From Streptantibioticus parmotrematis (lineage in GTDB: Bacteria; Actinomycetota; Actinomycetes; Streptomycetales; Streptomycetaceae), in assembly GCF_019890615.1 (NCBI RefSeq), contig NZ_JAINVZ010000022.1:1-64000 (forward strand): a stretch of 64,000 nucleotides of DNA. The letters run 5' to 3'. The stretch's first letter is position 1. Every line of letters begins with the position of its first letter. The notes under the pieces are model-generated. The model was not told the DNA's origin and did no database searches. It saw only the letters and a list, made by a program, of their open reading frames with translations. Below, piece after piece: positions 1-64,000 of the stretch. Both the position numbers and the translations under genes were made by a program.

Positions 1-548
1 GCCGGGTGGAGAACTGGCTGCACCCCTTCGCCAGCATCGCCGCGGGCCGGGGCGCCGGGCAGCTGGCGCAGTCGCTGTTCGCGTTCGGCGCGGGCGGGCT
101 GCTGGGCACCGGGCTCGGCCAGGGCCACTCCATCCTGATCGGGTTCGCCGCGAAGTCCGACTTCATCCTGGCCACCGCGGGCGAGGAACTGGGCCTGGTC
201 GGGCTGTCCGCGCTCTTCCTGCTGTACGCGCTGCTGGTGGCCCGGGGCCTGCGGTCGGGGCTGGCGGTGCGCGATCCGTTCGGCAGGCTGCTGGCGGTGG
301 GCCTGGCGGCGATCCTGGGGTTGCAGGTCTTCGTGATCGCGGGCGGCGTCACCGACCTGATCCCGCTGACCGGCATGGCGATGCCGTTCCTGGCGCAGGG
401 CGGCTCGTCGGTGGTCACCAACTGGGTCATCGTCGCCCTGCTGATCCGCCTCAGCGACTCGGCGAGGACGCCGCGCCCGGTCCGCGGGGAACCGGGGGTG
501 GTCGCCCCACCGGGCACGGCCTCCGCCGCGGGAAAGGACACCGTGTGA
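1..548 (+). CDS. SEDS family peptidoglycan glycosyltransferase (FtsW/RodA type), 5' truncated
   Basis: The window opens inside this gene; the reading frame runs unbroken from base 3 to the stop at 546-548, so the true start lies upstream. About 180 C-terminal residues are visible, with at least three hydrophobic membrane segments. They contain the FtsW/RodA signatures GTGLGQGHS, ILATAGEELGLVG and the polar GGVTDLIPLTGMAMPFLAQGG region that ends the family's last periplasmic loop. SEDS proteins polymerise glycan strands from lipid II in the membrane and pair with a class B penicillin-binding protein. The next gene is such a PBP and overlaps by four bases (GTGA), which supports a SEDS-bPBP pair. 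A polar Pro/Arg tail follows the last helix. Whether it serves division or elongation cannot be told from this fragment. Confidence 0.93.
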   Translation, partial: RVENWLHPFASIAAGRGAGQLAQSLFAFGAGGLLGTGLGQGHSILIGFAAKSDFILATAGEELGLVGLSALFLLYALLVARGLRSGLAVRDPFGRLLAVGLAAILGLQVFVIAGGVTDLIPLTGMAMPFLAQGGSSVVTNWVIVALLIRLSDSARTPRPVRGEPGVVAPPGTASAAGKDTV

Positions 549-2002
549 TCCGCTACGTCCGGCACACCGCCGCGTTCCTCGGGCTGCTGCTGTTCGCGCT
601 GCTGGTCAACGCCACCCGGGTGCAGGTCGTCAACTCCTCCTCGTACAACGGCAATCCGGCCAACCGCCGTGCTGTGCTCACCCGTTACGCCCAGCCGCGC
701 GGCGAGATCTACGCGGGCGGCACCCGGCTCACCGGCAACCGCCGCACCGGCGGGCAACTGCGCTGGGCGCGCACGTACACCAGCGGACCGCTGTACGCGC
801 CGGTCACCGGCTACGCCTCGCAGACGTACGGCACGACGCTGCTGGAGAACGCGGGCGACGCGGTGCTGTCGGGCACCGATCCCCGCTTGGCCCGGGTGCC
901 GCTGTGGAACGCGATCGCCCGCGAGCAGAACCCCGGCGGCCGGGTCCACTCCACGATCCTGCCCGCCGCGCAGAAGGCCGCGTTCGACGGTCTGGACGGC
1001 CGCAAGGGCGCGGTGGCCGCGCTCGAACCGGCGACCGGCAGGATCCTCGCGCTGGTCTCGTCGCCGTCCTACGACCCGGGCGGCTTCGCGGCCACCGGGA
1101 CGGCCGCGACCGCCGACTGGACGCGGCTGACCGGCGATCCCGCGCAGCCGATGCTCAACCGCGCGATCCGCCAGACCTATCCGCCCGGCTCCACGTTCAA
1201 GGTGGTCACCGCCGCCGCCGCGCTGGACGCCGACACGATCACGGACGTCGACGCCCCGACCCACTCCCCCGACCCGTACACCCTCCCGGACACCTCGACC
1301 CGGCTGGGCAACGAGGCGAGCGGCTGCGCGAACGCCACGCTCGCCTACGCCTTCCAGGTCTCGTGCAACACGGTCTTCGCCAAGCTCGGCGTGGACGTGG
1401 GGCTGAACGCCATGGTGCGCACCGCGCGCGCCTTCGGCTTCGACGACCCCGGGCTGCACATCCCGTCCGGCGTCAGCGAGTCGGTCTTCGACACCTCGAT
1501 GAACGGCGCGCAGCTCGCGCTGTCCTCGATCGGGCAGTACGACACCAGGGCCACCCCATTGCAGATGGCGATGGTGGCCGCGGCGGTGGCGGACGACGGC
1601 GAGCTGATGACCCCGTACGTGCTGGCGCGGCAGACCGACTCGCGCGGCCGCACGCTCACCACGACGAGCCCGCAGGCGCTCGGGCAGGCGATGGACCCGT
1701 CGACGGCGGTGCAGTTGCAGCGGATGATGTCGGACGTGGTGACCAAGGGCACCGGGTCCAACGCCGCCATCCCCGGGGTGGACGTCGGCGGCAAGACCGG
1801 CACCGCGCAGCACGGCGTGGGCAACTCCGGTACGCCGTACGCCTGGTTCGTCGCCTGGGCCCGCCCCGACGACGCGCCGGTGGCGCCGGTCGCGGTGGCC
1901 GTCGTCGTCGAGGACGCGGCGGCAGACCGCTCCGACATCTCCGGCGGCGGCGACGCGGCGCCGATCGCGCAGGCGGTGATGCGCGCGGTGCTGGGCAAGT
2001 AG
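545..2002 (+). CDS. Penicillin-binding protein (class B D,D-transpeptidase, PbpA/FtsI-like)
   Basis: The 485-residue protein starts at a GTG overlapping the stop of the upstream SEDS gene. Residues 5-25 form one uncleaved membrane anchor. The extracytoplasmic transpeptidase domain has all three penicillin-binding motifs: STFK with Ser216 as acylation nucleophile, SCN at Ser273, and KTG at Lys417. The short N-terminal module and total length match the actinobacterial PbpA group rather than long FtsI proteins. It should cross-link peptidoglycan stem peptides outside the membrane, using strands made by its SEDS partner. The pair resembles the second SEDS/PBP pair of Streptomyces, which lies away from the pknAB-pbpA locus (from memory). 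No kinase or FHA gene is visible here. Confidence 0.94.
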   Translation: MIRYVRHTAAFLGLLLFALLVNATRVQVVNSSSYNGNPANRRAVLTRYAQPRGEIYAGGTRLTGNRRTGGQLRWARTYTSGPLYAPVTGYASQTYGTTLLENAGDAVLSGTDPRLARVPLWNAIAREQNPGGRVHSTILPAAQKAAFDGLDGRKGAVAALEPATGRILALVSSPSYDPGGFAATGTAATADWTRLTGDPAQPMLNRAIRQTYPPGSTFKVVTAAAALDADTITDVDAPTHSPDPYTLPDTSTRLGNEASGCANATLAYAFQVSCNTVFAKLGVDVGLNAMVRTARAFGFDDPGLHIPSGVSESVFDTSMNGAQLALSSIGQYDTRATPLQMAMVAAAVADDGELMTPYVLARQTDSRGRTLTTTSPQALGQAMDPSTAVQLQRMMSDVVTKGTGSNAAIPGVDVGGKTGTAQHGVGNSGTPYAWFVAWARPDDAPVAPVAVAVVVEDAAADRSDISGGGDAAPIAQAVMRAVLGK

Positions 2003-2023
2003 CGCGCCACGTCAGCCGTTTCC

Positions 2024-2053
2024 GCGGGCGCGTGCGTCGCCGCCCGCGCCCGC
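2024..2053. terminator. GC-rich hairpin between convergent genes
   Basis: The arms 2024-2032 (GCGGGCGCG) and 2045-2053 pair perfectly over nine bases around a 12-base loop. It sits in the 55-bp gap between the PBP stop and the convergent diiron gene, so it could terminate transcription from both sides. There is no U-tract, as is usual in Streptomyces. Confidence 0.5.
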
Positions 2054-2057
2054 CGCG

Positions 2058-3173
2058 TCAGTCCTGGTCCGGCCCCGCGCCCTGCCGGATCGCCTCGGCG
2101 ACCTCCTCGGTGCGGGCGGCCTCCTCCGCCGCGAAGCGCTCGGCGTCCAGCTTCTCGGCGATCTCCTCGTCCTGCGCCATCAGCAGGTCGAGGTTGGAGT
2201 CGCCCATCTCGAAGACGCCCATGTCCAGGTAGGCGCGCTGGAGCCGTTCACCCCACAGGCCGATGTCCTTCACGCACGGCACGATGCGGCTGAAGAGCAG
2301 CTTGCGGAAGAGCTGGAGGTATTCGGACCGCTCGCTCAGCTCGGCGGCCTCCTTGGCAGGGATGCCGAAGTTGGTCAGCACCTCGTCGCCGCGCAGCCGG
2401 TCGCGCATCAGGTAGCAGCCCTCGATGACGAACTCCTCGCGCTCGCGCAGTTCGGCGTCGGACAGCTGCCGGTAGTAGTCGCGCAGCGCCATCCGCCCGA
2501 AGGCGACGTGCCGCGCCTCGTCCTGCATCACGTACGCCAGGACCTGCTTGGGCAGCGGCTTGTCGGTGGTGTCGCGCAGCATGCCGAACGCGGCCAGCGC
2601 CAGGCCCTCGATGAGCACCTGCATGCCGAGGTAGGGCATGTCCCAGCGCGAGTCGCGCAGCGTGTCGCCCAGCAGCGACTGGAGGTTGTCGTTGATCGGG
2701 TAGAGCATCCCGACCTTCTCGTGCAGGAACCTCGCGTAGATCTCCGCGTGCCGCGCCTCGTCCATGGTCTGGGTGGCGGAGTAGAACTTGGCGTCCAGGT
2801 CGGGCGCCGACTCCACGATGCGCGCGGCGCACACCATCGCGCCCTGCTCGCCGTGGAGGAACTGGCTGAACTGCCAGGAGGCGAAGTGCCGCCGCAGCTC
2901 CCGCCGTTCGCGCTCGTTCATCGCGTCCCAGTAGCGGGTGCCGAAGACGGTCATGTTCTCGTCGGGGACGCCGAGCGGGTCGTACGGGTCCACCTCGATG
3001 TCCCAGTCGATGCGCCGGGCGCCGTCCCACTGCTTGTCCTTGCCCTTCTGGTACAGGGCCAGCAGCCGGTCCCTGCCGTCGTCGTACTCCCAGGTGAACC
3101 GGGCCTGGCCGGCGGCCGGGACGGACCAGCCGTGGTCCCCGGGACCGCTCGCGTACAGCTCCTGCGTCGACAC
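2058..3173 (-). CDS. Ferritin-like diiron protein (R2-like four-helix fold)
   Basis: The start is set at the GTG at 3173 (VSTQELYASG) because an AGGAGG ribosome site (complement of 3179-3184) lies five bases upstream; an in-frame start at 3236 has no such site. The protein has 371 residues. Two copies of the diiron signature occur, TMDEARHAEIYARF and MQDEARHVAFGRM, with further Glu residues (HGEQGAM, LIEGLAL) placed as in ferritin-like and ribonucleotide-reductase-R2-like proteins. It should bind a carboxylate-bridged Fe or Fe/Mn pair and activate oxygen; the substrate is unknown. The C-terminus is acidic and helical. It is divergent from an AurF-type diiron oxygenase, an unusual pairing. A ferritin-like hydroxylase or an oxidase of a lipid or amine substrate are both possible. 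Confidence 0.85.
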   Translation of the reverse strand: MSTQELYASGPGDHGWSVPAAGQARFTWEYDDGRDRLLALYQKGKDKQWDGARRIDWDIEVDPYDPLGVPDENMTVFGTRYWDAMNERERRELRRHFASWQFSQFLHGEQGAMVCAARIVESAPDLDAKFYSATQTMDEARHAEIYARFLHEKVGMLYPINDNLQSLLGDTLRDSRWDMPYLGMQVLIEGLALAAFGMLRDTTDKPLPKQVLAYVMQDEARHVAFGRMALRDYYRQLSDAELREREEFVIEGCYLMRDRLRGDEVLTNFGIPAKEAAELSERSEYLQLFRKLLFSRIVPCVKDIGLWGERLQRAYLDMGVFEMGDSNLDLLMAQDEEIAEKLDAERFAAEEAARTEEVAEAIRQGAGPDQD

Positions 3174-3411
3174 CGACGCCTCCTCACGCTCACAGGACCC
3201 CGACAGGTCCACGCTGCTTGACAGTTGTGCTGTCACGGTGGGCGGTTCGCAGCGTCACACGAAGGGCGGCGCGGGGTCAACAGGTCGGCCGCCGAGGCGT
3301 CGGCACGGCGTGCGCCCTTGTCCCGCCGGGTGCGCGCGGGGTATTGACGCCCCTTGCCGACGGGCGGTCCCATAGCAGTGTGACCGGAGGTAACACCTAG
3401 GTGGCGGTGGT
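3174..3411. promoter_or_regulatory. Divergent promoter region of the two diiron genes
   Basis: The inverted repeat TGACAG-N5-CTGTCA lies at 3219-3235, 46 bp upstream of the minus-strand start, and could be an operator. On the plus strand TTGACG at 3344-3349 is a candidate -35; the -10 is poor (CCCATAGCAG around 3369-3378). The GGAGG ribosome site of the plus-strand gene is some 25 bp from its ATG, with a weaker GGTGG closer in. No coding sequence is supported here. Confidence 0.4.
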
Positions 3412-4335
3412 ATGACAGCGCTCGACCCGACGACCCGCGACGGAATCGGCCTGCTCAGGGAACGCGAGCAGGTCGCCGAACGGCTGCTGGACGCGTCCGC
3501 CCGGCACTCGTTCGACCCGGACACCGAACTCGACTGGGACGCGCCCTTCGAGGAGGGCCGGTGGTTCTGGCCGCCGGAACTGTGCTCGCTCTACGACACC
3601 CCGCTGTGGCGGCGGATGTCCGACGAGCAGCGGATCGAGCTGAGCAAGCACGAGTCCGCCTCGCTCGCCTCGACCGGCATCTGGTTCGAGATCATCCTGA
3701 TGCAGCTGCTGATGCGGCACATCTACGACATCGACCCGACCAGCCGCCACGTGCGCTACGCGCTCACCGAGACCGCGGACGAGTGCCGCCACTCGATGAT
3801 GTTCGCCCGTCTGGTACGCAAGTACGGCACGCCCGTCTACCGGCCGACCCCGCTGCACCACACCATGGCCCGGCTGATGAAGACCGTCTCCACCACGCCC
3901 GGCTCGTTCACCGCCACGCTGCTGGTCGAGGAGATCCTCGACTGGATGCAGCGGCAGACCTTCCCCGACGAACGCGTCCAGCCGCTGGTGCGCGGGGTCA
4001 CCCGCATCCACGTGGTCGAGGAGTCCCGGCACGTGCGCTACGCCCGCGAGGAACTGCGCCGCCAGATGGCGACCGCGCCGCGCTGGGAGGCGGGACTGAC
4101 CCGGCTGATGTCCGGCGAGACCGCCCGTGTGGTCGCCGCGTCGCTGATCAGCCCGAAGGTGTACGCGTCGGTGGGCCTGAACGCGGCGGAGGCGGTCGAG
4201 CAGGCCCGGCGCAGCCCGCACCGGCGCGAGGTGATGCTGCGGTCCGCCCGGCGGCTCACCGAGTTCCTCGACGAGATCGGCGTGCTGCGCGGTCCGGGGC
4301 GCAGGCTGTGGGTCAGTTCCGGGCTGCTTGCGTGA
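3412..4335 (+). CDS. AurF-like diiron oxygenase
   Basis: The 307-residue protein resembles the p-aminobenzoate N-oxygenase AurF family. Helical motifs hold the diiron ligands: LSKHESASLASTGIWFE, TADECRHSMMF and HVVEESRHVRYAREE, giving paired E..H and E..RH sets. Family members use a diiron centre and O2 to oxidise amines to nitro groups or to hydroxylate other substrates. No biosynthetic cluster surrounds it, so its substrate is unknown. It is divergent from another diiron protein and may share promoter control with it. The ATG at 3412 fits the N-terminus of the family; the sequence directly upstream (GGTGGCGGTGGT) is only a weak ribosome site. Confidence 0.85.
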   Translation: MTALDPTTRDGIGLLREREQVAERLLDASARHSFDPDTELDWDAPFEEGRWFWPPELCSLYDTPLWRRMSDEQRIELSKHESASLASTGIWFEIILMQLLMRHIYDIDPTSRHVRYALTETADECRHSMMFARLVRKYGTPVYRPTPLHHTMARLMKTVSTTPGSFTATLLVEEILDWMQRQTFPDERVQPLVRGVTRIHVVEESRHVRYAREELRRQMATAPRWEAGLTRLMSGETARVVAASLISPKVYASVGLNAAEAVEQARRSPHRREVMLRSARRLTEFLDEIGVLRGPGRRLWVSSGLLA

Positions 4336-4384
4336 GCGGACCGCCGACGGCGGCGTTGTCGGTGGGGGGTGCGATGCTGAAGGG

Positions 4385-4726
4385 GTGCGAAGCGAGGAGA
4401 CGGAGTTCCGCGGCGGGCCGCTGGACGGGCGCGTGATCGCGGTGCTGGTGGGCGCCACCGGCAAGCCGCCGAAGGTCTACCGCGTCCCGGTCCCGGGCGA
4501 GGACGGCGCGCCCGGCACGGTGCTGGTCTACCGCCTGGCCCCGGCGAGCCGCCCGCGCCGCAGCCGCTGGCGGTACGACTTCGACCCGGAGGGCGACGCG
4601 TCGTCGGGCCGTCTGCGGTGGCCGTGGAGCCGCCACGCGGGGCGCCCGGCCGGGGGCGGCGCGGCGGGCGGGGACGGCGAGGCGGAGGCGGGGACCAGCG
4701 GGTCGGACGCGGGCGGCGGGGCCTGA
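4385..4726 (+). CDS. Small conserved hypothetical protein
   Basis: The likely start is GTG 4385 (VRSEETEFRGGPLDGR), 113 residues; an in-frame ATG at 4328 would overlap the upstream gene by eight bases. The first 75 residues look like a folded domain (GGPLDGRVIAVLVG, PKVYRVPVPGEDG, TVLVYRLAP, RWRYDFDPEGD) with a beta-rich pattern. The tail is Gly/Ala-rich and probably disordered. I do not recognise a named family. It follows the diiron oxygenase at 49 bp on the same strand and is convergent with the aldo/keto reductase (7-bp gap). Third-position GC supports coding. Confidence 0.65.
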   Translation: MRSEETEFRGGPLDGRVIAVLVGATGKPPKVYRVPVPGEDGAPGTVLVYRLAPASRPRRSRWRYDFDPEGDASSGRLRWPWSRHAGRPAGGGAAGGDGEAEAGTSGSDAGGGA

Positions 4727-4733
4727 GCGCCAC

Positions 4734-5645
4734 TCAGGGATCCTGACGGTGGACGGAGTCGTCGAGGTGGGCGACCTCGTCCCCGGAGAGCCGCAGGGCG
4801 CCCGCGGCCACGTTCGACGCCAGGTGGTCCAGGTCGCCGGTGCCGGGGATGGACAGCACGTGCGGGCCGCGGTGCAGGGTCCAGGCGATCCTGACCTGCG
4901 CGGGACTGGCGCCGTGTGCCCGGGCGACGGCGAGGACCTCCGGGTGGTCGCTCCCGCTCGCCCCGGCCTGGCGCCCGGTGGCGGCGATCGCGTAGAACGG
5001 CACGAAGGCGACACCCTGCTCGCCGCAGGCGCGGACGAACGCGTCCTGGTCGGGCCGCACTCCGAGGCCGTACATGTTCTGCACGCAGACCACGGGCGCG
5101 ATGGCCCGGGCCTCGGCGAGGTGGTGGGGGTGGACGTTGGACAGGCCGAGGTGGCGGATGAGTCCGGCCTCGCGCAGTCCGGCCAGCACACCGAACCGTT
5201 CGGCGATCGATCCGGTGCCGACGACGCGCAGGTTCACCACGTCCAGGTGGTCACGGCCGAGCTGGCGCAGGTTCTCCTCCACCAGCCCGCGCAACTGCTC
5301 CGGCCCGGCGTGCGGCAGCCACGCTCCCGACGGGTCGCGCGGCTGACCGACCTTGGTCGCGATGACGAGGTCGTCCGGGTAGGGGCTCAGGGCCCGGTTG
5401 ATGAGTTCGTTGGCCGAGCGCAGCGCGGAGAAGTAGAACGCGGCGGTGTCGATGTGGTTCACGCCGAGCTCGACGGCGCGACGGAGCACGGCGAGCGCCT
5501 GGTCCCGGTCGCGGGGGACGGCGTCGGTCACGAGCGCCGTGCCGGTCTGGGGCAGGCGCATCGCCCCGAAGCCGATCCGGTTGACCGTCAGGTCTCCCAG
5601 CGTCCAGGTTCCCGACGCGGCGGCGGTGATCGTCTGCGAGGTCAT
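4734..5645 (-). CDS. Aldo/keto reductase
   Basis: This is a 303-residue NADPH-dependent oxidoreductase of the aldo/keto reductase fold. Visible family features are GFGAMRLPQTG near the N-terminus, the catalytic Asp/Tyr segment NHIDTAAFYFS, Lys in VIATKVGQPRD, the HLGLSNVHPHHL strand, and the C-terminal LSIPGTGDLDHLASNV cofactor loop. It should reduce carbonyl groups of a cytoplasmic substrate. The start is taken at ATG 5645 (MTSQTITAAASG); an ATG at 5681 would give 12 extra residues. It is divergent from an ArsR-type regulator, which may control it. Confidence 0.93.
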   Translation of the reverse strand: MTSQTITAAASGTWTLGDLTVNRIGFGAMRLPQTGTALVTDAVPRDRDQALAVLRRAVELGVNHIDTAAFYFSALRSANELINRALSPYPDDLVIATKVGQPRDPSGAWLPHAGPEQLRGLVEENLRQLGRDHLDVVNLRVVGTGSIAERFGVLAGLREAGLIRHLGLSNVHPHHLAEARAIAPVVCVQNMYGLGVRPDQDAFVRACGEQGVAFVPFYAIAATGRQAGASGSDHPEVLAVARAHGASPAQVRIAWTLHRGPHVLSIPGTGDLDHLASNVAAGALRLSGDEVAHLDDSVHRQDP

Positions 5646-5682
5646 GCCGGAAGGATGTCCACCCGCTAGGGTGACCGCCATT

Positions 5683-5702
5683 GATTCAGGTATGGGTGAA
5701 TC
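5683..5702. promoter_or_regulatory. Candidate operator between aldo/keto reductase and ArsR-type regulator
   Basis: The inverted repeat GATTCA-N8-TGAATC lies in the 76-bp gap between the two divergent genes, where it could overlap both promoters. The size and symmetry suit a dimeric winged-helix repressor, most simply the ArsR-type protein encoded next to it. This is inference from symmetry and position only. Confidence 0.35.
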
Positions 5703-5721
5703 CTCAAGGGGGGCTCACGGC

Positions 5722-6705
5722 GTGGCGGAACTCGCGTTCTCGGCGCGGGACGTGGCGCGGGTGCGGTTCGCCGTCTCGCCGTTGTGGCAGGTCGGGAGCA
5801 GCGTCCGGATGCTGGCCTCCGGCGCCGTGGACCCGGTGCACCGGCGCTGGCTGGAGCAGGTCCGGCCACGGGTCGCGGCCGCCGGCCTGGGCGAGGGATG
5901 GCTCGCCGACCTCGTCCCGCCCACCGGCTACGTCCCAGACTTCCTCAACCCGGCGCCCACGGGTCCGGCGCCCACTCTGGCGCAGGAGCTGGCCGCGGTC
6001 GTGGCCTCTCCCGCCTGCCGAGTCCGCCGGGACCTCGACCACTTCGGACACCACCGGGGCGGCATCGGAGCCCGGCTGCGGTCCCTGCACGCCGATCCGC
6101 GCACCGGCCTGGCGCGGGTCGCGCAGGAGATCGAGACCTACTGGGAGCTGGCGCTCGCTCCTTACTGGGCACGGATCCGCACGGTGCTGGAGGCCGACGT
6201 CCTCCACCGCGCCCGGCAGGTCTCGCAGTACGGAGTCGGCCACCTCCTCGACGAGTTGCACCCTCAGGTCAGCTGGAGCGACGACGTACTGCGGCTGGTC
6301 CGCTCGCGGCGGTTCCTGTCCCGGGAGACGGCGGGCGCGGGGCTGCTCCTGGTTCCCTCGGCCTTCAAGGGGCCGGGCCTGTCCACGCGGATCGCTCCCC
6401 CCGACCCGCCACAACTCGCCTACCGGGCTCGCGGCACCGGCACGCTGTGGGAACGCCGCACGGCCACCGGCACCGCCGCGACCGCCGCCGTGCTCGGGCG
6501 GACGCGGACCCTCCTGCTCACCGAACTGGAGACTCCGGCCACGACGACGCGACTGGCGCAACGCACCGGGATCTCCAAGGCCGGGGTCTCCCAGAACCTC
6601 ACGGCACTGCGCGACGCCGGTCTGGTCACCGCCCACCGGGCCGGCCGCTCGGTCCTGTACGCCCGCACGTCCGTCGCGGAGTCCCTCCTCGCCGCCGGCC
6701 GATGA
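5722..6705 (+). CDS. ArsR-type winged-helix transcriptional regulator
   Basis: The start is GTG 5722 (VAELAFSARDVARVRFAVSPLWQV), preceded by AAGGGGGG with eight-base spacing; 327 residues follow. The N-terminal two thirds form the conserved region found in large actinobacterial ArsR-like proteins (DUF5937 type, from memory). The C-terminal 80 residues are the DNA-binding winged helix: TELETPATTTRLAQRTGISKAGVSQNLTALRDAGLVTAHRAGRSVLY. No metal-binding Cys cluster is visible, so it is probably not a metal sensor. It is divergent from an aldo/keto reductase, with an inverted repeat between them. Confidence 0.88.
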   Translation: MAELAFSARDVARVRFAVSPLWQVGSSVRMLASGAVDPVHRRWLEQVRPRVAAAGLGEGWLADLVPPTGYVPDFLNPAPTGPAPTLAQELAAVVASPACRVRRDLDHFGHHRGGIGARLRSLHADPRTGLARVAQEIETYWELALAPYWARIRTVLEADVLHRARQVSQYGVGHLLDELHPQVSWSDDVLRLVRSRRFLSRETAGAGLLLVPSAFKGPGLSTRIAPPDPPQLAYRARGTGTLWERRTATGTAATAAVLGRTRTLLLTELETPATTTRLAQRTGISKAGVSQNLTALRDAGLVTAHRAGRSVLYARTSVAESLLAAGR

Positions 6706-7001
6706 CCCGTGAGAACCGGGCGCCCGGCCGCGTACTCGCCGGAAACGTTGACAGTCATATGCCGGGGCGATTGGCTCGTCCTGCGTGGGCGCGCCGCCGG
6801 TCACGCCTTCCCGCTCCGGCCGTTCGCCGGCACCGGCGCGCGCCCTCCGCCCAGCTCTCGCCTCATCGCGACCCACCGCCCTCCGGGTGAAGCGCGGCGC
6901 TGATCCCCCATCGAGCCCTGCCGAAAATATGACGAATCATGGCAGGATGCGGCTGCGGGCATGATCAGCGAAGACCACGCGGACCAAGCGGAGGTGAGGG
7001 C
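6706..7001. other. Upstream region of the NlpC/P60 gene
   Basis: No gene is supported in these 296 bases. TTGACA at 6748-6753 is a good -35; a -10 at the right spacing (TTGGCT) is poor. The stretch around 6925-6945 is unusually AT-rich for this genome. I looked for a ydaO-type c-di-AMP riboswitch, which often precedes actinobacterial cell wall hydrolase genes, and did not see its conserved core. Confidence 0.4.
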
Positions 7002-8420
7002 ATGTCAGTGGCACGCCGATCCCGGAGGTGGACGCGGGCCGCGCTGCTCTGCGCGGGCCTCGTCACGGCCACCGCGCTGACGCTGCCCGCCGCCGCCCTC
7101 GCCGACCCCGGGCCGCCCGGCGCCTCCGACGACCCGTCACCGTCCGGCTCCGCGAGCACCAGGTCGGCCACGGCCCCGGACACGACGGACCCGGACGCCT
7201 CGGACCCCGGCACGGCCGACCCCGACGCGACGGCCCCGGACGCCGACCCGGCAACCACGGACCCCACAGCGACCGATCCCGCAGCCAACGGCCCCGGCGC
7301 CGATCCCGCCGCAGCCGGGGGCGCCGCAGCCGATCCTGCCGCAGCCGGGGGCGCCGCAGCCGGGGACGCCGACCCCAACGCCTCCGGCCCCGACCTCGCG
7401 AGCGCCTCCACGCCCGAACTCCTCTCCCGGCTCCAGTCGCTGTACCAGAAGGCCGAGCAGGCCACCGAGACGTACAACGGCACCAAGGAGAAGCTCGACC
7501 AGCAGCAGACGCAGTACGCCACGCTGAGCAAGCGGCTGGCCGATCAGCGCAGCGCCGTCCAGGCGGCCCGCGACGCGGCCGGGGCGCTGGCCCGCATGCA
7601 GTACCAGAGCGGCGGCGTCTCCCCGTACGTCGCCCTGCTGCTCAGCCGCGATCCGTCCGAGGCGCTCAACCAGGGCCACATCCTCGGCCGCGCGGCGGAC
7701 AGCGAGGTCGCGTTGATGCGGAGGCTGCGCAGCGGCGAGCAGACCCTGAGCACCACCACCGACCAGGCCAGGAGCGCCCTGGACGCGGTCCGCAAGCTCG
7801 CCGCCCAGCAGCAGCAGGACCGCGACGAGGTCAAGAGCAGCCTGTCCGAGGTGGAGCGCACCGTCGCCTCGGTCGGCGGCACCCGCATGACGCAGGTCGA
7901 CTCGCTGGAGCAGCAGGACGACGACCAGGCGCAGCAGGCCCTGCTGACCTCGGGCAAGCTCGGCAGCCTGACCCGTACGCCCACCCGGCCGGGCGCCCGC
8001 GCGATCTCCTACGCGTTCGCCCAGTTGGGCAAGCCGTACGTGTGGGGCGCGCAGGGGCCGAACGCGTTCGACTGCTCGGGGCTGACCTCGCAGGCCTGGC
8101 AGCACGCCGGGCGGGCGATCCCGCGCACCAGCCAGGAGCAGTGGGCGCGGCTGCCCCGGGTCCCGCTGAACCGGCTGCGCCCCGGCGACCTGGTCGTCTA
8201 CTTCCCGCACGCCACCCACGTCGCGCTCTACATCGGCCACGGCCTGGTGGTGCAGGCGCCGCACCCCGGGGCGAGGGTCAAGGTCTCCCCCATCGCCGCG
8301 AACCCGATCCTGGGCGCGGTGCGGCCGGACCCCTCGACGGCGCCGGTGTCCTCCTACGCCCTGCCCGCCGCGCCCGTCGCGGCCGCCCGGCCGGCGCCGC
8401 ACGGGCACGGCGCCGGCTGA
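7002..8420 (+). CDS. Secreted NlpC/P60 family peptidoglycan endopeptidase
   Basis: The ATG at 7002 has a GGAGGTGAG ribosome site; 472 residues follow. Residues 1-35 form a signal peptide (twin-Arg-like RRSRRW, hydrophobic core, then ALA|DP). Residues 36-130 are Asp/Pro/Ala/Thr-rich low complexity, with a tandem coding repeat near 7303-7362. Residues 140-310 are a coiled coil (QSLYQKAEQATETYNGTKEKL). The C-terminal NlpC/P60 domain has catalytic Cys358 in FDCSGL and His406 in ATHVALYIG. It should cleave stem peptides outside the cell, as RipA-type hydrolases do; the coiled coil probably controls activity or localisation. Confidence 0.93.
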   Translation: MSVARRSRRWTRAALLCAGLVTATALTLPAAALADPGPPGASDDPSPSGSASTRSATAPDTTDPDASDPGTADPDATAPDADPATTDPTATDPAANGPGADPAAAGGAAADPAAAGGAAAGDADPNASGPDLASASTPELLSRLQSLYQKAEQATETYNGTKEKLDQQQTQYATLSKRLADQRSAVQAARDAAGALARMQYQSGGVSPYVALLLSRDPSEALNQGHILGRAADSEVALMRRLRSGEQTLSTTTDQARSALDAVRKLAAQQQQDRDEVKSSLSEVERTVASVGGTRMTQVDSLEQQDDDQAQQALLTSGKLGSLTRTPTRPGARAISYAFAQLGKPYVWGAQGPNAFDCSGLTSQAWQHAGRAIPRTSQEQWARLPRVPLNRLRPGDLVVYFPHATHVALYIGHGLVVQAPHPGARVKVSPIAANPILGAVRPDPSTAPVSSYALPAAPVAAARPAPHGHGAG

Positions 8421-8447
8421 GGCTGAGCGCGCGGGGAGCCGGGGCGG

Positions 8448-9680
8448 TCAGCTCACGCCGGCCAGGTAGGCCTGCGCCAGCTCCGGGTCGAAGAACCAGT
8501 TCTCGAAGTCCTCGGGGTTGTCGAAGCCGTTGGCGAACCGGTCGGCGACCGGCTGGAGCTGCCCGGCGGCACCGATGAGGTTCAGCACGTGCTCGGGCGG
8601 CGGGGCGAGCATCGCGTTGGTCCACTTGGTGACGTGCTGGGCGTAGCCCCAGTAGCGCTCGAAGGTGGTGTGCATCCAGTCGCGGTCGAACGGCTTGTCG
8701 CCGTGGGCGAGGATGCTGTCGAGGTAGGAGGCGGCGCACTTGGCCGCGTTGTTCGAACCCTGGCCGGTGATGGGGTCGTTGGCCACGACCACGTCGGCGA
8801 CGCCCAGCACCAGCCCGCCGGAGGGCAGTTCACCGATGGGGTTGCGCACGGTCGGCGCGTAGCGCCCGGCCAGCGTGCCGCCCGCGTCGGTCAGTTCGAC
8901 GCCGCCGCGGGTGCACTCGTACTCCCACGGGAGGAACCGTTCCATCAGCTCCAGCGTGAGACGCAGGTGTTCGCGCGGGTCCTTGACGCCCTCGAAGACG
9001 TCGAGCGGGCCGCCGGGGATGCCTTCCCAGAACAGGATGTCGGCCGGGCCCGAGGTGGTCAGGGTCGGCATGACGAACATCTCGCCGACGGTCGGCACCA
9101 GGTTGCAGCGCACCGCGTGGTAGTCGGGGTGTTCGGGGCGCGGCCCGAGCCCGTGCACGTAGGCGACGGCGAGCGCCCGCTGCGGGGCGTCGTACGGGGA
9201 GCGGGCGGCGTCGCGGCCGAACATCGACACCAGCTCGCCCTTGCCCGCGGCGACCAGCACCAGGTCGTAGCGGCGGGCGAAGTAGTCGAGGTCGGAGACG
9301 GCAGCGCCGTGGATGACCACCTGGCCGCCGCGCTCGGCGAACGCCTCCATCCAGCCGGCCATCTTCACCCGCTGGTCGACGGACTGGGCGTAGCCGCGCA
9401 GCCGCCCGACCCAGTCGATGACGCGAGACCCGTCGGGGCCCGCCACCGACACACCGAGCCCCTCGATGCGCGGGGTCTGGCTCTCCCACAGGTTCAGGCC
9501 CAGGTCGCGTTCGTGCTGGAGTGCGGTGGTGAACATGCACTGGGTGGACATCACCCGGCCGGTGCGGATCTCGTCCGCGGTGCGGTTGGTCATCAACGTG
9601 ACCTCGTAGCCGTGGGACTGAAGGCCCAGGGCGAGTTGGAGCCCGGACTGGCCGGCTCCGACGATGAGTATCTTGCGCAT
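8448..9680 (-). CDS. Styrene/indole monooxygenase-like FAD-dependent monooxygenase
   Basis: The 410-residue protein starts at ATG 9680 after AGGAACACCC. The N-terminus is an FAD-binding Rossmann motif (ILIVGAGQSG, Gly8-Gly13). The rest follows the StyA-type family: RTGRVMSTQCMFTTALQHERDLGLNLW, LVLVAAGKGEL, GVADVVVANDPITGQGSNNAAKC. Such enzymes epoxidise or hydroxylate aromatic substrates using FADH2 supplied by a separate reductase, and no reductase is encoded here. It lies 43 bp downstream of the conservon GTPase on the same strand, so it is probably the conservon's last gene. Other conservons carry a cytochrome P450 in this place. The substrate is unknown. Confidence 0.87.
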   Translation of the reverse strand: MRKILIVGAGQSGLQLALGLQSHGYEVTLMTNRTADEIRTGRVMSTQCMFTTALQHERDLGLNLWESQTPRIEGLGVSVAGPDGSRVIDWVGRLRGYAQSVDQRVKMAGWMEAFAERGGQVVIHGAAVSDLDYFARRYDLVLVAAGKGELVSMFGRDAARSPYDAPQRALAVAYVHGLGPRPEHPDYHAVRCNLVPTVGEMFVMPTLTTSGPADILFWEGIPGGPLDVFEGVKDPREHLRLTLELMERFLPWEYECTRGGVELTDAGGTLAGRYAPTVRNPIGELPSGGLVLGVADVVVANDPITGQGSNNAAKCAASYLDSILAHGDKPFDRDWMHTTFERYWGYAQHVTKWTNAMLAPPPEHVLNLIGAAGQLQPVADRFANGFDNPEDFENWFFDPELAQAYLAGVS

Positions 9681-9723
9681 GGGTGTTCCTCGGACGATTG
9701 GGCTGGTGCGGTACGGCGCCGGG

Positions 9724-10452
9724 TTACTCCGGGAGCGTGCTCAACGCGTGCCCGCACAGCGTCAGTAGGGCCTCGACCACCGAGTACCGCTTGCGGGCGT
9801 CACAGACCAGCACGGGGATGTGCTCGGGCACCGACAGCGCTTCGCGCACGTCGTCCTCCCCGTGACCGGCCGTTCCCTCGAAGTGGTTGACGGCGACCAT
9901 GAAGGGCAGCCCGCAGCTCTCGAAGTAGTCGAGCGCCGGGAAGCAGTCCTCCAGCCGCCTGGTGTCGGCCAGGACGATACCCCCGATCGCGCCGCGCACC
10001 AGGTCGTCCCACATGAACCAGAAGCGTTGCTGGCCGGGCGTGCCGAACAGGTAGAGCACCAGGTCCTGGTCAAGGGTGAGGCGCCCGAAGTCCATGGCGA
10101 CGGTGGTCGTCAGCTTGTCCGGGGTGGCCGCCAGGTCGTCGGTCTCCTCGCTGGCGCGGGTCATCAGCGCCTCGGTGGTCAGCGGGGTGATCTCGGAGAC
10201 GGCGCCGACGAAGGTGGTCTTGCCGACACCGAAACCGCCCGCGATGACGATCTTGGCGGTGGTGGGGGCGCGGCTGGTGTCCTTCTGCCACTCCTGGATG
10301 TCCTCGTCGGCGTCGGGAAGCGGCGGCAGCCCGGCGGCGGGCGCGGCGGGCGCCACCCTGTCCTCCGTGGCGGGCGCCGCCGTGTCCCTCGCGGCGGGCG
10401 CCTCGGTGTCCCTCGCGGCGGGCGCCGCCGTGTCAGAGCCTGCGAAGTCCAC
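9724..10452 (-). CDS. cvnD: Conservon GTPase CvnD (MglA-like small GTPase)
   Basis: A 242-residue GTP-binding protein of the DUF258/MglA-like conservon class. The G1 motif is GGFGVGKTT at residues 72-80. Further motifs are DFGRLTL, the switch II equivalent FGTPGQQRFWFMWDD, and NHFEG in the place of NKxD. The N-terminal 45 residues are an Ala/Pro/Asp repeat (AARDT units) ahead of the conserved DEDIQEWQ. Conservon GTPases sit at the membrane with CvnA, B and C as a G-protein-like complex. The start overlaps the cvnC end by 20 bases, with the usual MDFA start. Confidence 0.93.
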   Translation of the reverse strand: MDFAGSDTAAPAARDTEAPAARDTAAPATEDRVAPAAPAAGLPPLPDADEDIQEWQKDTSRAPTTAKIVIAGGFGVGKTTFVGAVSEITPLTTEALMTRASEETDDLAATPDKLTTTVAMDFGRLTLDQDLVLYLFGTPGQQRFWFMWDDLVRGAIGGIVLADTRRLEDCFPALDYFESCGLPFMVAVNHFEGTAGHGEDDVREALSVPEHIPVLVCDARKRYSVVEALLTLCGHALSTLPE

Positions 10453-10834
10453 TGAGCACCCTTTCCAGCAGTGCGCGATCGGGTTGGACGGGTCCCTGCG
10501 GGGATCCGTAGACGCGGATGCGGCCGGTGTCCGCGAGATCGCTGAGCAGGACGCGCACCACGCCGAGCGGGATGCGCAGCAGCGCCGAGATCTCGGCCAC
10601 CGAGCGCATCCTGCGGCACAGTTCGACGATGGCCCGCAGCTCCGGCATCACTCCGGCGCCGATGCCGCCGGAGGTCAGCTCCGGCCGTCCCTCGGGTCCG
10701 TCGATGGTGGCGACGAAGGTCTCCACCAGCAGGACGTGGGCGAAGCGGGTGCGACCGCCGGTGAGCGCGTAGGGGCGCACCCGGGCGGGCTTGCGGTCCG
10801 TGCCACGGATCGGCAGGCCGTGCGGCCCCATCAA
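10433..10834 (-). CDS. cvnC: Conservon protein CvnC (DUF742)
   Basis: 133 residues of the DUF742 family: VRPYALTGGRTR near the N-terminus, a winged-helix-like core (MRSVAEISALLRIPLGVVRVLLSDLADTGRIRVY) and the terminal LLERVLSGLRRL typical of CvnC. It overlaps cvnB by four bases (ATGA) and cvnD by 20 bases, so translation is coupled. It is a cytoplasmic partner in the CvnA-D complex; its exact role is not settled. Confidence 0.93.
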   Translation of the reverse strand: MMGPHGLPIRGTDRKPARVRPYALTGGRTRFAHVLLVETFVATIDGPEGRPELTSGGIGAGVMPELRAIVELCRRMRSVAEISALLRIPLGVVRVLLSDLADTGRIRVYGSPQGPVQPDRALLERVLSGLRRL

Positions 10835-11481
10835 CGCCCGCTTCCCGTCCGGTCGTTGGGGTCGGCCTGGTCGTTGCCCGCGCTGCCGTACGCGCCGTAC
10901 GCGCCGGACGTTTCGTCGGTGCGGCCCGAACGGCTCAGTTCACTGCGCAGTTCGGGCGTCAGGACGTGTCCGGCCCGGCCGACGAAGAGCGCCATGTGGT
11001 ACGCGACGACGCTCATGTCGCACTCCGGCGAGGCGTGCACGCCCAGCAGCGAGCCGTCGCTGATCGCCATGACGAACAGGCAGCCGTTGTCCATCGCGAC
11101 GACCGTCTGCTTGACGGTGCCGGCCGACATCAGCCGGGCGGCGCCGTCGGTGAGCGAGGCCAGCCCCGACACCACGGTCGCCAGGTCCCCGCCCGCCGTG
11201 CCCGGGCCGGTGGCCCGCTCGCCGGGGGCGGCCGGGTCGTCGCCGTCCGCCTCGGACGAGCACAGCAGCAGGCCGTCGGAGGAGATCACGGCGACCGAGC
11301 GGACGCCGGGCACCTCCTCGACCAGGTTGCCCAGCAGCCAGCGCAGGTTGCGGGCGGCGGCGCTGTGCGCGGTGCCGCCCGGCGCGCCGCCGTGCCGGGG
11401 GCCGTCGTCCGGGCGGGGAGCCCGCCCGGTGCCCTTGTCGCGGACCGGGATCGGCGTGGCCTGCGTGTTCGACGTGTTCAC
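10831..11481 (-). CDS. cvnB: Conservon roadblock/LC7 protein CvnB
   Basis: 216 residues with a roadblock/LC7 domain at about residues 45-160: NLRWLLGNLVEEVPGVRSVAVISSDGLLLCSS, then SLTDGAARLMSAGTVKQTVVAMDNGCLFVMAISDGSLLGVHASPECDMSVVAYHMALFV. The tail is low-complexity. Roadblock proteins modulate small GTPases; CvnB bridges the sensor CvnA and GTPase CvnD. The start overlaps the cvnA stop by four bases. The N-terminal extension of about 40 polar residues is longer than in many family members. Confidence 0.93.
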   Translation of the reverse strand: MNTSNTQATPIPVRDKGTGRAPRPDDGPRHGGAPGGTAHSAAARNLRWLLGNLVEEVPGVRSVAVISSDGLLLCSSEADGDDPAAPGERATGPGTAGGDLATVVSGLASLTDGAARLMSAGTVKQTVVAMDNGCLFVMAISDGSLLGVHASPECDMSVVAYHMALFVGRAGHVLTPELRSELSRSGRTDETSGAYGAYGSAGNDQADPNDRTGSGR

Positions 11482-14400
11482 CCGCGTGCCTCCTCGGAGG
11501 GTTCACTGTCGCTGCGGTCCCCCGTTGTACGTGGTCCGGGCACCGGCCCGGGCATCGGACCGGGCAGCGGTAGCTCCACGGTCCCGGTGGCCTCCGCCTC
11601 GGCGTCGCGGCGCCCGTCGCGCAGGCCCTGGGCGAACCCGCCCAGCCTGCGGCGCAGCGCGTCGGCGTCGACCGGGCGCACCCGCTGCCGGGCGGGCGGC
11701 TCGCCGGTGAGCCCGCTGGCCCGGGGCACCCGCTTGGGCAGCCCGACGACGGACGCCCCCGCGTCCGCCTGGCCCGCGGTACCCGGTCCCTGGGTGGGCG
11801 GCGCGTCGGCCACCGGCAGGCTGTCCACCGGCGGGACGTCCGGCCGGGGCGCGGCGTGCCGGCCGTGTCGGGGGCGGGCGGGCTCGCGTCCGGCGGGAGC
11901 GGCGCCGCCGGGCGGCCGGGCGTGCTCGTCCACCACGTGCGCGGCGTGCGCGGCGGCAACGGGCGTGCCTGCGGCGGGAGTTCCAGCGGCGGGCGTCGTG
12001 CTCAGCGGCGTACCGGCGGCAGGCGTCGTGCTCAGCGGCGTTCCGGCCACCGGTGTGCCCGCGACGGTCGGCGGGCCGATGCGGTCGCCCGCCGAGGGGG
12101 CGGGCGGCCCGGACACCACCGGACGCGCAGGGGCCTGCGGTTGCGGGGCCGGGGCCGGGGCCTGCGGAGCCTGGATCGTCGGAGCCGGGGCCTGCGGGGC
12201 TTCCGTCCACCGCGCCTGCGGGGCTTCCGTCCGCGGTGCCTGCGCCGGGATCGTCGGGTGGCCCGGTGCCGCCGACGCGGCCGGGGCCGGGTCCTGCGTG
12301 CCGACCGCCGGGGTGACGTCCGGCATGATCAGGTCGGGCACCGGCGCGTCGGGATCGGCCGAGCCGACCACCAGCGAGCGCGGGACGACGACGACGGCCG
12401 CCACCCCGCCCTGCTTCTGCTCGCGCAACTGCACCCGCACCCCGTGCCGGGCGGCCAGCCGCGCCACCACGTACAGCCCGAGGCCCGCGGGCGCGTCGGA
12501 CTCGTCCGGGTCGGGGTCGGCCAGCAGCCGGTTGAGGTCGCCCAGCCGGTCCGGCGGCACGCCTATCCCCTGGTCCTCCACCGAGAGCATGATCTCGCCG
12601 TTCTCCAGCAGCCAGCCGGAGACCTGGACGTCGGCCTGCGGCGGCGAGAACGCGGTGGCGTTCTCCATGAGTTCGGCGACCAGGTGGCTCACGTCGTCGG
12701 CGGCGAAGCCGACCAGCTGGGTGCGCGGCAGGAAGGGGATGCGCACCCGCTCGTAGCGCTCGATCTCGGAGATGCCCGCCCGCACCACGTCGATGAGCGG
12801 CACCGGCTTGGCCATCGCGCCGCCGGTGTTCTCCGCCCCGGCCAGCACGAGCAGGCTCTCGCCGTTGCGCCGCATGCGGGTGGCGAGGTGGTCGAGCTTG
12901 AAGAGCGTCTCCAGCTCGTCCGGGTCCTGCTCGCGGTTCTCCAGGCCCTCGATCAGGGCCAGTTGGCGCTCCACCAGCGAGAGGCTGCGCAGACTGAGGT
13001 TGACGAAGGTGCCGTGCGCGGTGCCCTGATGGCGCTGCGCCCTGCTCAGCAACTCGTCGCGTTCGGCAAGGAGTTCGGCGTGCTGGGCGGCGAGAGCGGC
13101 GTGCCCGCGGCGCATCTCCTCGTGCTCCGCCGCGGTCCTGGCTCGCACCGCGATGAGCCGTTCGCGTTCCCTGGCCTGTTCCGCGGCCTGCTCGCGCAGC
13201 AACACGGCGTCCTGCGTGAGCCGTTCGACGTCCCGGGCCACGTCGGCGATCTCGTCGCGGCTGCCGACCGGCGGCGGCCCGGCGGGGGCCGAGGCGTAGC
13301 GGCGCAGCCGGGCGAGCGGCCGCACCACAGAACGCGAGGACTGCACGCCCGCGGCCACCACCAGCAGGACGCACAACGCGACCAGGGCGGCGCGCAGTTC
13401 GAGCGCGGTCATGTCGTCGGCGTGCAGCGAGGTGAGCCGGGTGGTGTCGGCGGCGGCCAGCGAGGACTGCACGGCGCGCATCCGGTCGATGCGGGCGGCG
13501 AGCGCCGCGTCGACGTCGGAGGTCTTCAGCCGGTTGTCGGCGGCCGACAGGTAGGGCGCGTCGGTGAGCTGCCGCAGGTAGTCCTCGGCGGTCGTCACGT
13601 CGGTGCCGGTGACGGTCTGGGTGTACTGGGTGCGCGCGGTCGGCGAGGCGGTCGCGTCGAACTGCGCGTACGCGGCCTGCTCGGCGACCCGGGCCTGCTG
13701 CGCCTCGGCCACCAGCTCGGAGGAGGCGCCGCCCGCGGTGAGCGCGGCGACCAGCAGCCCGTGCTCGGCGGAGGCCTGCTGCACGACGGTGGCGAGCGCG
13801 GGCCCGGCACTGGTGTCGGGGTCGGCGGCGCGGGACGGCAGGGCGCGGGCGAGCGCGCCGCTGACCGCGTCCAGCGCGGAGACGACCGGGGTGTAGGCGT
13901 CGAAGGCGTCGCGCGCGGAGCCGGTGCCGGACAGGCCGCTCTGGCGGACGCGCGGCAGCGCGGCCAGTTCCTGGCGCACGGTCGCGGTGGTCCGCGCCAG
14001 GTCGGGCGAGCCCCCGGTGTCCAGGGCGGCGGCGGCCTGTTCGACCTGCTGGGCCTGGCGGTCGACGCCGGCCCGCTCGTCCTCGCTGACCCCGTGCCCG
14101 GAGGCGGTGGTGCGCCCGGCGGCGACGTAGGCGGCCATGTCGTCGCGTTCGTCGGCGAGTGCGTGCGAGAGGGCGATGGCGGAGGTGTTGAGCTGGGTGA
14201 GTTTCAGCAGCCGCCCGGACTGGGTGAGGTCACCCGTGGCGGCGGCGAGCCCGGGGGCGGACGCGGCCACGACGGCGAGGAGCGAGACCAGCAGCGCGCC
14301 GATCAGCCGGGAGCGCACCCGGCGGCGCGAACGGCCCCTGCGGGACGGGCCGGTGGGCCCGCCCTGGGCCGCCGTCCCCTCCGCCGCGCCGGGCGCGGGG

Positions 14401-14492
14401 GCCGGCCCGGGGTGTTCCGCGACGGCCGGCCCGCTCATGGCCGGCGGCGTCTGCGTGCGCGCCGAACCGCGCCCTCTCCGCGTTGTCCGCAC
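11478..14492 (-). CDS. cvnA: Conservon sensor-kinase-like protein CvnA
   Basis: 1004 residues. A Pro/Gly/Ala-rich start is followed by a first membrane helix (residues ~58-80), an extracytoplasmic nitrate/sulfonate-sensing (NIT-like) helical domain, a second helix (~366-385), a HAMP region and a coiled coil. A HATPase_c domain follows, with the N-box segment LVAELMENATAFSPP near residue 615 and DQGIGVPPDRL. No normal phospho-accepting HisKA motif is visible, which is usual for CvnA. The last ~300 residues are Pro/Ala-rich, with repeats such as AAGTPLSTTP encoded by near-identical DNA units around 11955-12060. The GTG start at 14492 has a weak GAGAA ribosome site. It heads the cvnABCD-monooxygenase operon. 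Confidence 0.92.
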   Translation of the reverse strand: MRTTRRGRGSARTQTPPAMSGPAVAEHPGPAPAPGAAEGTAAQGGPTGPSRRGRSRRRVRSRLIGALLVSLLAVVAASAPGLAAATGDLTQSGRLLKLTQLNTSAIALSHALADERDDMAAYVAAGRTTASGHGVSEDERAGVDRQAQQVEQAAAALDTGGSPDLARTTATVRQELAALPRVRQSGLSGTGSARDAFDAYTPVVSALDAVSGALARALPSRAADPDTSAGPALATVVQQASAEHGLLVAALTAGGASSELVAEAQQARVAEQAAYAQFDATASPTARTQYTQTVTGTDVTTAEDYLRQLTDAPYLSAADNRLKTSDVDAALAARIDRMRAVQSSLAAADTTRLTSLHADDMTALELRAALVALCVLLVVAAGVQSSRSVVRPLARLRRYASAPAGPPPVGSRDEIADVARDVERLTQDAVLLREQAAEQARERERLIAVRARTAAEHEEMRRGHAALAAQHAELLAERDELLSRAQRHQGTAHGTFVNLSLRSLSLVERQLALIEGLENREQDPDELETLFKLDHLATRMRRNGESLLVLAGAENTGGAMAKPVPLIDVVRAGISEIERYERVRIPFLPRTQLVGFAADDVSHLVAELMENATAFSPPQADVQVSGWLLENGEIMLSVEDQGIGVPPDRLGDLNRLLADPDPDESDAPAGLGLYVVARLAARHGVRVQLREQKQGGVAAVVVVPRSLVVGSADPDAPVPDLIMPDVTPAVGTQDPAPAASAAPGHPTIPAQAPRTEAPQARWTEAPQAPAPTIQAPQAPAPAPQPQAPARPVVSGPPAPSAGDRIGPPTVAGTPVAGTPLSTTPAAGTPLSTTPAAGTPAAGTPVAAAHAAHVVDEHARPPGGAAPAGREPARPRHGRHAAPRPDVPPVDSLPVADAPPTQGPGTAGQADAGASVVGLPKRVPRASGLTGEPPARQRVRPVDADALRRRLGGFAQGLRDGRRDAEAEATGTVELPLPGPMPGPVPGPRTTGDRSDSEPSEEARG

Positions 14493-14977
14493 CGGTTCTC
14501 ACAATCCGTCTCGTCCGTCGGTACAGCCGTTCCGTGCAGCCGAAATGACGACACCTCAAGTTGGGCACCGCGCCGGGCAGGACACGATGTCACCCCGGCG
14601 CTTCCCCCGGTGCGTAGTGATTACGCGTATGTTGCCGCGCACGGGTCGTGGTGCGCGTGTGTCTCGCGACGGTCCCGCACGCCCGCTTCTGGCCTCACCC
14701 CGGCATGGTTCCGACCATCGCAGCCCCGCGGGAGGGGGTGGCGGTCATCCCCAGCGCGATACCCGAAGGAGTGAACAACAACCGGAAGTTGACCTTCAAC
14801 TCGGCGCGGTCGCCCACACTTCCGCCGTCTCGCGGGCGGTTTGGCGAAGCGGCCGGGCTCCTGGAAGGATGCCCCACCCGCATCCGGATCCCGGGCATCA
14901 CACACCGGATCTCCACGAACCGGCCACGGATCGGGAGGGATCAGGTGTTCGAACGAGGGCTCGGGCAGACTGGACCC
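14493..14977. other. Divergent intergenic region, cvnA / PP2C-like gene
   Basis: 485 bases without a supported gene. It holds the inverted repeat AGTTGA-CCT-TCAACT at 14787-14801. Near its right end CAGACT at 14967-14972 lies six bases before the ATG at 14978, the usual picture of a leaderless Streptomyces promoter. The alternative GTG start at 14945 is preceded by GGAGGG at five-base spacing, which competes with that reading. Confidence 0.4.
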
Positions 14978-15823
14978 ATGCGCATCGAGGCCGCCACAGA
15001 ACCCGGCTCCACCGGCCGCCCCAACGAGGACTTCGTGTCGTTCGCGCTGCCCGCTTCCGGATTGGGCGGCGTCATGGTGGTGCTGGACGGCGTGACCCCG
15101 CATCCGGACGGCACGGGCTGCGAGCACGGGGTGCCCTGGTACGTGGCCGGGCTGGGCGGCGCCCTGCTCGAACTGTCCACTTCGGCACGGAATATGACTC
15201 TGCGTGAGTGCCTGGCGGCGGCGATCGAGCGCACCGCGCGACGACACGCCGAAAGGTGTGACCTTTCTCATAAGTACACGCCGCAGGCAACCGTTGTGGC
15301 CGTCCGGTGGGACGACGAGACGGTCGAGCATCTCGTGCTGTCGGACTCGGTGCTGCTGGTCGAGGACGTCACCGGCCAGGTCACCGCGGTCGTGGACGAC
15401 CGGCTCGACCGGCTGCCCGAGCCGGTCGGCACGCTGCGCGCGGCGGTACGGGCGCTGCCGCGCGGCTCGGCGGAGCGCGCCGCCGCCGCGGCCGAGTGGG
15501 GCCGGGCGGTCGAGGCGCTGCGCAACGCGGAGGGCGGCTTCTTCACGGCGGCGGCGGACCCGGCGGTCGCCGAGCGCGCCGTCACCGGCGCCCGGCCGCG
15601 CGCGTCGGTACGGGCCCTGGCCGGGCTCACCGACGGCGCCACCCGCCTGGTGGACGTCTTCGCCCGCGCCGACTGGCCCGGCGCGATGGCCGTACTGCGC
15701 AAGGCGGGACCCCGCGAACTGATCGAGCGCGTACGGCGGGAGGAGGCGGCCGACCCCGAGGGCGCCCGCTTCCCGCGCGGCAAACGCTCGGACGACGCGA
15801 CAGCGGGCCTGGTCGAGTTCTGA
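14978..15823 (+). CDS. PP2C-like serine/threonine phosphatase domain protein
   Basis: 281 residues from ATG 14978 (MRIEAATEPG); a GTG at 14945 would add 11. The PP2C metal-ligand positions are present: RPNEDFVSF, VVLDGVTP, VLSDSVLLVE, LAGLTDGATRLVD and the terminal KRSDDATAGLVEF, where DD matches the last metal-binding Asp. It should be a soluble Mn/Mg-dependent phosphoprotein phosphatase. The spacing around HPDGTGCEHG is divergent, so activity is likely but not certain. It stands alone, divergent from the conservon, with a terminator directly downstream. Confidence 0.82.
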   Translation: MRIEAATEPGSTGRPNEDFVSFALPASGLGGVMVVLDGVTPHPDGTGCEHGVPWYVAGLGGALLELSTSARNMTLRECLAAAIERTARRHAERCDLSHKYTPQATVVAVRWDDETVEHLVLSDSVLLVEDVTGQVTAVVDDRLDRLPEPVGTLRAAVRALPRGSAERAAAAAEWGRAVEALRNAEGGFFTAAADPAVAERAVTGARPRASVRALAGLTDGATRLVDVFARADWPGAMAVLRKAGPRELIERVRREEAADPEGARFPRGKRSDDATAGLVEF

Positions 15824-15842
15824 GCCGGAGCGCCCGGCAACG

Positions 15843-15863
15843 GGGCACCCGGGAAGGGTGCCC
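15843..15863 (+). terminator. Rho-independent-type hairpin after the PP2C-like gene
   Basis: GGGCACCC (15843-15850) and GGGTGCCC (15856-15863) form a perfect eight-base stem around GGGAA, 20 bases after the stop codon. There is no T-run. Confidence 0.6.
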
Positions 15864-15870
15864 ACGAAAG

Positions 15871-15991
15871 GGGGCGCGGGGAACTGCGCGCTCGGCCGAC
15901 GCCGTCCGGTGCTTCGCGGACAGCCGTGGGCCCCACGGCGGGTGACTGCCTTCCGGTCCGCCGTGGCCGGTCGCGCAGTTCCCCGCGCCCC
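15871..15991. repeat. Inverted repeat of the GGGGCGCGGGGAACTGCGCG type
   Basis: A 20-base word at 15871-15890 is repeated exactly in inverted orientation at 15972-15991 with about 80 bases between. It lies between the convergent PP2C-like and GH25 genes. The word is one I recognise as very common in intergenic DNA of Streptomyces, often at convergent gene ends. It may act as a bidirectional terminator or be a dispersed palindromic element. Confidence 0.7.
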
Positions 15992-16006
15992 TTCAGGGCG
16001 AGGCGG

Positions 16007-16909
16007 TCAGCCGTTCGCCAGCGCCTGGAGCCGGTCGTAGGCGCCGTTGAAGTAGTCCTGGTCGCCGGGGAAGGTCCCGGAGTCCGCGTACTGCCAGAAG
16101 GTGTAGTAGCCCCACCCGGCGGGCAGGGTGCCCGCGCTGGAGGAGTAACGGGCCACGAACAGCGGGTCGTTGCCGGCGAACGCGGAGCTGTTGCCGGTGC
16201 AGGTCGTCCACCAGTCGGTCGTCGTGTAGATGGTGGCCCACCGCGAGGTCCTGGCGTGCACCTCGTTGACGAACGCCGAGATCCAGCCGACCATGCCGCT
16301 CTGGCTCAGCCCGTAGCACTCGGCGCCGTACGGGTTGTACTCGATGTCCAGCATCGGCGGCAGCGTCTTGCCGTCGCCGGACCAGCCGCCGCCGTGGCTG
16401 ACGAAGTAGTCCGCCTGCGCGGCGCCGCCGGAGGTGTCGGGCGTCGCGAAGTGGTAGGCGCCGCGGATCATCCCGACGTCGTAGGAGCCGTCGTACTGCT
16501 GGGTGAAGTCCGGATTGGTGTACGTGGTCGACTCGGTGGCCTTGACGTAGGCGAACCGGGCGCCGTTGTTCCAGGCGGTCGTCCAGTCCACGCTGCCCTG
16601 GTACGCGCTGACGTCCATGCCGGAGGTCAGCGTGGCGTCCGGCGTGACCGTGCCGCCGTGCGAACCACCGCCCTCGTGCGAGGGGATGGTCGAACCGGCC
16701 CAGTCGAGCTGCGGGTGGGTGACGTGGTCGCGGCTCGTGGTGACCGAGGCCGGCGAGGCACCGGCGCCGTTCGTCGCGGCCGACGCGGCGGCGGGGAGGG
16801 CGAGCAGCAGGGCGAACAGGGAGAGCAGCGCGCCGGTGACCGTGGTGACGCGCGCGGCGCCCCGGGGTCTGCGGCGGGGGTGCCGGGGGCTGCGTCCGGC
16901 GTCGTTCAT
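16007..16909 (-). CDS. Secreted glycoside hydrolase family 25 muramidase (lysozyme)
   Basis: 300 residues from ATG 16909, chosen because GGAGG lies five bases upstream (an ATG at 16927 lacks one). A signal peptide with an Arg-rich start and a long hydrophobic core ends near AASA. The GH25 barrel covers residues ~95-298: GMDVSAYQGSVDW, ARFAYVKATE, MIRGAYHFATP, PPMLDIEYNPYG with the catalytic Asp/Glu pair, IYTTTDWW, and GYYTFWQYAD near the end. It should hydrolyse the MurNAc-GlcNAc bond of peptidoglycan outside the cell. No binding module is attached. It is divergent from the MarR gene. Confidence 0.94.
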   Translation of the reverse strand: MNDAGRSPRHPRRRPRGAARVTTVTGALLSLFALLLALPAAASAATNGAGASPASVTTSRDHVTHPQLDWAGSTIPSHEGGGSHGGTVTPDATLTSGMDVSAYQGSVDWTTAWNNGARFAYVKATESTTYTNPDFTQQYDGSYDVGMIRGAYHFATPDTSGGAAQADYFVSHGGGWSGDGKTLPPMLDIEYNPYGAECYGLSQSGMVGWISAFVNEVHARTSRWATIYTTTDWWTTCTGNSSAFAGNDPLFVARYSSSAGTLPAGWGYYTFWQYADSGTFPGDQDYFNGAYDRLQALANG

Positions 16910-17059
16910 GAGTGCCTCCAAGGGCAAGGGGGGTTGTTCCTTGGTGTGGCCATGACATTTTGGAAGGTACGCGCGTAGAACGCGGGGGTGGAAGGGGGTC
17001 CGGCCACTGCCGATGGTCTAATCCTGCGAAATACTGGGAGAGCTGCGGCAATGGCGGGC

Positions 17060-17078
17060 GCTGGAAGAAAATTTCAGC
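17060..17078. promoter_or_regulatory. Candidate operator upstream of the MarR gene
   Basis: GCTGGAA-GAAAA-TTTCAGC is a near-perfect inverted repeat (six of seven arm bases) in an AT-rich patch 20 bp before GTG 17098. MarR proteins usually bind such palindromes over their own promoters. Assignment is by position only. Confidence 0.35.
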
Positions 17079-17097
17079 CGCGGGAAAGGGCACTGAC

Positions 17098-17973
17098 GTG
17101 CGGAAGGCCGGAGACGAGCAGGACGGGCGGGGCGCGCGGCGGAGTGGTGTGGACCACGAAGGCCCCTCCGGGCGGGACGCGGTGGCCCCTTCCGGGCGGG
17201 ACGCCGGGGCCCCTTCCGGGCGGGACGCCGGGGCCCCTTCCGGGCGGGACGCTGACGCGGCCGGCCGGGACGAGGGCGCCGCACGACCGGGCGGGGACGC
17301 CAGCGCGGGCGGGCCGGCCGGGCCGGAGGCGGGCGGGCCCGACGGGCCGGAGGCGGGCGGGCCCGACGGGCCGGAGGCGGGCGGGCCCGACGGGCCGGAG
17401 GCGGGCGGGCCCGACGGGCCGGAGGCGGGCGGGCCCGACGGGCCGGAGGCGGGCGGGCTCGCCCGGCCGGAAGGAGACGCGCCCGCGGGGCGCGGGCGGA
17501 GCGCGCCCTGTGGCGCGGAGGAACACGCCCCGTCCGGGCGGGAGATGGAGGGGCTGGAGCGTGAGCTGACCGTGCTGTTCCGGCGGGCTCGGGCCTCCTC
17601 CGGGGAGATGGCCCGCGCGGTCCACCCCGAACTGGAGCCCGCCGCCTACGGGTTGCTGGTCCGGCTGGAGGAGATCGGCGCCGAGCGGGCGACGGATCTC
17701 GCGGCGTACTTCCGGGTCGGCAAGGCGACGATGAGCCGCCAGTTGCGCGCCCTGGAGGAACTCGGCCTGATCAGCCGCGCGCCCGACCCGGCCGACGGCA
17801 GGGCGTTCCTGGTCCGGCTGACGCCCGAAGGCCTCACCCGCTTCACCGCCGTCCGCGACGCCCGCCGCGAGCGCTACCGCAGCAGGCTCAGCCGGTGGGA
17901 GCGCACCGACGTGACGGACCTGGCGCGGCTGCTGGGCCGCCTCAACGCGTGGATGGCGGAGGACGAGGGCTAG
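17098..17973 (+). CDS. MarR family transcriptional regulator with minisatellite-encoded N-terminal extension
   Basis: From GTG 17098 the frame gives 291 residues; AAAGGG lies upstream. Residues 1-149 are low complexity, built from four APSGRDAG-like units and six GGPDGPEA-like units, each unit 24 bases of DNA. The MarR domain starts about residue 150: MEGLERELTVLFRRARASSGEMARAVHPELEPAAYGLLVRL, then the winged helix RATDLAAYFRVGKATMSRQLRALEELGLISRAPDPADGRAFLVRLT. Typical MarR proteins have 140-160 residues, so ATG 17545 (142 residues) could be the real start, leaving the repeats as leader DNA. Downstream targets may include the divergent muramidase. Confidence 0.85.
   Translation: MRKAGDEQDGRGARRSGVDHEGPSGRDAVAPSGRDAGAPSGRDAGAPSGRDADAAGRDEGAARPGGDASAGGPAGPEAGGPDGPEAGGPDGPEAGGPDGPEAGGPDGPEAGGPDGPEAGGLARPEGDAPAGRGRSAPCGAEEHAPSGREMEGLERELTVLFRRARASSGEMARAVHPELEPAAYGLLVRLEEIGAERATDLAAYFRVGKATMSRQLRALEELGLISRAPDPADGRAFLVRLTPEGLTRFTAVRDARRERYRSRLSRWERTDVTDLARLLGRLNAWMAEDEG
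17161..17256 (+). repeat. 24-bp tandem repeat, four copies
   Basis: Four 24-base units (core CCTTCCGGGCGGGACGCC) lie head to tail in the reading frame of the MarR gene, encoding APSGRDAG-like units; copies two and three are identical. Being a multiple of three, copy-number change would keep the frame. Confidence 0.85.
17308..17451 (+). repeat. 24-bp tandem repeat, six copies
   Basis: Six 24-base units (core GGCGGGCCCGACGGGCC) encode one GGPAGPEA and five identical GGPDGPEA units in the MarR frame. This is a second, unrelated minisatellite in the same 300 bases. It contains no stop codon in any of the frames checked, so open frames through it are not proof of translation. Confidence 0.88.
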
Positions 17974-18027
17974 GGGGACGCCATGCCGCTGACGGACCCG
18001 GGCGCTCCGGGGGTGGTCACCGCCAGG

Positions 18028-18303
18028 TCAGTACTGGCGTTTGCGTTCGTCGTCCCACGCGACGATGGCGGCCTGGGCCTGATCGAGATCGGAGGCCTGG
18101 CCGAGGCGTACGCTCTCGCCACGGTTGTCCCGCGCGTAGGTCCCCCATCCGGCGAAGCCGACGGCCCAACCGATCGCCATCATCCCGTCGTGGTAGCCGG
18201 GATGCCAGAGGAAGATCGTCTCTTCTCCGTACTCGACTTCTCTGGTCGTGCGGTACCCGGCCCGGGTCAGTGCCTTCTGCATCCTCCGCGACGGCTCTGT
18301 CAC
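18028..18303 (-). CDS. Small conserved hypothetical protein
   Basis: 91 residues from GTG 18303, preceded by AGGGGGCGTT. The sequence MQKALTRAGYRTTREVEYGEETIFLWHPGYHDGMMAIGWAVGFAGWGTYARD looks like a compact alpha/beta domain and ends KRKRQY-like (DDERKRQY). Amino acid composition is normal and GC at third positions is modest. I do not recognise a family. It is convergent with the MarR gene and lies upstream of lon on the same strand, 156 bp beyond the lon stop. Confidence 0.65.
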   Translation of the reverse strand: MTEPSRRMQKALTRAGYRTTREVEYGEETIFLWHPGYHDGMMAIGWAVGFAGWGTYARDNRGESVRLGQASDLDQAQAAIVAWDDERKRQY

Positions 18304-18459
18304 AACGCCCCCTGAACAGACGAGAGATCTCAGGATAGGCGCCCGGCGCGCGGCGCAGAAGGCTGTCGCACCGCCCGGCCCCGCCCGCGCGAGAGCGCCC
18401 GCCGCACCCTTCGTCCGGGGTGCGGCGGGCGCCCTTCGCCCTGGGGGAATGGCGCCCCG

Positions 18460-20937
18460 TCAGGCGGCGGCCACCGCCGTGCGGTCGTGCTCGCGGGCGG
18501 GCTCCAGGGCCAGCCGCAGGACCTCGCGCACGTCGGAGACCGCGTGCACGTCCAGCGTCTGGAGGACCTCGGCCGGGACGTCGTCCAGGTCCGGCTCGTT
18601 GCGCTTGGGGATGATCACCGTGGTGACCCCGGCCCGGTGCGCCGCCAGCAGCTTCTGCTTGACACCGCCGATGGGCAGCACCCGGCCGGTCAGCGACACC
18701 TCACCGGTCATCGCCACGTCGTCGCGCACCCGGCGCCCCGACAGCAGCGACGCCAGCGCGGTCGTCATCGTCACGCCCGCGCTCGGGCCGTCCTTGGGCA
18801 CCGCGCCCGCGGGGACGTGCAGGTGGATGCCGCGCTCCTTCAAGTCGCCCACCGGCAGCTCCAGTTCGGCGCCGCGCGAGCGCAGGAAGGACAGCGCGAT
18901 CCGCGCCGACTCCTTCATCACGTCGCCCAGTTGGCCGGTCAGGGTCAGGCCGGTGCCACCGGTCTCGGGGTCGGCGAGCGACGCCTCGACGAACAGCACG
19001 TCGCCGCCCGCGCCGGTCACCGCGAGGCCGGTCGCGACCCCGGGCAGGGCGGTGCGCCGCTCCTTCGGGTCCTGCGCCGACTCGGGCACGTGGTGCGGCC
19101 TGCCGATCAGGTCGCGCAGGTCGTCCGGGCCGACGGTGACCGGCAGTTCGGCCTCGCCCAGCTCCTGGCGCGCCGCGATCTTGCGCAGGGTGCGGGCGAT
19201 CGCGCGCTCCAGGTTCCGTACGCCCGCCTCACGGGTGTACTCGCCGGCGAGCCTGCGCAGGCTCTCGTCGTCCACCGCGACCTCGTCCGCCGCCAGACCC
19301 GCGCGCTCCAACTGCCGCGGCAGCAGGTGGTCGCGGGCGATGGCGACCTTCTCGTCCTCGGTGTAGCCGTCGAGCCGGACCAGTTCCATACGGTCGAGCA
19401 GCGGCTGCGGGATGGTCTCCAGGACGTTGGCGGTCGCCAGGAACACCACGTCGGACAGGTCGAGTTCGACCTCCAGGTAGTGGTCGCGGAAGGTGTGGTT
19501 CTGCGCGGGGTCGAGGACTTCGAGCAGCGCCGCGGCCGGGTCGCCGCGGTAGTCGGAGCCCACCTTGTCGATCTCGTCCAGCAGGACCACCGGGTTCATC
19601 GACCCGGCCTCCTTGATCGCGCGCACGATCCGGCCGGGCAGCGCGCCCACGTACGTCCTGCGGTGACCGCGGATCTCCGCCTCGTCACGAACGCCGCCGA
19701 GGGCGACGCGCACGAACTCGCGGCCCATCGCGCGGGCCACCGACTCGCCCAGCGAGGTCTTGCCGACCCCGGGCGGCCCGACCAGCGCCAGCACGGCCCC
19801 GGCGCGACGACCTTGAACCGCGCCCAGCCCCTTGTCGGCGCGGCGCTTGCGCACGGCCAGGTACTCGACGATGCGTTCCTTCACGTCGTCGAGCCCCGCG
19901 TGGTCGGCGTCCAGCACGGCGCGGGCGCCCGCGATGTCGTAGGCGTCCTCGGTCGTGGTGTTCCACGGCAGTTCCAGGACGGTGTCCAGCCAGGTGCGGA
20001 TCCAGCCGCCCTCGGGGGAGGCGTCGGAGGACCGCTCCAGCTTGTCGACCTCCTTCAGGGCGGCCTCGCGGACCTTCTCCGGCAGGTCGGCGGCCTCGAC
20101 GCGGGCGCGGTAGTCCTCGGACTCGTTGCCCGGGTCGCCGTTCAGCTCGGCCAGCTCCTTGCGGACGGCCTCCATCTGCTGGCGGAGCAGGAACTCGCGC
20201 TGCTGCTTGTCCATGCCCTCCTGGACGTCCTTGCGGATCGACTCGGCGACGTCCTGCTCGGCGAGGTGGTCGCGCAGCCAGCCGATGGCCAGCCGCAGCC
20301 GGGCCACCGGGTCGACGGTCTCCAGCAGCCGCACCCGCTGCTCGCCGGTGAGGAACGGGGAGTAGCCGGAGTTGTCGGCGAGCTGCGAGACGTCGTCGAT
20401 GGCCTGGACGCGGTCCACGACCTGCCAGGCGCCGCGCTTGCGCAGCCAGGCGGTGGCGAGCGCCTTGTACTCCTTGACCAGTTCGGCGACGGTGCCGGGC
20501 GCCTCGGTGGGCTCCGGCTCGGTCAGCTCGGTGCCCTCCACCCACAGGGCCGCGCCCGGGCCCGTGGTGCCGGCGCCGATGCGGACCCGGCCCAGGCCGC
20601 GGATGACCGCGCCGGGGTCGCCGTCCGCGAGGCGGCCGACCTGCTCGACGGCACCGAGGGTGCCCACGGCCGCGTACTGGCCGTCGACCCGGGGCACCAG
20701 CAGCACCCTGGGCTTGCGCGAGCCCGCGCCGGAGCGGATGCCGGGAACACGCGACGCCTCGGCGCGGTTGCTCTCGGCAGCCTGCGCGGCCTCGACCGCG
20801 GCGCGGACCTCGCTGTCGGACAGGTCGAGCGGTACGACCATGCCGGGCAGCACGACCTCGTCGTCGAGCGGTAGTACGGGAAGGGTCAGCACCTCGCCCG
20901 CGACCGGGCCGCCGGTTCCCTGCGCATCTGAAGCCAT
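18460..20937 (-). CDS. lon: ATP-dependent protease Lon (endopeptidase La)
   Basis: 825 residues from ATG 20937 (GGGAGAGATC ribosome site). Order: N-terminal substrate-binding domain (LPVLPLDDEVVLPGMVVPL), central coiled coil (DVQEGMDKQQREFLLRQQMEAVRKEL), AAA+ module with Walker A GPPGVGKTS near residue 385 and Walker B VVLLDEIDK, then the proteolytic domain. Its catalytic Ser719 lies in DGPSAGVTM and the Lys about 43 residues later in GGVKQK (Lys762). It degrades misfolded and regulatory proteins in the cytoplasm. A HAIR palindrome just upstream points to HspR repression and heat induction. Monocistronic by spacing. Confidence 0.98.
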   Translation of the reverse strand: MASDAQGTGGPVAGEVLTLPVLPLDDEVVLPGMVVPLDLSDSEVRAAVEAAQAAESNRAEASRVPGIRSGAGSRKPRVLLVPRVDGQYAAVGTLGAVEQVGRLADGDPGAVIRGLGRVRIGAGTTGPGAALWVEGTELTEPEPTEAPGTVAELVKEYKALATAWLRKRGAWQVVDRVQAIDDVSQLADNSGYSPFLTGEQRVRLLETVDPVARLRLAIGWLRDHLAEQDVAESIRKDVQEGMDKQQREFLLRQQMEAVRKELAELNGDPGNESEDYRARVEAADLPEKVREAALKEVDKLERSSDASPEGGWIRTWLDTVLELPWNTTTEDAYDIAGARAVLDADHAGLDDVKERIVEYLAVRKRRADKGLGAVQGRRAGAVLALVGPPGVGKTSLGESVARAMGREFVRVALGGVRDEAEIRGHRRTYVGALPGRIVRAIKEAGSMNPVVLLDEIDKVGSDYRGDPAAALLEVLDPAQNHTFRDHYLEVELDLSDVVFLATANVLETIPQPLLDRMELVRLDGYTEDEKVAIARDHLLPRQLERAGLAADEVAVDDESLRRLAGEYTREAGVRNLERAIARTLRKIAARQELGEAELPVTVGPDDLRDLIGRPHHVPESAQDPKERRTALPGVATGLAVTGAGGDVLFVEASLADPETGGTGLTLTGQLGDVMKESARIALSFLRSRGAELELPVGDLKERGIHLHVPAGAVPKDGPSAGVTMTTALASLLSGRRVRDDVAMTGEVSLTGRVLPIGGVKQKLLAAHRAGVTTVIIPKRNEPDLDDVPAEVLQTLDVHAVSDVREVLRLALEPAREHDRTAVAAA

Positions 20938-20958
20938 GATCTCTCCCTAGGCAATGAA

Positions 20959-20979
20959 GTTGAGCTATGCCGACTCAAT
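20959..20979 (-). promoter_or_regulatory. HAIR element (HspR operator) upstream of lon
   Basis: GTTGAGC-N7-ACTCAAT lies 22-42 bp upstream of the lon start. The HspR consensus is CTTGAGT-N7-ACTCAAG: five of seven and six of seven bases match, with exact N7 spacing. lon is an established member of the HspR/HAIR regulon in Streptomyces, so sequence and context agree. Confidence 0.85.
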
Positions 20980-21076
20980 GCTTCTGATGCCCCTGATGTT
21001 CCCCAAGCGGTGTTCGCTGTGAGCGATCAGCCGGTGGCGGTCGGCTCACCGGGGCCGCGCGGCTAGCCTGAGGCGC

Positions 21077-21844
21077 ATGCCTGACGTGATCGAACCGGCG
21101 GCCGAGACCGTCGAGCGGCGCGAAGGACCCTACGGCGAGGTGGTGCTGCGCAGGCGCGGCGGGCACTTCGAGATCATCGCCAACGGCTGCTTCCTGATGG
21201 ACACCTCCGACGGACGCTCCGAGCGCCTGCTGATCCGCGCCGCGCTCGACGCGCTGACGGGCGGCGCGGCGACGGACCCCGCGCAGACGGACCCCGCGTC
21301 GACGGGCCCCACGTCGGCGGGTGGCGACCGCCCGGAACCGGTCGGCGGTCCCTCCGTTCTGATCGGCGGCCTCGGGGTCGGCTTCTCGCTGGCCGAGGCC
21401 GCCGCAGAGCCGCGCTGGGGGCGGATCACCGTCGTGGAACGCGAGCGGGCCGTCGTGGACTGGCATCGCGACGGCCCCCTCGCGCCGTTCTCCGCCGGGG
21501 CGCTGGACGATCCGCGGGTCGACGTCGTCGAACGCGACCTGCTCGACCACCTGCGCGGCGCGCACGGCGCCCACGACGCGCTCTGCCTGGACATCGACAA
21601 CGGGCCCGACTGGACGGTCACCGAGTCCAACGACTCCCTCTACTCCCCGGGCGGTCTCGCCGGGTGCCTGCGGGCGCTGGCGCCGGAGGGCGTGCTGGCG
21701 GTCTGGTCGGCCCGGCCGTCGACGCGCTTCGAGGACGCGTTGCGCGCCGCGGGATTCGCAGAGGTCCAGACCATCCCCGTGCCGGTTGCCCGGGGTGTCC
21801 CGGATGCGGTGCATCTGGCCCGGCGCCCGTCAGGGCCGACGTAG
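21077..21844 (+). CDS. Spermidine synthase-like methyltransferase-fold protein
   Basis: 255 residues with a Rossmann fold: SVLIGGLGVGFSLAEA as nucleotide-binding loop, ITVVERERAVVDWH as the acidic second strand, VDVVERDLLDHL and DALCLDIDNGPDWTV. The pattern is that of spermidine/spermine-synthase-like proteins; aminopropyl transfer is not assured since the N-terminal part differs. Residues 60-90 contain a Thr/Asp/Pro-rich insert (TDPAQTDPASTGPTS). TAGCCT at 21064-21069 ends seven bases before the ATG, suggesting a leaderless or very short-leader transcript. It is divergent from lon and precedes the two-component pair by 64 bp. Confidence 0.82.
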   Translation: MPDVIEPAAETVERREGPYGEVVLRRRGGHFEIIANGCFLMDTSDGRSERLLIRAALDALTGGAATDPAQTDPASTGPTSAGGDRPEPVGGPSVLIGGLGVGFSLAEAAAEPRWGRITVVERERAVVDWHRDGPLAPFSAGALDDPRVDVVERDLLDHLRGAHGAHDALCLDIDNGPDWTVTESNDSLYSPGGLAGCLRALAPEGVLAVWSARPSTRFEDALRAAGFAEVQTIPVPVARGVPDAVHLARRPSGPT

Positions 21845-21908
21845 CCGCAGGCCGGGCCCGCCCTTTACGCTGCATGCCAAGCAGCGCGACCACGTAGGGG
21901 CGGGCCCG

Positions 21909-22655
21909 ATGGACAACACACAGACGACTACCGCGAACGGCGGATCCGGCACCCCACCGCCGGCCACCCAGCGGCGGGTCCTCGTCGTCGAGGACGACCC
22001 GACGATCGCCGACGCGATCGCGGCCCGCCTGCGCGCCGAGGGCTTCTCGGTGCACACCGCGGGCGACGGCCCGGCCGCCGTGGACACCGCCCACGCCTGG
22101 CAGCCCGACCTGCTGGTGCTCGACATCATGCTGCCCGGCTACGACGGCCTGGAGGTCTGCCGCCGGGTGCAGGCGCTGCGGCCGGTGCCGGTGCTGATGC
22201 TCACCGCGCGGGACGACGAGACCGACATGCTGGTCGGGCTCGGGGTCGGCGCGGACGACTACATGACCAAGCCGTTCTCCATGCGGGAGCTGGCGGCCCG
22301 GGTGCACGTGCTGCTCAGACGGGTGGAGCGGGCCACGGTCGCGGCCCGCAGCCCGCGCGGCGGCACCCTCCAGCTGGGCGATCTGTCCATCGACCACGCC
22401 CAGCGCCGGGTGCGGGTGCGCGGCGACGACGTGCACCTGACGCCGACCGAGTTCGACCTGCTGGCCTGCCTGGCGCAGACCCCGCGCGCCGTGCTCTCCC
22501 GTGAGCAGCTGCTGGCCGAGGTGTGGGACTGGGCCGACGCCTCCGGCACCCGTACCGTCGACAGCCACATCAAGGCCCTGCGCCGCAAGATCGGCGCCGA
22601 GCGCATCCGCACCGTGCACGGTGTGGGCTACGCGCTGGAGACCCCCGCCCCGTAG
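21909..22655 (+). CDS. OmpR/PhoB family response regulator
   Basis: 248 residues. The receiver domain (~22-135) has the acidic pair VVEDDP, the phospho-acceptor Asp in LLVLDIMLPGYDGLE, Thr in MLTARDDETD and Lys in YMTKPFS. The C-terminal winged helix (~150-248) has DVHLTPTEFDLLACLAQTPRAVLSREQLL and GTRTVDSHIKALRRKIG. The start at ATG 21909 has AGGGGCGGG upstream. The first 20 residues are a polar extension. The histidine kinase follows 15 bp later. The signal and regulon are not evident. Confidence 0.95.
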   Translation: MDNTQTTTANGGSGTPPPATQRRVLVVEDDPTIADAIAARLRAEGFSVHTAGDGPAAVDTAHAWQPDLLVLDIMLPGYDGLEVCRRVQALRPVPVLMLTARDDETDMLVGLGVGADDYMTKPFSMRELAARVHVLLRRVERATVAARSPRGGTLQLGDLSIDHAQRRVRVRGDDVHLTPTEFDLLACLAQTPRAVLSREQLLAEVWDWADASGTRTVDSHIKALRRKIGAERIRTVHGVGYALETPAP

Positions 22656-22670
22656 GGGCGGCGAAAGGCG

Positions 22671-23816
22671 GTGCGCCGGATGGCGCGCACTTCCCGTGAC
22701 GACTCCCGTGACGACGAGGACCGGCCGGGGCTGTGGCACCGGGCCTGGGAGGGGCTGCGCCCGGTCGACCCGTTCCGGTCGATCAAGGCGGCGCTCGGGC
22801 TGCTGGTGATCAGCTCGGTCTTCCTGACGACCCTGCTGGTGCTCGTGGCCATCCGATCGCAGACCGAGCTGCGGGTCATCACGATCTTCTCGATCATCAC
22901 CTCGATGCTGCTGATGCAGTTCGTCTCCAGCGGCCTGACCTCGCCGCTGCGCGAGATGACGGCGGTGGCCCGGGCGATGGCGCAGGGCGACTACAGCCGC
23001 CGGGTGCGCACCGGGCGCCGCGACGAGCTGGGCGAGCTGGCCATCACGTTCAACAGCATGGCCGCCGACCTGGAGAGCGCCGACCGCCACCGCAAGGAGC
23101 TGGTCGCCAACGTCTCGCACGAGCTGCGCACGCCCATCTCGGGCCTGCGCGCCCTGCTGGAGAACGTGGTGGACGGCGTCAGCGAGGCGGACCCGGAGAC
23201 GATGCGCACCGCGCTGAAGCAGACCGAGCGGCTCGGCCGCCTCGTGGCCGACCTGCTGGACCTGTCGCGTCTCGACAGCGGCGTGGTGCCACTCAACGCC
23301 CGGCACTTCGAGGTCTGGCCGTTCCTTTCCGGGGTGCTGAAGGCGGCGAGCATCAAGCCGGGCGTGGCGATGGCCTCGCCGTCGCACTCCCGCTCGCGCG
23401 GCGACGTCCACCTGCACCTGGACGTCCACCCGCTGGACCTGACCGGGTACGCGGACGCCGAGCGGCTGCACCAGGTGGTCTCCAACCTGGTGGACAACGC
23501 GGTCAAGCACAGCCCGCCCAGCGGCCGGGTGACGGTGAAGGCCCGCCGGGGCGCGGATCCGCAGAGCCTGGAGCTGGAGGTGCTGGACGAGGGCCCGGGC
23601 ATCCCGCAGGCGCACTGGTCGAAGGTCTTCGAGCGCTTCAGCCGGGGCAGCGTCAAGGCTCCGCACGGCTCGGGCAGCGACGGCGGCACGGGCCTGGGCC
23701 TGGCCATCGCCCGCTGGGCGGTGGAGCTGCACGGTGGCCGGATCCGCGTGGCCGAATCCACACGGGGCTGCCGCATCCAGCTCACCCTTCCGGGAAAGAG
23801 CACGTCAGCCAGTTGA
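22671..23816 (+). CDS. Sensor histidine kinase
   Basis: 381 residues from GTG 22671. A basic, charged N-terminus is followed by two adjacent membrane helices (LGLLVISSVFLTTLLVLVAI and VITIFSIITSMLLMQFVSS) with only a few residues between, so there is no extracellular sensor domain. Then come HAMP, HisKA (ELVANVSHELRTPISG, His is the phospho site) and HATPase_c (VVSNLVDNAVKH, DEGPGIP, GGTGLGLAIARW). It probably senses a membrane or intracellular signal and phosphorylates the preceding response regulator. Confidence 0.95.
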   Translation: MRRMARTSRDDSRDDEDRPGLWHRAWEGLRPVDPFRSIKAALGLLVISSVFLTTLLVLVAIRSQTELRVITIFSIITSMLLMQFVSSGLTSPLREMTAVARAMAQGDYSRRVRTGRRDELGELAITFNSMAADLESADRHRKELVANVSHELRTPISGLRALLENVVDGVSEADPETMRTALKQTERLGRLVADLLDLSRLDSGVVPLNARHFEVWPFLSGVLKAASIKPGVAMASPSHSRSRGDVHLHLDVHPLDLTGYADAERLHQVVSNLVDNAVKHSPPSGRVTVKARRGADPQSLELEVLDEGPGIPQAHWSKVFERFSRGSVKAPHGSGSDGGTGLGLAIARWAVELHGGRIRVAESTRGCRIQLTLPGKSTSAS

Positions 23817-24087
23817 CGTAGGCTCTCGAAAGGTCTTCGAACGGGAGATTCGACCGGAAACCGGGATCCGGCAGGCAGACGCCGCATCCACGCCTGGGTG
23901 ACCGCTACGGCGGCGCGCAGGCGCCCAAAAGGATGCCGATTTCCCGCCAAAGACCGCCGCCAAACCCGCCCGAGAGTGTGACGTACGCGACGACGGCCCC
24001 TCGTAACCTGCGCCGACCCTCCCGGTAGGCGTAGCCTTTATTTCCGCTGTCCACCACCTTGTGAAGCGGAAGAGGGCGGTTGCCGCC

Positions 24088-27000
24088 GTGTCGTCACAGT
24101 CCCCCAACACCTCGAGTGTCTCGACCGACCCCGACGGACAGGGCGCGAGCCCCGTCGCCGGTTTCGGAGCGAACGAGTGGCTCGTCGATGAGATCTACCA
24201 GCAGTACCTCCAGGATCCGAACTCGGTAGACCGGGCCTGGTGGGACTTCTTCGCCGACTACAAGCCGGGGGCTGACAACAGCGCCGCGACCGCCGCGCAG
24301 CCCGCGCAGACGGCCGCCGCCCCGGCCGCCGCGCCGAAGGCCCCGGTGTCCGCGACCGCCCCGGCTCCGTCTGCCCCCGCACAGCAGACGGCGCAGCCCG
24401 CGGCCCCCGCCCCGGCCAAGCCCGCCGCGACGCAGGCTGCTCCGGCGCAGGCCGCTCCCGCGCAGCCCGCCCCGGCCAAGCCCGCCCCCGTGCCGGCTCC
24501 CGCGGCCCCCGCGCCCGCCGCTGCCAAGCCCGCGGCCGCCAAGCCCGCCGCCGAGCAGCCCACCGGCGCGGCGGAGTCCGGCCCGGAATACGTGACGCTG
24601 CGCGGTCCCGCCGCCGCGGTCGCCAAGAACATGAACGCCAGCCTTGAGCTGCCGACCGCGACCAGCGTCCGGGCGATCCCGGTGAAGCTGCTGTTCGACA
24701 ACCGCATCGTCATCAACAACCACCTCAAGCGCGCCCGGGGCGGGAAGGTCTCCTTCACCCACCTCATCGGCTACGCGATGGTGCAGGCGCTCAAGACGAT
24801 GCCGTCGATGAACCACTCCTTCACGGAGAAGGACGGCAAGCCCACCCTGGTCAAGCCCGAGCACGTCAACCTCGGTCTCGCCATCGACCTGGTCAAGCCC
24901 AACGGCGACCGCCAGCTGGTCGTCGCGGCGATCAAGAAGGCCGAGACGCTGAACTTCTTCGAGTTCTGGCAGGCCTACGAGGACATCGTGCGCCGCGCCC
25001 GCGTCGGCAAGCTGACGATGGACGACTTCACCGGTGTCACCGCGTCGCTGACCAACCCCGGCGGCATCGGCACCGTGCACTCCGTGCCGCGGCTGATGCC
25101 CGGCCAGGGCCTGATCATCGGCGTCGGCTCGATGGACTACCCGGCGGAGTTCCAGGGCACCTCCCAGGACACCCTGAACAAGCTGGGCGTCTCCAAGGTG
25201 ATGACGCTCACCAGCACCTACGACCACCGGGTCATCCAGGGCGCCGCCTCCGGCGAGTTCCTGCGCATCATGCACCAGCTGCTGCTGGGCGAGGGCGACT
25301 TCTACGACCACGTCTTCGAGTCGCTGCGCATCCCCTACGAGCCGGTCCGCTGGCGCCAGGACATCGACGCCGGTCACGACGACGACGTCACCAAGGCCGC
25401 CCGGGTCTTCGAGCTGATCCACTCCTACCGGGTCCGCGGCCACGTGATGGCCGACACCGACCCGCTGGAGTACCGCCAGCGCAAGCACCCCGACCTGGAC
25501 GTCACCGAGCACGGCCTGACCCTGTGGGACCTGGAGCGCGAGTTCGCCGTCGGCGGCTTCGCGGGCAAGTCCCTGATGAAGCTGCGCGACATCCTCGGCG
25601 TGCTGCGCGACTCGTACTGCCGCACCGTCGGCATCGAGTACATGCACATCCAGGACCCCAAGCAGCGCAAGTGGATCCAGGACCGCGTCGAGCGCCCGCA
25701 CACCAAGCCGGAGCGCGACGAGCAGCTGCGGATCCTGCGCCGCCTGAACGCCGCCGAGGCGTTCGAGACGTTCCTGCAGACCAAGTACGTCGGCCAGAAG
25801 CGCTTCTCGCTGGAGGGCGGCGAGTCCGTCATCCCGCTGCTGGACGCGGTCATCGACTCCGCGGCCGAGTCGCGCCTCGACGAGGTCGTCATCGGCATGG
25901 CGCACCGCGGCCGCCTCAACGTGCTGGCCAACATCGTCGGCAAGTCGTACGCGCAGATCTTCCGCGAGTTCGAGGGCAACCTCGACCCGAAGTCGATGCA
26001 CGGCTCCGGCGACGTGAAGTACCACCTGGGCGCCGCCGGCACCTTCACCGGCCTGGACGGCGAGCAGATCAACGTCTCGCTGGCGGCCAACCCCTCGCAC
26101 CTGGAGACCGTCGACCCGGTCGTCGAGGGCATCTCGCGGGCCAAGCAGGACATCATCGGCAAGGCCGGCACGGACTTCACCGTGCTGCCTCTCCAGCTGC
26201 ACGGCGACGCGGCCTTCGCGGGCCAGGGCGTGGTGGCCGAGACCCTCAACATGTCGCAGCTGCGCGGCTACCGCACCGGTGGCACCGTGCACATCGTCAT
26301 CAACAACCAGGTCGGCTTCACCGCCGCCCCGGCCGCCTCCCGCTCGTCGATGTACTGCACCGACGTGGCCCGCATGATCGAGGCGCCGATCTTCCACGTC
26401 AACGGTGACGACCCGGAGGCCGTGGTCCGCGTCGCGCGGCTGGCCTTCGAGTTCCGCCAGGCGTTCAACAAGGACGTCGTGATCGACCTGGTCTGCTACC
26501 GGCGCCGGGGTCACAACGAGGCCGACAACCCCTCGTTCACCCAGCCGCTGATGTACGACCTGATCGACAAGAAGCGCTCGGTGCGCAAGCTCTACACCGA
26601 GTCGCTGATCGGCCGCGGCGACATCACCCTGGAAGAGGCCGAGCAGGCCCTGCAGGACTACCAGGGCCAGCTGGAGAAGGTCTTCACGGAGGTCCGTGAG
26701 GCCACCCAGGCCACCCCGGCCGAGGCGCCGGAGCCGCAGACGCTGCCGGACTTCCCCGTCCACGTGGACACCGCGATCTCCCAGGAGGTCGTCAAGCGGA
26801 TCGCCGAGTCGCAGGTCAACCTGCCCGACCGGGTCACCGTCCACCCCCGGCTGCTGCCGCAGCTCCAGCGCCGCGCCGCCTCCGTCGAGGACGGCACGAT
26901 CGACTGGGCGACCGGCGAGACGCTGGCGTTCGGCTCGCTGCTGATGGAGGGCACCCCGGTGCGCCTGGCGGGCCAGGACTCCCGCCGCGGCACCTTCGGC

Positions 27001-27948
27001 CAGCGGCACGCGGTGCTGGTCGACCGGGTCACCGGCGAGGACTACACCCCGCTGCTGTACCTGTCGGACGAGCAGGCCCGGTTCAACGTCTACGACTCGC
27101 TGCTGAGCGAGTACGCGGCGATGGGCTTCGAGTACGGCTACTCGCTGGCCCGGCCCGAGGCGCTGGTGCTGTGGGAGGCGCAGTTCGGTGACTTCGTCAA
27201 CGGCGCGCAGAGCGTCGTCGACGAGTACGTCTCGGCGTCCGAGCAGAAGTGGGGCCAGACCTCCGGCGTCACGCTGCTGCTGCCGCACGGCTACGAGGGC
27301 CAGGGCCCGGACCACTCCTCGGCCCGCCCGGAGCGTTTCCTCACGCTGTGCGCGCAGAACAACATGACGATCGCGATGCCGACGCTGCCGTCGAACTACT
27401 TCCACCTGCTGCGCTGGCAGGTCCACAACCCGCACCACAAGCCGTTGATCGTCTTCACCCCGAAGTCGATGCTGCGGCTGAAGGCGGCGACCTCGAAGGT
27501 GGAGGAGTTCACCTCCGGCGGCTTCCGCCCGGTCATCGGCGACGACACGGTCAACGCGGACGACGTGCGCAAGGTGGTGTTCTGCTCCGGCAAGGTCTAC
27601 TACGACCTGAAGGCGGAGCGGGAGGCCCGCAAGGCGGACGACGTGGCGCTGATCCGCATCGAGCGGCTCTACCCGCTGCCCGGCGCGGAGATCCAGGCCG
27701 CGCTGGCGCCGTTCACCAAGGCGCAGAAGTTCGTGTGGGCCCAGGAGGAGCCGGCGAACCAGGGTGCCTGGCCGTTCATCGCGCTCAACCTGATCGACCA
27801 CCTCGACCTGGTGCTCGGCGCGGCGCCGGACAACGCGGACCGGCTGCGCCGGGTGTCGCGCCCGTCCTCCTCGTCGCCCGCGGTGGGCTCGGCCAAGCGC
27901 CACCAGCAGGAGCAGCAGCAGCTGGTGCGTGAGGTCTTCGAGATCTGA
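24088..27948 (+). CDS. kgd: Multifunctional 2-oxoglutarate dehydrogenase E1/E2 (KGD)
   Basis: 1286 residues from GTG 24088 ([10 protein letters not shown]); an in-frame GTG at 24061 lacks a ribosome site. Actinobacterial fusion: a short E1 N-terminal helix ([27 protein letters not shown]), an Ala/Pro/Lys linker (~68-165), an E2 acyltransferase domain with no lipoyl domain and the motif [11 protein letters not shown] (Asp379-His-Arg), then the thiamine-diphosphate E1 part ([50 protein letters not shown]). It decarboxylates 2-oxoglutarate in the TCA cycle; in mycobacteria it also makes 2-hydroxy-3-oxoadipate and is held by GarA. The 271-bp leader upstream has no gene. A strong terminator follows. 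Confidence 0.97.
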
Positions 27949-27961
27949 CGCGTGATGTGGT

Positions 27962-27998
27962 GAAGGAGGGGCGGGGCCGTCGGCCCCGCCCCTCCTTC
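27962..27998 (+). terminator. Strong terminator after kgd
   Basis: Arms 27962-27978 and 27982-27998 pair perfectly over 17 bases around a three-base loop (GTC), 13 bases after the kgd stop. It ends in TTCGTCGTT, a weak T-rich tail. It also separates kgd from the convergent NB-ARC gene. Confidence 0.9.
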
Positions 27999-28029
27999 GT
28001 CGTTCCAGCCGTTCTTCGTGCTGGCCGGG

Positions 28030-31017
28030 CTAGCCGGGCTGCGGTTCGAAGTCCCAGTACGGGCGCTTCCTGCGGCGCACCGACTGGGTGTGCGGGTGCT
28101 GCGGGCCGAGGGTCTCGGCGAGTTGCTGGAGGGTCTCGGTCTCCACCTTGGACGCCTCCTGGGTGCGCCGCAGCGCGCGCAGGTCGTCGGCGAGCGCGGC
28201 CCGGCAGGACAGGGTGAGCGGGTGGGTCTCGCCCAGCGAGGTCTTGGCCAGCGTGACGGTCTCGCGGCTCAGTCGGAGGGCGCCCTCCTCGTCCCCGGCG
28301 AGGCTTCGGGCGCCGGAGGCGTTGAGCGCGCAGCCCAGCGTCCAGGGGTGGGCGGCGCCGACGGCCTCCGTCATGCCGTGCAGGGCGCGTTCCGCGGCGG
28401 CCAGCGCCTCGTCGCGTTCGCCGTACGCGCGCAGCACCAGGCCGACGTTGCCCTCGGTGCCGACGGTGAACGGGTGGCCGGGGCCGGTCAGTTCGCGGTA
28501 GCGCTCGGCGACGGTGGTGGCCAGCTCCCGGGCCCGGTCGAGGTCGCCGTGCTGCCGGATGAACGTCGCGTAGTCGGCCTGCACCAGCAGGGTGTCCGGG
28601 TGCCGGGGTCCCTGCCGCTGCACGCAGCGGTCCACCACGCCCGCCATCAGCGTGTGCGCCTGCGCGATGTCCCCGCCGCGGCGCAGGCACAGGGCGAGGT
28701 TGTGCTCGGCGAACAGCGACTGCGGGGTGTAGCGGTCCATGACCTGGCGCAGCACGCGGACGTTGAGCTCCTGGCGGGAGGTGGCCTCGGTGTAGCGGCC
28801 GAGCAGCCGCAGCGTCCAGGCGTAGCGCTGCGCGGACAGCAGGGTGCGGTGGTGGCGCGGGCGCAGCGCCCGTTCGCGCACCAGCAGGATGTCCCGGTGC
28901 GCGGCGAGCGATTCCTCGTAACGGCCCAGCAGGGCGAGGACGTTGGCGAGGTTGCTGCGGTCCTGCATGGTGCGCATCGACTCGGGGCCGAGGATCTCGC
29001 TCCAGGCGCGGACCGAGTCGGCGAAGATGTCGTGCGCCTCCTGGTAGGCGCCGAGGGCGACGAGCGTGCCGCCCAGGCCGTTCTTGGCGCGCAGCAGGTC
29101 GGGGTCGTCGGGGCGGCGTTCCGCGGACAGCTGCTCGACGACGGCCCGGCCCATCGCCTGCGCCTCCTGGTAACGCCCGGCGCGGCGCAGCATGTTGGCG
29201 TGCTGGTGGACCAGGACCAGCAGGTCGGGGTCGTCCGGGGCGAGCCGGGGGCGCCAGCGGGCCACGGCCTGCTCGCACAGCCGCAGGCCGGTGCGGCTCT
29301 CGCCGCGCACCCGCAGGTACTCCACGCAGTTGAGGACCAGTTCGCGGCTGCCGGGTTCGGTGCCGGACAGCACGCCCGCGGTCTCCAGGTGCGGCAGCAG
29401 TTCGGCGTAGCGGGCCCAGGAGCGGGTGTCGGTGGGGTTGCGGGGGTCGGCGTCGGCGAGCACCCGGGCGGCGACCGCGGCCAGGGTCTCGCGGCGGTCC
29501 TCGCTGAGGGTGGACAGCAGGAAGCCGTGGTAGAGCCGGTGCATGGCGACCTGGTCCACGAACGGCTCGGACTCGTGCGCCTCCACGTAGTCCATCCGCA
29601 CGGCCGTGGACTCCGAGAGCCTGCGCAGCGCGGTGTGCCAGCGGATGGGGTCGGCGGCGAGCGCGGCGAGGTGCTCGGGCAGGCTGTCGGGGCGGGCCGA
29701 CTCGATGAGCCGGACCGGGATGGCCTCCGGGGAGAACAGCCCGAGCAGGTGCAGCAGTTCGACGGTCTCGGGGTGCTTGTCCTGGAGGGTGTTGAGCGTT
29801 ATCGACCAGGTCGTCTGGAATCCCATCGGGTAGTCCGAGGAGATGCGGATGCCGATCTGGTTGGCCTCGCCGCGCCGGATCAGCTCGATGTAGTCCTTGG
29901 CGGGCATGGGGTTGGCGGCGAGCCAGGCCGCGGTCTGGTTGAGCAGCAGCGGCAGGTCCTGGACGGCCTCGGCGAGCTGGTCGGCCTCCGGTTCGGTGAG
30001 CCGCTGCGCGCGGCGCCTGGCGTACGCGACGCTCTCCTCGCGCCGGAACGGCGCCACCTCGACCTCGGTGACGCTGCCGGCGGCGGCCCAGTCCTGGGTG
30101 AGGGTGGTGACGAGCACGTGGCCGTTGCCCTCGGGGACCAGGTCCTCGATCTGGGTGAGGTCGTCGGCGCTGTCCAGCACGATCAGCCAGCGGCGGTACG
30201 GGCGTCCGGTGCGCAGCGCCTCGTGCACCGCGCGGATGCGTTCGCCCAGCTCCTGGCCCGCGGGCAGGTCGAGGCGCGGGGCGAGGTCGGCGAACTGCTC
30301 GCGGGCGGTGGCGCGGTAGCCCGCGTTGGCCCACCACACGATGTCGTAGTCGTTGCCGAAGCGGTGCGCGTACTCGATGGCGATCTGGCTCTTGCCGACG
30401 CCGGAGATGCCGCGCAACGCGACCCGGGCGCCCTGCCTTCCGCCCTCCTCGAAGCGCCGGTGGATCTCCTCCAGCACCGCGTCGCGGCCGGTGAAGCGCA
30501 CGTTGCGGCGCGGTACGTTCCACACCGCCGGGGGGTCGTTGGGGAAGCGCGGGACGGCGGCGCCGGCCGGTTCGTCGGCCTGGGTCGCCGGGTCGATGCC
30601 GAGCCTGCGCAGTATCCGGCGGCGCGCCTCGTGCTCGTCGAGGTCGCGCAGGTCGACCGGGCGCAGCGCGGCGGCGGTGGGCGGCAGCGCGCGGGTCGCG
30701 ACGCTGACGGCGGCGAACCGCTCGGCGTCGGCGGGCACCACCTCCCCCAGCGCCTGCGTCCACTCGGTGTCGGTGCGCGGGCCGAGGGAGAAGTACCAGT
30801 CGTCCAGCACCAGCAGCACGCGCCCGGGCGCGGCGAGCAGGTCGCGCAGCGCGTCGGTCAGCGGCACGCTCAGCGGCGGGTCCCAGCGCAGCAACGAGGT
30901 CTGGTGGCCGAGGCGTTCGAGCTGGTGGGCGATCCAGGTCGCCCAGGGCCGGTTGTACCCGGCGTGGCTGATGGTGAAGTGGTCGGCTTCCTGCCCGTCC
31001 GACGTCCGCTGAGCCAT
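28030..31017 (-). CDS. fxsT: TIR-like / NB-ARC / tetratricopeptide protein (FxsT-like, FxSxx-COOH system)
   Basis: 995 residues from ATG 31017 (GGGGAGAG ribosome site). Residues ~10-135 are TIR-like (HFTISHAGYNRPWATWIAHQL), with Glu85 in DTEWTQAL where TIR NADases keep their catalytic Glu. Residues ~160-500 are an NB-ARC NTPase: Walker A GISGVGKS at 203-210, Walker B RWLIVLDSADD, LPLLLNQTAAWL. From ~510 onward are about ten TPR units (GRYEESLAAHRDIL, GDIAQAHTLMAGVV). This is the layout of the TPR protein of FxSxx-COOH RiPP systems and of STAND conflict proteins. It is the last gene of the 28-40 kb unit, 124 bp after the radical SAM gene. Confidence 0.88.
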   Translation of the reverse strand: MAQRTSDGQEADHFTISHAGYNRPWATWIAHQLERLGHQTSLLRWDPPLSVPLTDALRDLLAAPGRVLLVLDDWYFSLGPRTDTEWTQALGEVVPADAERFAAVSVATRALPPTAAALRPVDLRDLDEHEARRRILRRLGIDPATQADEPAGAAVPRFPNDPPAVWNVPRRNVRFTGRDAVLEEIHRRFEEGGRQGARVALRGISGVGKSQIAIEYAHRFGNDYDIVWWANAGYRATAREQFADLAPRLDLPAGQELGERIRAVHEALRTGRPYRRWLIVLDSADDLTQIEDLVPEGNGHVLVTTLTQDWAAAGSVTEVEVAPFRREESVAYARRRAQRLTEPEADQLAEAVQDLPLLLNQTAAWLAANPMPAKDYIELIRRGEANQIGIRISSDYPMGFQTTWSITLNTLQDKHPETVELLHLLGLFSPEAIPVRLIESARPDSLPEHLAALAADPIRWHTALRRLSESTAVRMDYVEAHESEPFVDQVAMHRLYHGFLLSTLSEDRRETLAAVAARVLADADPRNPTDTRSWARYAELLPHLETAGVLSGTEPGSRELVLNCVEYLRVRGESRTGLRLCEQAVARWRPRLAPDDPDLLVLVHQHANMLRRAGRYQEAQAMGRAVVEQLSAERRPDDPDLLRAKNGLGGTLVALGAYQEAHDIFADSVRAWSEILGPESMRTMQDRSNLANVLALLGRYEESLAAHRDILLVRERALRPRHHRTLLSAQRYAWTLRLLGRYTEATSRQELNVRVLRQVMDRYTPQSLFAEHNLALCLRRGGDIAQAHTLMAGVVDRCVQRQGPRHPDTLLVQADYATFIRQHGDLDRARELATTVAERYRELTGPGHPFTVGTEGNVGLVLRAYGERDEALAAAERALHGMTEAVGAAHPWTLGCALNASGARSLAGDEEGALRLSRETVTLAKTSLGETHPLTLSCRAALADDLRALRRTQEASKVETETLQQLAETLGPQHPHTQSVRRRKRPYWDFEPQPG

Positions 31018-31063
31018 GGGACTCTCCCCTCACCTCGCCGGTCGCGGCCCGCGGGCCGCTCGG

Positions 31064-31091
31064 GTTCCAACGGGGTTCCAACAGTTCCAAG
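31064..31091 (-). promoter_or_regulatory. Triple GTTGGAAC direct repeats upstream of the NB-ARC gene
   Basis: Read on the minus strand, GTTGGAAC occurs at 31082-31075 and 31071-31064, and CTTGGAAC at 31091-31084, spaced 9 and 11 bp. They lie 47-74 bp upstream of the ATG in a 124-bp gap. They may be operator half-sites, or GGAAC -35 elements of an ECF-type promoter. The same octamer recurs upstream of the MoxR gene. Confidence 0.45.
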
Positions 31092-31141
31092 GGTGGTCTT
31101 CGCACGATAGCCGAAGTGACCGGCGACCGGCCGACGCCACG

Positions 31142-32383
31142 TCAGATGACGTCCACCCGTGTGGAGTTCACCGCCGCCGGGGCGGCCGTCGGGGCCGCCG
31201 ACGCGCGCACGGTGTCGTGCGGCAGCGCGGACGACAGGGCGTGCGCGATGTGCCGGATCAGCCGTTCGAGGTCGGCGCAGTACACGGAGGGGTGGGCGAA
31301 TCCCGAGCCCTCGCGGTAGCGGTGCGCGTAGTTGCCGCCGCCGCACACCCGCACCACCGGGCAGCCCCGGCAGACGGCGGCGAGCGCGGCCGCGCCGAGC
31401 TGGCGGGCGGCGATGCCGGGGTGCGCCAGCGCCTCGTCGAAGCTGTGGTGGTGGACGTCGAGTCCGGTGACGGTGGCGCGGTCGTAGGCGACCTTGAGGG
31501 AGTCGATCTGGGCGATCGAGCCGTCGGTCTCCACGACCACGGCGACGGTGGGCGACAGGCCCACCGACTCGGTGGCGCTCGGCACGCCCAGCAGCAGGCC
31601 GACGATCTCGGTGAAGAGCCGCACGCGCGGGTGCGGCCGCTCGTCCGGGTCGCGGTTCCACCACAGGTCGAAGACGGCGGCGAGCCAGTCGCCGTACGGG
31701 GTGGCCGAGCGCGGGGCGTCCTCGGGGCGCGGCGGCGGGCTGGACCAGTTGGCGTGCGGCAGCAGCAGGTCGAGCCGGGGCGGGCGCAGCGCGAGCAGGG
31801 AGCGGTAGACCTCGGCGGGGTCGGCGCGCACGTCGACCGCGCACAGCAGTCCCGCGTACGCCTCGGGGTGCTCGGCCAGCAGCCGGGCGGCGCGGGAGGC
31901 GGCGGGCCAGGAGGGGCGTCCGGCGTGGTCGACGCGGTGGCGGTTGAGGGTGGCGGTGCCGCCGTCCAGGCTGATTCCGACGCCGATGCCCGCCTCGGTG
32001 AGCCGGGCGAGGGCGGAGCGGGTGAGCCGCGTGCCGTTGGTCTGCACGGCGGCGTGCACCACCCGGTCGGGGCCGACCGCCTCCCGGATCGCGGCGGTGT
32101 AGGCGAGCACCTCGCCGGGGCCGGACATCAGGGGTTCGCCGCCGTGCAGGTCGATGCGCAGCTCGCGCAGGCCGTGGGCGCGGGCGTGTTCGGCGACGCG
32201 TTGCGCGGTGCGGGCCATGGTGGCCTCGCTCACCCGCGCCGGGCGGTCCCGCCAGCCGGTGTCACGGCCGTGGTAGAGGCAGCAGTAGGTGCAGCTGAGG
32301 TTGCAGCGGCCCCGCACCTTGAGCACGAACTGCCGGAAGGGCGCGCGGGGCGCGAAGGGTACGAGGGGCACGGCTGCGGGCAC
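31142..32383 (-). CDS. fxsB: FxsB-like radical SAM/SPASM peptide maturase
   Basis: 413 residues from GTG 32383, chosen for GGAGGTGA five bases upstream. The radical SAM core has Cys27, Cys31 and Cys34 in GRCNLSCTYCCLYHGRD, with an extra Cys35 next to the third cluster ligand. LRIDLHGGEPLMS is the GGE SAM-binding motif and GVGISLDGG a later core strand. A C-terminal SPASM region follows (AAVCRGCPVVRVCGGGNYAHRY, VYCADLERL) for auxiliary clusters. FxsB relatives link an aromatic side chain to a nearby residue in a three-residue cyclophane. The candidate substrate peptide is encoded 203 bp upstream on the same strand. The extra Cys and the substrate's unusual end suggest a divergent subfamily. 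Confidence 0.9.
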   Translation of the reverse strand: MPAAVPLVPFAPRAPFRQFVLKVRGRCNLSCTYCCLYHGRDTGWRDRPARVSEATMARTAQRVAEHARAHGLRELRIDLHGGEPLMSGPGEVLAYTAAIREAVGPDRVVHAAVQTNGTRLTRSALARLTEAGIGVGISLDGGTATLNRHRVDHAGRPSWPAASRAARLLAEHPEAYAGLLCAVDVRADPAEVYRSLLALRPPRLDLLLPHANWSSPPPRPEDAPRSATPYGDWLAAVFDLWWNRDPDERPHPRVRLFTEIVGLLLGVPSATESVGLSPTVAVVVETDGSIAQIDSLKVAYDRATVTGLDVHHHSFDEALAHPGIAARQLGAAALAAVCRGCPVVRVCGGGNYAHRYREGSGFAHPSVYCADLERLIRHIAHALSSALPHDTVRASAAPTAAPAAVNSTRVDVI

Positions 32384-32586
32384 GGCGTCACCTCCTGTCC
32401 GGCGGGCATCCCCCGCTGTCGACCGTCGGCGGGCGGTCCCATGCCGGGCATCGCCGCGCGGCAGGCTGGAAAAACGTTTCGTGACCACAACTGACCGGTT
32501 AGGCACGCTCGTTGACTCAAAGCCTGACGATTTCGGCCAGCACTGCGACCGGATGTCCGCCCAACGCGTCCTCGTAGAGCGGGCGT

Positions 32587-32832
32587 TCAGTCCACCGCGC
32601 GCATGTCCGGGGCGTCCTCGTGGTACGCGGCGGCCTCGCCCGGCCTGCGGGAGCGGGCCGCGAGCCCGGGCAGCACGGCGGCGAGCGCCGGATGGCTGAC
32701 GCGCGGCAGCAGGTCGTCGAGGTCGACCCCGGTGAAGTCGGGGAGCGCCTCGCGGCTGGGGGCCGGGCCGTGGCCGGGTTCGGGGAGCGTCGCCCCGGCA
32801 CCGCCCGGCGCGGCGCCGACCGCATGGTTCAT
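32587..32832 (-). CDS. Putative cyclophane RiPP precursor (FxsA-like, FxSxx motif replaced)
   Basis: 81 residues from ATG 32832, with GAGGAG nine bases upstream. Residues 31-60 (PDFTGVDLDDLLPRVSHPAL...) match the leader style of FxsA peptides, which typically read 'D-SG-L-L...LA..L'. Typical FxsA proteins end in FxSxx-COOH; this one ends in YHEDAPDMRAVD, with Tyr70-His71-Glu72-Asp73. His-x-Asp and Tyr-x-Asp are known cyclophane sites in related triceptide families, so H-E-D is a candidate crosslink site. It lies between the vWA protein gene and the FxsB-like maturase. An open stretch in the next frame continues past its stop (see findings). Confidence 0.62.
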   Translation of the reverse strand: MNHAVGAAPGGAGATLPEPGHGPAPSREALPDFTGVDLDDLLPRVSHPALAAVLPGLAARSRRPGEAAAYHEDAPDMRAVD

Positions 32833-32850
32833 CACGCCGTACTCCTCACT

Positions 32851-32882
32851 GCCCGTCGAGCCGACCGCCCGTCGAGCCGACC
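32851..32882. repeat. Tandem 16-bp repeat in the leader of the precursor gene
   Basis: GCCCGTCGAGCCGACC occurs twice without a gap, at 32851-32866 and 32867-32882, 19-50 bp upstream of the precursor ATG in the 130-bp gap after the vWA gene. It may be an operator or a local duplication. Confidence 0.6.
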
Positions 32883-32962
32883 GGACCGGGATACCCCCGT
32901 GGTGGCCGCCGGGAAACCTCTCGCCCACTGTCGTCCCGTCCGTCCCGTCACCGCGCCGCCCG

Positions 32963-35900
32963 TCACACGGTGTCGCCCAGCGCCCGCATGCGCTCCAGCG
33001 TGGAGCGGGCCTGCGGTCCCCTGGCCGCGCCGGCGTGCTGCCACAGCGCCCAGGCCGCGCGGTACGACTCCAGGGCGCGCGCCGGGCCCGCCGTCTCCTC
33101 CAGGACCGTGCCCCGGCAGTGGTGGGCGCGCGCGCCGAGCAGTTGATCGCCCGCCGACGCCGCCTGCCCGGCCGCGCGGTGGTACGACTCGGCCGCCGCG
33201 TCCAGCCGTTCCGGGGCGCCCGAGGCGAGGCCGAGCAGCACGTCACCGCGCTCCAGCCACGCCTCGGCCGCCGTGGCCGGATCGGCGCGGGCCGGGTCGG
33301 CGGCGGCCCGCGCGGCGCGGGCGAGTATCCACTCGGCCTCGTGCAGGTCGGTCAGCGCGCCGCCCGCCTCGTTCCGGCGGCGCAGCGCCCGGCCGAACAG
33401 CAACCGCCGCTCGGCCAGCAGCGGATGGCTCTCCGGCGTCTGCGCCAGCGCCTCGCGCAGCACCCGCACCGCGTCGGTGGCCACCGCGATCCCGCCGCCC
33501 CGGCCCGCCCACTCCACCAGCACCCTGCCGCGGTCCACCAGCAGGTCGGCGCGGGCCGGGTCGTCGGTGGCCACCAGGCGCTGGGCGGCGGCCAACGCGT
33601 CGTCCGCCTCGGCGAGTTCGGTGACCCGGGCGGTGCGGGCGTAGCGGGCGGCGTGCGCGAGTCCGAGGCGGCGCAGGCACTCCAGCCGCAGATCGCCGTC
33701 GTCGTGCGCGCACCGCAACGCCCGCTCCAGGTCCTCCACGGCCTCCGGGGCGCCCTGGTCACCGGCGGCCATCGCACGGGCGGCGGCCAGGTCGAGCAGC
33801 GCGGCGACCCGCGAGGCGCGCTCCGGCGCCTCCTCGCTCGTCGCGTCGGCGTCCGCCACCGTCTCGAAGTCCGCCACCGCCTGGAGGGCGAACGCCCGCG
33901 CCTCGTCGGTGGCGTCCCGCCGCGTCGCGTCCTCGGACAGCGCCGACAGCAGCGCGCCGCGCACCGACAGCGGGCCGCGCGGCATCGGGGCGTCCGGCGG
34001 CCACGACTCCAGGACGACGTCCAGCAACGCCTGGGCGCCGTACAGGAGATGGCGGTCACCGGTGAGGGCGTAGCGCTCCCTCGCCACGTCCACCAGGCAC
34101 AACCGCGCCGCGAGCAGGTCGTCCGGCGCGCCCAGCAGCAAGTGTTCCGCGCGGGTCAGGCTCGCGTCGGCGTCGGCGAGGGAGCGCGCGGCGCCCGCGG
34201 AGTGCGGCGGCGACTGGCCCGCCACGACCCGCAGCACCCGGCCCAGCACCAGGTGCGCCCGGCCCGCCGCGGCGTCCGGCACCGCGGCCCGGTCCGCGAG
34301 TTCGGCGGCCGACCGCGCGGTGCGCTCCGCCTCGGCCAGCGCGTCGTCGCCCTGCCGCGCCTCCCACAGGCTCAGCAGGCACTCGGCGAGCAGCGTGCGC
34401 AGCGGGACGGTCCTGGCGGGCTGCCGTTCGTCGGCGGGCGCGGTGCGCAGCAACCGGATGGCCTCCCACAGGTCGCGGATCGTGCGCCGCTCGTGGAACT
34501 TCGCCAGCCGCTCGCGGGCCTCCTCCACCACCCGCCCCTGATGACCGAACGGCACCCCGCCCGACGGCACCGCCACCGCCGCCGGGTCCTGCCCGTACGC
34601 GTCGAGCACGGCCGGTCCCACGCCGCCGGGCTGGAAGCGGCGCAGCACCTTCTGCGGCACCTCGGCGAACGGCCGGGGCACCGGCACGCCGCCGCTCTCC
34701 CCCGGGTCGGGCGGCCCGCCCTCGCCGGAGAGGTAACCGACCACCATCGCGGGGAAGTTGCGCGCCCTGCGGCCGAACACCCGCTCCACGTACAGCGAGC
34801 AGTGCTTGAGCACGAGCGTCGCCTCGCCCAGGCCCAGCCGGCGCAGCAGCACCTCCTCCACGCCCGGCGCGAAGTCGTACCACGGCCCGCCCTCGCGGCG
34901 CAGGGTCTCCGCCGGGGTGTCCTCCTGCCGCAGCAGCAGCCCGCTGAGCAGCACCTCGGCCATCTCGATGGGTCCGGTCTGCGGCATCATCGCGCGCTGC
35001 ACCAGCTGCATCACCGGGTACGCGAGCGGCGCCGCCGACAGGTACACCGCCAGGTGCTGCGCGGCGGGCGAGGAGACCGCCTGGAAGTCCTGCACGAGTT
35101 GTTCCGCGGTGCGCTCGCGGCGCGGCGGCGGCGCGGCGCCGACGTGCCGGTCGTGCACCCAGGCCGCGGCGGCGTCGAGGGTGGCCAGGGTGGTGCCGGA
35201 CACCGCGTGCGCCCAGGCGCCCAGCGCGCCCCGGGTCGGCGACAGCACCGGCACCGCGAGCGCCCCCGGCGAGTGTTCCGGCGAACGGCGCCTGCGGGGC
35301 AGGAACTCCAGGCGACCGCCCGCCGCGGACGTCCCGCGCAGCACGCCGGGCTCGGCGGGCAGCAGCGTGCGCCGCCACATGCGCTGCGGCAGCGGCTGGA
35401 GCACCGCGACCGGGCCGGTGCGCGCCCACCGGTGCAGCAGCCGCTGCGCCGCGCCGCGCCGCCACAGCAGCCCGGAGCAGTCGCTGAGCAGGAGCGTGAC
35501 GGTGCGCCCGGTCGGGTCGCGCAGCCGGTCGGCCGGGGAGAGCGTCTCGTCCCCGCCGCGTCCCGCCGCCACCCCCGGTTCGCCGTCGGGCCGCGGGCGC
35601 AGGTAGTGCACGGCGACGTCGCGGAACGCGCCGACCTGCTCGCAGACCAGCCGCAGTTCCTCCAGCATCTGGTCCCAGACCACCATCGACGGCGAGTCGT
35701 CCATGACCAGCAGCAGCCGCGCGTCGCGCCGCCTGACCTCGCGGAAGACCGGCAGTATGTGGCCGCTCCTGGCGCTGGTCTCGGCGGTCGCCATCTCGTC
35801 CAGCTCGCTGCCGCGGCGCGCCCTGACGTGCGGCCGGTAGCGTTGCAGGGGACGCAACGCCCGCTCCAGCGGCAGCAGTTGGGGGAACGCGTTGGCGACC

Positions 35901-36265
35901 GGCACCCGGATCTGGAGGGCCTCGTCCAGCGTGATCGGCTCGGTCTCGCGCACGGCGTGGATCGGCACGGTCGGGTTGGCCGCGTCGGCGCCGTCGCCGC
36001 CTTCGTCGCCCTCGCCGCTCCTGTCGCCCGTCGACGCGTCGTGCCCGGGCGGCGCCTGATCGCCCGTCCCGGCACCGTCCACCGCACCAGACCGGTCGTC
36101 ACCGATTGTGGCCGGATCCTGCCCCTGCGTGGCCGCGTCCGGGTCGCCTGCGGCCATCTGACCCGACAACCACAGCGCGTCCGCCAGCCCCTCGGCGTCG
36201 GTGGCGATCCCCGCCCGGCGCAGCCTCGCCACGAGCTGCGCGAACAGGTCCGAGCCGGGGGCCAC
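32963..36265 (-). CDS. SAV_2336-type vWA-domain / TPR-like protein of a VMAP ternary system
   Basis: 1100 residues from GTG 36265, six bases after the MoxR stop. Residues 1-40 are the SAV_2336-like N-terminus (LFAQLVARLRRAGI..GLADALWL); an acidic linker follows. Residues ~180-330 form a vWA-like domain: LLLVMDDSPSMVVWDQM keeps the MIDAS DxSxS (Asp189, Ser191, Ser193), followed by TLLLSDCSGLLWRRG. The second half is helical, with many TPR-like repeats (ARADLLVDRGRVLVEWA, AEAWLERGDVLLGLA). vWA proteins of this kind work with MoxR ATPases as metal-dependent adaptors. Established family context: vWA-MoxR-VMAP conflict systems. Confidence 0.85.
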   Translation of the reverse strand: MAPGSDLFAQLVARLRRAGIATDAEGLADALWLSGQMAAGDPDAATQGQDPATIGDDRSGAVDGAGTGDQAPPGHDASTGDRSGEGDEGGDGADAANPTVPIHAVRETEPITLDEALQIRVPVANAFPQLLPLERALRPLQRYRPHVRARRGSELDEMATAETSARSGHILPVFREVRRRDARLLLVMDDSPSMVVWDQMLEELRLVCEQVGAFRDVAVHYLRPRPDGEPGVAAGRGGDETLSPADRLRDPTGRTVTLLLSDCSGLLWRRGAAQRLLHRWARTGPVAVLQPLPQRMWRRTLLPAEPGVLRGTSAAGGRLEFLPRRRRSPEHSPGALAVPVLSPTRGALGAWAHAVSGTTLATLDAAAAWVHDRHVGAAPPPRRERTAEQLVQDFQAVSSPAAQHLAVYLSAAPLAYPVMQLVQRAMMPQTGPIEMAEVLLSGLLLRQEDTPAETLRREGGPWYDFAPGVEEVLLRRLGLGEATLVLKHCSLYVERVFGRRARNFPAMVVGYLSGEGGPPDPGESGGVPVPRPFAEVPQKVLRRFQPGGVGPAVLDAYGQDPAAVAVPSGGVPFGHQGRVVEEARERLAKFHERRTIRDLWEAIRLLRTAPADERQPARTVPLRTLLAECLLSLWEARQGDDALAEAERTARSAAELADRAAVPDAAAGRAHLVLGRVLRVVAGQSPPHSAGAARSLADADASLTRAEHLLLGAPDDLLAARLCLVDVARERYALTGDRHLLYGAQALLDVVLESWPPDAPMPRGPLSVRGALLSALSEDATRRDATDEARAFALQAVADFETVADADATSEEAPERASRVAALLDLAAARAMAAGDQGAPEAVEDLERALRCAHDDGDLRLECLRRLGLAHAARYARTARVTELAEADDALAAAQRLVATDDPARADLLVDRGRVLVEWAGRGGGIAVATDAVRVLREALAQTPESHPLLAERRLLFGRALRRRNEAGGALTDLHEAEWILARAARAAADPARADPATAAEAWLERGDVLLGLASGAPERLDAAAESYHRAAGQAASAGDQLLGARAHHCRGTVLEETAGPARALESYRAAWALWQHAGAARGPQARSTLERMRALGDTV

Positions 36266-36271
36266 GACGGC

Positions 36272-37309
36272 TCACCTCACCCGGTTGAGGGGCTGCATGA
36301 GTTCGTCGGCGAGGCGCTCGCGCGTGCCGACGTCCTCGTCCCCGGCCTGCTGGGTGAGGTAGATGGCGTTGAGCAACTGGTCCGCGGAGCGCTGCTCGCC
36401 GGGCCTGCGGTCCAGGAACTGCTGGATGATGGCCCGGTTGCGCTCGGCGGCCTCGGGCCCGAAGTGGGCGCGGACCATCGCCGCGAGCCGGTCCTCGTCC
36501 GGGGTGTCGAGCCGCAGGTGGATACAGCGCCTCAACAGCGGTGCGGGGAAGTCGCGTTCACCGTTGCTGGTCAGCACGACGAACGGGAAGGCGCGGCAGC
36601 GGATCCGCCCGCCGCGCACGGTGACCCGGCCGCCGTCGTCGTCCTGCACCTCGACCTCGGGGTGGCGGTCGGCGATGCGTTCCAGCTCCGGGATGGCGAA
36701 CTCCCCTTCCTCCAGGGCGTTGAGCAGGTCGTTGGGCAGGTCGATGTCGCTCTTGTCGAGTTCGTCGACGAGCAGGACCCGGGGGCGGGCGGCGGGCAGC
36801 AGCGCGGTGCCGAGCGGGCCGAGCCGGATGTAGCGGCCGATGCCGTCGCCGGGCGAGGTCTCCTGGGTGCCGGGGCCGAGGCACTGCTCCGGCTGCGCGG
36901 TGCGGGCGAGCTGGAGGTCCTGGAGGCGGGCCAGGGCGTCGTACTGGTAGAGCCCGTCGCGCAGCACGGTGCGGCTGACGATCGGCCAGCGCAGCACCCG
37001 GCCCAGGCCCAGTTCGTGCGCGACGGCGTGGGCGAGGGTGCTCTTGCCGCACCCCGGCTCACCAGTGACCAGCAGGGGCCTGCGCAGATACAACGCGGCG
37101 TTGACCAGCTCCAGTTCGGTCGGCCGGGGGCGGTACTGCTCGGCCAGGTCCTGCTGGAGGCCGAGCCTGCGGGTGGACGCGGTGTCGATCGGCGCCGGGG
37201 CGCTCACCACCGGGTGCCCGTCGAAATTGCGCCACGGCGGCGGGGCAGGCAGACGGTCTATCCCCCCGTGGGGCTGGCCGGTGCCTCGGTAGATCAGCCA
37301 TTCGTTCAC
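36272..37309 (-). CDS. MoxR-family AAA+ ATPase
   Basis: 345 residues. Walker A is GEPGCGKS at residues 83-90; Walker B is RVLLVDELDKSDIDLPNDLL; sensor 1 is VVLTSNGERDFP and an arginine finger follows in PAPLLRRCIHL. The N-terminal 50 residues (WLIYRGTGQPHGGIDRLPAPPPW) are typical of ATPases in VMAP loci. It should remodel or activate a partner, most likely the vWA protein encoded six bases downstream. A 199-bp gap separates it from the upstream protease gene, and that gap holds one GTTGGAAC element, so an internal promoter is likely. Confidence 0.93.
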   Translation of the reverse strand: MNEWLIYRGTGQPHGGIDRLPAPPPWRNFDGHPVVSAPAPIDTASTRRLGLQQDLAEQYRPRPTELELVNAALYLRRPLLVTGEPGCGKSTLAHAVAHELGLGRVLRWPIVSRTVLRDGLYQYDALARLQDLQLARTAQPEQCLGPGTQETSPGDGIGRYIRLGPLGTALLPAARPRVLLVDELDKSDIDLPNDLLNALEEGEFAIPELERIADRHPEVEVQDDDGGRVTVRGGRIRCRAFPFVVLTSNGERDFPAPLLRRCIHLRLDTPDEDRLAAMVRAHFGPEAAERNRAIIQQFLDRRPGEQRSADQLLNAIYLTQQAGDEDVGTRERLADELMQPLNRVR

Positions 37310-37508
37310 ATCGCGCTCCTCGTCGCGGTACGGGCCGGGGCCCGGGGTTCGAGGGCACTGCCGCCGCGGTCACGCACGCCGCACGCGCTCGCGCGCACAT
37401 ACGTGTCCGTCACGCACACAAGGGGATACCGCACGCGGAACCCCCTTCTATGACAGTACCCAGCCAGGACGGTTCCAACGACGGTTTCCGGACGCGGGTG
37501 GGAGCGCC
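37310..37508 (-). promoter_or_regulatory. Internal promoter region upstream of the MoxR gene
   Basis: On the minus strand GTTGGAAC (37479-37472) is followed at a 17-base spacing by GTCATAG, resembling a GGAAC/GTC promoter of the ECF type. The same octamer stands in three copies before the NB-ARC gene, suggesting shared control of the two halves of the locus. Nothing else is seen in this gap. Confidence 0.4.
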
Positions 37509-39530
37509 TCACGCGTGCGCCCCGTACCCCGCGCCGAGATCGGGCAACGGCGCGTCGGCGTCGTCGTAGAGCAGCACCAACTGCTCGGCGCACGACGGCC
37601 GCCCGTCCGGCGCGCCCTGGCGCAGATCGTGCGCCTGGGCGCGCAACGCCCGTACCGCCTCGGGGAGTCCGGCCGCGTCGCCGACCCCGGCCAGCAACGC
37701 GTCGGTGACGTGCCGGAACGCCACGCAGTCGGGGCCGCATTCGGCACGCGGGTGCGGCGCACCGCGCCACAGCGCCACGCCGTGGCCCGCGTCGAGCACG
37801 TCCATCATGATGCTCAGGCCCTCGCCCTGCCCTGCGGGCCCGCACAGCACGGGCACCGACTCCGGCGGCGCGTTGCGCAACTTGCCGTATCCGGGCGTGC
37901 GGTCGAGCACCTGCAACGGCAACGGGGTCAGCCCTCCGCGCCTGCCCAGCCCCGCCCACCGCTCGCGCCACTCCGGGGTGGGCGGCACGCGTTCCACGTC
38001 GCGCATCACCACCGGCCGGCGGGCGCCCATCGGCCGGGCCGGGCGGTGCGGCCGGTCGCGCAGCCCTCCGCCGGGCACCCACAGATGGGCGGCGGTGTCG
38101 AAGTGGTGGACGGGCAGCGCGATCTCCACGGTGGCCGGGTGGCCGGAGCGGTCGGCGCGGTCCAGGGCGAGCGCCAGCGGTTCCTGGACCTGCGCGACGG
38201 CCTCGTCGAACTCCACGCCGTCGCGCTCGTCGCAGACCGTGGTGATCTGCCGGTCCTCGGCCGAGCGCACCAGCTGGATCTCCCAGCGGAAACGCACCGG
38301 CAGGTTCTCCTCCCACACCACTGGCGCCAGCGCCACCAGCACCGAGGCGGGCCCTGCGCCGCCCTCCCGCTCGGGATCGGCGCGCTCCAGTTCCACCAGC
38401 CGCTGGCGGTCCGGCGCGGGCAGCGATATCGCCCGGCTCATCGCGAACTCCCGTACCCGCGCGGCGCCTTCCGGATCCTGCGACTGCACCTCGTCGGCGA
38501 CCAGCGTCAAGTAGGTGACGAACGCCAGCAGTTGCTTGCCGTCGTCCGGCTCGTACAGCAGCCCGTGGCCGTCCCGCCAGGCGACCGGCAGCGGATCGTG
38601 CACGGTGCCGGGCCCCAGCACCCGTTCCACCAGGCGCTGTACGACACCGGCGCTGCTGGGCGGCGGCAGTTCGGCCAGCAGTCCGAGGGCGCGGGCGCGG
38701 TCGAACGGGGTCCACTCGCCGATCACGTCGGACAGCTGCCCCTGCACGTCGATCCAGGTCGCCCGGGCCGAGGCCCGGGGCTGCTGGCGTTCGTAGTGCC
38801 AGCGGTCGTGGGCGCGCACCAGCTCCTGGTACGGGTCGGCGCCCAACGCCAGCGCCGGAGCGAGCGGTTCGGACTCGGTCAGCGCGCGCAGCGCCGTCAG
38901 CAGCACCGCCTTGCCGCCGTCACGGGTGCGACGCCGCGCCTTGACCACGCCGACGACCCTGCCGTGCGCGAGGTCGACCACCAGGCTCCCGGAGACGCCG
39001 GCCGGGATCTCGGAGTCGGGGCCGAGCCGGAAGACGTGCAGCGAGTCGTTGCCGGGGACGGTGCAGGTGCCGTCCCAGGGTTCGAGTTCACCGCCGGGCC
39101 CGCGCCAGCCGAGCGCCGCGACCCGGGCGCTGACCGGCGGCACCGCGCGGTCGCTGAGCCACACGCAGCCGTGCCGGACCGGCTGGGTGAGCCTGATCAG
39201 GGCGAGATCGGGGGCGAGTTCGTACTCCCGCTCGTCGCCGAACTCCCGCCCCGCCGTCATCGTGTCCGGGTCGGGTAACGCGTAGACCGCCCGGCCCGGC
39301 ACCGTGCGCTCGCCGATCCGCACTCCGATCTCGTGGTCGCCCGCCCAGCGCTTGCGGCCCAGGCTGTCCTTGCGCACCAGCACGTGCGCGCAGGTCAGCA
39401 CCCACTCGGGCGCGACGAGCAGTCCACTGCCCCAGAAGGGCGCGGTGCCGTACGGGGCGGCCTGGATGGCGACGGAGACCTCTCGGGCCAGCTCGCGCAG
39501 TCTGCTCTCGGCCTCGGACGGCGGGCTCAC
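37509..39530 (-). CDS. Trypsin-like serine protease with VMAP-type C-terminal domain
   Basis: 673 residues from GTG 39530. Residues ~15-205 are a trypsin-like domain with an intact triad: His49 in VLTCAHVL, Asp108 in APDLALIRL and Ser180 in IPAGVSGSLVV. There is no signal peptide, so it acts in the cytoplasm. The rest matches the VMAP C-terminal type (vWA-MoxR-associated): PPPSSAGVVQRLVERVLG, VEIALPVHHFDTAAHLW, GAPHPRAECGPDCVAFRHV. In VMAP systems the protease is the predicted executor, held by the ATPase/vWA pair. It starts 12 bases after the stop of the small Trypco1-like gene. Confidence 0.88.
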   Translation of the reverse strand: MSPPSEAESRLRELAREVSVAIQAAPYGTAPFWGSGLLVAPEWVLTCAHVLVRKDSLGRKRWAGDHEIGVRIGERTVPGRAVYALPDPDTMTAGREFGDEREYELAPDLALIRLTQPVRHGCVWLSDRAVPPVSARVAALGWRGPGGELEPWDGTCTVPGNDSLHVFRLGPDSEIPAGVSGSLVVDLAHGRVVGVVKARRRTRDGGKAVLLTALRALTESEPLAPALALGADPYQELVRAHDRWHYERQQPRASARATWIDVQGQLSDVIGEWTPFDRARALGLLAELPPPSSAGVVQRLVERVLGPGTVHDPLPVAWRDGHGLLYEPDDGKQLLAFVTYLTLVADEVQSQDPEGAARVREFAMSRAISLPAPDRQRLVELERADPEREGGAGPASVLVALAPVVWEENLPVRFRWEIQLVRSAEDRQITTVCDERDGVEFDEAVAQVQEPLALALDRADRSGHPATVEIALPVHHFDTAAHLWVPGGGLRDRPHRPARPMGARRPVVMRDVERVPPTPEWRERWAGLGRRGGLTPLPLQVLDRTPGYGKLRNAPPESVPVLCGPAGQGEGLSIMMDVLDAGHGVALWRGAPHPRAECGPDCVAFRHVTDALLAGVGDAAGLPEAVRALRAQAHDLRQGAPDGRPSCAEQLVLLYDDADAPLPDLGAGYGAHA

Positions 39531-39542
39531 CCGCGGCCCCCG

Positions 39543-39983
39543 TCAGGCATCGCCGCCTCCGGGCGCGGGCGGCACGGCCGGCAGGGGCGGCGGCTGGGGC
39601 GGTTGTTGCTGCTGCGTCGGTACGGGGGCGGGCTCGCGGAACCGGTCCCGCCAGGTCAGCGTGACCTTCAGGCCGCTGGTCGCCTCCCCGTCCGCCAGCA
39701 CGCTGACGATCGCGCCGGACTTGACCGCGAACTCGACCCCGAACTCCACGCTGACCTCGTCGGGCGCGGCCTGCGCCGCCGCGTCCCGCACCGAGGCGGC
39801 GACCCCGGTGATCAGCGCGCGCAGGTTGCGCACCCGGGCGATCGCGCCGTCGAGCGCGCCGACGTCCTCGTAGTCGCCGTAGTCGTCCTCCGCATCGGCG
39901 GCGTCCGGCAACGGCACGGGCGACATCCGGGCCCACACCTGCGTGCCGTCCGGCAATTCGATCAGCCGAGCGAGCTCCCCCAT
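39543..39983 (-). CDS. Trypsin-co-occurring domain protein (Trypco1 / CU044_2847 type)
   Basis: 146 residues from ATG 39983 (GGAGGG eight bases upstream). The core is a beta-rich domain: MGELARLIELPDGTQVWARM, then DEVSVEFGVEFAVKSGAIVSVLADGEATSGLKVTLTWR, matching the small CU044_2847/Trypco1 family found beside cytoplasmic trypsin-like proteases. The last 30 residues are Gln/Pro-rich (QQQQPPQPPPLP) and disordered. It is the first gene of the 28-40 kb unit. Its role is probably recognition or regulation of the protease; this is inference. Confidence 0.82.
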   Translation of the reverse strand: MGELARLIELPDGTQVWARMSPVPLPDAADAEDDYGDYEDVGALDGAIARVRNLRALITGVAASVRDAAAQAAPDEVSVEFGVEFAVKSGAIVSVLADGEATSGLKVTLTWRDRFREPAPVPTQQQQPPQPPPLPAVPPAPGGGDA

Positions 39984-40123
39984 CGCCACCGCCCTCCAAC
40001 CCGCGGACCCCGTAAGCAAAGTTGACGCAAGATCAGGCTAGCCCGCTGAAGCCCGGGGGCGCGAGAGGTTCCCGCTGCGCGCCGGGTCGCTCCGTGGCGG
40101 GCCTCTGCATGGGGCCTGCTTTC

Positions 40124-40550
40124 GCGAAGTGTCACGCCTGCGCCGCTGCGCGGCGGCCCGTTTGGGCGGAGTGTTACGTCTGCGCCGCTTCGCGGCTTGA
40201 GGGGGCGGAAGGGCGGGGGGCTAACGCGCTGCGCGCTGCGCTGAGGGCCGTCCGCTGCGCGACCGGCAGCGTAGTCCGGGAAACGCTTGTCACCCCGTTG
40301 CCGGAGACAAGCTTTTCCGGCATGCCAGGTTGACGAAAACCCTTGTCACCGACAACGGGGTGACAACCAATCCGCAGACCAGGAACCCTGCGACCCCGGC
40401 CAGACCGAGCCGGGCGCGAAGCGAACGGCCATCAAGCGGAGCGCGCAGCGCAGGAGCCCCTCCCCTCCTGCCCCTCAAGCCGCGCAGCGGCGCAGACGTA
40501 ACCCTCCGCCCACCAGGCCGCCGCGAAGCGGCGCAGACGCGACACTCCGC
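40124..40550. repeat. Long imperfect inverted repeat with nested palindromes
   Basis: Outer arms 40124-40267 and 40409-40550 are inverted copies of each other with scattered mismatches and small gaps; each carries two CTGCGCCGC-TT/TG-CGCGGC palindromes. A separate inner pair, 40287-40317 and 40335-40366, is TTGTCACCCCGTTG-based and nearly perfect. The whole could fold as a very long hairpin in RNA or DNA. It fills most of the 690-bp gap (39984-40673) between the divergent Trypco1 and DUF6104 genes. No open frame in it is credible as a gene. Confidence 0.8.
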
Positions 40551-40673
40551 ACAAGGACCCCGGCTACCACACCCCCGTAAAGCCGCAGGCCACCCCGCCA
40601 CACAACCCCCCGCACCCCACCTATCCTGGCCCCCAACACCCCTTTCACCCCTTCATCACCTGCGGAGCACCCC

Positions 40674-40856
40674 TTGTACTTCACCGATCGCGGCATCGAG
40701 GAGCTGGAGAGCCGGCGCGGCGAGGAGGAGGTCACGTTCGCGTGGCTTTCGGAGCGGCTGCGCGAGTTCGTGGACCTCAACCCGGAGTTCGAGATCCCCG
40801 TGGAGCGGCTGGCCACCTGGCTGGCCCGGCTGGACGACGAGGACGACGACGAGTAG
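40674..40856 (+). CDS. Small acidic protein (DUF6104 type)
   Basis: 60 residues from a TTG start at 40674, with GGAG seven bases upstream. Sequence MYFTDRGIEELESRRGEEEV...LNPEFEIPVERLATWLARLDDEDDDE is one I recognise from many Streptomyces genomes as a conserved short helical protein (DUF6104, from memory); its function is unknown. It is acidic, ending in a run of Asp/Glu. It is transcribed in the same direction as the DUF4097/PadR operon but has its own leader. Confidence 0.8.
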   Translation: MYFTDRGIEELESRRGEEEVTFAWLSERLREFVDLNPEFEIPVERLATWLARLDDEDDDE

Positions 40857-40886
40857 CCGCCGCCGCACCCCCGCACACGCGGCGCC

Positions 40887-40946
40887 TTGACTTTCGCGAT
40901 ACGCGATATATCGTGAAGGTCGACGACGCGATATGTTGCGTCGTCG
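40887..40946 (+). promoter_or_regulatory. Promoter and palindromic operators of the DUF4097/PadR operon
   Basis: TTGACT (40887-40892), 16 bases, then TATCGT (40909-40914) forms a good promoter. CGCGATATATCGTG (40902-40915) is a near-perfect palindrome over the -10. A second palindrome, CGACGACGC-N8-GCGTCGTCG (40921-40946), covers the start of the transcript. The PadR protein encoded second in the operon is the natural candidate for autoregulation here. Confidence 0.65.
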
Positions 40947-40968
40947 CAGTCGCCAGCGGGAGGCCTGG

Positions 40969-41817
40969 ATGTCAGCGCAGAGTTGGACCGTCTCGGAACG
41001 GCAGAAGATCCCCTTCGAAGGGCCGGTCACCGATCTCCACGTCCGGATCGTCGGCGGCACGGTCAACGTCGTCGGCACCGAGGACCCCGGCGCGTGCCTG
41101 GAGGTCTCCGAGGTCGACGGGCCGCCGCTGATCGTCACCCGGGACGGTTCCGAGCTGACCATCGCGTACGAGGACCTGCCCTGGAAGGGCCTGCTGGGCT
41201 GGCTCGACCGCAAGAGCTGGAAGCGGCACGCGGTGGTCTCGCTGACCGTCCCGGCCGCGACCCGGGTCGAGGTCGGCGTGGTCTCGGCCGAGGCCGTGGT
41301 CACCGGCATCAGCGGCCGCACGGCGGTGCGTGGCGTCAACGGCGGCACCACCCTCGTAGGGGTGAGCGGCCCGGTGGACGCGAGCACCGTCTCGGGGGCG
41401 CTGGAGGCGCAGACCCTCTCCGGTGACCTGAAGTTCAGCACCGTCTCCGGCGGCCTGACCGTCGTCGAGGGCACGGGAGCACGGGTGAAGGCGGACTCCG
41501 TCAGCGGTGACATGGCACTCGACCTGGACCCGGCGGGCGGCGGCGACGTCCACCTCAACACCGTCTCCGGCGAGATCGCCATCCGGCTGCCCGACCCCGG
41601 TGACGCGCGGGTGGACGCCAACACCGCCAGCGGCGCGGTCACCTGCGCGTTCGAGGAGCTGCGGGTCACCGGCCAGTGGGGTGCCAAGCGCATCTCCGGC
41701 CGGGTCGGCAAGGGCGACGCGCTGCTGAAGGCGACGACCGTCTCGGGTGCCATCGCGCTGCTGCGCAGGCCGCCACGGGAGACCGACGAACCCCTCTCGT
41801 TGCGGAAGGACGCCTGA
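40969..41817 (+). CDS. DUF4097 family beta-strand repeat protein
   Basis: 282 residues from ATG 40969 (GGGAGG five bases upstream). After a 60-residue N-terminal part (FEGPVTDLHVRIVGGTVNVVG), short repeated strands follow: VSAEAVVTGISG, VSGPVDASTVSGALEAQTLSGDLKFSTVSG, VSGDMALDLDPAGGGDVHLNTVSGEIAIRLP. This is the DUF4097 right-handed beta-helix-like pattern. There is no signal peptide or membrane helix, so it is cytoplasmic. The PadR gene follows with a one-base gap, so the two are co-translated. A paralogue lies at 48072-48914. Confidence 0.92.
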   Translation: MSAQSWTVSERQKIPFEGPVTDLHVRIVGGTVNVVGTEDPGACLEVSEVDGPPLIVTRDGSELTIAYEDLPWKGLLGWLDRKSWKRHAVVSLTVPAATRVEVGVVSAEAVVTGISGRTAVRGVNGGTTLVGVSGPVDASTVSGALEAQTLSGDLKFSTVSGGLTVVEGTGARVKADSVSGDMALDLDPAGGGDVHLNTVSGEIAIRLPDPGDARVDANTASGAVTCAFEELRVTGQWGAKRISGRVGKGDALLKATTVSGAIALLRRPPRETDEPLSLRKDA

Positions 41818-41818
41818 C

Positions 41819-42769
41819 ATGGCCCCCGTCTTCGCGCACGGACGCCTGCGCCTGTACCTGCTCAAGCTGCTGGACGAGGCCCCGCGCCACGGCTACGAGG
41901 TGATCCGGCTGCTGGAGGAGCGTTTCCAGGGCCTGTACGCGCCCTCGGCCGGCACCGTCTACCCGCGGCTGGCCAAGCTGGAGAAGGAGGGCCTGGTCAC
42001 CCACACCACCGAGGGCGGCCGCAAGGTCTACTCCCTCACCGACGCGGGCCGCGCCGAACTGGCGTCCCGCCAGGGCGAGTTGGTGGACCTGGAGCAGGAG
42101 ATCCGGGACTCGGTCTCGGAGCTGGCCGCCGAGATCCGCGACGACGCACGCGGCGTCGCGGGCGATCTGCGCCGGGAGTTGCGCGAGGCGACCCGGCAGG
42201 CACACGGCGGCACCCGCGTGGAGGAGGCGGGCACCGAGGAGTTCCGCTTCTGGAAGCAGGAGTGGAAGGACCAGGCGCGCCGCGCGAAGGAGGAGAGCCG
42301 TCGCGCCAAGGAGGAGGCCCGCACCGCGCGCCAGCAGGCGAAGGAGGCGCAGTCCCGGGCGGTCGAGGAGATGCAGCGGATCGTCCGCAAGGTGCAGGAC
42401 GAAGTGCGCGATCACGCCCGCCGCGGCGACCTGCAGAGCGCCATGCGCGAGGGACTGGCGGAGTTCACCCGCGAGATGAGCCGCTTCGGCCGCCCGCCGC
42501 AGGAGGAGACCGCGAGCGCGGGACCGGAGGCCGACGTCACCGTGGAGCGCGCCGACGAGCCGGGGCCGAGGCCGGAGTGGGCCGCCGAGACCGGTGAGCC
42601 GTCCGCCGACCCGCGCCGCGACCTGGAACGGCTGCTCGACCGCTTCCGCGACGACGTGCGCGACGCGGCCCGCGACCACGGCGTGACCGCCCAGCAGTTG
42701 CGCGAGGCCCGCCGCCATCTGTCCACGGCCGCGGCCCACATCGCCCGGCTGCTGCACGACAAGGGCTGA
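41819..42769 (+). CDS. PadR family transcriptional regulator with long coiled-coil C-terminus
   Basis: 316 residues. Residues 1-85 are the PadR winged helix: FAHGRLRLYLLKLLDEAPRHGYEVIRLLEERFQGLYAPSAGTVYPRLAKLEKEGLVT and KVYSLTDAGRAEL. Residues ~90-220 are a highly charged coiled coil (QARRAKEESRRAKEEARTARQQAKEAQSRAVEEM), much longer than in canonical PadR proteins. The last 80 residues are acidic, then helical. It probably represses its own operon through the palindromes upstream of the DUF4097 gene. Confidence 0.94.
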   Translation: MAPVFAHGRLRLYLLKLLDEAPRHGYEVIRLLEERFQGLYAPSAGTVYPRLAKLEKEGLVTHTTEGGRKVYSLTDAGRAELASRQGELVDLEQEIRDSVSELAAEIRDDARGVAGDLRRELREATRQAHGGTRVEEAGTEEFRFWKQEWKDQARRAKEESRRAKEEARTARQQAKEAQSRAVEEMQRIVRKVQDEVRDHARRGDLQSAMREGLAEFTREMSRFGRPPQEETASAGPEADVTVERADEPGPRPEWAAETGEPSADPRRDLERLLDRFRDDVRDAARDHGVTAQQLREARRHLSTAAAHIARLLHDKG

Positions 42770-42820
42770 ACCGCGCGCGAGGGCGCGGCCGTACGGGGGT
42801 CGGCCGCGCCGCGCGCGGTT
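42769..42820. terminator. Bidirectional hairpin after the PadR gene
   Basis: AACCGCGCGC (42769-42778) pairs with 42811-42820, and GCGCGGCCG (42783-42791) with 42801-42809, giving a long stem with one small bulge. It ends four bases before the stop of the convergent oxidoreductase gene and is followed by TTCTTTC on the plus strand. Confidence 0.75.
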
Positions 42821-42823
42821 CTT

Positions 42824-43786
42824 TCAGACGGTGAGGACGACCTTGCCGAACAGGTCGCCGCGGGACATCTTCTCGAACCCCTCGCGCGCCCGGTCCAGCG
42901 GCAGCACCGAGTCGATCACCGGCCGCACGCCCGTCGTGGCGCAGAAGTGAAGAAGACCTTCCAGCTCGTCCTTGGTGCCCATGGTCGAGCCGACCACCTT
43001 CAGCTCCAGGAAGAAGATCCGGTTGAGTTCGGCCGCCTTGGGGCTCGGGCCGCTGGTGGCGCCGGAGATGACGAGGGTGCCGCCGGGCCGCAGTGCCTTG
43101 ACCGAGTGCGACCAGGTGGCCGCGCCCACCGTCTCGATGACCGCGTCGACGCGCTGCGGCAGCCGCGCGCCGGGCTCGTACGCCTCCAGCGCGCCCAGTT
43201 CCACCGCGCGCACCCGCTTGGCCTCGTCGCGGCTGGTCGCGTAGACCCGCAGGCCGGCCGCGCGGGCCAGCACGATCGCCGCGGTCGCCACGCCGCCGCC
43301 CGCGCCCTGCACCAGCACCGAGTCGCCGGGGCGGACGTTCGCGTTCGTGAAGAGCATGCGGTACGCGGTCAGCCAGGCGGTGGGCAGGCAGGCGGCCTCG
43401 GCGAAGGACAGTTCCTTCGGCTTGGGCAGCACGTTCCAGGCGGGCACCGCGACGCGTTCGGCGAAGGTGCCCTGGTAGCGCTCGGTCAGGATGGAGCGCG
43501 GCTCGCGGGGGCCGACGCCGTGGCCGCTCTGGCCGATGACCGAGTGGACGACGACCTCGTTGCCGTCCTCGTCGCGTCCGGCCGCGTCGCAGCCGAGGAT
43601 CATCGGCAGGCTCTCCTGGCCGAGCCCGACCCCGCGCAGCGACCACAGGTCGTGGTGGTTGATGGAGGCCGCTTCCACGGTGACGGTGGTCCAGCCGGGA
43701 CGGACCTCCGGGTCGGGGCGCTCCCCCAGTTCGAGGCCGTTGAGCGGCTGGTCGCGGTCGATCGATGCGGCGTAGGCGGCGAACAT
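42824..43786 (-). CDS. Zinc-binding-dehydrogenase-type quinone oxidoreductase (MDR superfamily)
   Basis: 320 residues from ATG 43786 (MFAAYAASIDRD); an ATG two codons upstream is equally possible. The MDR pattern is present: TVTVEAASINHHDLWSLRG, LPMILGCDAAG, the nucleotide-binding loop VLVQGAGGGVATAAIVLARAAG, and the C-terminal PVIDSVLPLDRAREGFEKM. The zinc-ligand Cys residues of alcohol dehydrogenases are absent, so it belongs to the zinc-independent NADPH:quinone reductase group. It is divergent from the malic enzyme gene. Confidence 0.92.
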   Translation of the reverse strand: MFAAYAASIDRDQPLNGLELGERPDPEVRPGWTTVTVEAASINHHDLWSLRGVGLGQESLPMILGCDAAGRDEDGNEVVVHSVIGQSGHGVGPREPRSILTERYQGTFAERVAVPAWNVLPKPKELSFAEAACLPTAWLTAYRMLFTNANVRPGDSVLVQGAGGGVATAAIVLARAAGLRVYATSRDEAKRVRAVELGALEAYEPGARLPQRVDAVIETVGAATWSHSVKALRPGGTLVISGATSGPSPKAAELNRIFFLELKVVGSTMGTKDELEGLLHFCATTGVRPVIDSVLPLDRAREGFEKMSRGDLFGKVVLTV

Positions 43787-44193
43787 GACCATGAACGTAG
43801 CCGTGGCGCGCCGGAGCGGCCAGGGCCCGCTCCGGGAAGCGACGCAACTCACCCCGTGACCGTACGGCGACGTGTGGCAAAATCGACGAACGGGCGATCC
43901 CCGAAGCCTCATCGGGCCGGTACACCATGGCCGGACCACGATGGGCGACCGCAGACCGAGTCCCTCACCCCGGTCGTCCCGCCGTCGTCGGCGTCGAGCA
44001 CGCCTCGTTCCGGGGCATCCCCTCAGCTCGACCTGGGGCCGAGACACGGCAGGGAACCTATACCGACTCGTCAGCGGAAACCTCCTTCCGGTAGAACGGA
44101 CCCTTCACCCCTCTTTTCCAGGGCCCCGTCACCCGTGTGCGACCGGTGGCGACGGCCGTACCCTCATACGAAAATTAGACAAAGGGGTCAATT
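43787..44193. other. Divergent intergenic region, quinone oxidoreductase / malic enzyme
   Basis: 407 bases with no supported gene. The right end is AT-rich (ACGAAAATTAGACAAAGGGG), with AAAGGGG serving as ribosome site for the malic enzyme GTG. I see no convincing operator. Confidence 0.4.
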
Positions 44194-45402
44194 GTGGCAG
44201 CGGAGATCGTCAATCCCCGGAGCGACAGCGACATGCAGGAAGAGCAGGACTTGATCGATCCGGCGTTCGCGCTGCACCGGGGCGGCAAGATGGAGATCAC
44301 CGCGACGGTTCCGGTGCGTGACCGCGGCGACCTGTCGCTCGCCTACACGCCGGGCGTCGCCAAGGTCTGCACCGCCATCGCCGAGCAGCCGGAGCTGGTC
44401 CACGAGTACACCTGGCGCTCCCAGGTGGTCGCGGTGGTCACCGACGGCACGGCGGTGCTGGGCCTGGGCGACATCGGTCCCGAGGCGTCGCTGCCGGTGA
44501 TGGAGGGCAAGGCGATCCTCTTCAAGCAGTTCGGCGGGGTGGACGCGGTGCCGATCGCGCTGGCCACCACCGATGTGGACGAGATCGTGGAGACGGTGGT
44601 CCGGCTGGCGCCCTCCTTCGGCGGCGTCAACCTGGAGGACATCTCCGCGCCCCGCTGCTTCGAGATCGAACGCAAGCTCCAGGAGCGGGTCGACATCCCG
44701 GTCTTCCACGACGACCAGCACGGCACCGCCGTGGTGACGCTGGCCGCGCTGCGCAACGCGACCCGGCTGACCGGGCGTTCGCTGGGCGAGCTGCGCGCGG
44801 TCATCTCCGGTGCGGGCGCGGCGGGCGTGGCGATCGCCCGCATCCTGGTCGAGGCGGGCATCGGCGACGTCGCGGTGACCGACCGCAAGGGCGTGGTGCA
44901 CGTCGGCCGGACCGACCTGACGGACGTCAAGCGGCAGCTGGCCTCGTTCACCAACAACGCGGAGCTGACCGGCACCCTGGAGGAGGCGCTCGACGGCGCC
45001 GACGTCTTCATCGGCGTCTCCGGCGGCACGGTCCGCGAGGAGGCGGTGGCGACGATGGCGAAGGGCGCGTTCATCTTCGCGATGGCCAACCCGAACCCGG
45101 AGATCCACCCGGAGGTCGCCCACAAGTACGCCGCGGTCGTGGCGACCGGCCGCAGCGACTACCCGAACCAGATCAACAACGTGCTGGCCTTCCCCGGCAT
45201 CTTCGCCGGCGCCCTCCAGGTGCGCGCCTCGCGCATCACCGAGGGCATGAAGATCGCCGCGGCCGAAGCGCTGGCCGCGGTGGTCGACGGTGAGCTGGCG
45301 GCGGACTGCGTCATCCCGTCGCCCTTCGACGAGCGGGTCGCCCCCGCGGTGACGAAGGCGGTCGCGGCGGCGGCCCGCGCGGAGGGCGTCGCGCGCAGGT
45401 AG
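44194..45402 (+). CDS. NAD(P)-dependent malic enzyme
   Basis: 402 residues from GTG 44194. The N-terminal malic domain has [13 protein letters not shown] with the catalytic Tyr, [33 protein letters not shown] with the catalytic Lys, and the metal site [15 protein letters not shown]. The NAD-binding domain has [16 protein letters not shown]. It oxidatively decarboxylates malate to pyruvate, linking the TCA cycle to pyruvate and reducing power. Its length of about 400 residues is that of the short bacterial form, without a phosphotransacetylase domain. A hairpin terminator follows. Confidence 0.96.
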
Positions 45403-45425
45403 TCGTACGACCGGAAGAACACGGC

Positions 45426-45453
45426 GAGGCGGGCGTGGGATCACGCCCGCCTC
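45426..45453. terminator. Perfect 12-bp hairpin between malic enzyme and methyltransferase genes
   Basis: GAGGCGGGCGTG (45426-45437) and its exact complement (45442-45453) flank a GGAT loop, 24 bases after the malic enzyme stop. The position between convergent genes suggests bidirectional termination. Confidence 0.85.
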
Positions 45454-45470
45454 CCGCACGTCCGGGGCCA

Positions 45471-46238
45471 TTACCGCAGACCCAGCACCACCGCGTCCGT
45501 CACCGACCGCCACACGGTGCGGGCCTCCCCGAACCCGGCCGCGCGCAGCGCCTCCTCGTGCCACCGGGGCGGGTGGACCTCCCCGTCCGAGTGGCTCCCG
45601 TAGATCTCGAAGCGGCGGGCGACCGCGTCCGCGAGCCGTTCGTCCTCGGCCGCCGCCCGCCACCAGGACTCCCAGTCCAGGACGCCCTCCGCGCGTTCCC
45701 GCTGCTGGCGGGCGTGGCGCAGCGTGCGTTCCGCCTCGTTGAGCCGGGGCGTGCTCTCGTCGGGCATGTGGTCGGCGTTCATCAGGACGCCGCCGTCCCG
45801 CAGCACGGTCGCGGCCTGCCCGTACAGCGTGCGCAGCGGTTCGGCGCGCAGCCAGTGCAGGGCGGTCGCGGTGAGCACGGCGTCGAACGAGCGGTGCGGC
45901 AGCGCGTCCGTCCAGGCCGGGTCGGTGAGGTCGGCGGTGACGAACGCGGCCCGCGCGTCGCCCGCGAAGTGGCCGCGGGCGATGGCGAGCAGGGCCGGGT
46001 CGAGGTCGACGCCGGTGCAGCGCGCGTCGGGGAAGCGCCGCAGCACGCGGTCGGTGATGCTGCCGGTGCCGCACGCGAGGTCGAGCACGACCGGCGCGGT
46101 CCCGGCGACCGCCTCGACGAGGTCGAGCATCACCCGGAAGCGTTCCTCGCGGTCCGGCAGATACCACTGCTGCTGCCGGTCCCAGCTGTCCTGCCATGCT
46201 TGCCAGTAAGGGTCGCGTGCCGTGGTCGTCGCCGTCAT
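45471..46238 (-). CDS. SAM-dependent class I methyltransferase
   Basis: 255 residues from ATG 46238 (MTATTTARDPYWQAW), chosen for GGAGGGG seven bases upstream. Motif I is VVLDLACGTGSITDRVL, motif II TGVDLDPALLAIA, then AFVTADLTDPAW and FDAVLTATALHWL. The tail is YGSHSDGEVHPPRWHEEALRAAGFGEARTVWR. It is a soluble methyltransferase whose substrate cannot be inferred. It is divergent from the CGNR protein gene. Confidence 0.92.
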   Translation of the reverse strand: MTATTTARDPYWQAWQDSWDRQQQWYLPDREERFRVMLDLVEAVAGTAPVVLDLACGTGSITDRVLRRFPDARCTGVDLDPALLAIARGHFAGDARAAFVTADLTDPAWTDALPHRSFDAVLTATALHWLRAEPLRTLYGQAATVLRDGGVLMNADHMPDESTPRLNEAERTLRHARQQRERAEGVLDWESWWRAAAEDERLADAVARRFEIYGSHSDGEVHPPRWHEEALRAAGFGEARTVWRSVTDAVVLGLR

Positions 46239-46332
46239 GGTGAACCCCTCCGCATGTAATACCCTGGAACGGAACGTGCCCATTACGCACTCCCCGCATC
46301 CCGACCCTAGACGGCGCCGGTAAGGATCTCAA

Positions 46333-46902
46333 GTGGAACTGGCCTATTACTCGGACTACGCGGTACGGCTGGTCAACAGCGAGGAGCCGGCGCGCAGGAA
46401 GGACGAGCTGACCTCCGTCGAGGCGGTACGCGCGCTGTTCGGGGCCAGCCGGCAGGCCGCGCGCCGGGTCACCGACGCGGACGTGACCAGGCTGCGCGGG
46501 GTGCGCTCCCGGCTGCGCGCGGTCTTCGAGGCGGCGGCGGAGGGCGACGAGGTACGGGCGGTGGACCTGCTGAACGCGCTGCTGCTGGAGTACCCGGTCA
46601 GCCCGCAGATCTCCGGCCACGGCCACCTGGACGAGCACGACCGCCCGCAGTGGCACATGCACCTGGCCGACCACGCCACCAACGCGACGGCCGCGTACGC
46701 GGCGACGGCATGCATGGGGCTGGCCTTCCAGCTCACCGACCTGGGCGTGGACCGCCTGGGCATCTGTCAGGCGACGCCGTGCCGCAACGCGTACATCGAC
46801 ACCTCGACCAACCGCTCCCGCCGCTACTGCTCCGACCGCTGCGCCACCCGCGCCAACGTGGCCGCGTACCGGGCCCGCAAGCGGCAGGAGGCGCAGCGGT
46901 AG
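46333..46902 (+). CDS. CGNR zinc finger domain protein
   Basis: 189 residues from GTG 46333 (AAGGA seven bases upstream). The N-terminal part (residues 1-135) is the ABATE-like domain: ELAYYSDYAVRLVNSEEP and RLRGVRSRLRAVFEAAAEGDEVRAVDLLNALL. The C-terminal zinc finger is CQATPCRNAYIDTSTNRSRRYCSDRCATRANVAAYRARK, with four Cys ligands. Such proteins are predicted stress-linked DNA-binding regulators in actinobacteria. The finger reads CATR rather than CGNR, as in many members. Confidence 0.92.
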   Translation: MELAYYSDYAVRLVNSEEPARRKDELTSVEAVRALFGASRQAARRVTDADVTRLRGVRSRLRAVFEAAAEGDEVRAVDLLNALLLEYPVSPQISGHGHLDEHDRPQWHMHLADHATNATAAYAATACMGLAFQLTDLGVDRLGICQATPCRNAYIDTSTNRSRRYCSDRCATRANVAAYRARKRQEAQR

Positions 46903-46918
46903 CCGTTCTTCGCGACCC

Positions 46919-47035
46919 GTCAGGCGATCGTGGTGACCGTCTGACCGTCAGGCGATCGTGGTGACCGTCAGGACCGTCGCACGGTCGTGGCGACCGTCAC
47001 GCGGCCGTGGTGACCGTCACGCGGCCGTGGTGACC
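46919..47035. repeat. Degenerate 20-bp tandem repeat array
   Basis: Five 20-base units of the form GTC-N9-GTGGTGACC lie at 46919-46938, 46947-46966, 46976-46995, 46996-47015 and 47016-47035. Units 1 and 2 are identical, and units 4 and 5 are identical. Eight- and nine-base partial units separate the first three. The array fills the gap between the convergent CGNR and sodX genes. Confidence 0.85.
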
Positions 47036-47045
47036 GGAAGTCGCC

Positions 47046-47444
47046 TCAGCGCGCCTTGACCCGCCGCGCCGGCACCGGCCGTACCGCCGACGCCGCCCAC
47101 CCCACCGCCGCCGTCACCGAACGCCGCAGCCCCCGCGGCGGCCGGAACCGTCCCAGCACCCGCGCCACCAGCAGTTCGTCCGGCACCGCCCCGAACATCC
47201 TGCTGTCGGACTCGGCGAACGGATTGTCCCCCAGCACCCACCACCCGCCGTCCCGCCGCTCCACCGCGCGCTTGACGATCAGCAGGTCCTGTTGCAGGGG
47301 GTGCCGCACCACCACCACGTCCCCGTCCCGCACCTGTCCCCCGTAGCGGATCAGCAGCTGGTCGCCGTGGTACAGCGTGGGCACCATCGAAGGCCCGTTG
47401 ACCTCCGCCAGCCCGAACGGCAGCCTTGCCCCCTGCTCGCGCAT
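47046..47444 (-). CDS. sodX: Nickel-type superoxide dismutase maturation protease SodX
   Basis: 132 residues from ATG 47444, chosen for AGGAGG six bases upstream. It is a small S24/S26 signal-peptidase-like protein: nucleophile Ser in NGPSMVPTLYHGDQLLIRYGG, general-base Lys in QQDLLIVKRAVER, and the GGWWVLGDNPFAESDSR box. It removes the N-terminal extension of pro-SodN so that the mature His1 can bind nickel. Its divergent neighbour is sodN, which fixes the assignment. Confidence 0.95.
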   Translation of the reverse strand: MREQGARLPFGLAEVNGPSMVPTLYHGDQLLIRYGGQVRDGDVVVVRHPLQQDLLIVKRAVERRDGGWWVLGDNPFAESDSRMFGAVPDELLVARVLGRFRPPRGLRRSVTAAVGWAASAVRPVPARRVKAR

Positions 47445-47583
47445 GCCGCGCCTCCTGTCCGATCCTCCACCGGGTCCAGAGTGACACCAGACTTTTGTCC
47501 TAAGCACCAGGGGGCACCCGAGAAATGGGCCTCCTCAGGGAGTAATGTCCCATCTGCAAAGACGATCACGAGGAAGGACAGCC

Positions 47584-47979
47584 ATGTTCTCTCGCCTGTT
47601 CGCGCCGAAGGTGAAGGTCAGCGCCCACTGCGACCTGCCCTGTGGCGTCTACGACCCGGCCCAGGCCCGTATCGAGGCCGAGTCTGTCAAGGCGGTCCAG
47701 GAGAAGTACCAGGCCAACGAGGACGCCGACTTCCGCACCCGCGCGGTCCTGATCAAGGAGCAGCGCGCCGAGCTGGCCAAGCACCACGTCTCGGTCCTGT
47801 GGAGCGACTACTTCAAGGCCCCGCACTTCGAGAAGTACCCGCAGCTGCACCAGCTGGTCAACGACACCCTGAAGGCGCTGAGCGCGGCCAAGGGTTCGAA
47901 CGACCCGAAGACCGGCCAGAAGGCGCTGGACCTCATCGCCGAGATCGACACGATCTTCTGGGAGACCAAGAAGGCCTGA
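47584..47979 (+). CDS. sodN: Nickel superoxide dismutase
   Basis: 131 residues from ATG 47584 (AGGAAGGACAGCC upstream). Residues 1-14 are the propeptide (MFSRLFAPKVKVSA); maturation exposes the nickel hook HCDLPCGVYDP, where His1, Cys2 and Cys6 of the mature protein bind Ni. The rest is the helical NiSOD subunit (WSDYFKAPHFEKYPQLHQLVNDTLKALSAAKG), which forms a hexamer and dismutates superoxide in the cytoplasm. In S. coelicolor, nickel acts through Nur on both SOD genes. TAATGT at 47541-47546 is a possible -10. The 3' end is strongly structured. Confidence 0.98.
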   Translation: MFSRLFAPKVKVSAHCDLPCGVYDPAQARIEAESVKAVQEKYQANEDADFRTRAVLIKEQRAELAKHHVSVLWSDYFKAPHFEKYPQLHQLVNDTLKALSAAKGSNDPKTGQKALDLIAEIDTIFWETKKA

Positions 47980-47996
47980 TCCCAGGCGCTCGCAGT

Positions 47997-48057
47997 ACGC
48001 CCGCACCCGGCTCACCATGGCGTCCGTCAGGACGCTTCGGGGGCCGGGTGCGGGCGT
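47997..48057 (+). ncRNA. Structured sodN 3' end: terminator and candidate s-SodF-type small RNA
   Basis: Arms 47997-48011 and 48043-48057 (ACGCCCGCACCCGGC and complement) form a perfect 15-bp stem, and inside it GCGTCC-GTCA-GGACGC (48020-48035) makes a second hairpin. It starts 18 bases after the sodN stop. In S. coelicolor the processed sodN 3'UTR yields s-SodF RNA, which silences the iron SOD gene. Here the structure certainly fits a terminator; the small-RNA role is inferred by homology of position, and sodF is not in the window. Confidence 0.5.
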
Positions 48058-48071
48058 TCGGGAGGTGGCGC

Positions 48072-48914
48072 TCACACGCGGGGGCGGCGTACCTCGATGT
48101 TGCCGTAGCGGGTGCGGGCTCGGACCTCGACGGTGTCTTCAGACTCCCGCGGGGTGTCGGACGCGGTGAGTCTGTTGCGTACCTGACCGTGAGCGGAGCT
48201 GACGTCGAGCCAGGCGGCGGTGCCCTCGCGGACGCCGATCTCGATGGCGCCGTACGAATTCTCCAACTGGACTGTGCCGCGCGTGACTTCGTCGACGCGC
48301 AGGGCGCCGCCGGCCGTGGTGGCGACGACCGAACCCTCGGCCCGCGTGATGTCGATGTCGCCGTGGGCGCCACTCACCCGCAGGTCGCCGAGGGCGGCGC
48401 CGACGGTCGTCGTACCGTGCGAGTTCTTCAGGACGGCCTGCCCGTCGACCGTACCGACGCGCAGACCGCCGAAGCTGGTGGTGATCGCGGCCGGGCCCTC
48501 CACCCGGCCCACGGAGACCGAGCCGTGGGAGGCGGTCAGTTGGAGCGGCCCGGTCGCGTCGAGGCGGACGTCCCCGCCCGAGGTCTGCACCGAGACCTGG
48601 CCCAGCCGGCCCTCGCCGAGCACCTGGGTCCACGAGCCGGTCATGTCGACCCGCGAGCCCGTGGGCAGCTCGACCGTCACGTCGACGGTGCCGGTGGGCC
48701 CGATGAGGGTGCGCTCCTTCGTCCGGACGGTCAGCTCGCCGTTCGCGAACGTGACCTCGGTCTGCTTGGCGGCCCGCACGTCCTTGTCCCGCTTCGGATC
48801 GCCGGGCCGCACCTCCACAACGGTGTCGGGGCGGTCGGCGGCGGTGAACTGGAGGGTCCCCGCGCCCACGTGAGCGGTGACCGCGATCGGGCCGGGAGTG
48901 TCGAAAACAGGCAT
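48072..48914 (-). CDS. DUF4097 family beta-strand repeat protein
   Basis: 280 residues from ATG 48914 (MPVFDTPGPIAVTAHVGAGTLQF). Repeating strands such as GDVRLDATGPLQLTASHGSVSVG, LRVSGAHGDIDITRAEGSVVATTAGGALRV and VQLENSYGAIEIGVREG are typical of DUF4097. It is a paralogue of the protein encoded at 40969-41817 and likewise lacks a signal peptide. It lies 68 bp downstream of a ribbon-helix-helix protein gene on the same strand and is presumably cotranscribed with it. Confidence 0.9.
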   Translation of the reverse strand: MPVFDTPGPIAVTAHVGAGTLQFTAADRPDTVVEVRPGDPKRDKDVRAAKQTEVTFANGELTVRTKERTLIGPTGTVDVTVELPTGSRVDMTGSWTQVLGEGRLGQVSVQTSGGDVRLDATGPLQLTASHGSVSVGRVEGPAAITTSFGGLRVGTVDGQAVLKNSHGTTTVGAALGDLRVSGAHGDIDITRAEGSVVATTAGGALRVDEVTRGTVQLENSYGAIEIGVREGTAAWLDVSSAHGQVRNRLTASDTPRESEDTVEVRARTRYGNIEVRRPRV

Positions 48915-48982
48915 GGCTGTACCGTCCTCATGAGTCCTGGGGGTTCCGGATGGCGCGGGTGCGGGCGTAGGCGCGGGTGCGG

Positions 48983-49504
48983 CTAGCGGACCCAGCCCGT
49001 GTAGTTCTGTCCGACGGCGCGGGCCGACTTCGGCGTACGCGCCCGCGCGCCACCGCCGTCGATCGCGGCCGACACCGCCCGTACCAGCCATGCGTTGACC
49101 GACAGGCCCTCGCGGCCCGCGGCCTCCTCGGCGCGCGCTTTGAGGTGGGCCGGCAGACGCAGGTTGACGCGGGCGGTGCCGCCCTCGTCGCCCTCGTCGG
49201 GCGGCTGGGCCGTGAACGCCTCGACGGGCACGACCGCCACCTCGTCGGATGCGTCGGCGACGGGCGGCGGCGTCACCACGAAGTCCGGGTCCAGCCCGCG
49301 CAGCCGTACGTCGACCGATCCCGGAGCCAGCTCGCGGGTGATCTCGTCCATCGCGGCGGAAAGCACGTTGAGCATGGTCAGCCGGGTCGCCGACTCCAGC
49401 GGAGCGGTGAGCCGCTCCGCCAGCTCGCGGGCGTCCTCCCCACCGGCTTCGGCGGCCACCGCGAGTTCACGGCGGAGGATGTCGACATACGGGGCGAGGT
49501 CCAT
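48983..49504 (-). CDS. Ribbon-helix-helix / HicB-like DNA-binding protein
   Basis: 173 residues from ATG 49504. The N-terminal ~110 residues ([41 protein letters not shown]) are helical. Residues ~110-150 hold an Arc/MetJ-type fold: [39 protein letters not shown], the pattern of HicB-like antitoxins. No HicA toxin gene is adjacent, so it is better read as a regulator of its own operon with DUF4097. TGGYRCCA boxes overlap its start codon and recur 150 bp upstream. Confidence 0.88.
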
Positions 49505-49692
49505 AGCGCCATCATGGCACCATTATGGTGCCACAGGCAAGACGAGGCGGCGCATCAGATGCCATCGAATTGGGGACAGGCCCTGCGATCTGCGGAAACG
49601 TGCCCGAGTCGGAGCTGTACCGGGGCGCACCCACAGGGTCTCTCGCCGACCTCATGGCGCCATGTGGTGCCACACGGTGCCATCTGGCGCCA
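49504..49692. promoter_or_regulatory. Operator array of TGGYRCCA boxes upstream of the RHH gene
   Basis: Near cluster: TAGCGCCA (49504-49511), TGGCACCA (49515-49522) and TGGTGCCA (49526-49533), spaced 11 bp and overlapping the start codon; the last two form a perfect palindrome around one T. Far cluster: TGGCGCCA (49655-49662), TGGTGCCA (49665-49672), CGGTGCCA (49675-49682) and TGGCGCCA (49685-49692), spaced exactly 10 bp. One-turn phasing of short palindromes is how RHH dimers load side by side. The rest of the 351-bp gap holds two copies of GGATCGCCCCGTCCAA (near 49728 and 49767) and no gene. Confidence 0.75.
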
Positions 49693-49855
49693 CTATCTGC
49701 CCCGAACCGGCGCCACGGCTCGCCCAAAAGGGGATCGCCCCGTCCAACCCGAAGTCCAACCCGAACAGGATCGCCCCGTCCAAGGGGTGGCCCGCCCCCG
49801 CCTCGCGCGTGACCATCGAGGTCACCGCCCGCGCGCCGGACCGGAGGAGCGACCC

Positions 49856-51085
49856 ATGGCGAGCGCTAACCCGTTCGAGCAGCTCACCCTTGACGAACTG
49901 CGCCGCCGCACCAGCATGAAGTGGCGCACGCACCCCGCCGACGTGCTGCCGTTGTGGGTGGCCGAGATGGACGTGGCACCGGCCCCGGCGGTCGTCGCGG
50001 CGGTCGGCGACGCGCTCGCGCGCGGCGACACCGGCTACCCGGCCGGCACCGGGTACGCGGAGGCGCTGCGGGACTTCGCGGTGCGCCGCTGGGGGTGGCA
50101 CGGGATCGCGGTGGAACGCACCCGGCTGGTGCCCGACGTGATGCTGGGCGCGGTGGAGGTGCTGCGGCTGGTCACCCGGCCGGGCGGGGCGGTCGTCGTC
50201 AACTGCCCGGTCTACCCGCCGTTCTACGCGTTCGTCGAGCACATGGACCGCCACGTCGTGGAGGCTCCGCTGACCACCGCCGGACGACTGGAACCCGGCG
50301 CGCTGGAGGCCGCGTTCGCCATCGCGACGCGCGGCGGACCGGCCGCGTACCTGCTGTGCAACCCGCACAATCCCACGGGCGTGGCGCACACCCGTGAGGA
50401 GCTGACGGCCGTCGCCGCGCTCGCCGGGCGGTACGGCGTACGCGTGGTCGCCGACGAGATCCACGCGCCGCTGGTGCTGCCGGGGGCGCGCTTCACCCCG
50501 TACCTCGATGTGCCCGGGGGCGACGCGGGCTTCTCGCTGATGTCGGCGTCCAAGGCGTTCAACCTGCCCGGCCTCAAGTGCGCCGTCGCGATCGCCGGTG
50601 CCGACGCGGCGGACGACCTCGCCCGGATGCCGGAGGAGGTGGGGCACGGCCCCAGCCACCTGGGTGCGCTGGCGCACACGGCCGCGCTCCGGGACGGCGA
50701 CGAGTGGCTGGACGCGGTGCTCTGCGGGCTCGACGCCAACCGCCGGCTGCTCGGCGACCTGCTGGCCGCACATCTGCCCGCGGTCGGCTGGGTCCGTCCG
50801 GAGGCCACCTTCCTGGCGTGGCTGGACTGCACCGCGCTCGGCCTCGACGACCCCGGCGCGGACGACGCCGACGCGCGCGGCGACGTCACGGCGTCCACCG
50901 GCCCGGCCGCCGCCTTCCTGGAACGCGGCCGGGTCGCCGTCAGCGCGGGCGCCGCCTTCGGCACCGGCGGCGCGGGCCATGTCCGCCTGAACTTCGCCAC
51001 GTCGACGGCGGTCCTCACGCGGGCCGTCGAACGGATGGGGAAGGTCGCGGCGGACGGCCGGACGACCGAACGCCCTTACGACTGA
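49856..51085 (+). CDS. PLP-dependent aminotransferase / C-S lyase (MalY/PatB type)
   Basis: 409 residues from ATG 49856 (GGAGGAGCGACCC ribosome site). Fold type I features: [20 protein letters not shown], the substrate loop [46 protein letters not shown] and the PLP lysine in [15 protein letters not shown]. The WVAEMD start is typical of MalY/PatB enzymes, which cleave cystathionine or cysteine conjugates to pyruvate, ammonia and a thiol. True aminotransferase activity remains possible. It is divergent from the RHH gene, whose far operator cluster is 164 bp upstream. Confidence 0.93.
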
Positions 51086-51091
51086 GGGCCG

Positions 51092-52150
51092 TTACGACCG
51101 GTGACGCGCTGACGGGGAAGGGTCCGCCGGATCGGTGGCTTCCGGTACGTCACTGCCCCAACTGCCCAGCAGGCGAAGGGAGTCGGCGGACGGGGAGCCG
51201 GGCTCGGCGTGGTAGGTGATCAGGGACTGGTCCGTGCCGTCCGTCATGCGGAAGGACTCGAAGTGCAGGGCCAGGGCGCCCACCAGCGTGTGGTGCAGAT
51301 GCTTGACGCCGTGGCTCTTCTCCTTGACGTCGTGGGTCGCCCACAGCCGCCGGAACTCCTCGCTCTTCACGGACAGTTCACCCACCAGGGCGGACAGCCG
51401 CGGGTCGTCCGGGTGGCAGCCCGCGTCCATGCGCAGCGCGCAGACGATGTCGATCGCCTTCTGCTCCCAGTCCACGAACAGATCGCGGTAGGAGGGTTGG
51501 AGGAAGACCAGCCGTGCCCAGTTGCGTTCGGCGGGCGGCAGCTGCGCCCAGTCGCCGAAGACCGCCGCCGCCATCCGGTTCCAGGCGAGGATCTCGGAGC
51601 GGCGCCCGACGACGTACGCGGGCACGCCGTCCATGGAGTCCAGCAGCTCCCGCAGCGCCGGACGCACGTGCTGCTGCCGCCCCGCCGCCGCCTTCTTCTT
51701 GTGCGACTTCGGTTTCGCCAGGTGCGTCAGATGCGCGTGCTCGGCGTCGGTCAGCCGCAGGGCGCGGGCGATCGAGTCCAGGACCTCCGCCGAGACGTTG
51801 CGGCCGTTGCCCTGCTCCAGCCGCGTGTAGTAGGCCACCGACACCCCGGCGAGCTGCGCCAGCTCCTCCCGGCGCAGCCCCGGCACCCGGCGGTGCCGGC
51901 CGAAGTCGGGCAGTCCGACGTCCTCCGGCTTCAGGCGGGCCCGGCGGGTGCGCAGGAACTCGCTCAGCTCGGCCCGCCGGTCCAGCGGCCGCCCGGCGGC
52001 CCCGGCGGGCCCGGCGGCGTCTCCAGCGGAGGGCTCGGCAGCGGCTCCGGCAGCGTCGGCGGTCGGCCCGGCAGCGGCTCCGGTGGCGGGCTCGGCCTGC
52101 GCCCGTGCGTCCCCGGTGCCTGCGGGATCCGTGAGGTCACTGCGTTCCAT
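51092..52150 (-). CDS. Helix-turn-helix regulator with MmyB-like ligand-binding domain
   Basis: 352 residues from ATG 52150. The first 52 residues are Ala/Pro-rich. The HTH (~58-130) is [61 protein letters not shown]. The C-terminal MmyB-like PAS-fold domain ([49 protein letters not shown]) is known to bind fatty-acid-like ligands in one characterised member. Genes of this class are usually divergent from one oxidoreductase they control, as here with the alcohol dehydrogenase. Direct repeats and a palindrome lie between them. Confidence 0.93.
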
Positions 52151-52165
52151 ACGTCCAGTATTCCT

Positions 52166-52219
52166 GGTCGTACGCCCGGCAGCCTGATACCGCCAGTGGT
52201 ACGCACAGCGGTCGTACGC
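52166..52219. promoter_or_regulatory. Putative operator between MmyB-type regulator and alcohol dehydrogenase
   Basis: GGTCGTACGC occurs twice as an exact direct repeat (52166-52175 and 52210-52219), 44 bp (about four helical turns) apart. Between them TACCGCCAGTGGTA (52188-52201) is an imperfect palindrome, and GGTACGC at its right edge repeats part of the same word. Confidence 0.5.
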
Positions 52220-52320
52220 GAAGGCGTGGTCTGGGTAGGGCAGGCGAGTCCCGGCAGGCTGGGGGCCGTGCCCGGTGGACAGGAAACCGGGGACGGAAAC
52301 CTGCTAGGAGAACCCTCGGC

Positions 52321-53361
52321 ATGACCACTGTTGCTGCGTACGCCGCGCCCGCCGCCAAGGCTCCGCTGGAGCGGACCACCATCGAGCGGCGCGCTGTCGG
52401 CGAGTCCGACGTCCTGATCGACATCAAGTTCGCCGGTATCTGCCACTCCGACATCCACCAGGTCCACGAGGGCTGGGGCGAGGCCATCTTCCCGATGGTC
52501 CCCGGCCACGAGATCGCGGGCGTGGTCTCGCAGGTCGGCTCCGGTGTGACGAAGTTCGCCGTCGGCGACCGGGTGGGCGTCGGCTGCATGGTCGACTCCT
52601 GCCGCGAGTGCGAGAACTGCCGCAAGGGCCTGGAGCAGTACTGCCTCCAGGGCATGGTCGGCACGTACAACGCCGTCGGCAGGGACGGCGAGCCCACCTA
52701 CGGCGGCTACTCCGAGAAGGTCGTCGTCGACGAGAACTTCGTCGTGCGCGTCCCCGACGGCCTGCCCCTGGACGTGGCGGCCCCGCTGCTCTGCGCGGGC
52801 ATCACCACCTACTCCCCGCTCCGGCACTGGAACGCGGGTCCCGGCAAGAAGGTCGCCGTGATCGGCCTGGGCGGCCTCGGGCACATGGCCGTCAAGATCG
52901 CGCACGCCATGGGCGCCGAGGTCACCGTCCTGTCGCAGTCGCTGCGCAAGAAGGACGACGGGCTGAAGCTGGGCGCCGACCACTACTACGCGACCAGCGA
53001 CCCGAAGACCTTCGAGGAACTGGCCGGCACCCTCGACCTGATCGTCTCGACCGTGTCGGCACCGATGGACTTCGGCGCCCTGCTGTCGCTGCTGAAGGTG
53101 GACGGCGCGATGGTCAACGTGGGCGCGCCGGAGGAGCCGGTCGCCTTCAACCTGTTCTCGCTGATGCTCGGCCGCAAGTCCCTCGCCGGGTCGGCGATCG
53201 GCGGCATCGCCGAGACTCAGGAGATGCTGGACTTCTGCGCGGAGCACGGCATCGGCGCCGAGATCGAGCTGATCCGCGCGGAGCAGGTCAACGAGGCGTA
53301 CGAGCGGGTGCTGGCCAGCGACGTCCGCTACCGCTTCGTGATCGACACGGCGACCATCTGA
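52321..53361 (+). CDS. Zinc-dependent alcohol dehydrogenase (AdhC/YahK, cinnamyl-alcohol type)
   Basis: 346 residues from ATG 52321. The catalytic zinc site is [15 protein letters not shown] and [10 protein letters not shown]; the structural zinc site is [15 protein letters not shown]. The nucleotide loop is [15 protein letters not shown], followed by [14 protein letters not shown] and [21 protein letters not shown], the signature of NADP-dependent cinnamyl-alcohol-type dehydrogenases with broad aldehyde substrates. GGAGAA lies upstream of the start. It is divergent from its likely regulator. Confidence 0.96.
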
Positions 53362-53462
53362 CGACCGCCCGGCCACCCGACCACCCGGCCGCCCGTCTCT
53401 CCGGCCACCCGGACGGCCGTACCGGTTCGAAGGCGATCCCCCTGGGTGGAGGCGCGCGGGTC

Positions 53463-53486
53463 TAGGCTGCCAACGGATCGATCCGT
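53463..53486 (+). promoter_or_regulatory. Promoter with perfect 14-bp palindrome upstream of the hydrolase
   Basis: TAGGCT (53463-53468) looks like a -10, and ACGGATCGATCCGT (53473-53486) directly after it is a perfect palindrome at the expected transcription start. The form is typical of TetR-type operators, but no TetR gene is adjacent. The left part of the 166-bp gap carries CCGGCCACCCG-like short repeats. Confidence 0.5.
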
Positions 53487-53527
53487 CACGTGAGATGTCC
53501 GTTGCAGCGGGAAGGCGGCAGCGTCCG

Positions 53528-54394
53528 ATGCCCGAGATCGAACTCAGCGCAGGCGTCATCGACTACACCGACACCGGAGAGCCGGGCGGCGGCGAGCGAC
53601 AGGGCGGCACCGGTGAGACCCTCGTGCTCGTGCCGGGCCTGGGGTTCGGCGCCTCCGTGTGGGACCCGTTGGTCCGGGAGCTGCGCGACGAGTTCCGGAT
53701 CGTGGTGCCCGTGCTGCCGATCGGCGCGCACCGCAGGCCCGCGCGCCCGGACGCGGACCTGTCGGCGCAGGGGGTGGCCGGGCTGCTCGCGGAGTTCCTC
53801 GAACGCCTCGACCTGCGCGACGTCACCCTCGTGCAGAACGACGCCGGGACCGCCCAACTCCTGGTCGGCGTACGGGACGAGCGTGTCGGCCGCCTGGTGC
53901 TGACGTCGTGCGAGGCGCTGGACAACTACCCGCCGGGCATGCAGGGCAAGGCGCTGGAGCTGGCCTGCTCGGTCCCGGGCGGGCTGTTCCTGATGCTCCA
54001 GGCCTTCCGGGTCCCGTTCCTGGTGGGACTGCCGTTCTCGCTCGGCGGCATGGCACACCGGCCGATCCCGTACGAGCTGGTGCGCGAGTGGTACGGGCCG
54101 CTGCTGACGGACGCGGCGATCCGCCGCGACCTGACGCGGTTCCTGCGCTCCACCCGCAAGGACACCTACCGCCAGGCGGCCGGGCGGCTGCGGGAGTTCG
54201 ACCGGCCCGCGCTCGTCGCGTGGGGCGCGCGGGACGTGATGATGCCGCCCGCCACCGGCAGGCGCCTCGCGGAACTGCTGCCGCACGGGCGGTACGTGGA
54301 GATCCCCGACGCCCGCACGCTCGTCCAGCTGGACAATCCCACGGCACTCGCGACCGAGCTGCGGCGGTTCGTGGCGGAGAACCCGTTGACGTGA
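53528..54394 (+). CDS. Alpha/beta fold hydrolase with Asp nucleophile
   Basis: 288 residues from ATG 53528 (MPEIELSAGVIDY); an ATG at 53495 would add 11. The fold is clear: LVLVPGLGFGASVWDPLV for the oxyanion loop, DVTLVQNDAGTAQLL for the nucleophile elbow, LVAWGARDVMMPP for the acid strand. The elbow has Asp (QNDAG) instead of GxSxG, as in haloalkane dehalogenase-like members. Where the catalytic His is expected, the sequence is DARTLVQLDNP, so His seems missing. The substrate and even hydrolytic activity are uncertain. Confidence 0.88.
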   Translation: MPEIELSAGVIDYTDTGEPGGGERQGGTGETLVLVPGLGFGASVWDPLVRELRDEFRIVVPVLPIGAHRRPARPDADLSAQGVAGLLAEFLERLDLRDVTLVQNDAGTAQLLVGVRDERVGRLVLTSCEALDNYPPGMQGKALELACSVPGGLFLMLQAFRVPFLVGLPFSLGGMAHRPIPYELVREWYGPLLTDAAIRRDLTRFLRSTRKDTYRQAAGRLREFDRPALVAWGARDVMMPPATGRRLAELLPHGRYVEIPDARTLVQLDNPTALATELRRFVAENPLT

Positions 54395-54485
54395 GACGCG
54401 GGGAACGTGGGAAGCAGGGGACGTGAGAAGGCGGGGAGACGTGGGATGCGGGGGGGGGACGTGGGAAACTCGTTCGGCCGCGCGC

Positions 54486-55256
54486 TCACTCCGCCGATGC
54501 GAGCAACGCCCGGATCCTCGCCCGCAGGTACAGCGCCGCCTGAAGTGCCCACCGTACGGCGGCACTTGGCGGCGCGATCCGGAACGCCCGCCTGAGTTCT
54601 TCGTCGAGGAGCGCGGAGAAGCAGGAGTCGAGAACAGGGGACAGCACCCGGGGCGCCCGGTCCGTCAGGAGGGAACGGGTCGCCCGCACCAGGCGGTCGG
54701 CTTCGGGGGTCGGCCGGAACTCACGTCGTTCGAACTCCCGCATCCACCGCCGGGTCCCCTCGAAGGAGGCGGGGAAGTCCTCGATTCCCATCTCCGTGGC
54801 GAGGCGCGCGTAGAACCGGTGGGCGGCGGCGCGTTCCTGCGGTGTGGTCCGGCGCCACCCGTGGGCGTCGATCCAGCGGACAGGGCAGACGCAGAACGCG
54901 GACATCACGTACACGTAGTGCTCGTTGCCCGCGTCGATCCCCTCGTGCAGCGTCCTGAGCCGGGACACGGCCTCCCGCGCGGCGGGGCTCGCGAGACCGT
55001 GCTCGATCAGGGCGTAGACCAGTCGCCCGGTCGCCTTGGCACGTGATCGCGGCTCCCGTTCCAGCTTCTCGGTGCGCGCGAGGGCCCGGGCGATCGTGGG
55101 GACGGCGAAGGTCCGGTAGAAGCCGAGGTTGAGGCCGAACTTGTAGTCGGCGGGGAAGTGGCGCAACGCCAGCTCCCGCAGAACGGCCTCCGGGTCCTCG
55201 TCGGGGGGCTGGCGCTGCGGCGATGGCGCGCCCGCGGCGGAAGGCCGCCGGCTCAC
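54486..55256 (-). CDS. MpaB-type oxygenase family protein (DUF2236)
   Basis: 256 residues from GTG 55256, which overlaps the upstream stop by four bases (GTGA). The DUF2236 pattern is present: FGLNLGFYRTFAVPTIARAL, IDAGNEHYVYVMSAFCVCPVRWID, GWRRTTPQERAAAHRFYARLATEMGI and FEGTRRWMREFERREF. MpaB-family proteins are predicted haem or metal oxygenases in some natural product pathways; here it is the last gene of a four-gene coupled operon. Its substrate is unknown. The 91-bp gap to the convergent hydrolase holds ACGTGRGA-type short repeats. Confidence 0.8.
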   Translation of the reverse strand: MSRRPSAAGAPSPQRQPPDEDPEAVLRELALRHFPADYKFGLNLGFYRTFAVPTIARALARTEKLEREPRSRAKATGRLVYALIEHGLASPAAREAVSRLRTLHEGIDAGNEHYVYVMSAFCVCPVRWIDAHGWRRTTPQERAAAHRFYARLATEMGIEDFPASFEGTRRWMREFERREFRPTPEADRLVRATRSLLTDRAPRVLSPVLDSCFSALLDEELRRAFRIAPPSAAVRWALQAALYLRARIRALLASAE

Positions 55257-56470
55257 GTCGCGGTCCGCAGGATTCGCTCGACGAGGGGATGGTCGAGGTA
55301 GCTGCCGACGAGGCTCAGATGCCGGCGCTCCGCGTGCGGCGGCACCCCTATCCCCGGTGGGCTGGCACACGTGACGTCGGGAAACACGTTGTCCTGCCGT
55401 GCCCGCAGGGCCCAGAGGATCCCCGCCGCGGCCGCCAAGGCCTCCGTCTCTGAAGGACGCAGGTCCTCCGCCTCCGCCACACGCCGCGCTTCGGAGACGA
55501 CGCGCTCGGAGAGCCAGGGCCGCAGGGACAACTGTCCGTCGCGGATCTCACCGGCGCGGCGAATGGCGAGGAGCTGGAGTCCCCAGTCGGACCGGGGAAC
55601 CCTGGTACGCAGGACGAGGCCCGGCTCGTGGCTGGTGACCGCCTTCCACAGCTTTTCGAGGGCGCGGAACTCGCGGCGCCTGAGACGGCGGACCTGCCGG
55701 GCGGCGTAGATCCAGCCGTCGATGATGACCACCCCGCCGACCGATGCGCAGGCAGGGGCGACGGAGTTGCTCACCGGCGCCATCGAGGAGACGCCGCACA
55801 TGATGCCCACGATGGCGATGATCTTCAGGACGCCGTAGAAGGCCACGAAGACACATCCCGTCGCGGTCCTGCGCAGGCTGCCGCGCAGAACCGGGTCGCC
55901 GACGCCCCGGGAGTAGCGCCAGGCGAGGTACGCCATCGACCACAACGCGAAGCCGTAGCCCGCCTGGTACACCATGAGGAACGCCACGACGGAGGGAACG
56001 GTCGCGTACGAGGAGTCGAAGGTGAGCGGCCGTTCACCGGCCGGGAGACCGGAGGCCAGGAAGAACACCGCCATCAGTATCAGGACGACCGCGTACGCCG
56101 GAGCGACCAGTCGGGCGGCGACGCGCAGGCGCTGCAGTTCGGTGCCCCGGCGTTCCTCGGCGGCCGCAACCGGGTCGTGCAGCGACCAGAGGCGGACCAG
56201 GAGGAAGAAGGCGGCGCAGGAGACGGTGATGAAACCGTAGACGAACAAGGTGGCCAGGTTGGGCGTACCGCTCGTGCGGTCGATCGCGCGGTAGACGTAG
56301 GGCGCCGCGGTCAGGAACCCGGAACCCGAGGCCAGAGCGGCCACGGCCATGAGGAGGAGACTGGGGATACGCTCGCTCAGCCAGGCCCGCGTCTTGTGGA
56401 CGGCCAGGAGGAGCATGCAGACGGCGATGACCGAATACCCCAGGTCGTACGGTAATTCGGGGTTAGGCAT
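55253..56470 (-). CDS. Polytopic membrane protein (MAB_1171c family putative transporter)
   Basis: 405 residues from ATG 56470. About seven membrane helices lie in residues 8-250 (LGYSVIAVCMLLLAV, LLLMAVAALASGSGFL, LFVYGFITVSCAAFFLL, YAVVLILMAVFFLASG, VAFLMVYQAGYGFALW, VFVAFYGVLKIIAIVG, VAPACASVGGVVII). A cytoplasmic C-terminal domain follows, RRREFRALEKLWKAVTSHEPGLVL. I recognise this as the MAB_1171c family, annotated as transporter without direct proof. It overlaps the ImmA/IrrE gene by eight bases. Confidence 0.82.
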   Translation of the reverse strand: MPNPELPYDLGYSVIAVCMLLLAVHKTRAWLSERIPSLLLMAVAALASGSGFLTAAPYVYRAIDRTSGTPNLATLFVYGFITVSCAAFFLLVRLWSLHDPVAAAEERRGTELQRLRVAARLVAPAYAVVLILMAVFFLASGLPAGERPLTFDSSYATVPSVVAFLMVYQAGYGFALWSMAYLAWRYSRGVGDPVLRGSLRRTATGCVFVAFYGVLKIIAIVGIMCGVSSMAPVSNSVAPACASVGGVVIIDGWIYAARQVRRLRRREFRALEKLWKAVTSHEPGLVLRTRVPRSDWGLQLLAIRRAGEIRDGQLSLRPWLSERVVSEARRVAEAEDLRPSETEALAAAAGILWALRARQDNVFPDVTCASPPGIGVPPHAERRHLSLVGSYLDHPLVERILRTAT

Positions 56471-56987
56471 GACGGCCTTCTCGGTGTGTCAGAGCCGGGG
56501 CGACTCGCTCCGCGACGCCCTCGAGCGGTTCGAGGTTCAGTTCCCGGAAGAGCAGGGTGGCGAAGGTCTCGGCTTCCCTCTCGGCTGGTTCGTCGTAGTG
56601 GTCACGGCCGAGGACGCGCCGGATGACGTCCGGGCTGATGGCCGTGTGGCGAGTGGTGTGCCCGAGGAGCAGGTGGGCCAGTTCGTGGCACTGGACGAGG
56701 GCCTGGTGCGCGGCGGACGTGCCCTTCGGGTAGTAGACCCGGTCCTCCAGGAGGAACTGCTCGCATTCGCCCGACGGTTCGCCCGGCCCGATGTCTCTCT
56801 CCATCATGCGTAACGTACGTCCGGTGTGATGTTCGTATGCGGTGGTCAACTCGTTCATCGTGGGGTGACGAGGCAGTCCGAGCTCTTCCAGCGCACTGAT
56901 CACCCGTTGCCACTCGGCACGCATGCCCATGGCCCCTCTTCTCTCCTCGGGTATCCGCCACGTCGTCACAAGACGGGATTCGGTCAT
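56463..56987 (-). CDS. ImmA/IrrE-type zinc metallopeptidase
   Basis: 174 residues from ATG 56987, preceded by AGGAGC. The metal motif is HELAHLLLGH in ALVQCHELAHLLLGHTTRHTA, with a third ligand Glu in EREAETFATLLFRELN. ImmA/IrrE proteases cleave Xre-type repressors in mobile elements (ImmA) or stress regulators (IrrE). The gene overlaps the upstream XRE gene by four bases (ATGA), so the pair fits the repressor/anti-repressor-protease arrangement. Confidence 0.9.
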   Translation of the reverse strand: MTESRLVTTWRIPEERRGAMGMRAEWQRVISALEELGLPRHPTMNELTTAYEHHTGRTLRMMERDIGPGEPSGECEQFLLEDRVYYPKGTSAAHQALVQCHELAHLLLGHTTRHTAISPDVIRRVLGRDHYDEPAEREAETFATLLFRELNLEPLEGVAERVAPALTHREGRHA

Positions 56988-57559
56988 CGGTTGCTCCTGT
57001 TGGGCCGTCCGGGTCGCCGGCTGACCGCGCGCCGGAGCTGGTCCACGAGGGTCGCGACGGTCTCCCTCATGTCGGCGGGCAGTTCCGCCACTCCTTCGGC
57101 GATCCGGCGCACCCGCTCATCCTCTTCCTCCTCCTCCGCGGTTCCGGTGGCGCCCTCGTTGCTCGCGCTTCGGGCGGCTCCACTCGTCGCCGCTCGGTCC
57201 GGTGGACCGGCCGGGGAGGCGCCGGCTGAGCGCCGTACGCGGGAGTGCGGCAGACCGCGACGTTCCGCCTCGATGGCACGCAGCTCTGCTTCGACCTGAC
57301 CGACGTAGGGCGCGTCGGCCGGGAGGAAGAAGAACTCCGAGCGCACGCCGTAGAGCTGGGCCAGGCGATGTGCCCGGTCCGCACGCGGCAGGGAGCGGCC
57401 GTGGCGCAGGTTGGCCACCTGGCTGACGGACAGGCCGATGCGATCGGCGATCTCCTGATCGGTGAAAGGGCGGCCGAGATCGGCTTCGTACAGCACCTGG
57501 TTCAACCGTGCCAGGCGATCGGCGAACACACCCGCCTGTTCGGTGTCCGACGGCTTCAC
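56984..57559 (-). CDS. XRE family helix-turn-helix regulator
   Basis: 191 residues from GTG 57559, with GGGGGGAG upstream (an in-frame TTG at 57577 is less likely). The HTH is FTDQEIADRIGLSVSQVANLRHGRSLPRADRAHRLAQLYGVRSEFFFLP. The middle is Ala/Ser/Gly-rich and includes an EEEEEDE run, followed by a helical end (RIAEGVAELPADMRETVATLVDQLRRAV). It heads a coupled operon with ImmA/IrrE protease, membrane protein and MpaB-type protein. It is the likely regulator and cleavage target of the protease. Confidence 0.9.
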   Translation of the reverse strand: MKPSDTEQAGVFADRLARLNQVLYEADLGRPFTDQEIADRIGLSVSQVANLRHGRSLPRADRAHRLAQLYGVRSEFFFLPADAPYVGQVEAELRAIEAERRGLPHSRVRRSAGASPAGPPDRAATSGAARSASNEGATGTAEEEEEDERVRRIAEGVAELPADMRETVATLVDQLRRAVSRRPGRPNRSNR

Positions 57560-58013
57560 CGGCTCCCCCCAACCCAACTGGTTTGCAACGGCCCGATGTT
57601 ATGTGAGCGCACGCCCCGCGGGGAGTGGTTCCGGCATCCAGGATGTCAGAAAACTGAGACCTGTACGCCTCGGCAAAGCGGAGGTAACGGGCGAAATACA
57701 GGCGACTGTTGGGCGAGCGGTCCCAATTTCTTGACAGTCGCTCCGGGCACGGCGCACGATCTTCCTCCCGACGCGCGGACTGATCGGGGGGCAGCCCGCG
57801 CGCGGTGGGTGGGTCTGGGCGGCACGGGGGGGCGTGCGTCGCCGGGCATGTCCTCGGCGCCGCACGACCGCGCGGGCCCACCGGGAGACCGCTCCGCCCG
57901 CCGGCCACTGGCGGAGCCGTCCGCAGGGCGCCGCGACAGCTTCGTCCCACGTCGCGAGAGCCCGTCCCAAGAAGTCCCCCCAACCCGAAGTGGCATACGA
58001 GCAGGGGGAAATC
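57560..58013. other. Divergent intergenic region, XRE operon / orphan gene
   Basis: 454 bases without a supported gene. TTGACA (57731-57736), 18 bases, then CACGAT is a fair plus-strand promoter about 255 bp upstream of the orphan gene. AAACTGAG, AACTGG and GTTATGTG stretches near 57580-57655 make an AT-richer patch where the XRE operon promoter may lie. I see no clear operator. Confidence 0.4.
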
Positions 58014-58583
58014 GTGCACAGTGAGCGGGTTTCACGTCTGAGCGAACGGCACGGGACGGCGCAGGGAAAAGCGCCCTCGGCGGGGGACCCGGCCTGCTGG
58101 GCCGAGCGATTACGTACCCGCGCTCGTGACGTCATCGTCGTCGGCACCGCGCCCCCCGCCTACGCGATCACCGACCTGCTGCGCGCGTACGGCCTGAGTG
58201 TCGGGTCCTGGCTGTTACCCAACACCCCGTCACCCGAGCGGCTCGCGCGGGCGGTGCGCGGTCTGGCCAGGAGCACCGCCGGCTGGGAGACAGCCGTGGC
58301 GCTGGTCTCCTGCTGGGCCGACCCGGCCGTCGCGGCCGTCGTCGATCCCGCCGCCCTGGCCGCAGCGCCCCGTCCGGCACGCTGGCTCGACCTGACCCCG
58401 GGCACGCCCCATCACGCCCGTGCGGCTCTGCGCGCTCCCCTCGGCATGGCCGCGTACACGGCGCGGTGCTGGATCCCCACCGGCAGTCGTCACACGCTGC
58501 GCCGGGCGGCGCTCGCCCCGGACCTGCCGCGTACCTACGTGGAGGTGTTGTGGGCTCTGGCCACTCTGCCGCCGCGGTTCTGA
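58014..58583 (+). CDS. Hypothetical protein
   Basis: 189 residues from GTG 58014, with AGGGGG five bases upstream. After a polar start the sequence has alternating strands and helices: DVIVVGTAPPAYAITDLLRAYGLSVGSWLLP, PERLARAVRGLARSTAGWETAVALVSCWADPAVAAVVDPAAL and TYVEVLWALATLPPRF. The first strand and VVGTAPP loop resemble a nucleotide-binding fold, but the match is not strong. I do not recognise the family. It is divergent from the XRE/ImmA operon. Confidence 0.6.
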   Translation: MHSERVSRLSERHGTAQGKAPSAGDPACWAERLRTRARDVIVVGTAPPAYAITDLLRAYGLSVGSWLLPNTPSPERLARAVRGLARSTAGWETAVALVSCWADPAVAAVVDPAALAAAPRPARWLDLTPGTPHHARAALRAPLGMAAYTARCWIPTGSRHTLRRAALAPDLPRTYVEVLWALATLPPRF

Positions 58584-58668
58584 CCGCGTGCGCCGACCGG
58601 CCTCACCCATGCCCGGGGCCGCCGCTCACGCCCCCACTCCCCCGGAGAAGAAAGAACTTTCCCCGCCG

Positions 58669-58695
58669 TGTCGATCCCGCCCCCTCGCGTTCGAC
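58669..58695 (+). promoter_or_regulatory. Predicted ECF42-type promoter of the DGPF gene
   Basis: TGTCGA (58669-58674), a 17-base spacer, then CGAC (58692-58695) match the -35 TGTCGA / -10 CGA-type promoter reported for ECF42 sigma factors in Streptomyces. It lies 58 bp before the DGPF protein gene, which is followed by an ECF42 sigma factor gene. Confidence 0.75.
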
Positions 58696-58752
58696 GCGTA
58701 CACAGAAGGCGGGATCCACCCGCCGCGAGGACACCACGAGGAGCTGGACGTC

Positions 58753-59115
58753 ATGCGTTTCATGTCGCTGATCAGGGTCAACGAGAACGGCGCTCCGGAG
58801 GGCGGGCCCAGCCCGCGGATGATGGAGGAGATGGGCAAGCTGCTGGACGAGATCACCAAGGCCGGGGTCATGCTGGACACCGCGGGCCTGGGCCGGCCGG
58901 AGGAGACGGTCAGGGTGCGGTCCGAGCACGGGAAGCTCACGGTGACGGACGGGCCGTTCGCCGAGTCCAAGGAGTTCATCGGCGGCTACGCGATCATGCA
59001 GACGAAGTCCAAGGAGGAGGCCGTCGAGTGGGCCAAGCGGTTCGCCGCGGTGCACGACGAGGGCTGGGACATCACGTGTGAGGTCCGGCAGGTCGAGGAG
59101 CCCCCGGCCGGCTGA
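58753..59115 (+). CDS. YciI/DGPF family protein
   Basis: 120 residues from ATG 58753 (GAGGAG nine bases upstream). The sequence MRFMSLIRVNENG...MMEEMGKLLDEITKAGVMLDTAGL...LTVTDGPFAESKEFIGGYAIMQTKSKEEAVEWAKRF has the DGPF box and the ferredoxin-like YciI fold. DGPF proteins are consistently encoded beside ECF42 sigma factors and are their main transcription targets. Their biochemical role is unknown. Confidence 0.94.
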   Translation: MRFMSLIRVNENGAPEGGPSPRMMEEMGKLLDEITKAGVMLDTAGLGRPEETVRVRSEHGKLTVTDGPFAESKEFIGGYAIMQTKSKEEAVEWAKRFAAVHDEGWDITCEVRQVEEPPAG

Positions 59116-59252
59116 CGGCGGCGGCGGACGCGCGTTCCCCCGTGACGGCTGCCGCGCCGCCGGACGCGCCTCCCCGTGTGACGGCTGCCGCGCCGCCGCG
59201 CGGGGGCGCCTCCGGCGTTGCCCCGGCCGGTTCCGCCTGGTCTGATGAGGCG

Positions 59253-60644
59253 ATGGACGCGGACGACGACACGACCGGCCCCGCGGCGCCGCCGCCCGAA
59301 GCCACCGACGCGCCCTCCGCCACCGTCGCCGCGATCGAAGCCGTCTGGCGCATCGAGGCCGCCCGCCTCATCGCCGGTCTGGCCCGCCTCACGCACGACG
59401 TCGGCCTCGCGGAGGAACTGGCCCAGGACGCGCTGGTCGCCGCCCTCGAACAGTGGCCGCGTACGGGCGTGCCGGACCGTCCCGGCGCCTGGCTGACGAC
59501 CACCGCCAGGCGCCGTGCCGTGGACCGCTTCCGCCGCGAGCGGACCTACGCCCGCAAGCTGGAGGCCCTCGCCCACGAGCTGCCCGCCGGTGCGCCGGGC
59601 GCCGACGACCTGGCCCGGTTGGACGAGGACCCCATCGAGGACGACGTCCTGCGCCTGGTCTTCACCGCCTGCCACCCGGTGCTGTCCACCGAGGCCCGCG
59701 TCGCCCTGACGTTGCGGCTGCTCGGCGGCCTGCGCACGGACGAGATCGCGCGGGCGTTCCTCGTTCCGGAGGCGACCGTCGCGCAGCGGATCGTGCGGGC
59801 GAAGAAGACGCTGGCGAAGGCGGGCGTGCCGTTCGAGGTGCCGCAGGGCCCTGAGCGCGCCGAGCGGCTGGCGTCGGTGCTCGGCGTCATCTACCTGATC
59901 TTCAACGAGGGGTACGCGGCGACCGCGGGCGACGACTGGATGCGGCCCGCGCTGTGCGAGGACGCGTCGCGGCTGGCCAGGCTGCTGGCCGCGCTGATGC
60001 CGGACGAGCCGGAGGCGCACGGCCTCGCGGCGCTGCTGGAGATCCAGGCGTCCCGCGCGGCGGCGCGCACCGGGCCGTCCGGTGAGCCGGTGCTGCTGGC
60101 CGACCAGGACCGGCGGCGCTGGGACCCGTTGCTCATCCGGCGCGGCTTCGCGGCCCTGGCGCACGCCGAGGCGGCCGGCAAGGCGGCGGGGGCGGCCCCC
60201 GGCCCGTACACGCTCCAGGCCGCGATCGCCGCCTGCCACGCCCGGGCACGCACCGCGCGGGAGACGGACTGGCGGGCGATCGTGCGGCTCTACGACGCGC
60301 TGGCGCTGCGCGCGCCGTCGCCGGTGGTGGCGCTCAACCGGGCGGTGGCGCTCGGCATGGCGGACGGCCCTGCGGCCGGGCTCGCGGCGGTCGACGAGTT
60401 GTCCGGGGAACCGTCGCTCCAGGGCTACCACCTGCTGCCGACCGTACGCGGCGACCTGCTGGCGCGGCTCGGCCGGTACGAGGAGGCGCGGGCGGAGTTC
60501 GCCCACGCGGCGACCCTGACCCGCAACGCGCGCGAGCGCGAGCTGCTGCGGTCACGGGCCGCGGACCCGCGCGGCGGAGTGGCGGGGACGGCGGGCGGCG
60601 GGACGACGGGCGGCGGAGGCGCCGCCGCGCATACCGGGAGGTGA
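59253..60644 (+). CDS. ECF42-type RNA polymerase sigma factor with TPR-like C-terminal extension
   Basis: 463 residues from ATG 59253; a GTG at 59142 would add 37 low-complexity residues that include two copies of a 20-base direct repeat (59142 and 59178). Sigma2 is IEAARLIAGLARLTHDVGLAEELAQDALVAALEQWP; sigma4 is LTLRLLGGLRTDEIARAFLVPEATVAQRIVRAKKTLAKAG. The long C-terminal part (IYLIFNEGYAATAG onward, then ALNRAVALGMADGPAAGLAAVDEL) is the DUF6596/TPR-like extension that replaces an anti-sigma factor in this group. The tail is Gly-rich. Its target promoter is predicted in front of the DGPF gene. Confidence 0.94.
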   Translation: MDADDDTTGPAAPPPEATDAPSATVAAIEAVWRIEAARLIAGLARLTHDVGLAEELAQDALVAALEQWPRTGVPDRPGAWLTTTARRRAVDRFRRERTYARKLEALAHELPAGAPGADDLARLDEDPIEDDVLRLVFTACHPVLSTEARVALTLRLLGGLRTDEIARAFLVPEATVAQRIVRAKKTLAKAGVPFEVPQGPERAERLASVLGVIYLIFNEGYAATAGDDWMRPALCEDASRLARLLAALMPDEPEAHGLAALLEIQASRAAARTGPSGEPVLLADQDRRRWDPLLIRRGFAALAHAEAAGKAAGAAPGPYTLQAAIAACHARARTARETDWRAIVRLYDALALRAPSPVVALNRAVALGMADGPAAGLAAVDELSGEPSLQGYHLLPTVRGDLLARLGRYEEARAEFAHAATLTRNARERELLRSRAADPRGGVAGTAGGGTTGGGGAAAHTGR

Positions 60645-60664
60645 ACGCGGGCACCCGTCACCGC

Positions 60665-61915
60665 ATGACCACCCGGAACGCCGAGAGCGGCGGCACCCGC
60701 GTCACGAGCCCCGGCGGCCTGTCACCCGCCCGCCTGGAGCGCATGCACACGATCATGTCCCGGCACGTGGAACGCGGCGACCTGCCGGGGCTGATCACGT
60801 GCGTCAGCAGGCGGGGCGAGACGCATGTGGACGTGATCGGGGACATGGAGTTCGGGCCCGGGGCGCGGCCGATGCGGCGGGACACGATCTTCCGGATCTC
60901 CTCGATGACCAAGCCGGTGATCGCGGTGGCCACGATGATCCTGCTGGAGGAGTGTGTTCTGCGGCTCGACGAGCCGGTCGACCGGCTGCTGCCGGAACTG
61001 GCGGACCGGCGGGTGCTCACCCGTCCTGACGCCCCGCTGGACGACACCGTGGCGGCCGAACGGCCCATCACGGTGCGGGACTTGCTGACGTTCCGGATGG
61101 GATTCGGGATGCTGCTGGGGGCGGATGACCACCCCGTCGTGAAGGCGGCGCAGGAGCGCGGGGTGGCGACCGGGGTGCCGAACCCGGCCGAGCCGCCGGA
61201 GCCGGACGAGTGGATGCGGCGGCTGGGCGAGTTGCCGCTGATGGCACAGCCGGGCGAACGGTGGCTCTACAACACCGGTTCGCAGGTGCTGGGCGTGCTG
61301 ATCGCGCGGGCGAGCGGGCAGGCGCTGGGCGACTTCCTGCGCGAGCGGATCTTCGAGCCGCTGGGCATGCGGGACACCGGTTTCCACGTCCCCGCCGACC
61401 GGCTGGACCGGCTGGCGACCTCGTACATGGCCAACCACCACGAGGGCGGCCGGATGGAGGTGTACGACGGCGTGACGGACAGCCAGTGGGCGGCCGAGCC
61501 CGCGTTCCCGGACGGCGCGGCGGGCTTGGTCTCGACGGTGGACGACTATCTGGCGTTCGGTCAGATGATGCTGAACGAGGGCGAGTTGGCAGGCGAACGC
61601 GTCATCTCGCGCCCTTCGGTGACGTTGATGACGACCGATCACCTGACGGGTCACCAGAAGAGCATCTCGGAGATGGCCCCCGGCACGTGGGCGAACGCGG
61701 GATGGGGCTTCGGCGTCTCGGTGGTCACCGGCCGCGACGGCATCGCCGCCACCCCCGGCCGCTACGGCTGGGACGGCGGCCTCGGCACCAACTGGTCGTC
61801 GGACCCGGCCGAGCGGATGGTGTCCATCATGATGACCCAGCGAGCGGAGTTCCCGTTCTTCAGCAACGTCCACCGCGACTTCTGGGTGGCGTCGTACCAG
61901 TCGATCGCGGACTGA
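60665..61915 (+). CDS. Beta-lactamase-fold serine hydrolase (class C / EstB-like)
   Basis: 416 residues from ATG 60665; a GTG at 60641 overlapping the sigma factor stop (GTGA) is the alternative. The active-site motifs are SSMTKPVIA (SxxK) and WLYNTGSQVLGVLI (YxN). The rest follows the serine hydrolase family: DLLTFRMGFGML, LGMRDTGFHVPADRLDRLATSY, AAGLVSTVDDYLAFGQMMLNEG, YGWDGGLGTNWSSDPAERM. No signal peptide is present, so it is probably a cytoplasmic esterase or peptidase rather than a resistance enzyme. It lies in the ECF42 operon by spacing. Confidence 0.93.
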   Translation: MTTRNAESGGTRVTSPGGLSPARLERMHTIMSRHVERGDLPGLITCVSRRGETHVDVIGDMEFGPGARPMRRDTIFRISSMTKPVIAVATMILLEECVLRLDEPVDRLLPELADRRVLTRPDAPLDDTVAAERPITVRDLLTFRMGFGMLLGADDHPVVKAAQERGVATGVPNPAEPPEPDEWMRRLGELPLMAQPGERWLYNTGSQVLGVLIARASGQALGDFLRERIFEPLGMRDTGFHVPADRLDRLATSYMANHHEGGRMEVYDGVTDSQWAAEPAFPDGAAGLVSTVDDYLAFGQMMLNEGELAGERVISRPSVTLMTTDHLTGHQKSISEMAPGTWANAGWGFGVSVVTGRDGIAATPGRYGWDGGLGTNWSSDPAERMVSIMMTQRAEFPFFSNVHRDFWVASYQSIAD

Positions 61916-61939
61916 TCCCACGGGAGGGACGGCGACGGC

Positions 61940-62719
61940 TCACTCCGGCGGGACGCTGTAGCGGTCCAGCGTCGCCTTGGACACCGACGTGTCGAGCAGG
62001 CGCAGTTCCCACGGGCCGGTGTTGACGTCGAAGTCCTTGCCGAATCCGACCCACTTGCCCGCCATCCGGCGCCCGGTGGGCTCGACGAGCAACTGGACGG
62101 CGCCGTGGTACGTGGCGCCCTGGTAGTAGCCGTCGCGCGCGGTCCGTTCCGTCCACGTCCCGGTGACCACGCTGCGGTCGATCGTCAGGTCGAGGGCGAG
62201 CGGGGACGCCGGGTTGGACGACGCCTCCGGCAGTGACCGCGCCGTCAGCCGGGTGCCGTGCTGGACCAGCACCACGTGGTGCCTGCCTTCGAACGTGGCG
62301 TCGCGGCCCGACGAGTAGAACTCGTACCGCGACAGCCAGACACCGCCGTACGTCTCGCTGGCGGAACGCGGTACCGCGCGCGGCGCGGGCGAGGCGGCGG
62401 CCACGCCGTCCGGCGCCGGGGACAGGTCGTGGCCCCCCGATCCGTCGTCGCGCACCCTGGCCATCGGCACCTGCGGGACGAAGCCCAGGGCTTCGAGCGG
62501 GACGCCGGTGACGCGTTCCAGCGCGCGGGCGTAGACCGGTCGCGGAGAACGGCTGGTCCCGGCCTCCCAGCGCTGCACGAGCCGCTTGCTCGCCTCGTTC
62601 GGCTCCCCCAGCTCCACACCCGCCCGCCGCAGCGCCCTGGCGAGGTCGTCCTGGCTCATCCGCAGCCCGATCCGTACGGCCCGCAGCACGTCGTTCGGCG
62701 CGTCCCCGATGGTCGTCAT
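61940..62719 (-). CDS. XRE family helix-turn-helix protein with C-terminal beta domain
   Basis: 259 residues from ATG 62719. Residues 8-75 are an HTH: DVLRAVRIGLRMSQDDLARALRRAGVELGEPNEASKRLVQRWEAG. After a linker, residues ~120-255 form a beta-rich domain (ETYGGVWLSRYEFYSSGRDATFEGRHHVVLVQHGTRLTARSL, GTWTERTARDGYYQGATYHGAVQLLVEPTGRRMAGKWVGFGKDFDVNTGPWEL), found in many actinobacterial XRE proteins and of unknown ligand. TAGCGT ends six bases before the ATG, which suggests a leaderless transcript. It is convergent with the hydrolase gene. Confidence 0.9.
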   Translation of the reverse strand: MTTIGDAPNDVLRAVRIGLRMSQDDLARALRRAGVELGEPNEASKRLVQRWEAGTSRSPRPVYARALERVTGVPLEALGFVPQVPMARVRDDGSGGHDLSPAPDGVAAASPAPRAVPRSASETYGGVWLSRYEFYSSGRDATFEGRHHVVLVQHGTRLTARSLPEASSNPASPLALDLTIDRSVVTGTWTERTARDGYYQGATYHGAVQLLVEPTGRRMAGKWVGFGKDFDVNTGPWELRLLDTSVSKATLDRYSVPPE

Positions 62720-62933
62720 GGCGTCACGCTAGCGCCAATTCCCTTCCTATGACACCCATTTGACGTCCCCGACCGGCACCCGGCCGACGCTGTCCCCGCC
62801 GTCACGACAGCACTGTCTCCGCCGTCGCGACGGCACACGGTCACCTCGGCCTGGCCGCCCTGTCGCTGTCCGCGCTGCGCGTTACGCAGCGGCCCGCAGG
62901 ACGTCCACACGGCGAGGCGGTCAGAATGGACGG

Positions 62934-63836
62934 GTGAGACCGACCGCCGACCTCCTCGCCGCCCTCGAGGAGAGACCGCCCTCCCCCCTCCAGGGCGTCC
63001 ATGACGACGCGCTCACCCGGCGTGGGGTTCGGCTGCTGCTCAAGCGGGACGATCTCGTTCATCCCGATCTGCCGGGTAACAAATGGCGCAAGCTGCGGCT
63101 CAACCTTGCCGCTGTCCTGGAGTCCGGCGGCGGCGCTCTGCTGACGTTCGGCGGGGCCTACTCCAATCACCTTCGGGCGACCGCGGCCGCCGGGCGGATG
63201 CTGGGGCTGGACACGATCGGGGTCGTGCGGGGGGACGAGCTGGCCTCGCGGCCGCTCAACGCCTCGCTCGCGCGGGCCGCCGACGACGGCATGCGCCTGC
63301 ACTTCGTCACCCGGGCCGACTACCGCCGCAAGACCGACCCCGCCTTCCTGGCCGGCCTGGAGAAACGGTTCGGCGACTTCCATCTCGTGCCCGAGGGCGG
63401 CAGCAACGCCCTCGCCGTCCTCGGCTGCGTCGACCTCGGGCGGGAGCTGCGCGGCCACGCCGACGTGGTCGCCGTCGCCTGCGGCACCGGCGGCACCCTG
63501 GCCGGGCTGGCGGCGGGGCTCGACCCGGCCGACCAGCGCGTCATCGGCTTCCCCGTGCTCAAGGGCGGCGGCTTCCTCGCCGACGACATCGCGCGCCTCC
63601 AGACCGAGGCGTTCGGCGGCCCACGCGGCGACTGGAGCCTGGACACCCGCTTCCACTGCGGCGGCTACGCCCGCGTCCCGCCCCGACTGCGGTCGTTCGC
63701 CGAGGAGTTCGGGCAGCAGCACGGCCTCACGCCCGACCTCACGTACGTGGCGAAGATGCTGCTGGGGGTGCGCACGCTGGCCGAGGAGGGCGCGTTCGCA
63801 CCGGGTACGCGCGTCGCCGCCGTGATCACCGGCTGA
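62934..63836 (+). CDS. PLP-dependent ACC deaminase / D-cysteine desulfhydrase family enzyme
   Basis: 300 residues from GTG 62934 (VRPTADLLAALEERPPSPLQ); CAGAAT lies seven bases before it, again a leaderless type. Fold type II features: LLLKRDDLVHPDLPGNKWRKLR with the PLP lysine in the NKxRKL box, LTFGGAYSNHLRATAAAG, LVPEGGSNALAVLGCVDL, CGTGGTLAGLAAGL for phosphate binding. Members deaminate ACC or release sulfide from D-cysteine; which one applies depends on active-site residues I cannot judge here. Confidence 0.92.
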   Translation: MRPTADLLAALEERPPSPLQGVHDDALTRRGVRLLLKRDDLVHPDLPGNKWRKLRLNLAAVLESGGGALLTFGGAYSNHLRATAAAGRMLGLDTIGVVRGDELASRPLNASLARAADDGMRLHFVTRADYRRKTDPAFLAGLEKRFGDFHLVPEGGSNALAVLGCVDLGRELRGHADVVAVACGTGGTLAGLAAGLDPADQRVIGFPVLKGGGFLADDIARLQTEAFGGPRGDWSLDTRFHCGGYARVPPRLRSFAEEFGQQHGLTPDLTYVAKMLLGVRTLAEEGAFAPGTRVAAVITG

Positions 63837-63851
63837 CGGCACCGCCCCCCC

Positions 63852-64000
63852 TCAGTCCTCCAGCCGTTCCACCGCCGCCTCCTCCAGGTCCAGCCTGCGC
63901 AGCAGCGTTCGCAGCATCTCGTCGTCGATGCGGCGCGCGTCCCGCAGGCCCACGAAGACGTCGCGTTCGGCGGCGATCATCTCGCGGCTCAGTCTGCGGT
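63852..64000 (-). CDS. C-terminus of a probable Na+/H+ antiporter (partial)
   Basis: The window ends inside this minus-strand gene; only about 49 C-terminal residues are visible: LSREMIAAERDVFVGLRDARRIDDEMLRTLLRRLDLEEAAVERLED before the stop at 63852-63854. This end is typical of the cytoplasmic tail of actinobacterial CPA1-type Na+/H+ antiporters. The assignment rests on that tail alone. Confidence 0.65.
   Translation of the reverse strand, partial: RRLSREMIAAERDVFVGLRDARRIDDEMLRTLLRRLDLEEAAVERLED

What the first reader, a model, noticed from the sequence alone, without database searches (positions are those of the whole stretch)
28030..39983. Hybrid locus: VMAP-type protease/MoxR/vWA system joined to a radical SAM RiPP module
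Seven minus-strand genes encode Trypco1, trypsin-VMAP protease, MoxR ATPase, SAV_2336-type vWA/TPR protein, FxsA-like peptide, FxsB-like maturase and TIR/NB-ARC/TPR protein. From family knowledge, vWA-MoxR-VMAP sets are predicted conflict systems and FxsB/FxsT belong to a cyclophane RiPP pathway. The trypsin triad (His49/Asp108/Ser180), MIDAS and Walker motifs are all intact, so nothing looks decayed. My inference is that the modified peptide is a ligand, trigger or protease substrate within one system, perhaps sensed by the NB-ARC protein.
Basis: partly seen in the sequence, partly recalled or inferred. Interest (0 to 1): 0.78.

Follow-up and report, generated by a model that had tools for sequence, protein, structure and literature searches.

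The report
Immune-like protease locus with modified peptide
A seven-gene bacterial locus combines a protease-and-ATPase "alarm" module with a small, probably chemically modified peptide and an immune-receptor-like protein; the pairing was already in print, but this is a variant with a different peptide tail, and relatives suggest the genes are inherited largely as one unit at one chromosomal site.

Summary
All seven genes are there and intact. The hybrid is not new: Kaur et al. 2020 (PMC7159879) describe VMAP-ternary systems joined to an FxSxx/radical-SAM module plus a TIR-AP-ATPase-TPR gene and already propose the peptide as toxin or signal. What comparison adds: (1) Co-inheritance: linked FxsB and vWA genes each fall on one side of a branch, distances co-vary beyond neighbouring sucA, and sucA adjoins the block in 44 of 54 loci; in 19 of 20 sampled genomes without it sucA and the DUF4097 flank are 0.3-6 kb apart. 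Two partly occupied sites and seven loci elsewhere qualify this. (2) The peptide is not FxSxx-type: its tail Y-H-E-D-A-P is a His variant of the YxD-tail lineage, under that model's cut-off. (3) 16 of 16 linked loci with a HExxH gene have Phe-x-[N/S/D/A] tails; 38 of 38 without it have [Y/H/F]-x-[D/N]. (4) The published model's metallopeptidase is thus absent here; the VMAP trypsin is the only recognised peptidase. Best reading, untested: an intracellular alarm in which the modified peptide is ligand or safety-catch for the NLR-like FxsT.

The parts
39543..39983 (-). Trypco1 (trypsin-co-occurring domain 1) protein, 146 aa
   Evidence: PF19493 68.5 bits and NF041216 70.3 bits on the ORF 39543-40019; ATG at 39983
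37509..39530 (-). VMAP protein: N-terminal HtrA/trypsin-like protease, helical middle region, VMAP-C domain, 673 aa
   Evidence: PF13365 and PF20028; triad conserved in 49 of 49 aligned proteins; AlphaFold2 model pLDDT 83.5 whose best PDB matches are DegP/HtrA-type proteases
36272..37309 (-). MoxR-like AAA+ ATPase, 345 aa
   Evidence: AAA_5 30.2 bits; P-loop Gly-Lys-Ser and Walker B Asp-Glu in 51 of 51
32963..36265 (-). SAV_2336-type vWA protein with long C-terminal TPR superhelix, 1100 aa
   Evidence: NF041121 450 bits over residues 23-499; MIDAS Asp189 in 53 of 56, other 3 gapped; Ser193 is Ala in 4; model C-terminus matches TPR superhelices
32587..32832 (-). Precursor peptide, 81 aa, leader LPDFTGVDLDDLL...HPALAAVL and tail A-A-Y-H71-E72-D73-A-P; predicted crosslink His71-Asp73
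   Evidence: NF041709 50.6 bits, residues 29-75; 38 precursors incl. the window's carry [YFH]-x-[DN] in register
31142..32506 (-). FxsB-family radical SAM/SPASM maturase without HExxH extension (ORF 454 aa; true start probably later, nearest relative 404 aa)
   Evidence: TIGR04269 427 bits; CxxxCxxC and four SPASM Cys in 56 of 56; solved relative ChlB 9gm3 259 bits
28030..31017 (-). FxsT: TIR, NB-ARC, TPR (NLR-like) protein, 995 aa
   Evidence: NF040586 837 bits; TIR_2 62 bits; NB-ARC 24.7 bits; P-loop Lys 54 of 55, TIR Glu85 46 of 55
24061..27948 (+). Flank, not part of the system: sucA/kgd (2-oxoglutarate decarboxylase/dehydrogenase), convergent; marks one edge of the occupied site
   Evidence: NF008907 2113 bits; next matched gene beyond FxsT in 44 of 54 comparable loci
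40933..41817 (+). Flank, not part of the system: DUF4097/LiaG-like gene marking the other edge
   Evidence: PF13349 44.7 bits; 0.3-6.0 kb from sucA in 19 of 20 sampled genomes lacking the locus

Best explanation
The locus is one intracellular alarm module, a variant of the Fxs-linked VMAP-ternary system. FxsB probably links the aromatic residue at position 71 (here His) to the beta-carbon of Asp73 of the precursor, giving a rigid three-residue ring near the C-terminus (inferred from family chemistry and the aligned motif). The MoxR-vWA pair with Trypco1 holds the VMAP trypsin inactive until a stimulus is sensed (Kaur model, inferred). Once active, the trypsin acts on the modified peptide or on a partner; the ring-bearing tail is then the ligand, or the removed safety-catch, that makes FxsT oligomerise and fire its TIR domain (inferred). 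Shown: gene content, conserved catalytic residues, motif register, co-inheritance, a preferred site with empty counterparts, absence of the HExxH enzyme. Not shown: every functional step.
For: Conserved triad 49 of 49 and MoxR Walker residues 51 of 51 imply selection for proteolysis and ATP use. FxsB and vWA trees each keep the linked genes on one side of a branch; partial correlations given sucA are 0.65-0.93, 0 of 499 permutations as high. The block sits between sucA and DUF4097 in most linked loci, and 20 of 20 sampled sites without it hold no match to the seven proteins. Motif [YFH]-x-[DN] in 38 of 38. The HExxH family is described as alphaKG hydroxylase (PMC12636437, abstract and passages; NCBIfam name) and no such gene lies between FxsB and FxsT here (gap 124 nt; relatives), so the trypsin is the only recognised peptidase. 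No transporter family was matched by the seven.
Against: No title in the listings of my paper searches was an experiment on a VMAP or FxsT protein (most subscription papers are not held). TIR Glu85 is missing in 9 of 55 FxsT proteins. The trypsin may instead cleave the vWA protein, as Kaur propose. L036 shows MoxR, vWA, precursor, FxsB and FxsT but no trypsin or Trypco1 match within 5 kb upstream, so the trypsin cannot be essential everywhere unless it lies elsewhere. G043 has lost FxsB and G017 has only the VMAP half. Residence beside a TCA-cycle gene and a constant TPR effector fit housekeeping or development as well as defence.
Confidence: 0.4

Rival explanations
1. The modified peptide is an exported toxin or cell-cell signal that amplifies the VMAP response (one of the options of Kaur et al. 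2020).
For: Proposed in print; some cyclophane RiPPs act outside cells (recalled).
Against: None of the seven proteins matched a transporter family. Signal peptides were not tested.
Confidence: 0.15
2. The ring-bearing peptide is a safety-catch: bound to FxsT or the vWA protein it keeps the system off, and destruction or lack of modification (for example by an invader) releases it.
For: Leader and tail both conserved; guard-type logic is common in NLR systems (recalled); in the five loci with a second FxsB a second precursor precedes it.
Against: G043 keeps VMAP, HExxH gene and FxsT but shows no FxsB and no aromatic-x-D/N tail, so loss of the modification is evidently survivable there.
Confidence: 0.2
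3. Not antiviral: a developmental or stress-response regulator of cell death kept in the core chromosome.
For: sucA next to the block in 44 of 54 loci; FxsB has no phage-record match (E <= 1e-10) and only matches under 50% identity in 12 plasmid records; constant TPR effector instead of the hypervariable ones Kaur describe.
Against: Patchy: 23 of 80 genomes have the linked pair; VMAP protease and vWA TPR part diverge more than MoxR and FxsB.
Confidence: 0.2
4. Two modules that merely sit side by side.
For: 67 of 90 FxsB and 62 of 85 SAV_2336 matches are not linked; G017 has the VMAP half alone beside DUF4097, and G043 at the sucA site lacks FxsB.
Against: Linked ones stay together in both gene trees, co-vary beyond sucA, and 20 of 20 sampled sites without the pair show no match to any of the seven proteins (G017 and G043 were not among those 20).
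Confidence: 0.07

Closest known systems
Fxs-linked VMAP-ternary systems (Kaur, Burroughs, Iyer, Aravind 2020, eLife 9:e52696; PMC7159879)
   Same: Same gene kinds: Trypco, trypsin-VMAP, MoxR, vWA with TPR, small precursor, radical SAM/SPASM, separate TIR-AP-ATPase-TPR gene downstream (text read; figure not held)
   Different: They type the peptide as FxSxx and give a zincin metallopeptidase as core of the peptide module; here the tail is HxD and no HExxH gene is present
YxD-tail triceptides matured by YxdB (Sugiyama et al. 2022, not held; known here through passages of the review PMC11002830)
   Same: Leader and [aromatic]-x-Asp tail in the same register; NCBIfam NF041709 covers residues 29-75
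   Different: His at the ring position; score 50.6 under the cut-off of 55; the review passages seen do not mention VMAP
FxSxx-COOH / FxsB systems with HExxH beta-hydroxylase, ChlB/ChlH (original papers not held; described in passages of PMC12636437)
   Same: FxsB-family maturase; solved ChlB radical SAM domain is a 259-bit relative
   Different: No HExxH domain or gene in the window locus; FxSxx motif absent
NLR-like bacterial STAND/TIR proteins
   Same: TIR, NB-ARC and TPR in one protein
   Different: Matches the FxsT subfamily NF040586, named for the FxSxx-COOH system

Membership tests
VMAP-ternary conflict system (Kaur 2020) | VMAP protein with VMAP-C domain and N-terminal peptidase | tested here: met
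   PF20028 124.8 bits, PF13365 38.3 bits
VMAP-ternary conflict system (Kaur 2020) | MoxR AAA+ ATPase gene adjacent | tested here: met
VMAP-ternary conflict system (Kaur 2020) | vWA protein with MIDAS | tested here: inconclusive
   NF041121 450 bits and conserved DxSxS, but no Pfam vWA hit and the fold search was dominated by TPR matches
VMAP-ternary conflict system (Kaur 2020) | Highly variable effector domains on the vWA protein | tested here: not met
   The C-terminal part aligns through the linked set (mean identity 0.42 and 0.51 in the two kinds, gap fraction 0.06). Kaur themselves note that the FxSxx kind carries TPRs only, so this is a trait of the subtype
VMAP-ternary conflict system (Kaur 2020) | Acts against invaders | not testable with these tools
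   no experiment
YxD-tail cyclophane RiPP peptide (NF041709) | Score over the curated cut-off | tested here: not met
   50.6 against 55; the YYDDAP relative L046 also falls short at 49.4
YxD-tail cyclophane RiPP peptide (NF041709) | Tyr-x-Asp tail | tested here: not met
   His-Glu-Asp in register; Tyr in 24, His in 8, Phe in 6 of 38
FxSxx-COOH peptide (TIGR04268) | C-terminal F-x-S-x-x and score over cut-off | tested here: not met
   ends MRAVD; 25.0 bits against 28
FxsB maturase (TIGR04269) | Score over cut-off and radical SAM CxxxCxxC with SPASM cysteines | tested here: met
   427 against 370; Cys 68, 72, 75, 379, 382, 388, 410 in 56 of 56
FxsB maturase (TIGR04269) | Forms a cyclophane on its precursor | not testable with these tools
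   needs mass spectrometry and NMR
FxsT (NF040586) | Score over cut-off | tested here: met
   837 against 300

The most novel reading that the evidence does not exclude
A dedicated RiPP, a His-Asp (or Tyr-Asp) cyclophane tail, serves inside the cell as the endogenous ligand of a bacterial NLR (FxsT), with release or removal controlled by a MoxR-vWA-gated trypsin: a ribosomal, chemically locked alarm peptide as part of innate immunity or programmed death.
Probability: 0.3. Interest if true: 0.88.

Novelty: new variant of a known kind. Interest (0 to 1): 0.52.

Why it matters
If true, it would give FxsT-type NLR proteins a defined, synthesisable ligand and show a use for a class of triceptides whose roles I found nothing about. 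The comparison also revises one part of the published model: the putative peptide-processing metallopeptidase is missing from one lineage and belongs to an alphaKG hydroxylase family in the other, so the VMAP trypsin becomes the testable candidate. The preferred chromosomal site with empty counterparts makes deletion and transplantation experiments simple to design.

Tried and rejected
My first ORF choices for peptide and protease (32517-32825 and 37306-38715) were the wrong frame; corrected. The idea that the peptide had simply decayed from FxSxx (tail MRAVD) was dropped once relatives showed the conserved [YFH]-x-[DN] motif a few residues earlier. A Tyr70-centred ring is less likely: the residue two after it is variously E, D, G, S or A, while the residue two after position 71 is D in 36 and N in 2 of 38. 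The motif TTGGAAC occurs in the window only in gaps of this locus, but among linked loci recurs in the gaps looked at only in L034 (twice) and L121 (once), and 8 of 100 shuffles of the window gave as many sites. A Trypco2 gene in loci lacking Trypco1 was looked for; in those seen there was only an opposite-strand small ORF that I recall as DUF6104, untested. The fold search of the vWA protein was uninformative for its vWA part. Matches of the YxD model outside the window's family (19 genomes, 21-27 bits) were taken as noise without inspection; the rows shown of that search had 17 candidates scored per genome, so it is not exhaustive. Of 22 YxD-model matches in 80 genomes, 12 cover only the leader and are Phe-tail precursors, so the model overstates the YxD count. 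Loci L084-L110 (27 of the 77 named ones, distant relatives) were not analysed beyond.
Full report
WHAT IS THERE. The window's minus strand holds seven intact genes between 28030 and 39983: Trypco1, trypsin-VMAP protease, MoxR, SAV_2336-type vWA/TPR protein, precursor peptide, FxsB and FxsT. Gaps between them are 12, 199, 6, 130, 80 and 124 nt. The block is bounded by sucA/kgd (stop at 27948) and, after a short plus-strand ORF that I read by eye, a DUF4097 gene at 40933. The genome has one SAV_2336 match, one VMAP-C match and one FxsB match over the cut-off, all in this block.

ALREADY IN PRINT. Kaur et al. 2020 (PMC7159879; outline, passages, section 24 whole and the first part of section 35 read) state that about 20% of actinobacterial VMAP systems carry a peptide module, that FxSxx-type peptides come with a radical SAM/SPASM gene, that the vWA protein then has TPRs only and that a TIR-AP-ATPase gene lies downstream, and they suggest a peptide toxin or signal. 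The window locus has that plan. PMC10907252 (passages read) offers a different sensing order for VMAP systems. In the search listings I saw no held paper that joins triceptide or YxD terms with VMAP.

THE PEPTIDE. The 81-aa precursor ends AAAYHEDAPDMRAVD. NCBIfam scores it 50.6 bits for the YxD-tail model (cut-off 55) and 25.0 for FxSxx-COOH (cut-off 28). Thirty-eight first-copy precursors of loci without HExxH, window included, all carry [YFH]-x-[DN]: ring-position residue Tyr 24, His 8, Phe 6; partner Asp 36, Asn 2; the preceding residue is Tyr in 33 and something else in 5. So the expected ring joins His71 and Asp73. A review reports a Tyr C3-Asp bond for YxdB and a His C2-Ala bond for HaaB (PMC11002830, passages read), so a His-Asp ring is plausible but unproven. 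Two precursors have two tandem cores (L058, L064), and five loci carry a second precursor-FxsB pair after FxsT (L035, L036, L045, L057, L079).

CO-OCCURRENCE. In 80 genomes of the window's family there were 90 FxsB matches (E <= 1e-60, two of them under the curated cut-off) and 85 SAV_2336 matches (E <= 1e-20). Twenty-three FxsB lay within 8 kb of a SAV_2336 gene on the same strand: 0 of 39 with more than 500 bits, 23 of 51 with 500 or fewer (bits cut to whole numbers). Of 22 matches to the YxD model all 22 were beside FxsB and 21 beside SAV_2336; 12 of the 22 match by the leader only and are Phe-tail precursors, so 10 have a [YFH]-x-[DN] tail, 9 of them beside SAV_2336. By tail, the 23 linked loci are 9 of the window's kind and 14 of the Phe kind. 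The unlinked one, G071 (L159), still has a MoxR hit and a TIR/NB-ARC ORF fused behind what I read by eye as a vWA region. Across 394 genomes of the class, YxD-model matches of 29 bits or more occurred only in the window's family, 15 genomes, leader-only matches included; the rows shown had 17 candidates scored per genome, so this is not exhaustive.

HOW CONSTANT IS THE SET. Neighbourhoods were read in L034-L083 and L113-L168. Of 53 linked loci with a readable tail, 39 gave profile hits to all seven kinds, 32 of 37 of the window's kind and 7 of 16 of the Phe kind; one of the 7 (L122) counts only through a 24-bit Trypco1 hit beyond FxsT, so 10 of 16 Phe-kind loci lack Trypco1. L035, L045 and L050 lie at contig ends with little or no sequence before MoxR or the vWA gene; L036 does not, and shows no trypsin or Trypco1 match in the 5 kb before MoxR.

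CO-INHERITANCE. In a tree of 114 FxsB rows (fragments L052, L081, L082 and duplicates L117, L132 left out) the 60 VMAP-linked rows lie on one side of a branch with L159 alone, SH-aLRT 94. In a tree of 108 vWA N-terminal regions the 53 linked rows lie together with two unlinked genes, support 99; of 62 unlinked SAV_2336 matches 56 were fetched and 55 used (one cut by a contig end; the 6 weakest not fetched). The two are G043, which keeps VMAP, a HExxH gene and FxsT beside sucA but shows no FxsB and no aromatic-x-D/N tail, and G017, where the VMAP half stands beside DUF4097 and the vWA ORF runs into NRPS-like sequence, with no FxsB or FxsT match in the 18 kb taken. Both trees are quick ones, rooted at the midpoint for drawing only, with long branches flagged. 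Distance correlations among the five larger proteins are 0.76-0.95 in 49 loci and, with sucA held constant in 43 loci, 0.65-0.93, 0 of 499 permutations as high; correlations with sucA itself are 0.56-0.64.

ONE PREFERRED SITE. sucA is the next matched gene beyond FxsT (within about 1.7 kb) in 29 of 38 loci without and 15 of 16 loci with HExxH; 3 more have the DUF4097 flank only; 7 show neither flank (L035, L036, L045, L051, L057, L079, L134), among them all five loci with a second pair. Duplicates, L052 (no room) and the window are not in these counts; the window has both flanks. I searched DUF4097 in the window's genome and 35 of the 57 genomes lacking the linked pair; 34 of those 35 had a match. 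I fetched the flank in 20 of the 34, leaving out G017 and G043, which hold VMAP genes there, and 12 others. sucA was found in 19 of 20, 0.3-6.0 kb away, 10 of them under 0.7 kb, and 20 of 20 stretches gave no match to the seven proteins; G067 had no sucA in the stretch, and three stretches (G021, G038, G008) ended early at a contig end. In the window the flanks are 13 kb apart. So absence is clean, while G017 and G043 are partly occupied. FxsB had no match in phage records at E <= 1e-10 and matches under 50% identity in 12 plasmid records.

TWO LINEAGES. Between FxsB and FxsT, 16 of 16 complete loci with Phe-x-[N/S/D/A] tails carry a HExxH gene; 38 of 38 with [YFH]-x-[DN] tails, window included, do not. 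Loci were sorted by the gene, then tails compared. Tyr or His stands at or near the motif in 37 of 38 tails without the gene (exception L061) and in none of the 16 main motifs with it, though L118 has a further GFSH downstream. L079's first precursor was not resolved and L052 is cut short; both are left out. Two HExxH proteins tested match TIGR04267, alphaKG-HExxH peptide beta-hydroxylase, at 155 and 167 bits. PMC12636437 (abstract and passages read) says a radical-SAM-fused relative hydroxylates Asp and His after cyclophane formation, contrary to its metallopeptidase annotation; the same paper reports backbone cleavage by other HEXXH enzymes, so cleavage in the Phe lineage is not excluded. 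In the FxsB tree as drawn the Phe kind is a grade and the window's kind is nested, which suggests one switch with loss of the hydroxylase gene.

CONSERVED MACHINERY. Protease triad 49 of 49; MoxR P-loop Lys and Walker B Asp-Glu 51 of 51; MIDAS Asp 53 of 56 with 3 gaps; FxsB radical SAM and SPASM cysteines 56 of 56; FxsT P-loop Lys 54 of 55; TIR Glu 46 of 55. The protease model (15 sequences, pLDDT 83.5) has a DegP/HtrA-like domain. The vWA model is weaker (pLDDT 73.9, pTM 0.46) and shows a TPR superhelix. VMAP regions and the vWA TPR part are the most divergent (0.41-0.45 mean identity) and MoxR and FxsB the least (0.71, 0.68) in 33 loci of the window's kind.

MECHANISM. Shown: content, conservation, co-inheritance, preferred site, motif register. 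Inferred: FxsB makes the ring; MoxR-vWA gates the trypsin; the trypsin, the only recognised peptidase here, acts on the peptide or a partner; FxsT reads the result through its TPRs. I give 0.4 to ligand-or-release in the cell, with safety-catch alone, export and non-defence roles as rivals.

VERDICT. A sound observation of a published kind of system, with a variant peptide and new comparative evidence that it is inherited largely as a unit. Interest 0.52.

Noticed in passing
L035, L036, L045, L057, L079 (after FxsT): A second precursor-FxsB pair follows FxsT; the second FxsB copies group together (SH-aLRT 91). None of these five loci shows the sucA or DUF4097 flank. L041 has a second precursor without a second FxsB.
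   Followed up: partly
L058 and L064, precursor C-termini: Two tandem cores in one precursor (AYFSDAP...AYFADAP / AYFSDAP...AYFADTP).
   Followed up: no
   Followed up: partly
   Followed up: partly
   Followed up: partly
window 31064-31090 and 37472-37478, minus strand: All four TTGGAAC sites of the window lie in gaps of this locus, before FxsT and MoxR; among linked loci also in L034 (2) and L121 (1); 8 of 100 shuffles gave as many.
   Followed up: partly
L236, L238 and L242, between DUF4097 and sucA: Sites without the locus but with about 5-6 kb between the best flank matches (for L238 one search gave 1.3 kb with another match piece); content not examined.
   Followed up: no
L036, 5 kb upstream of MoxR: A locus of the window's kind with no trypsin or Trypco1 match before MoxR; what replaces the VMAP protein was not examined.
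   Followed up: no
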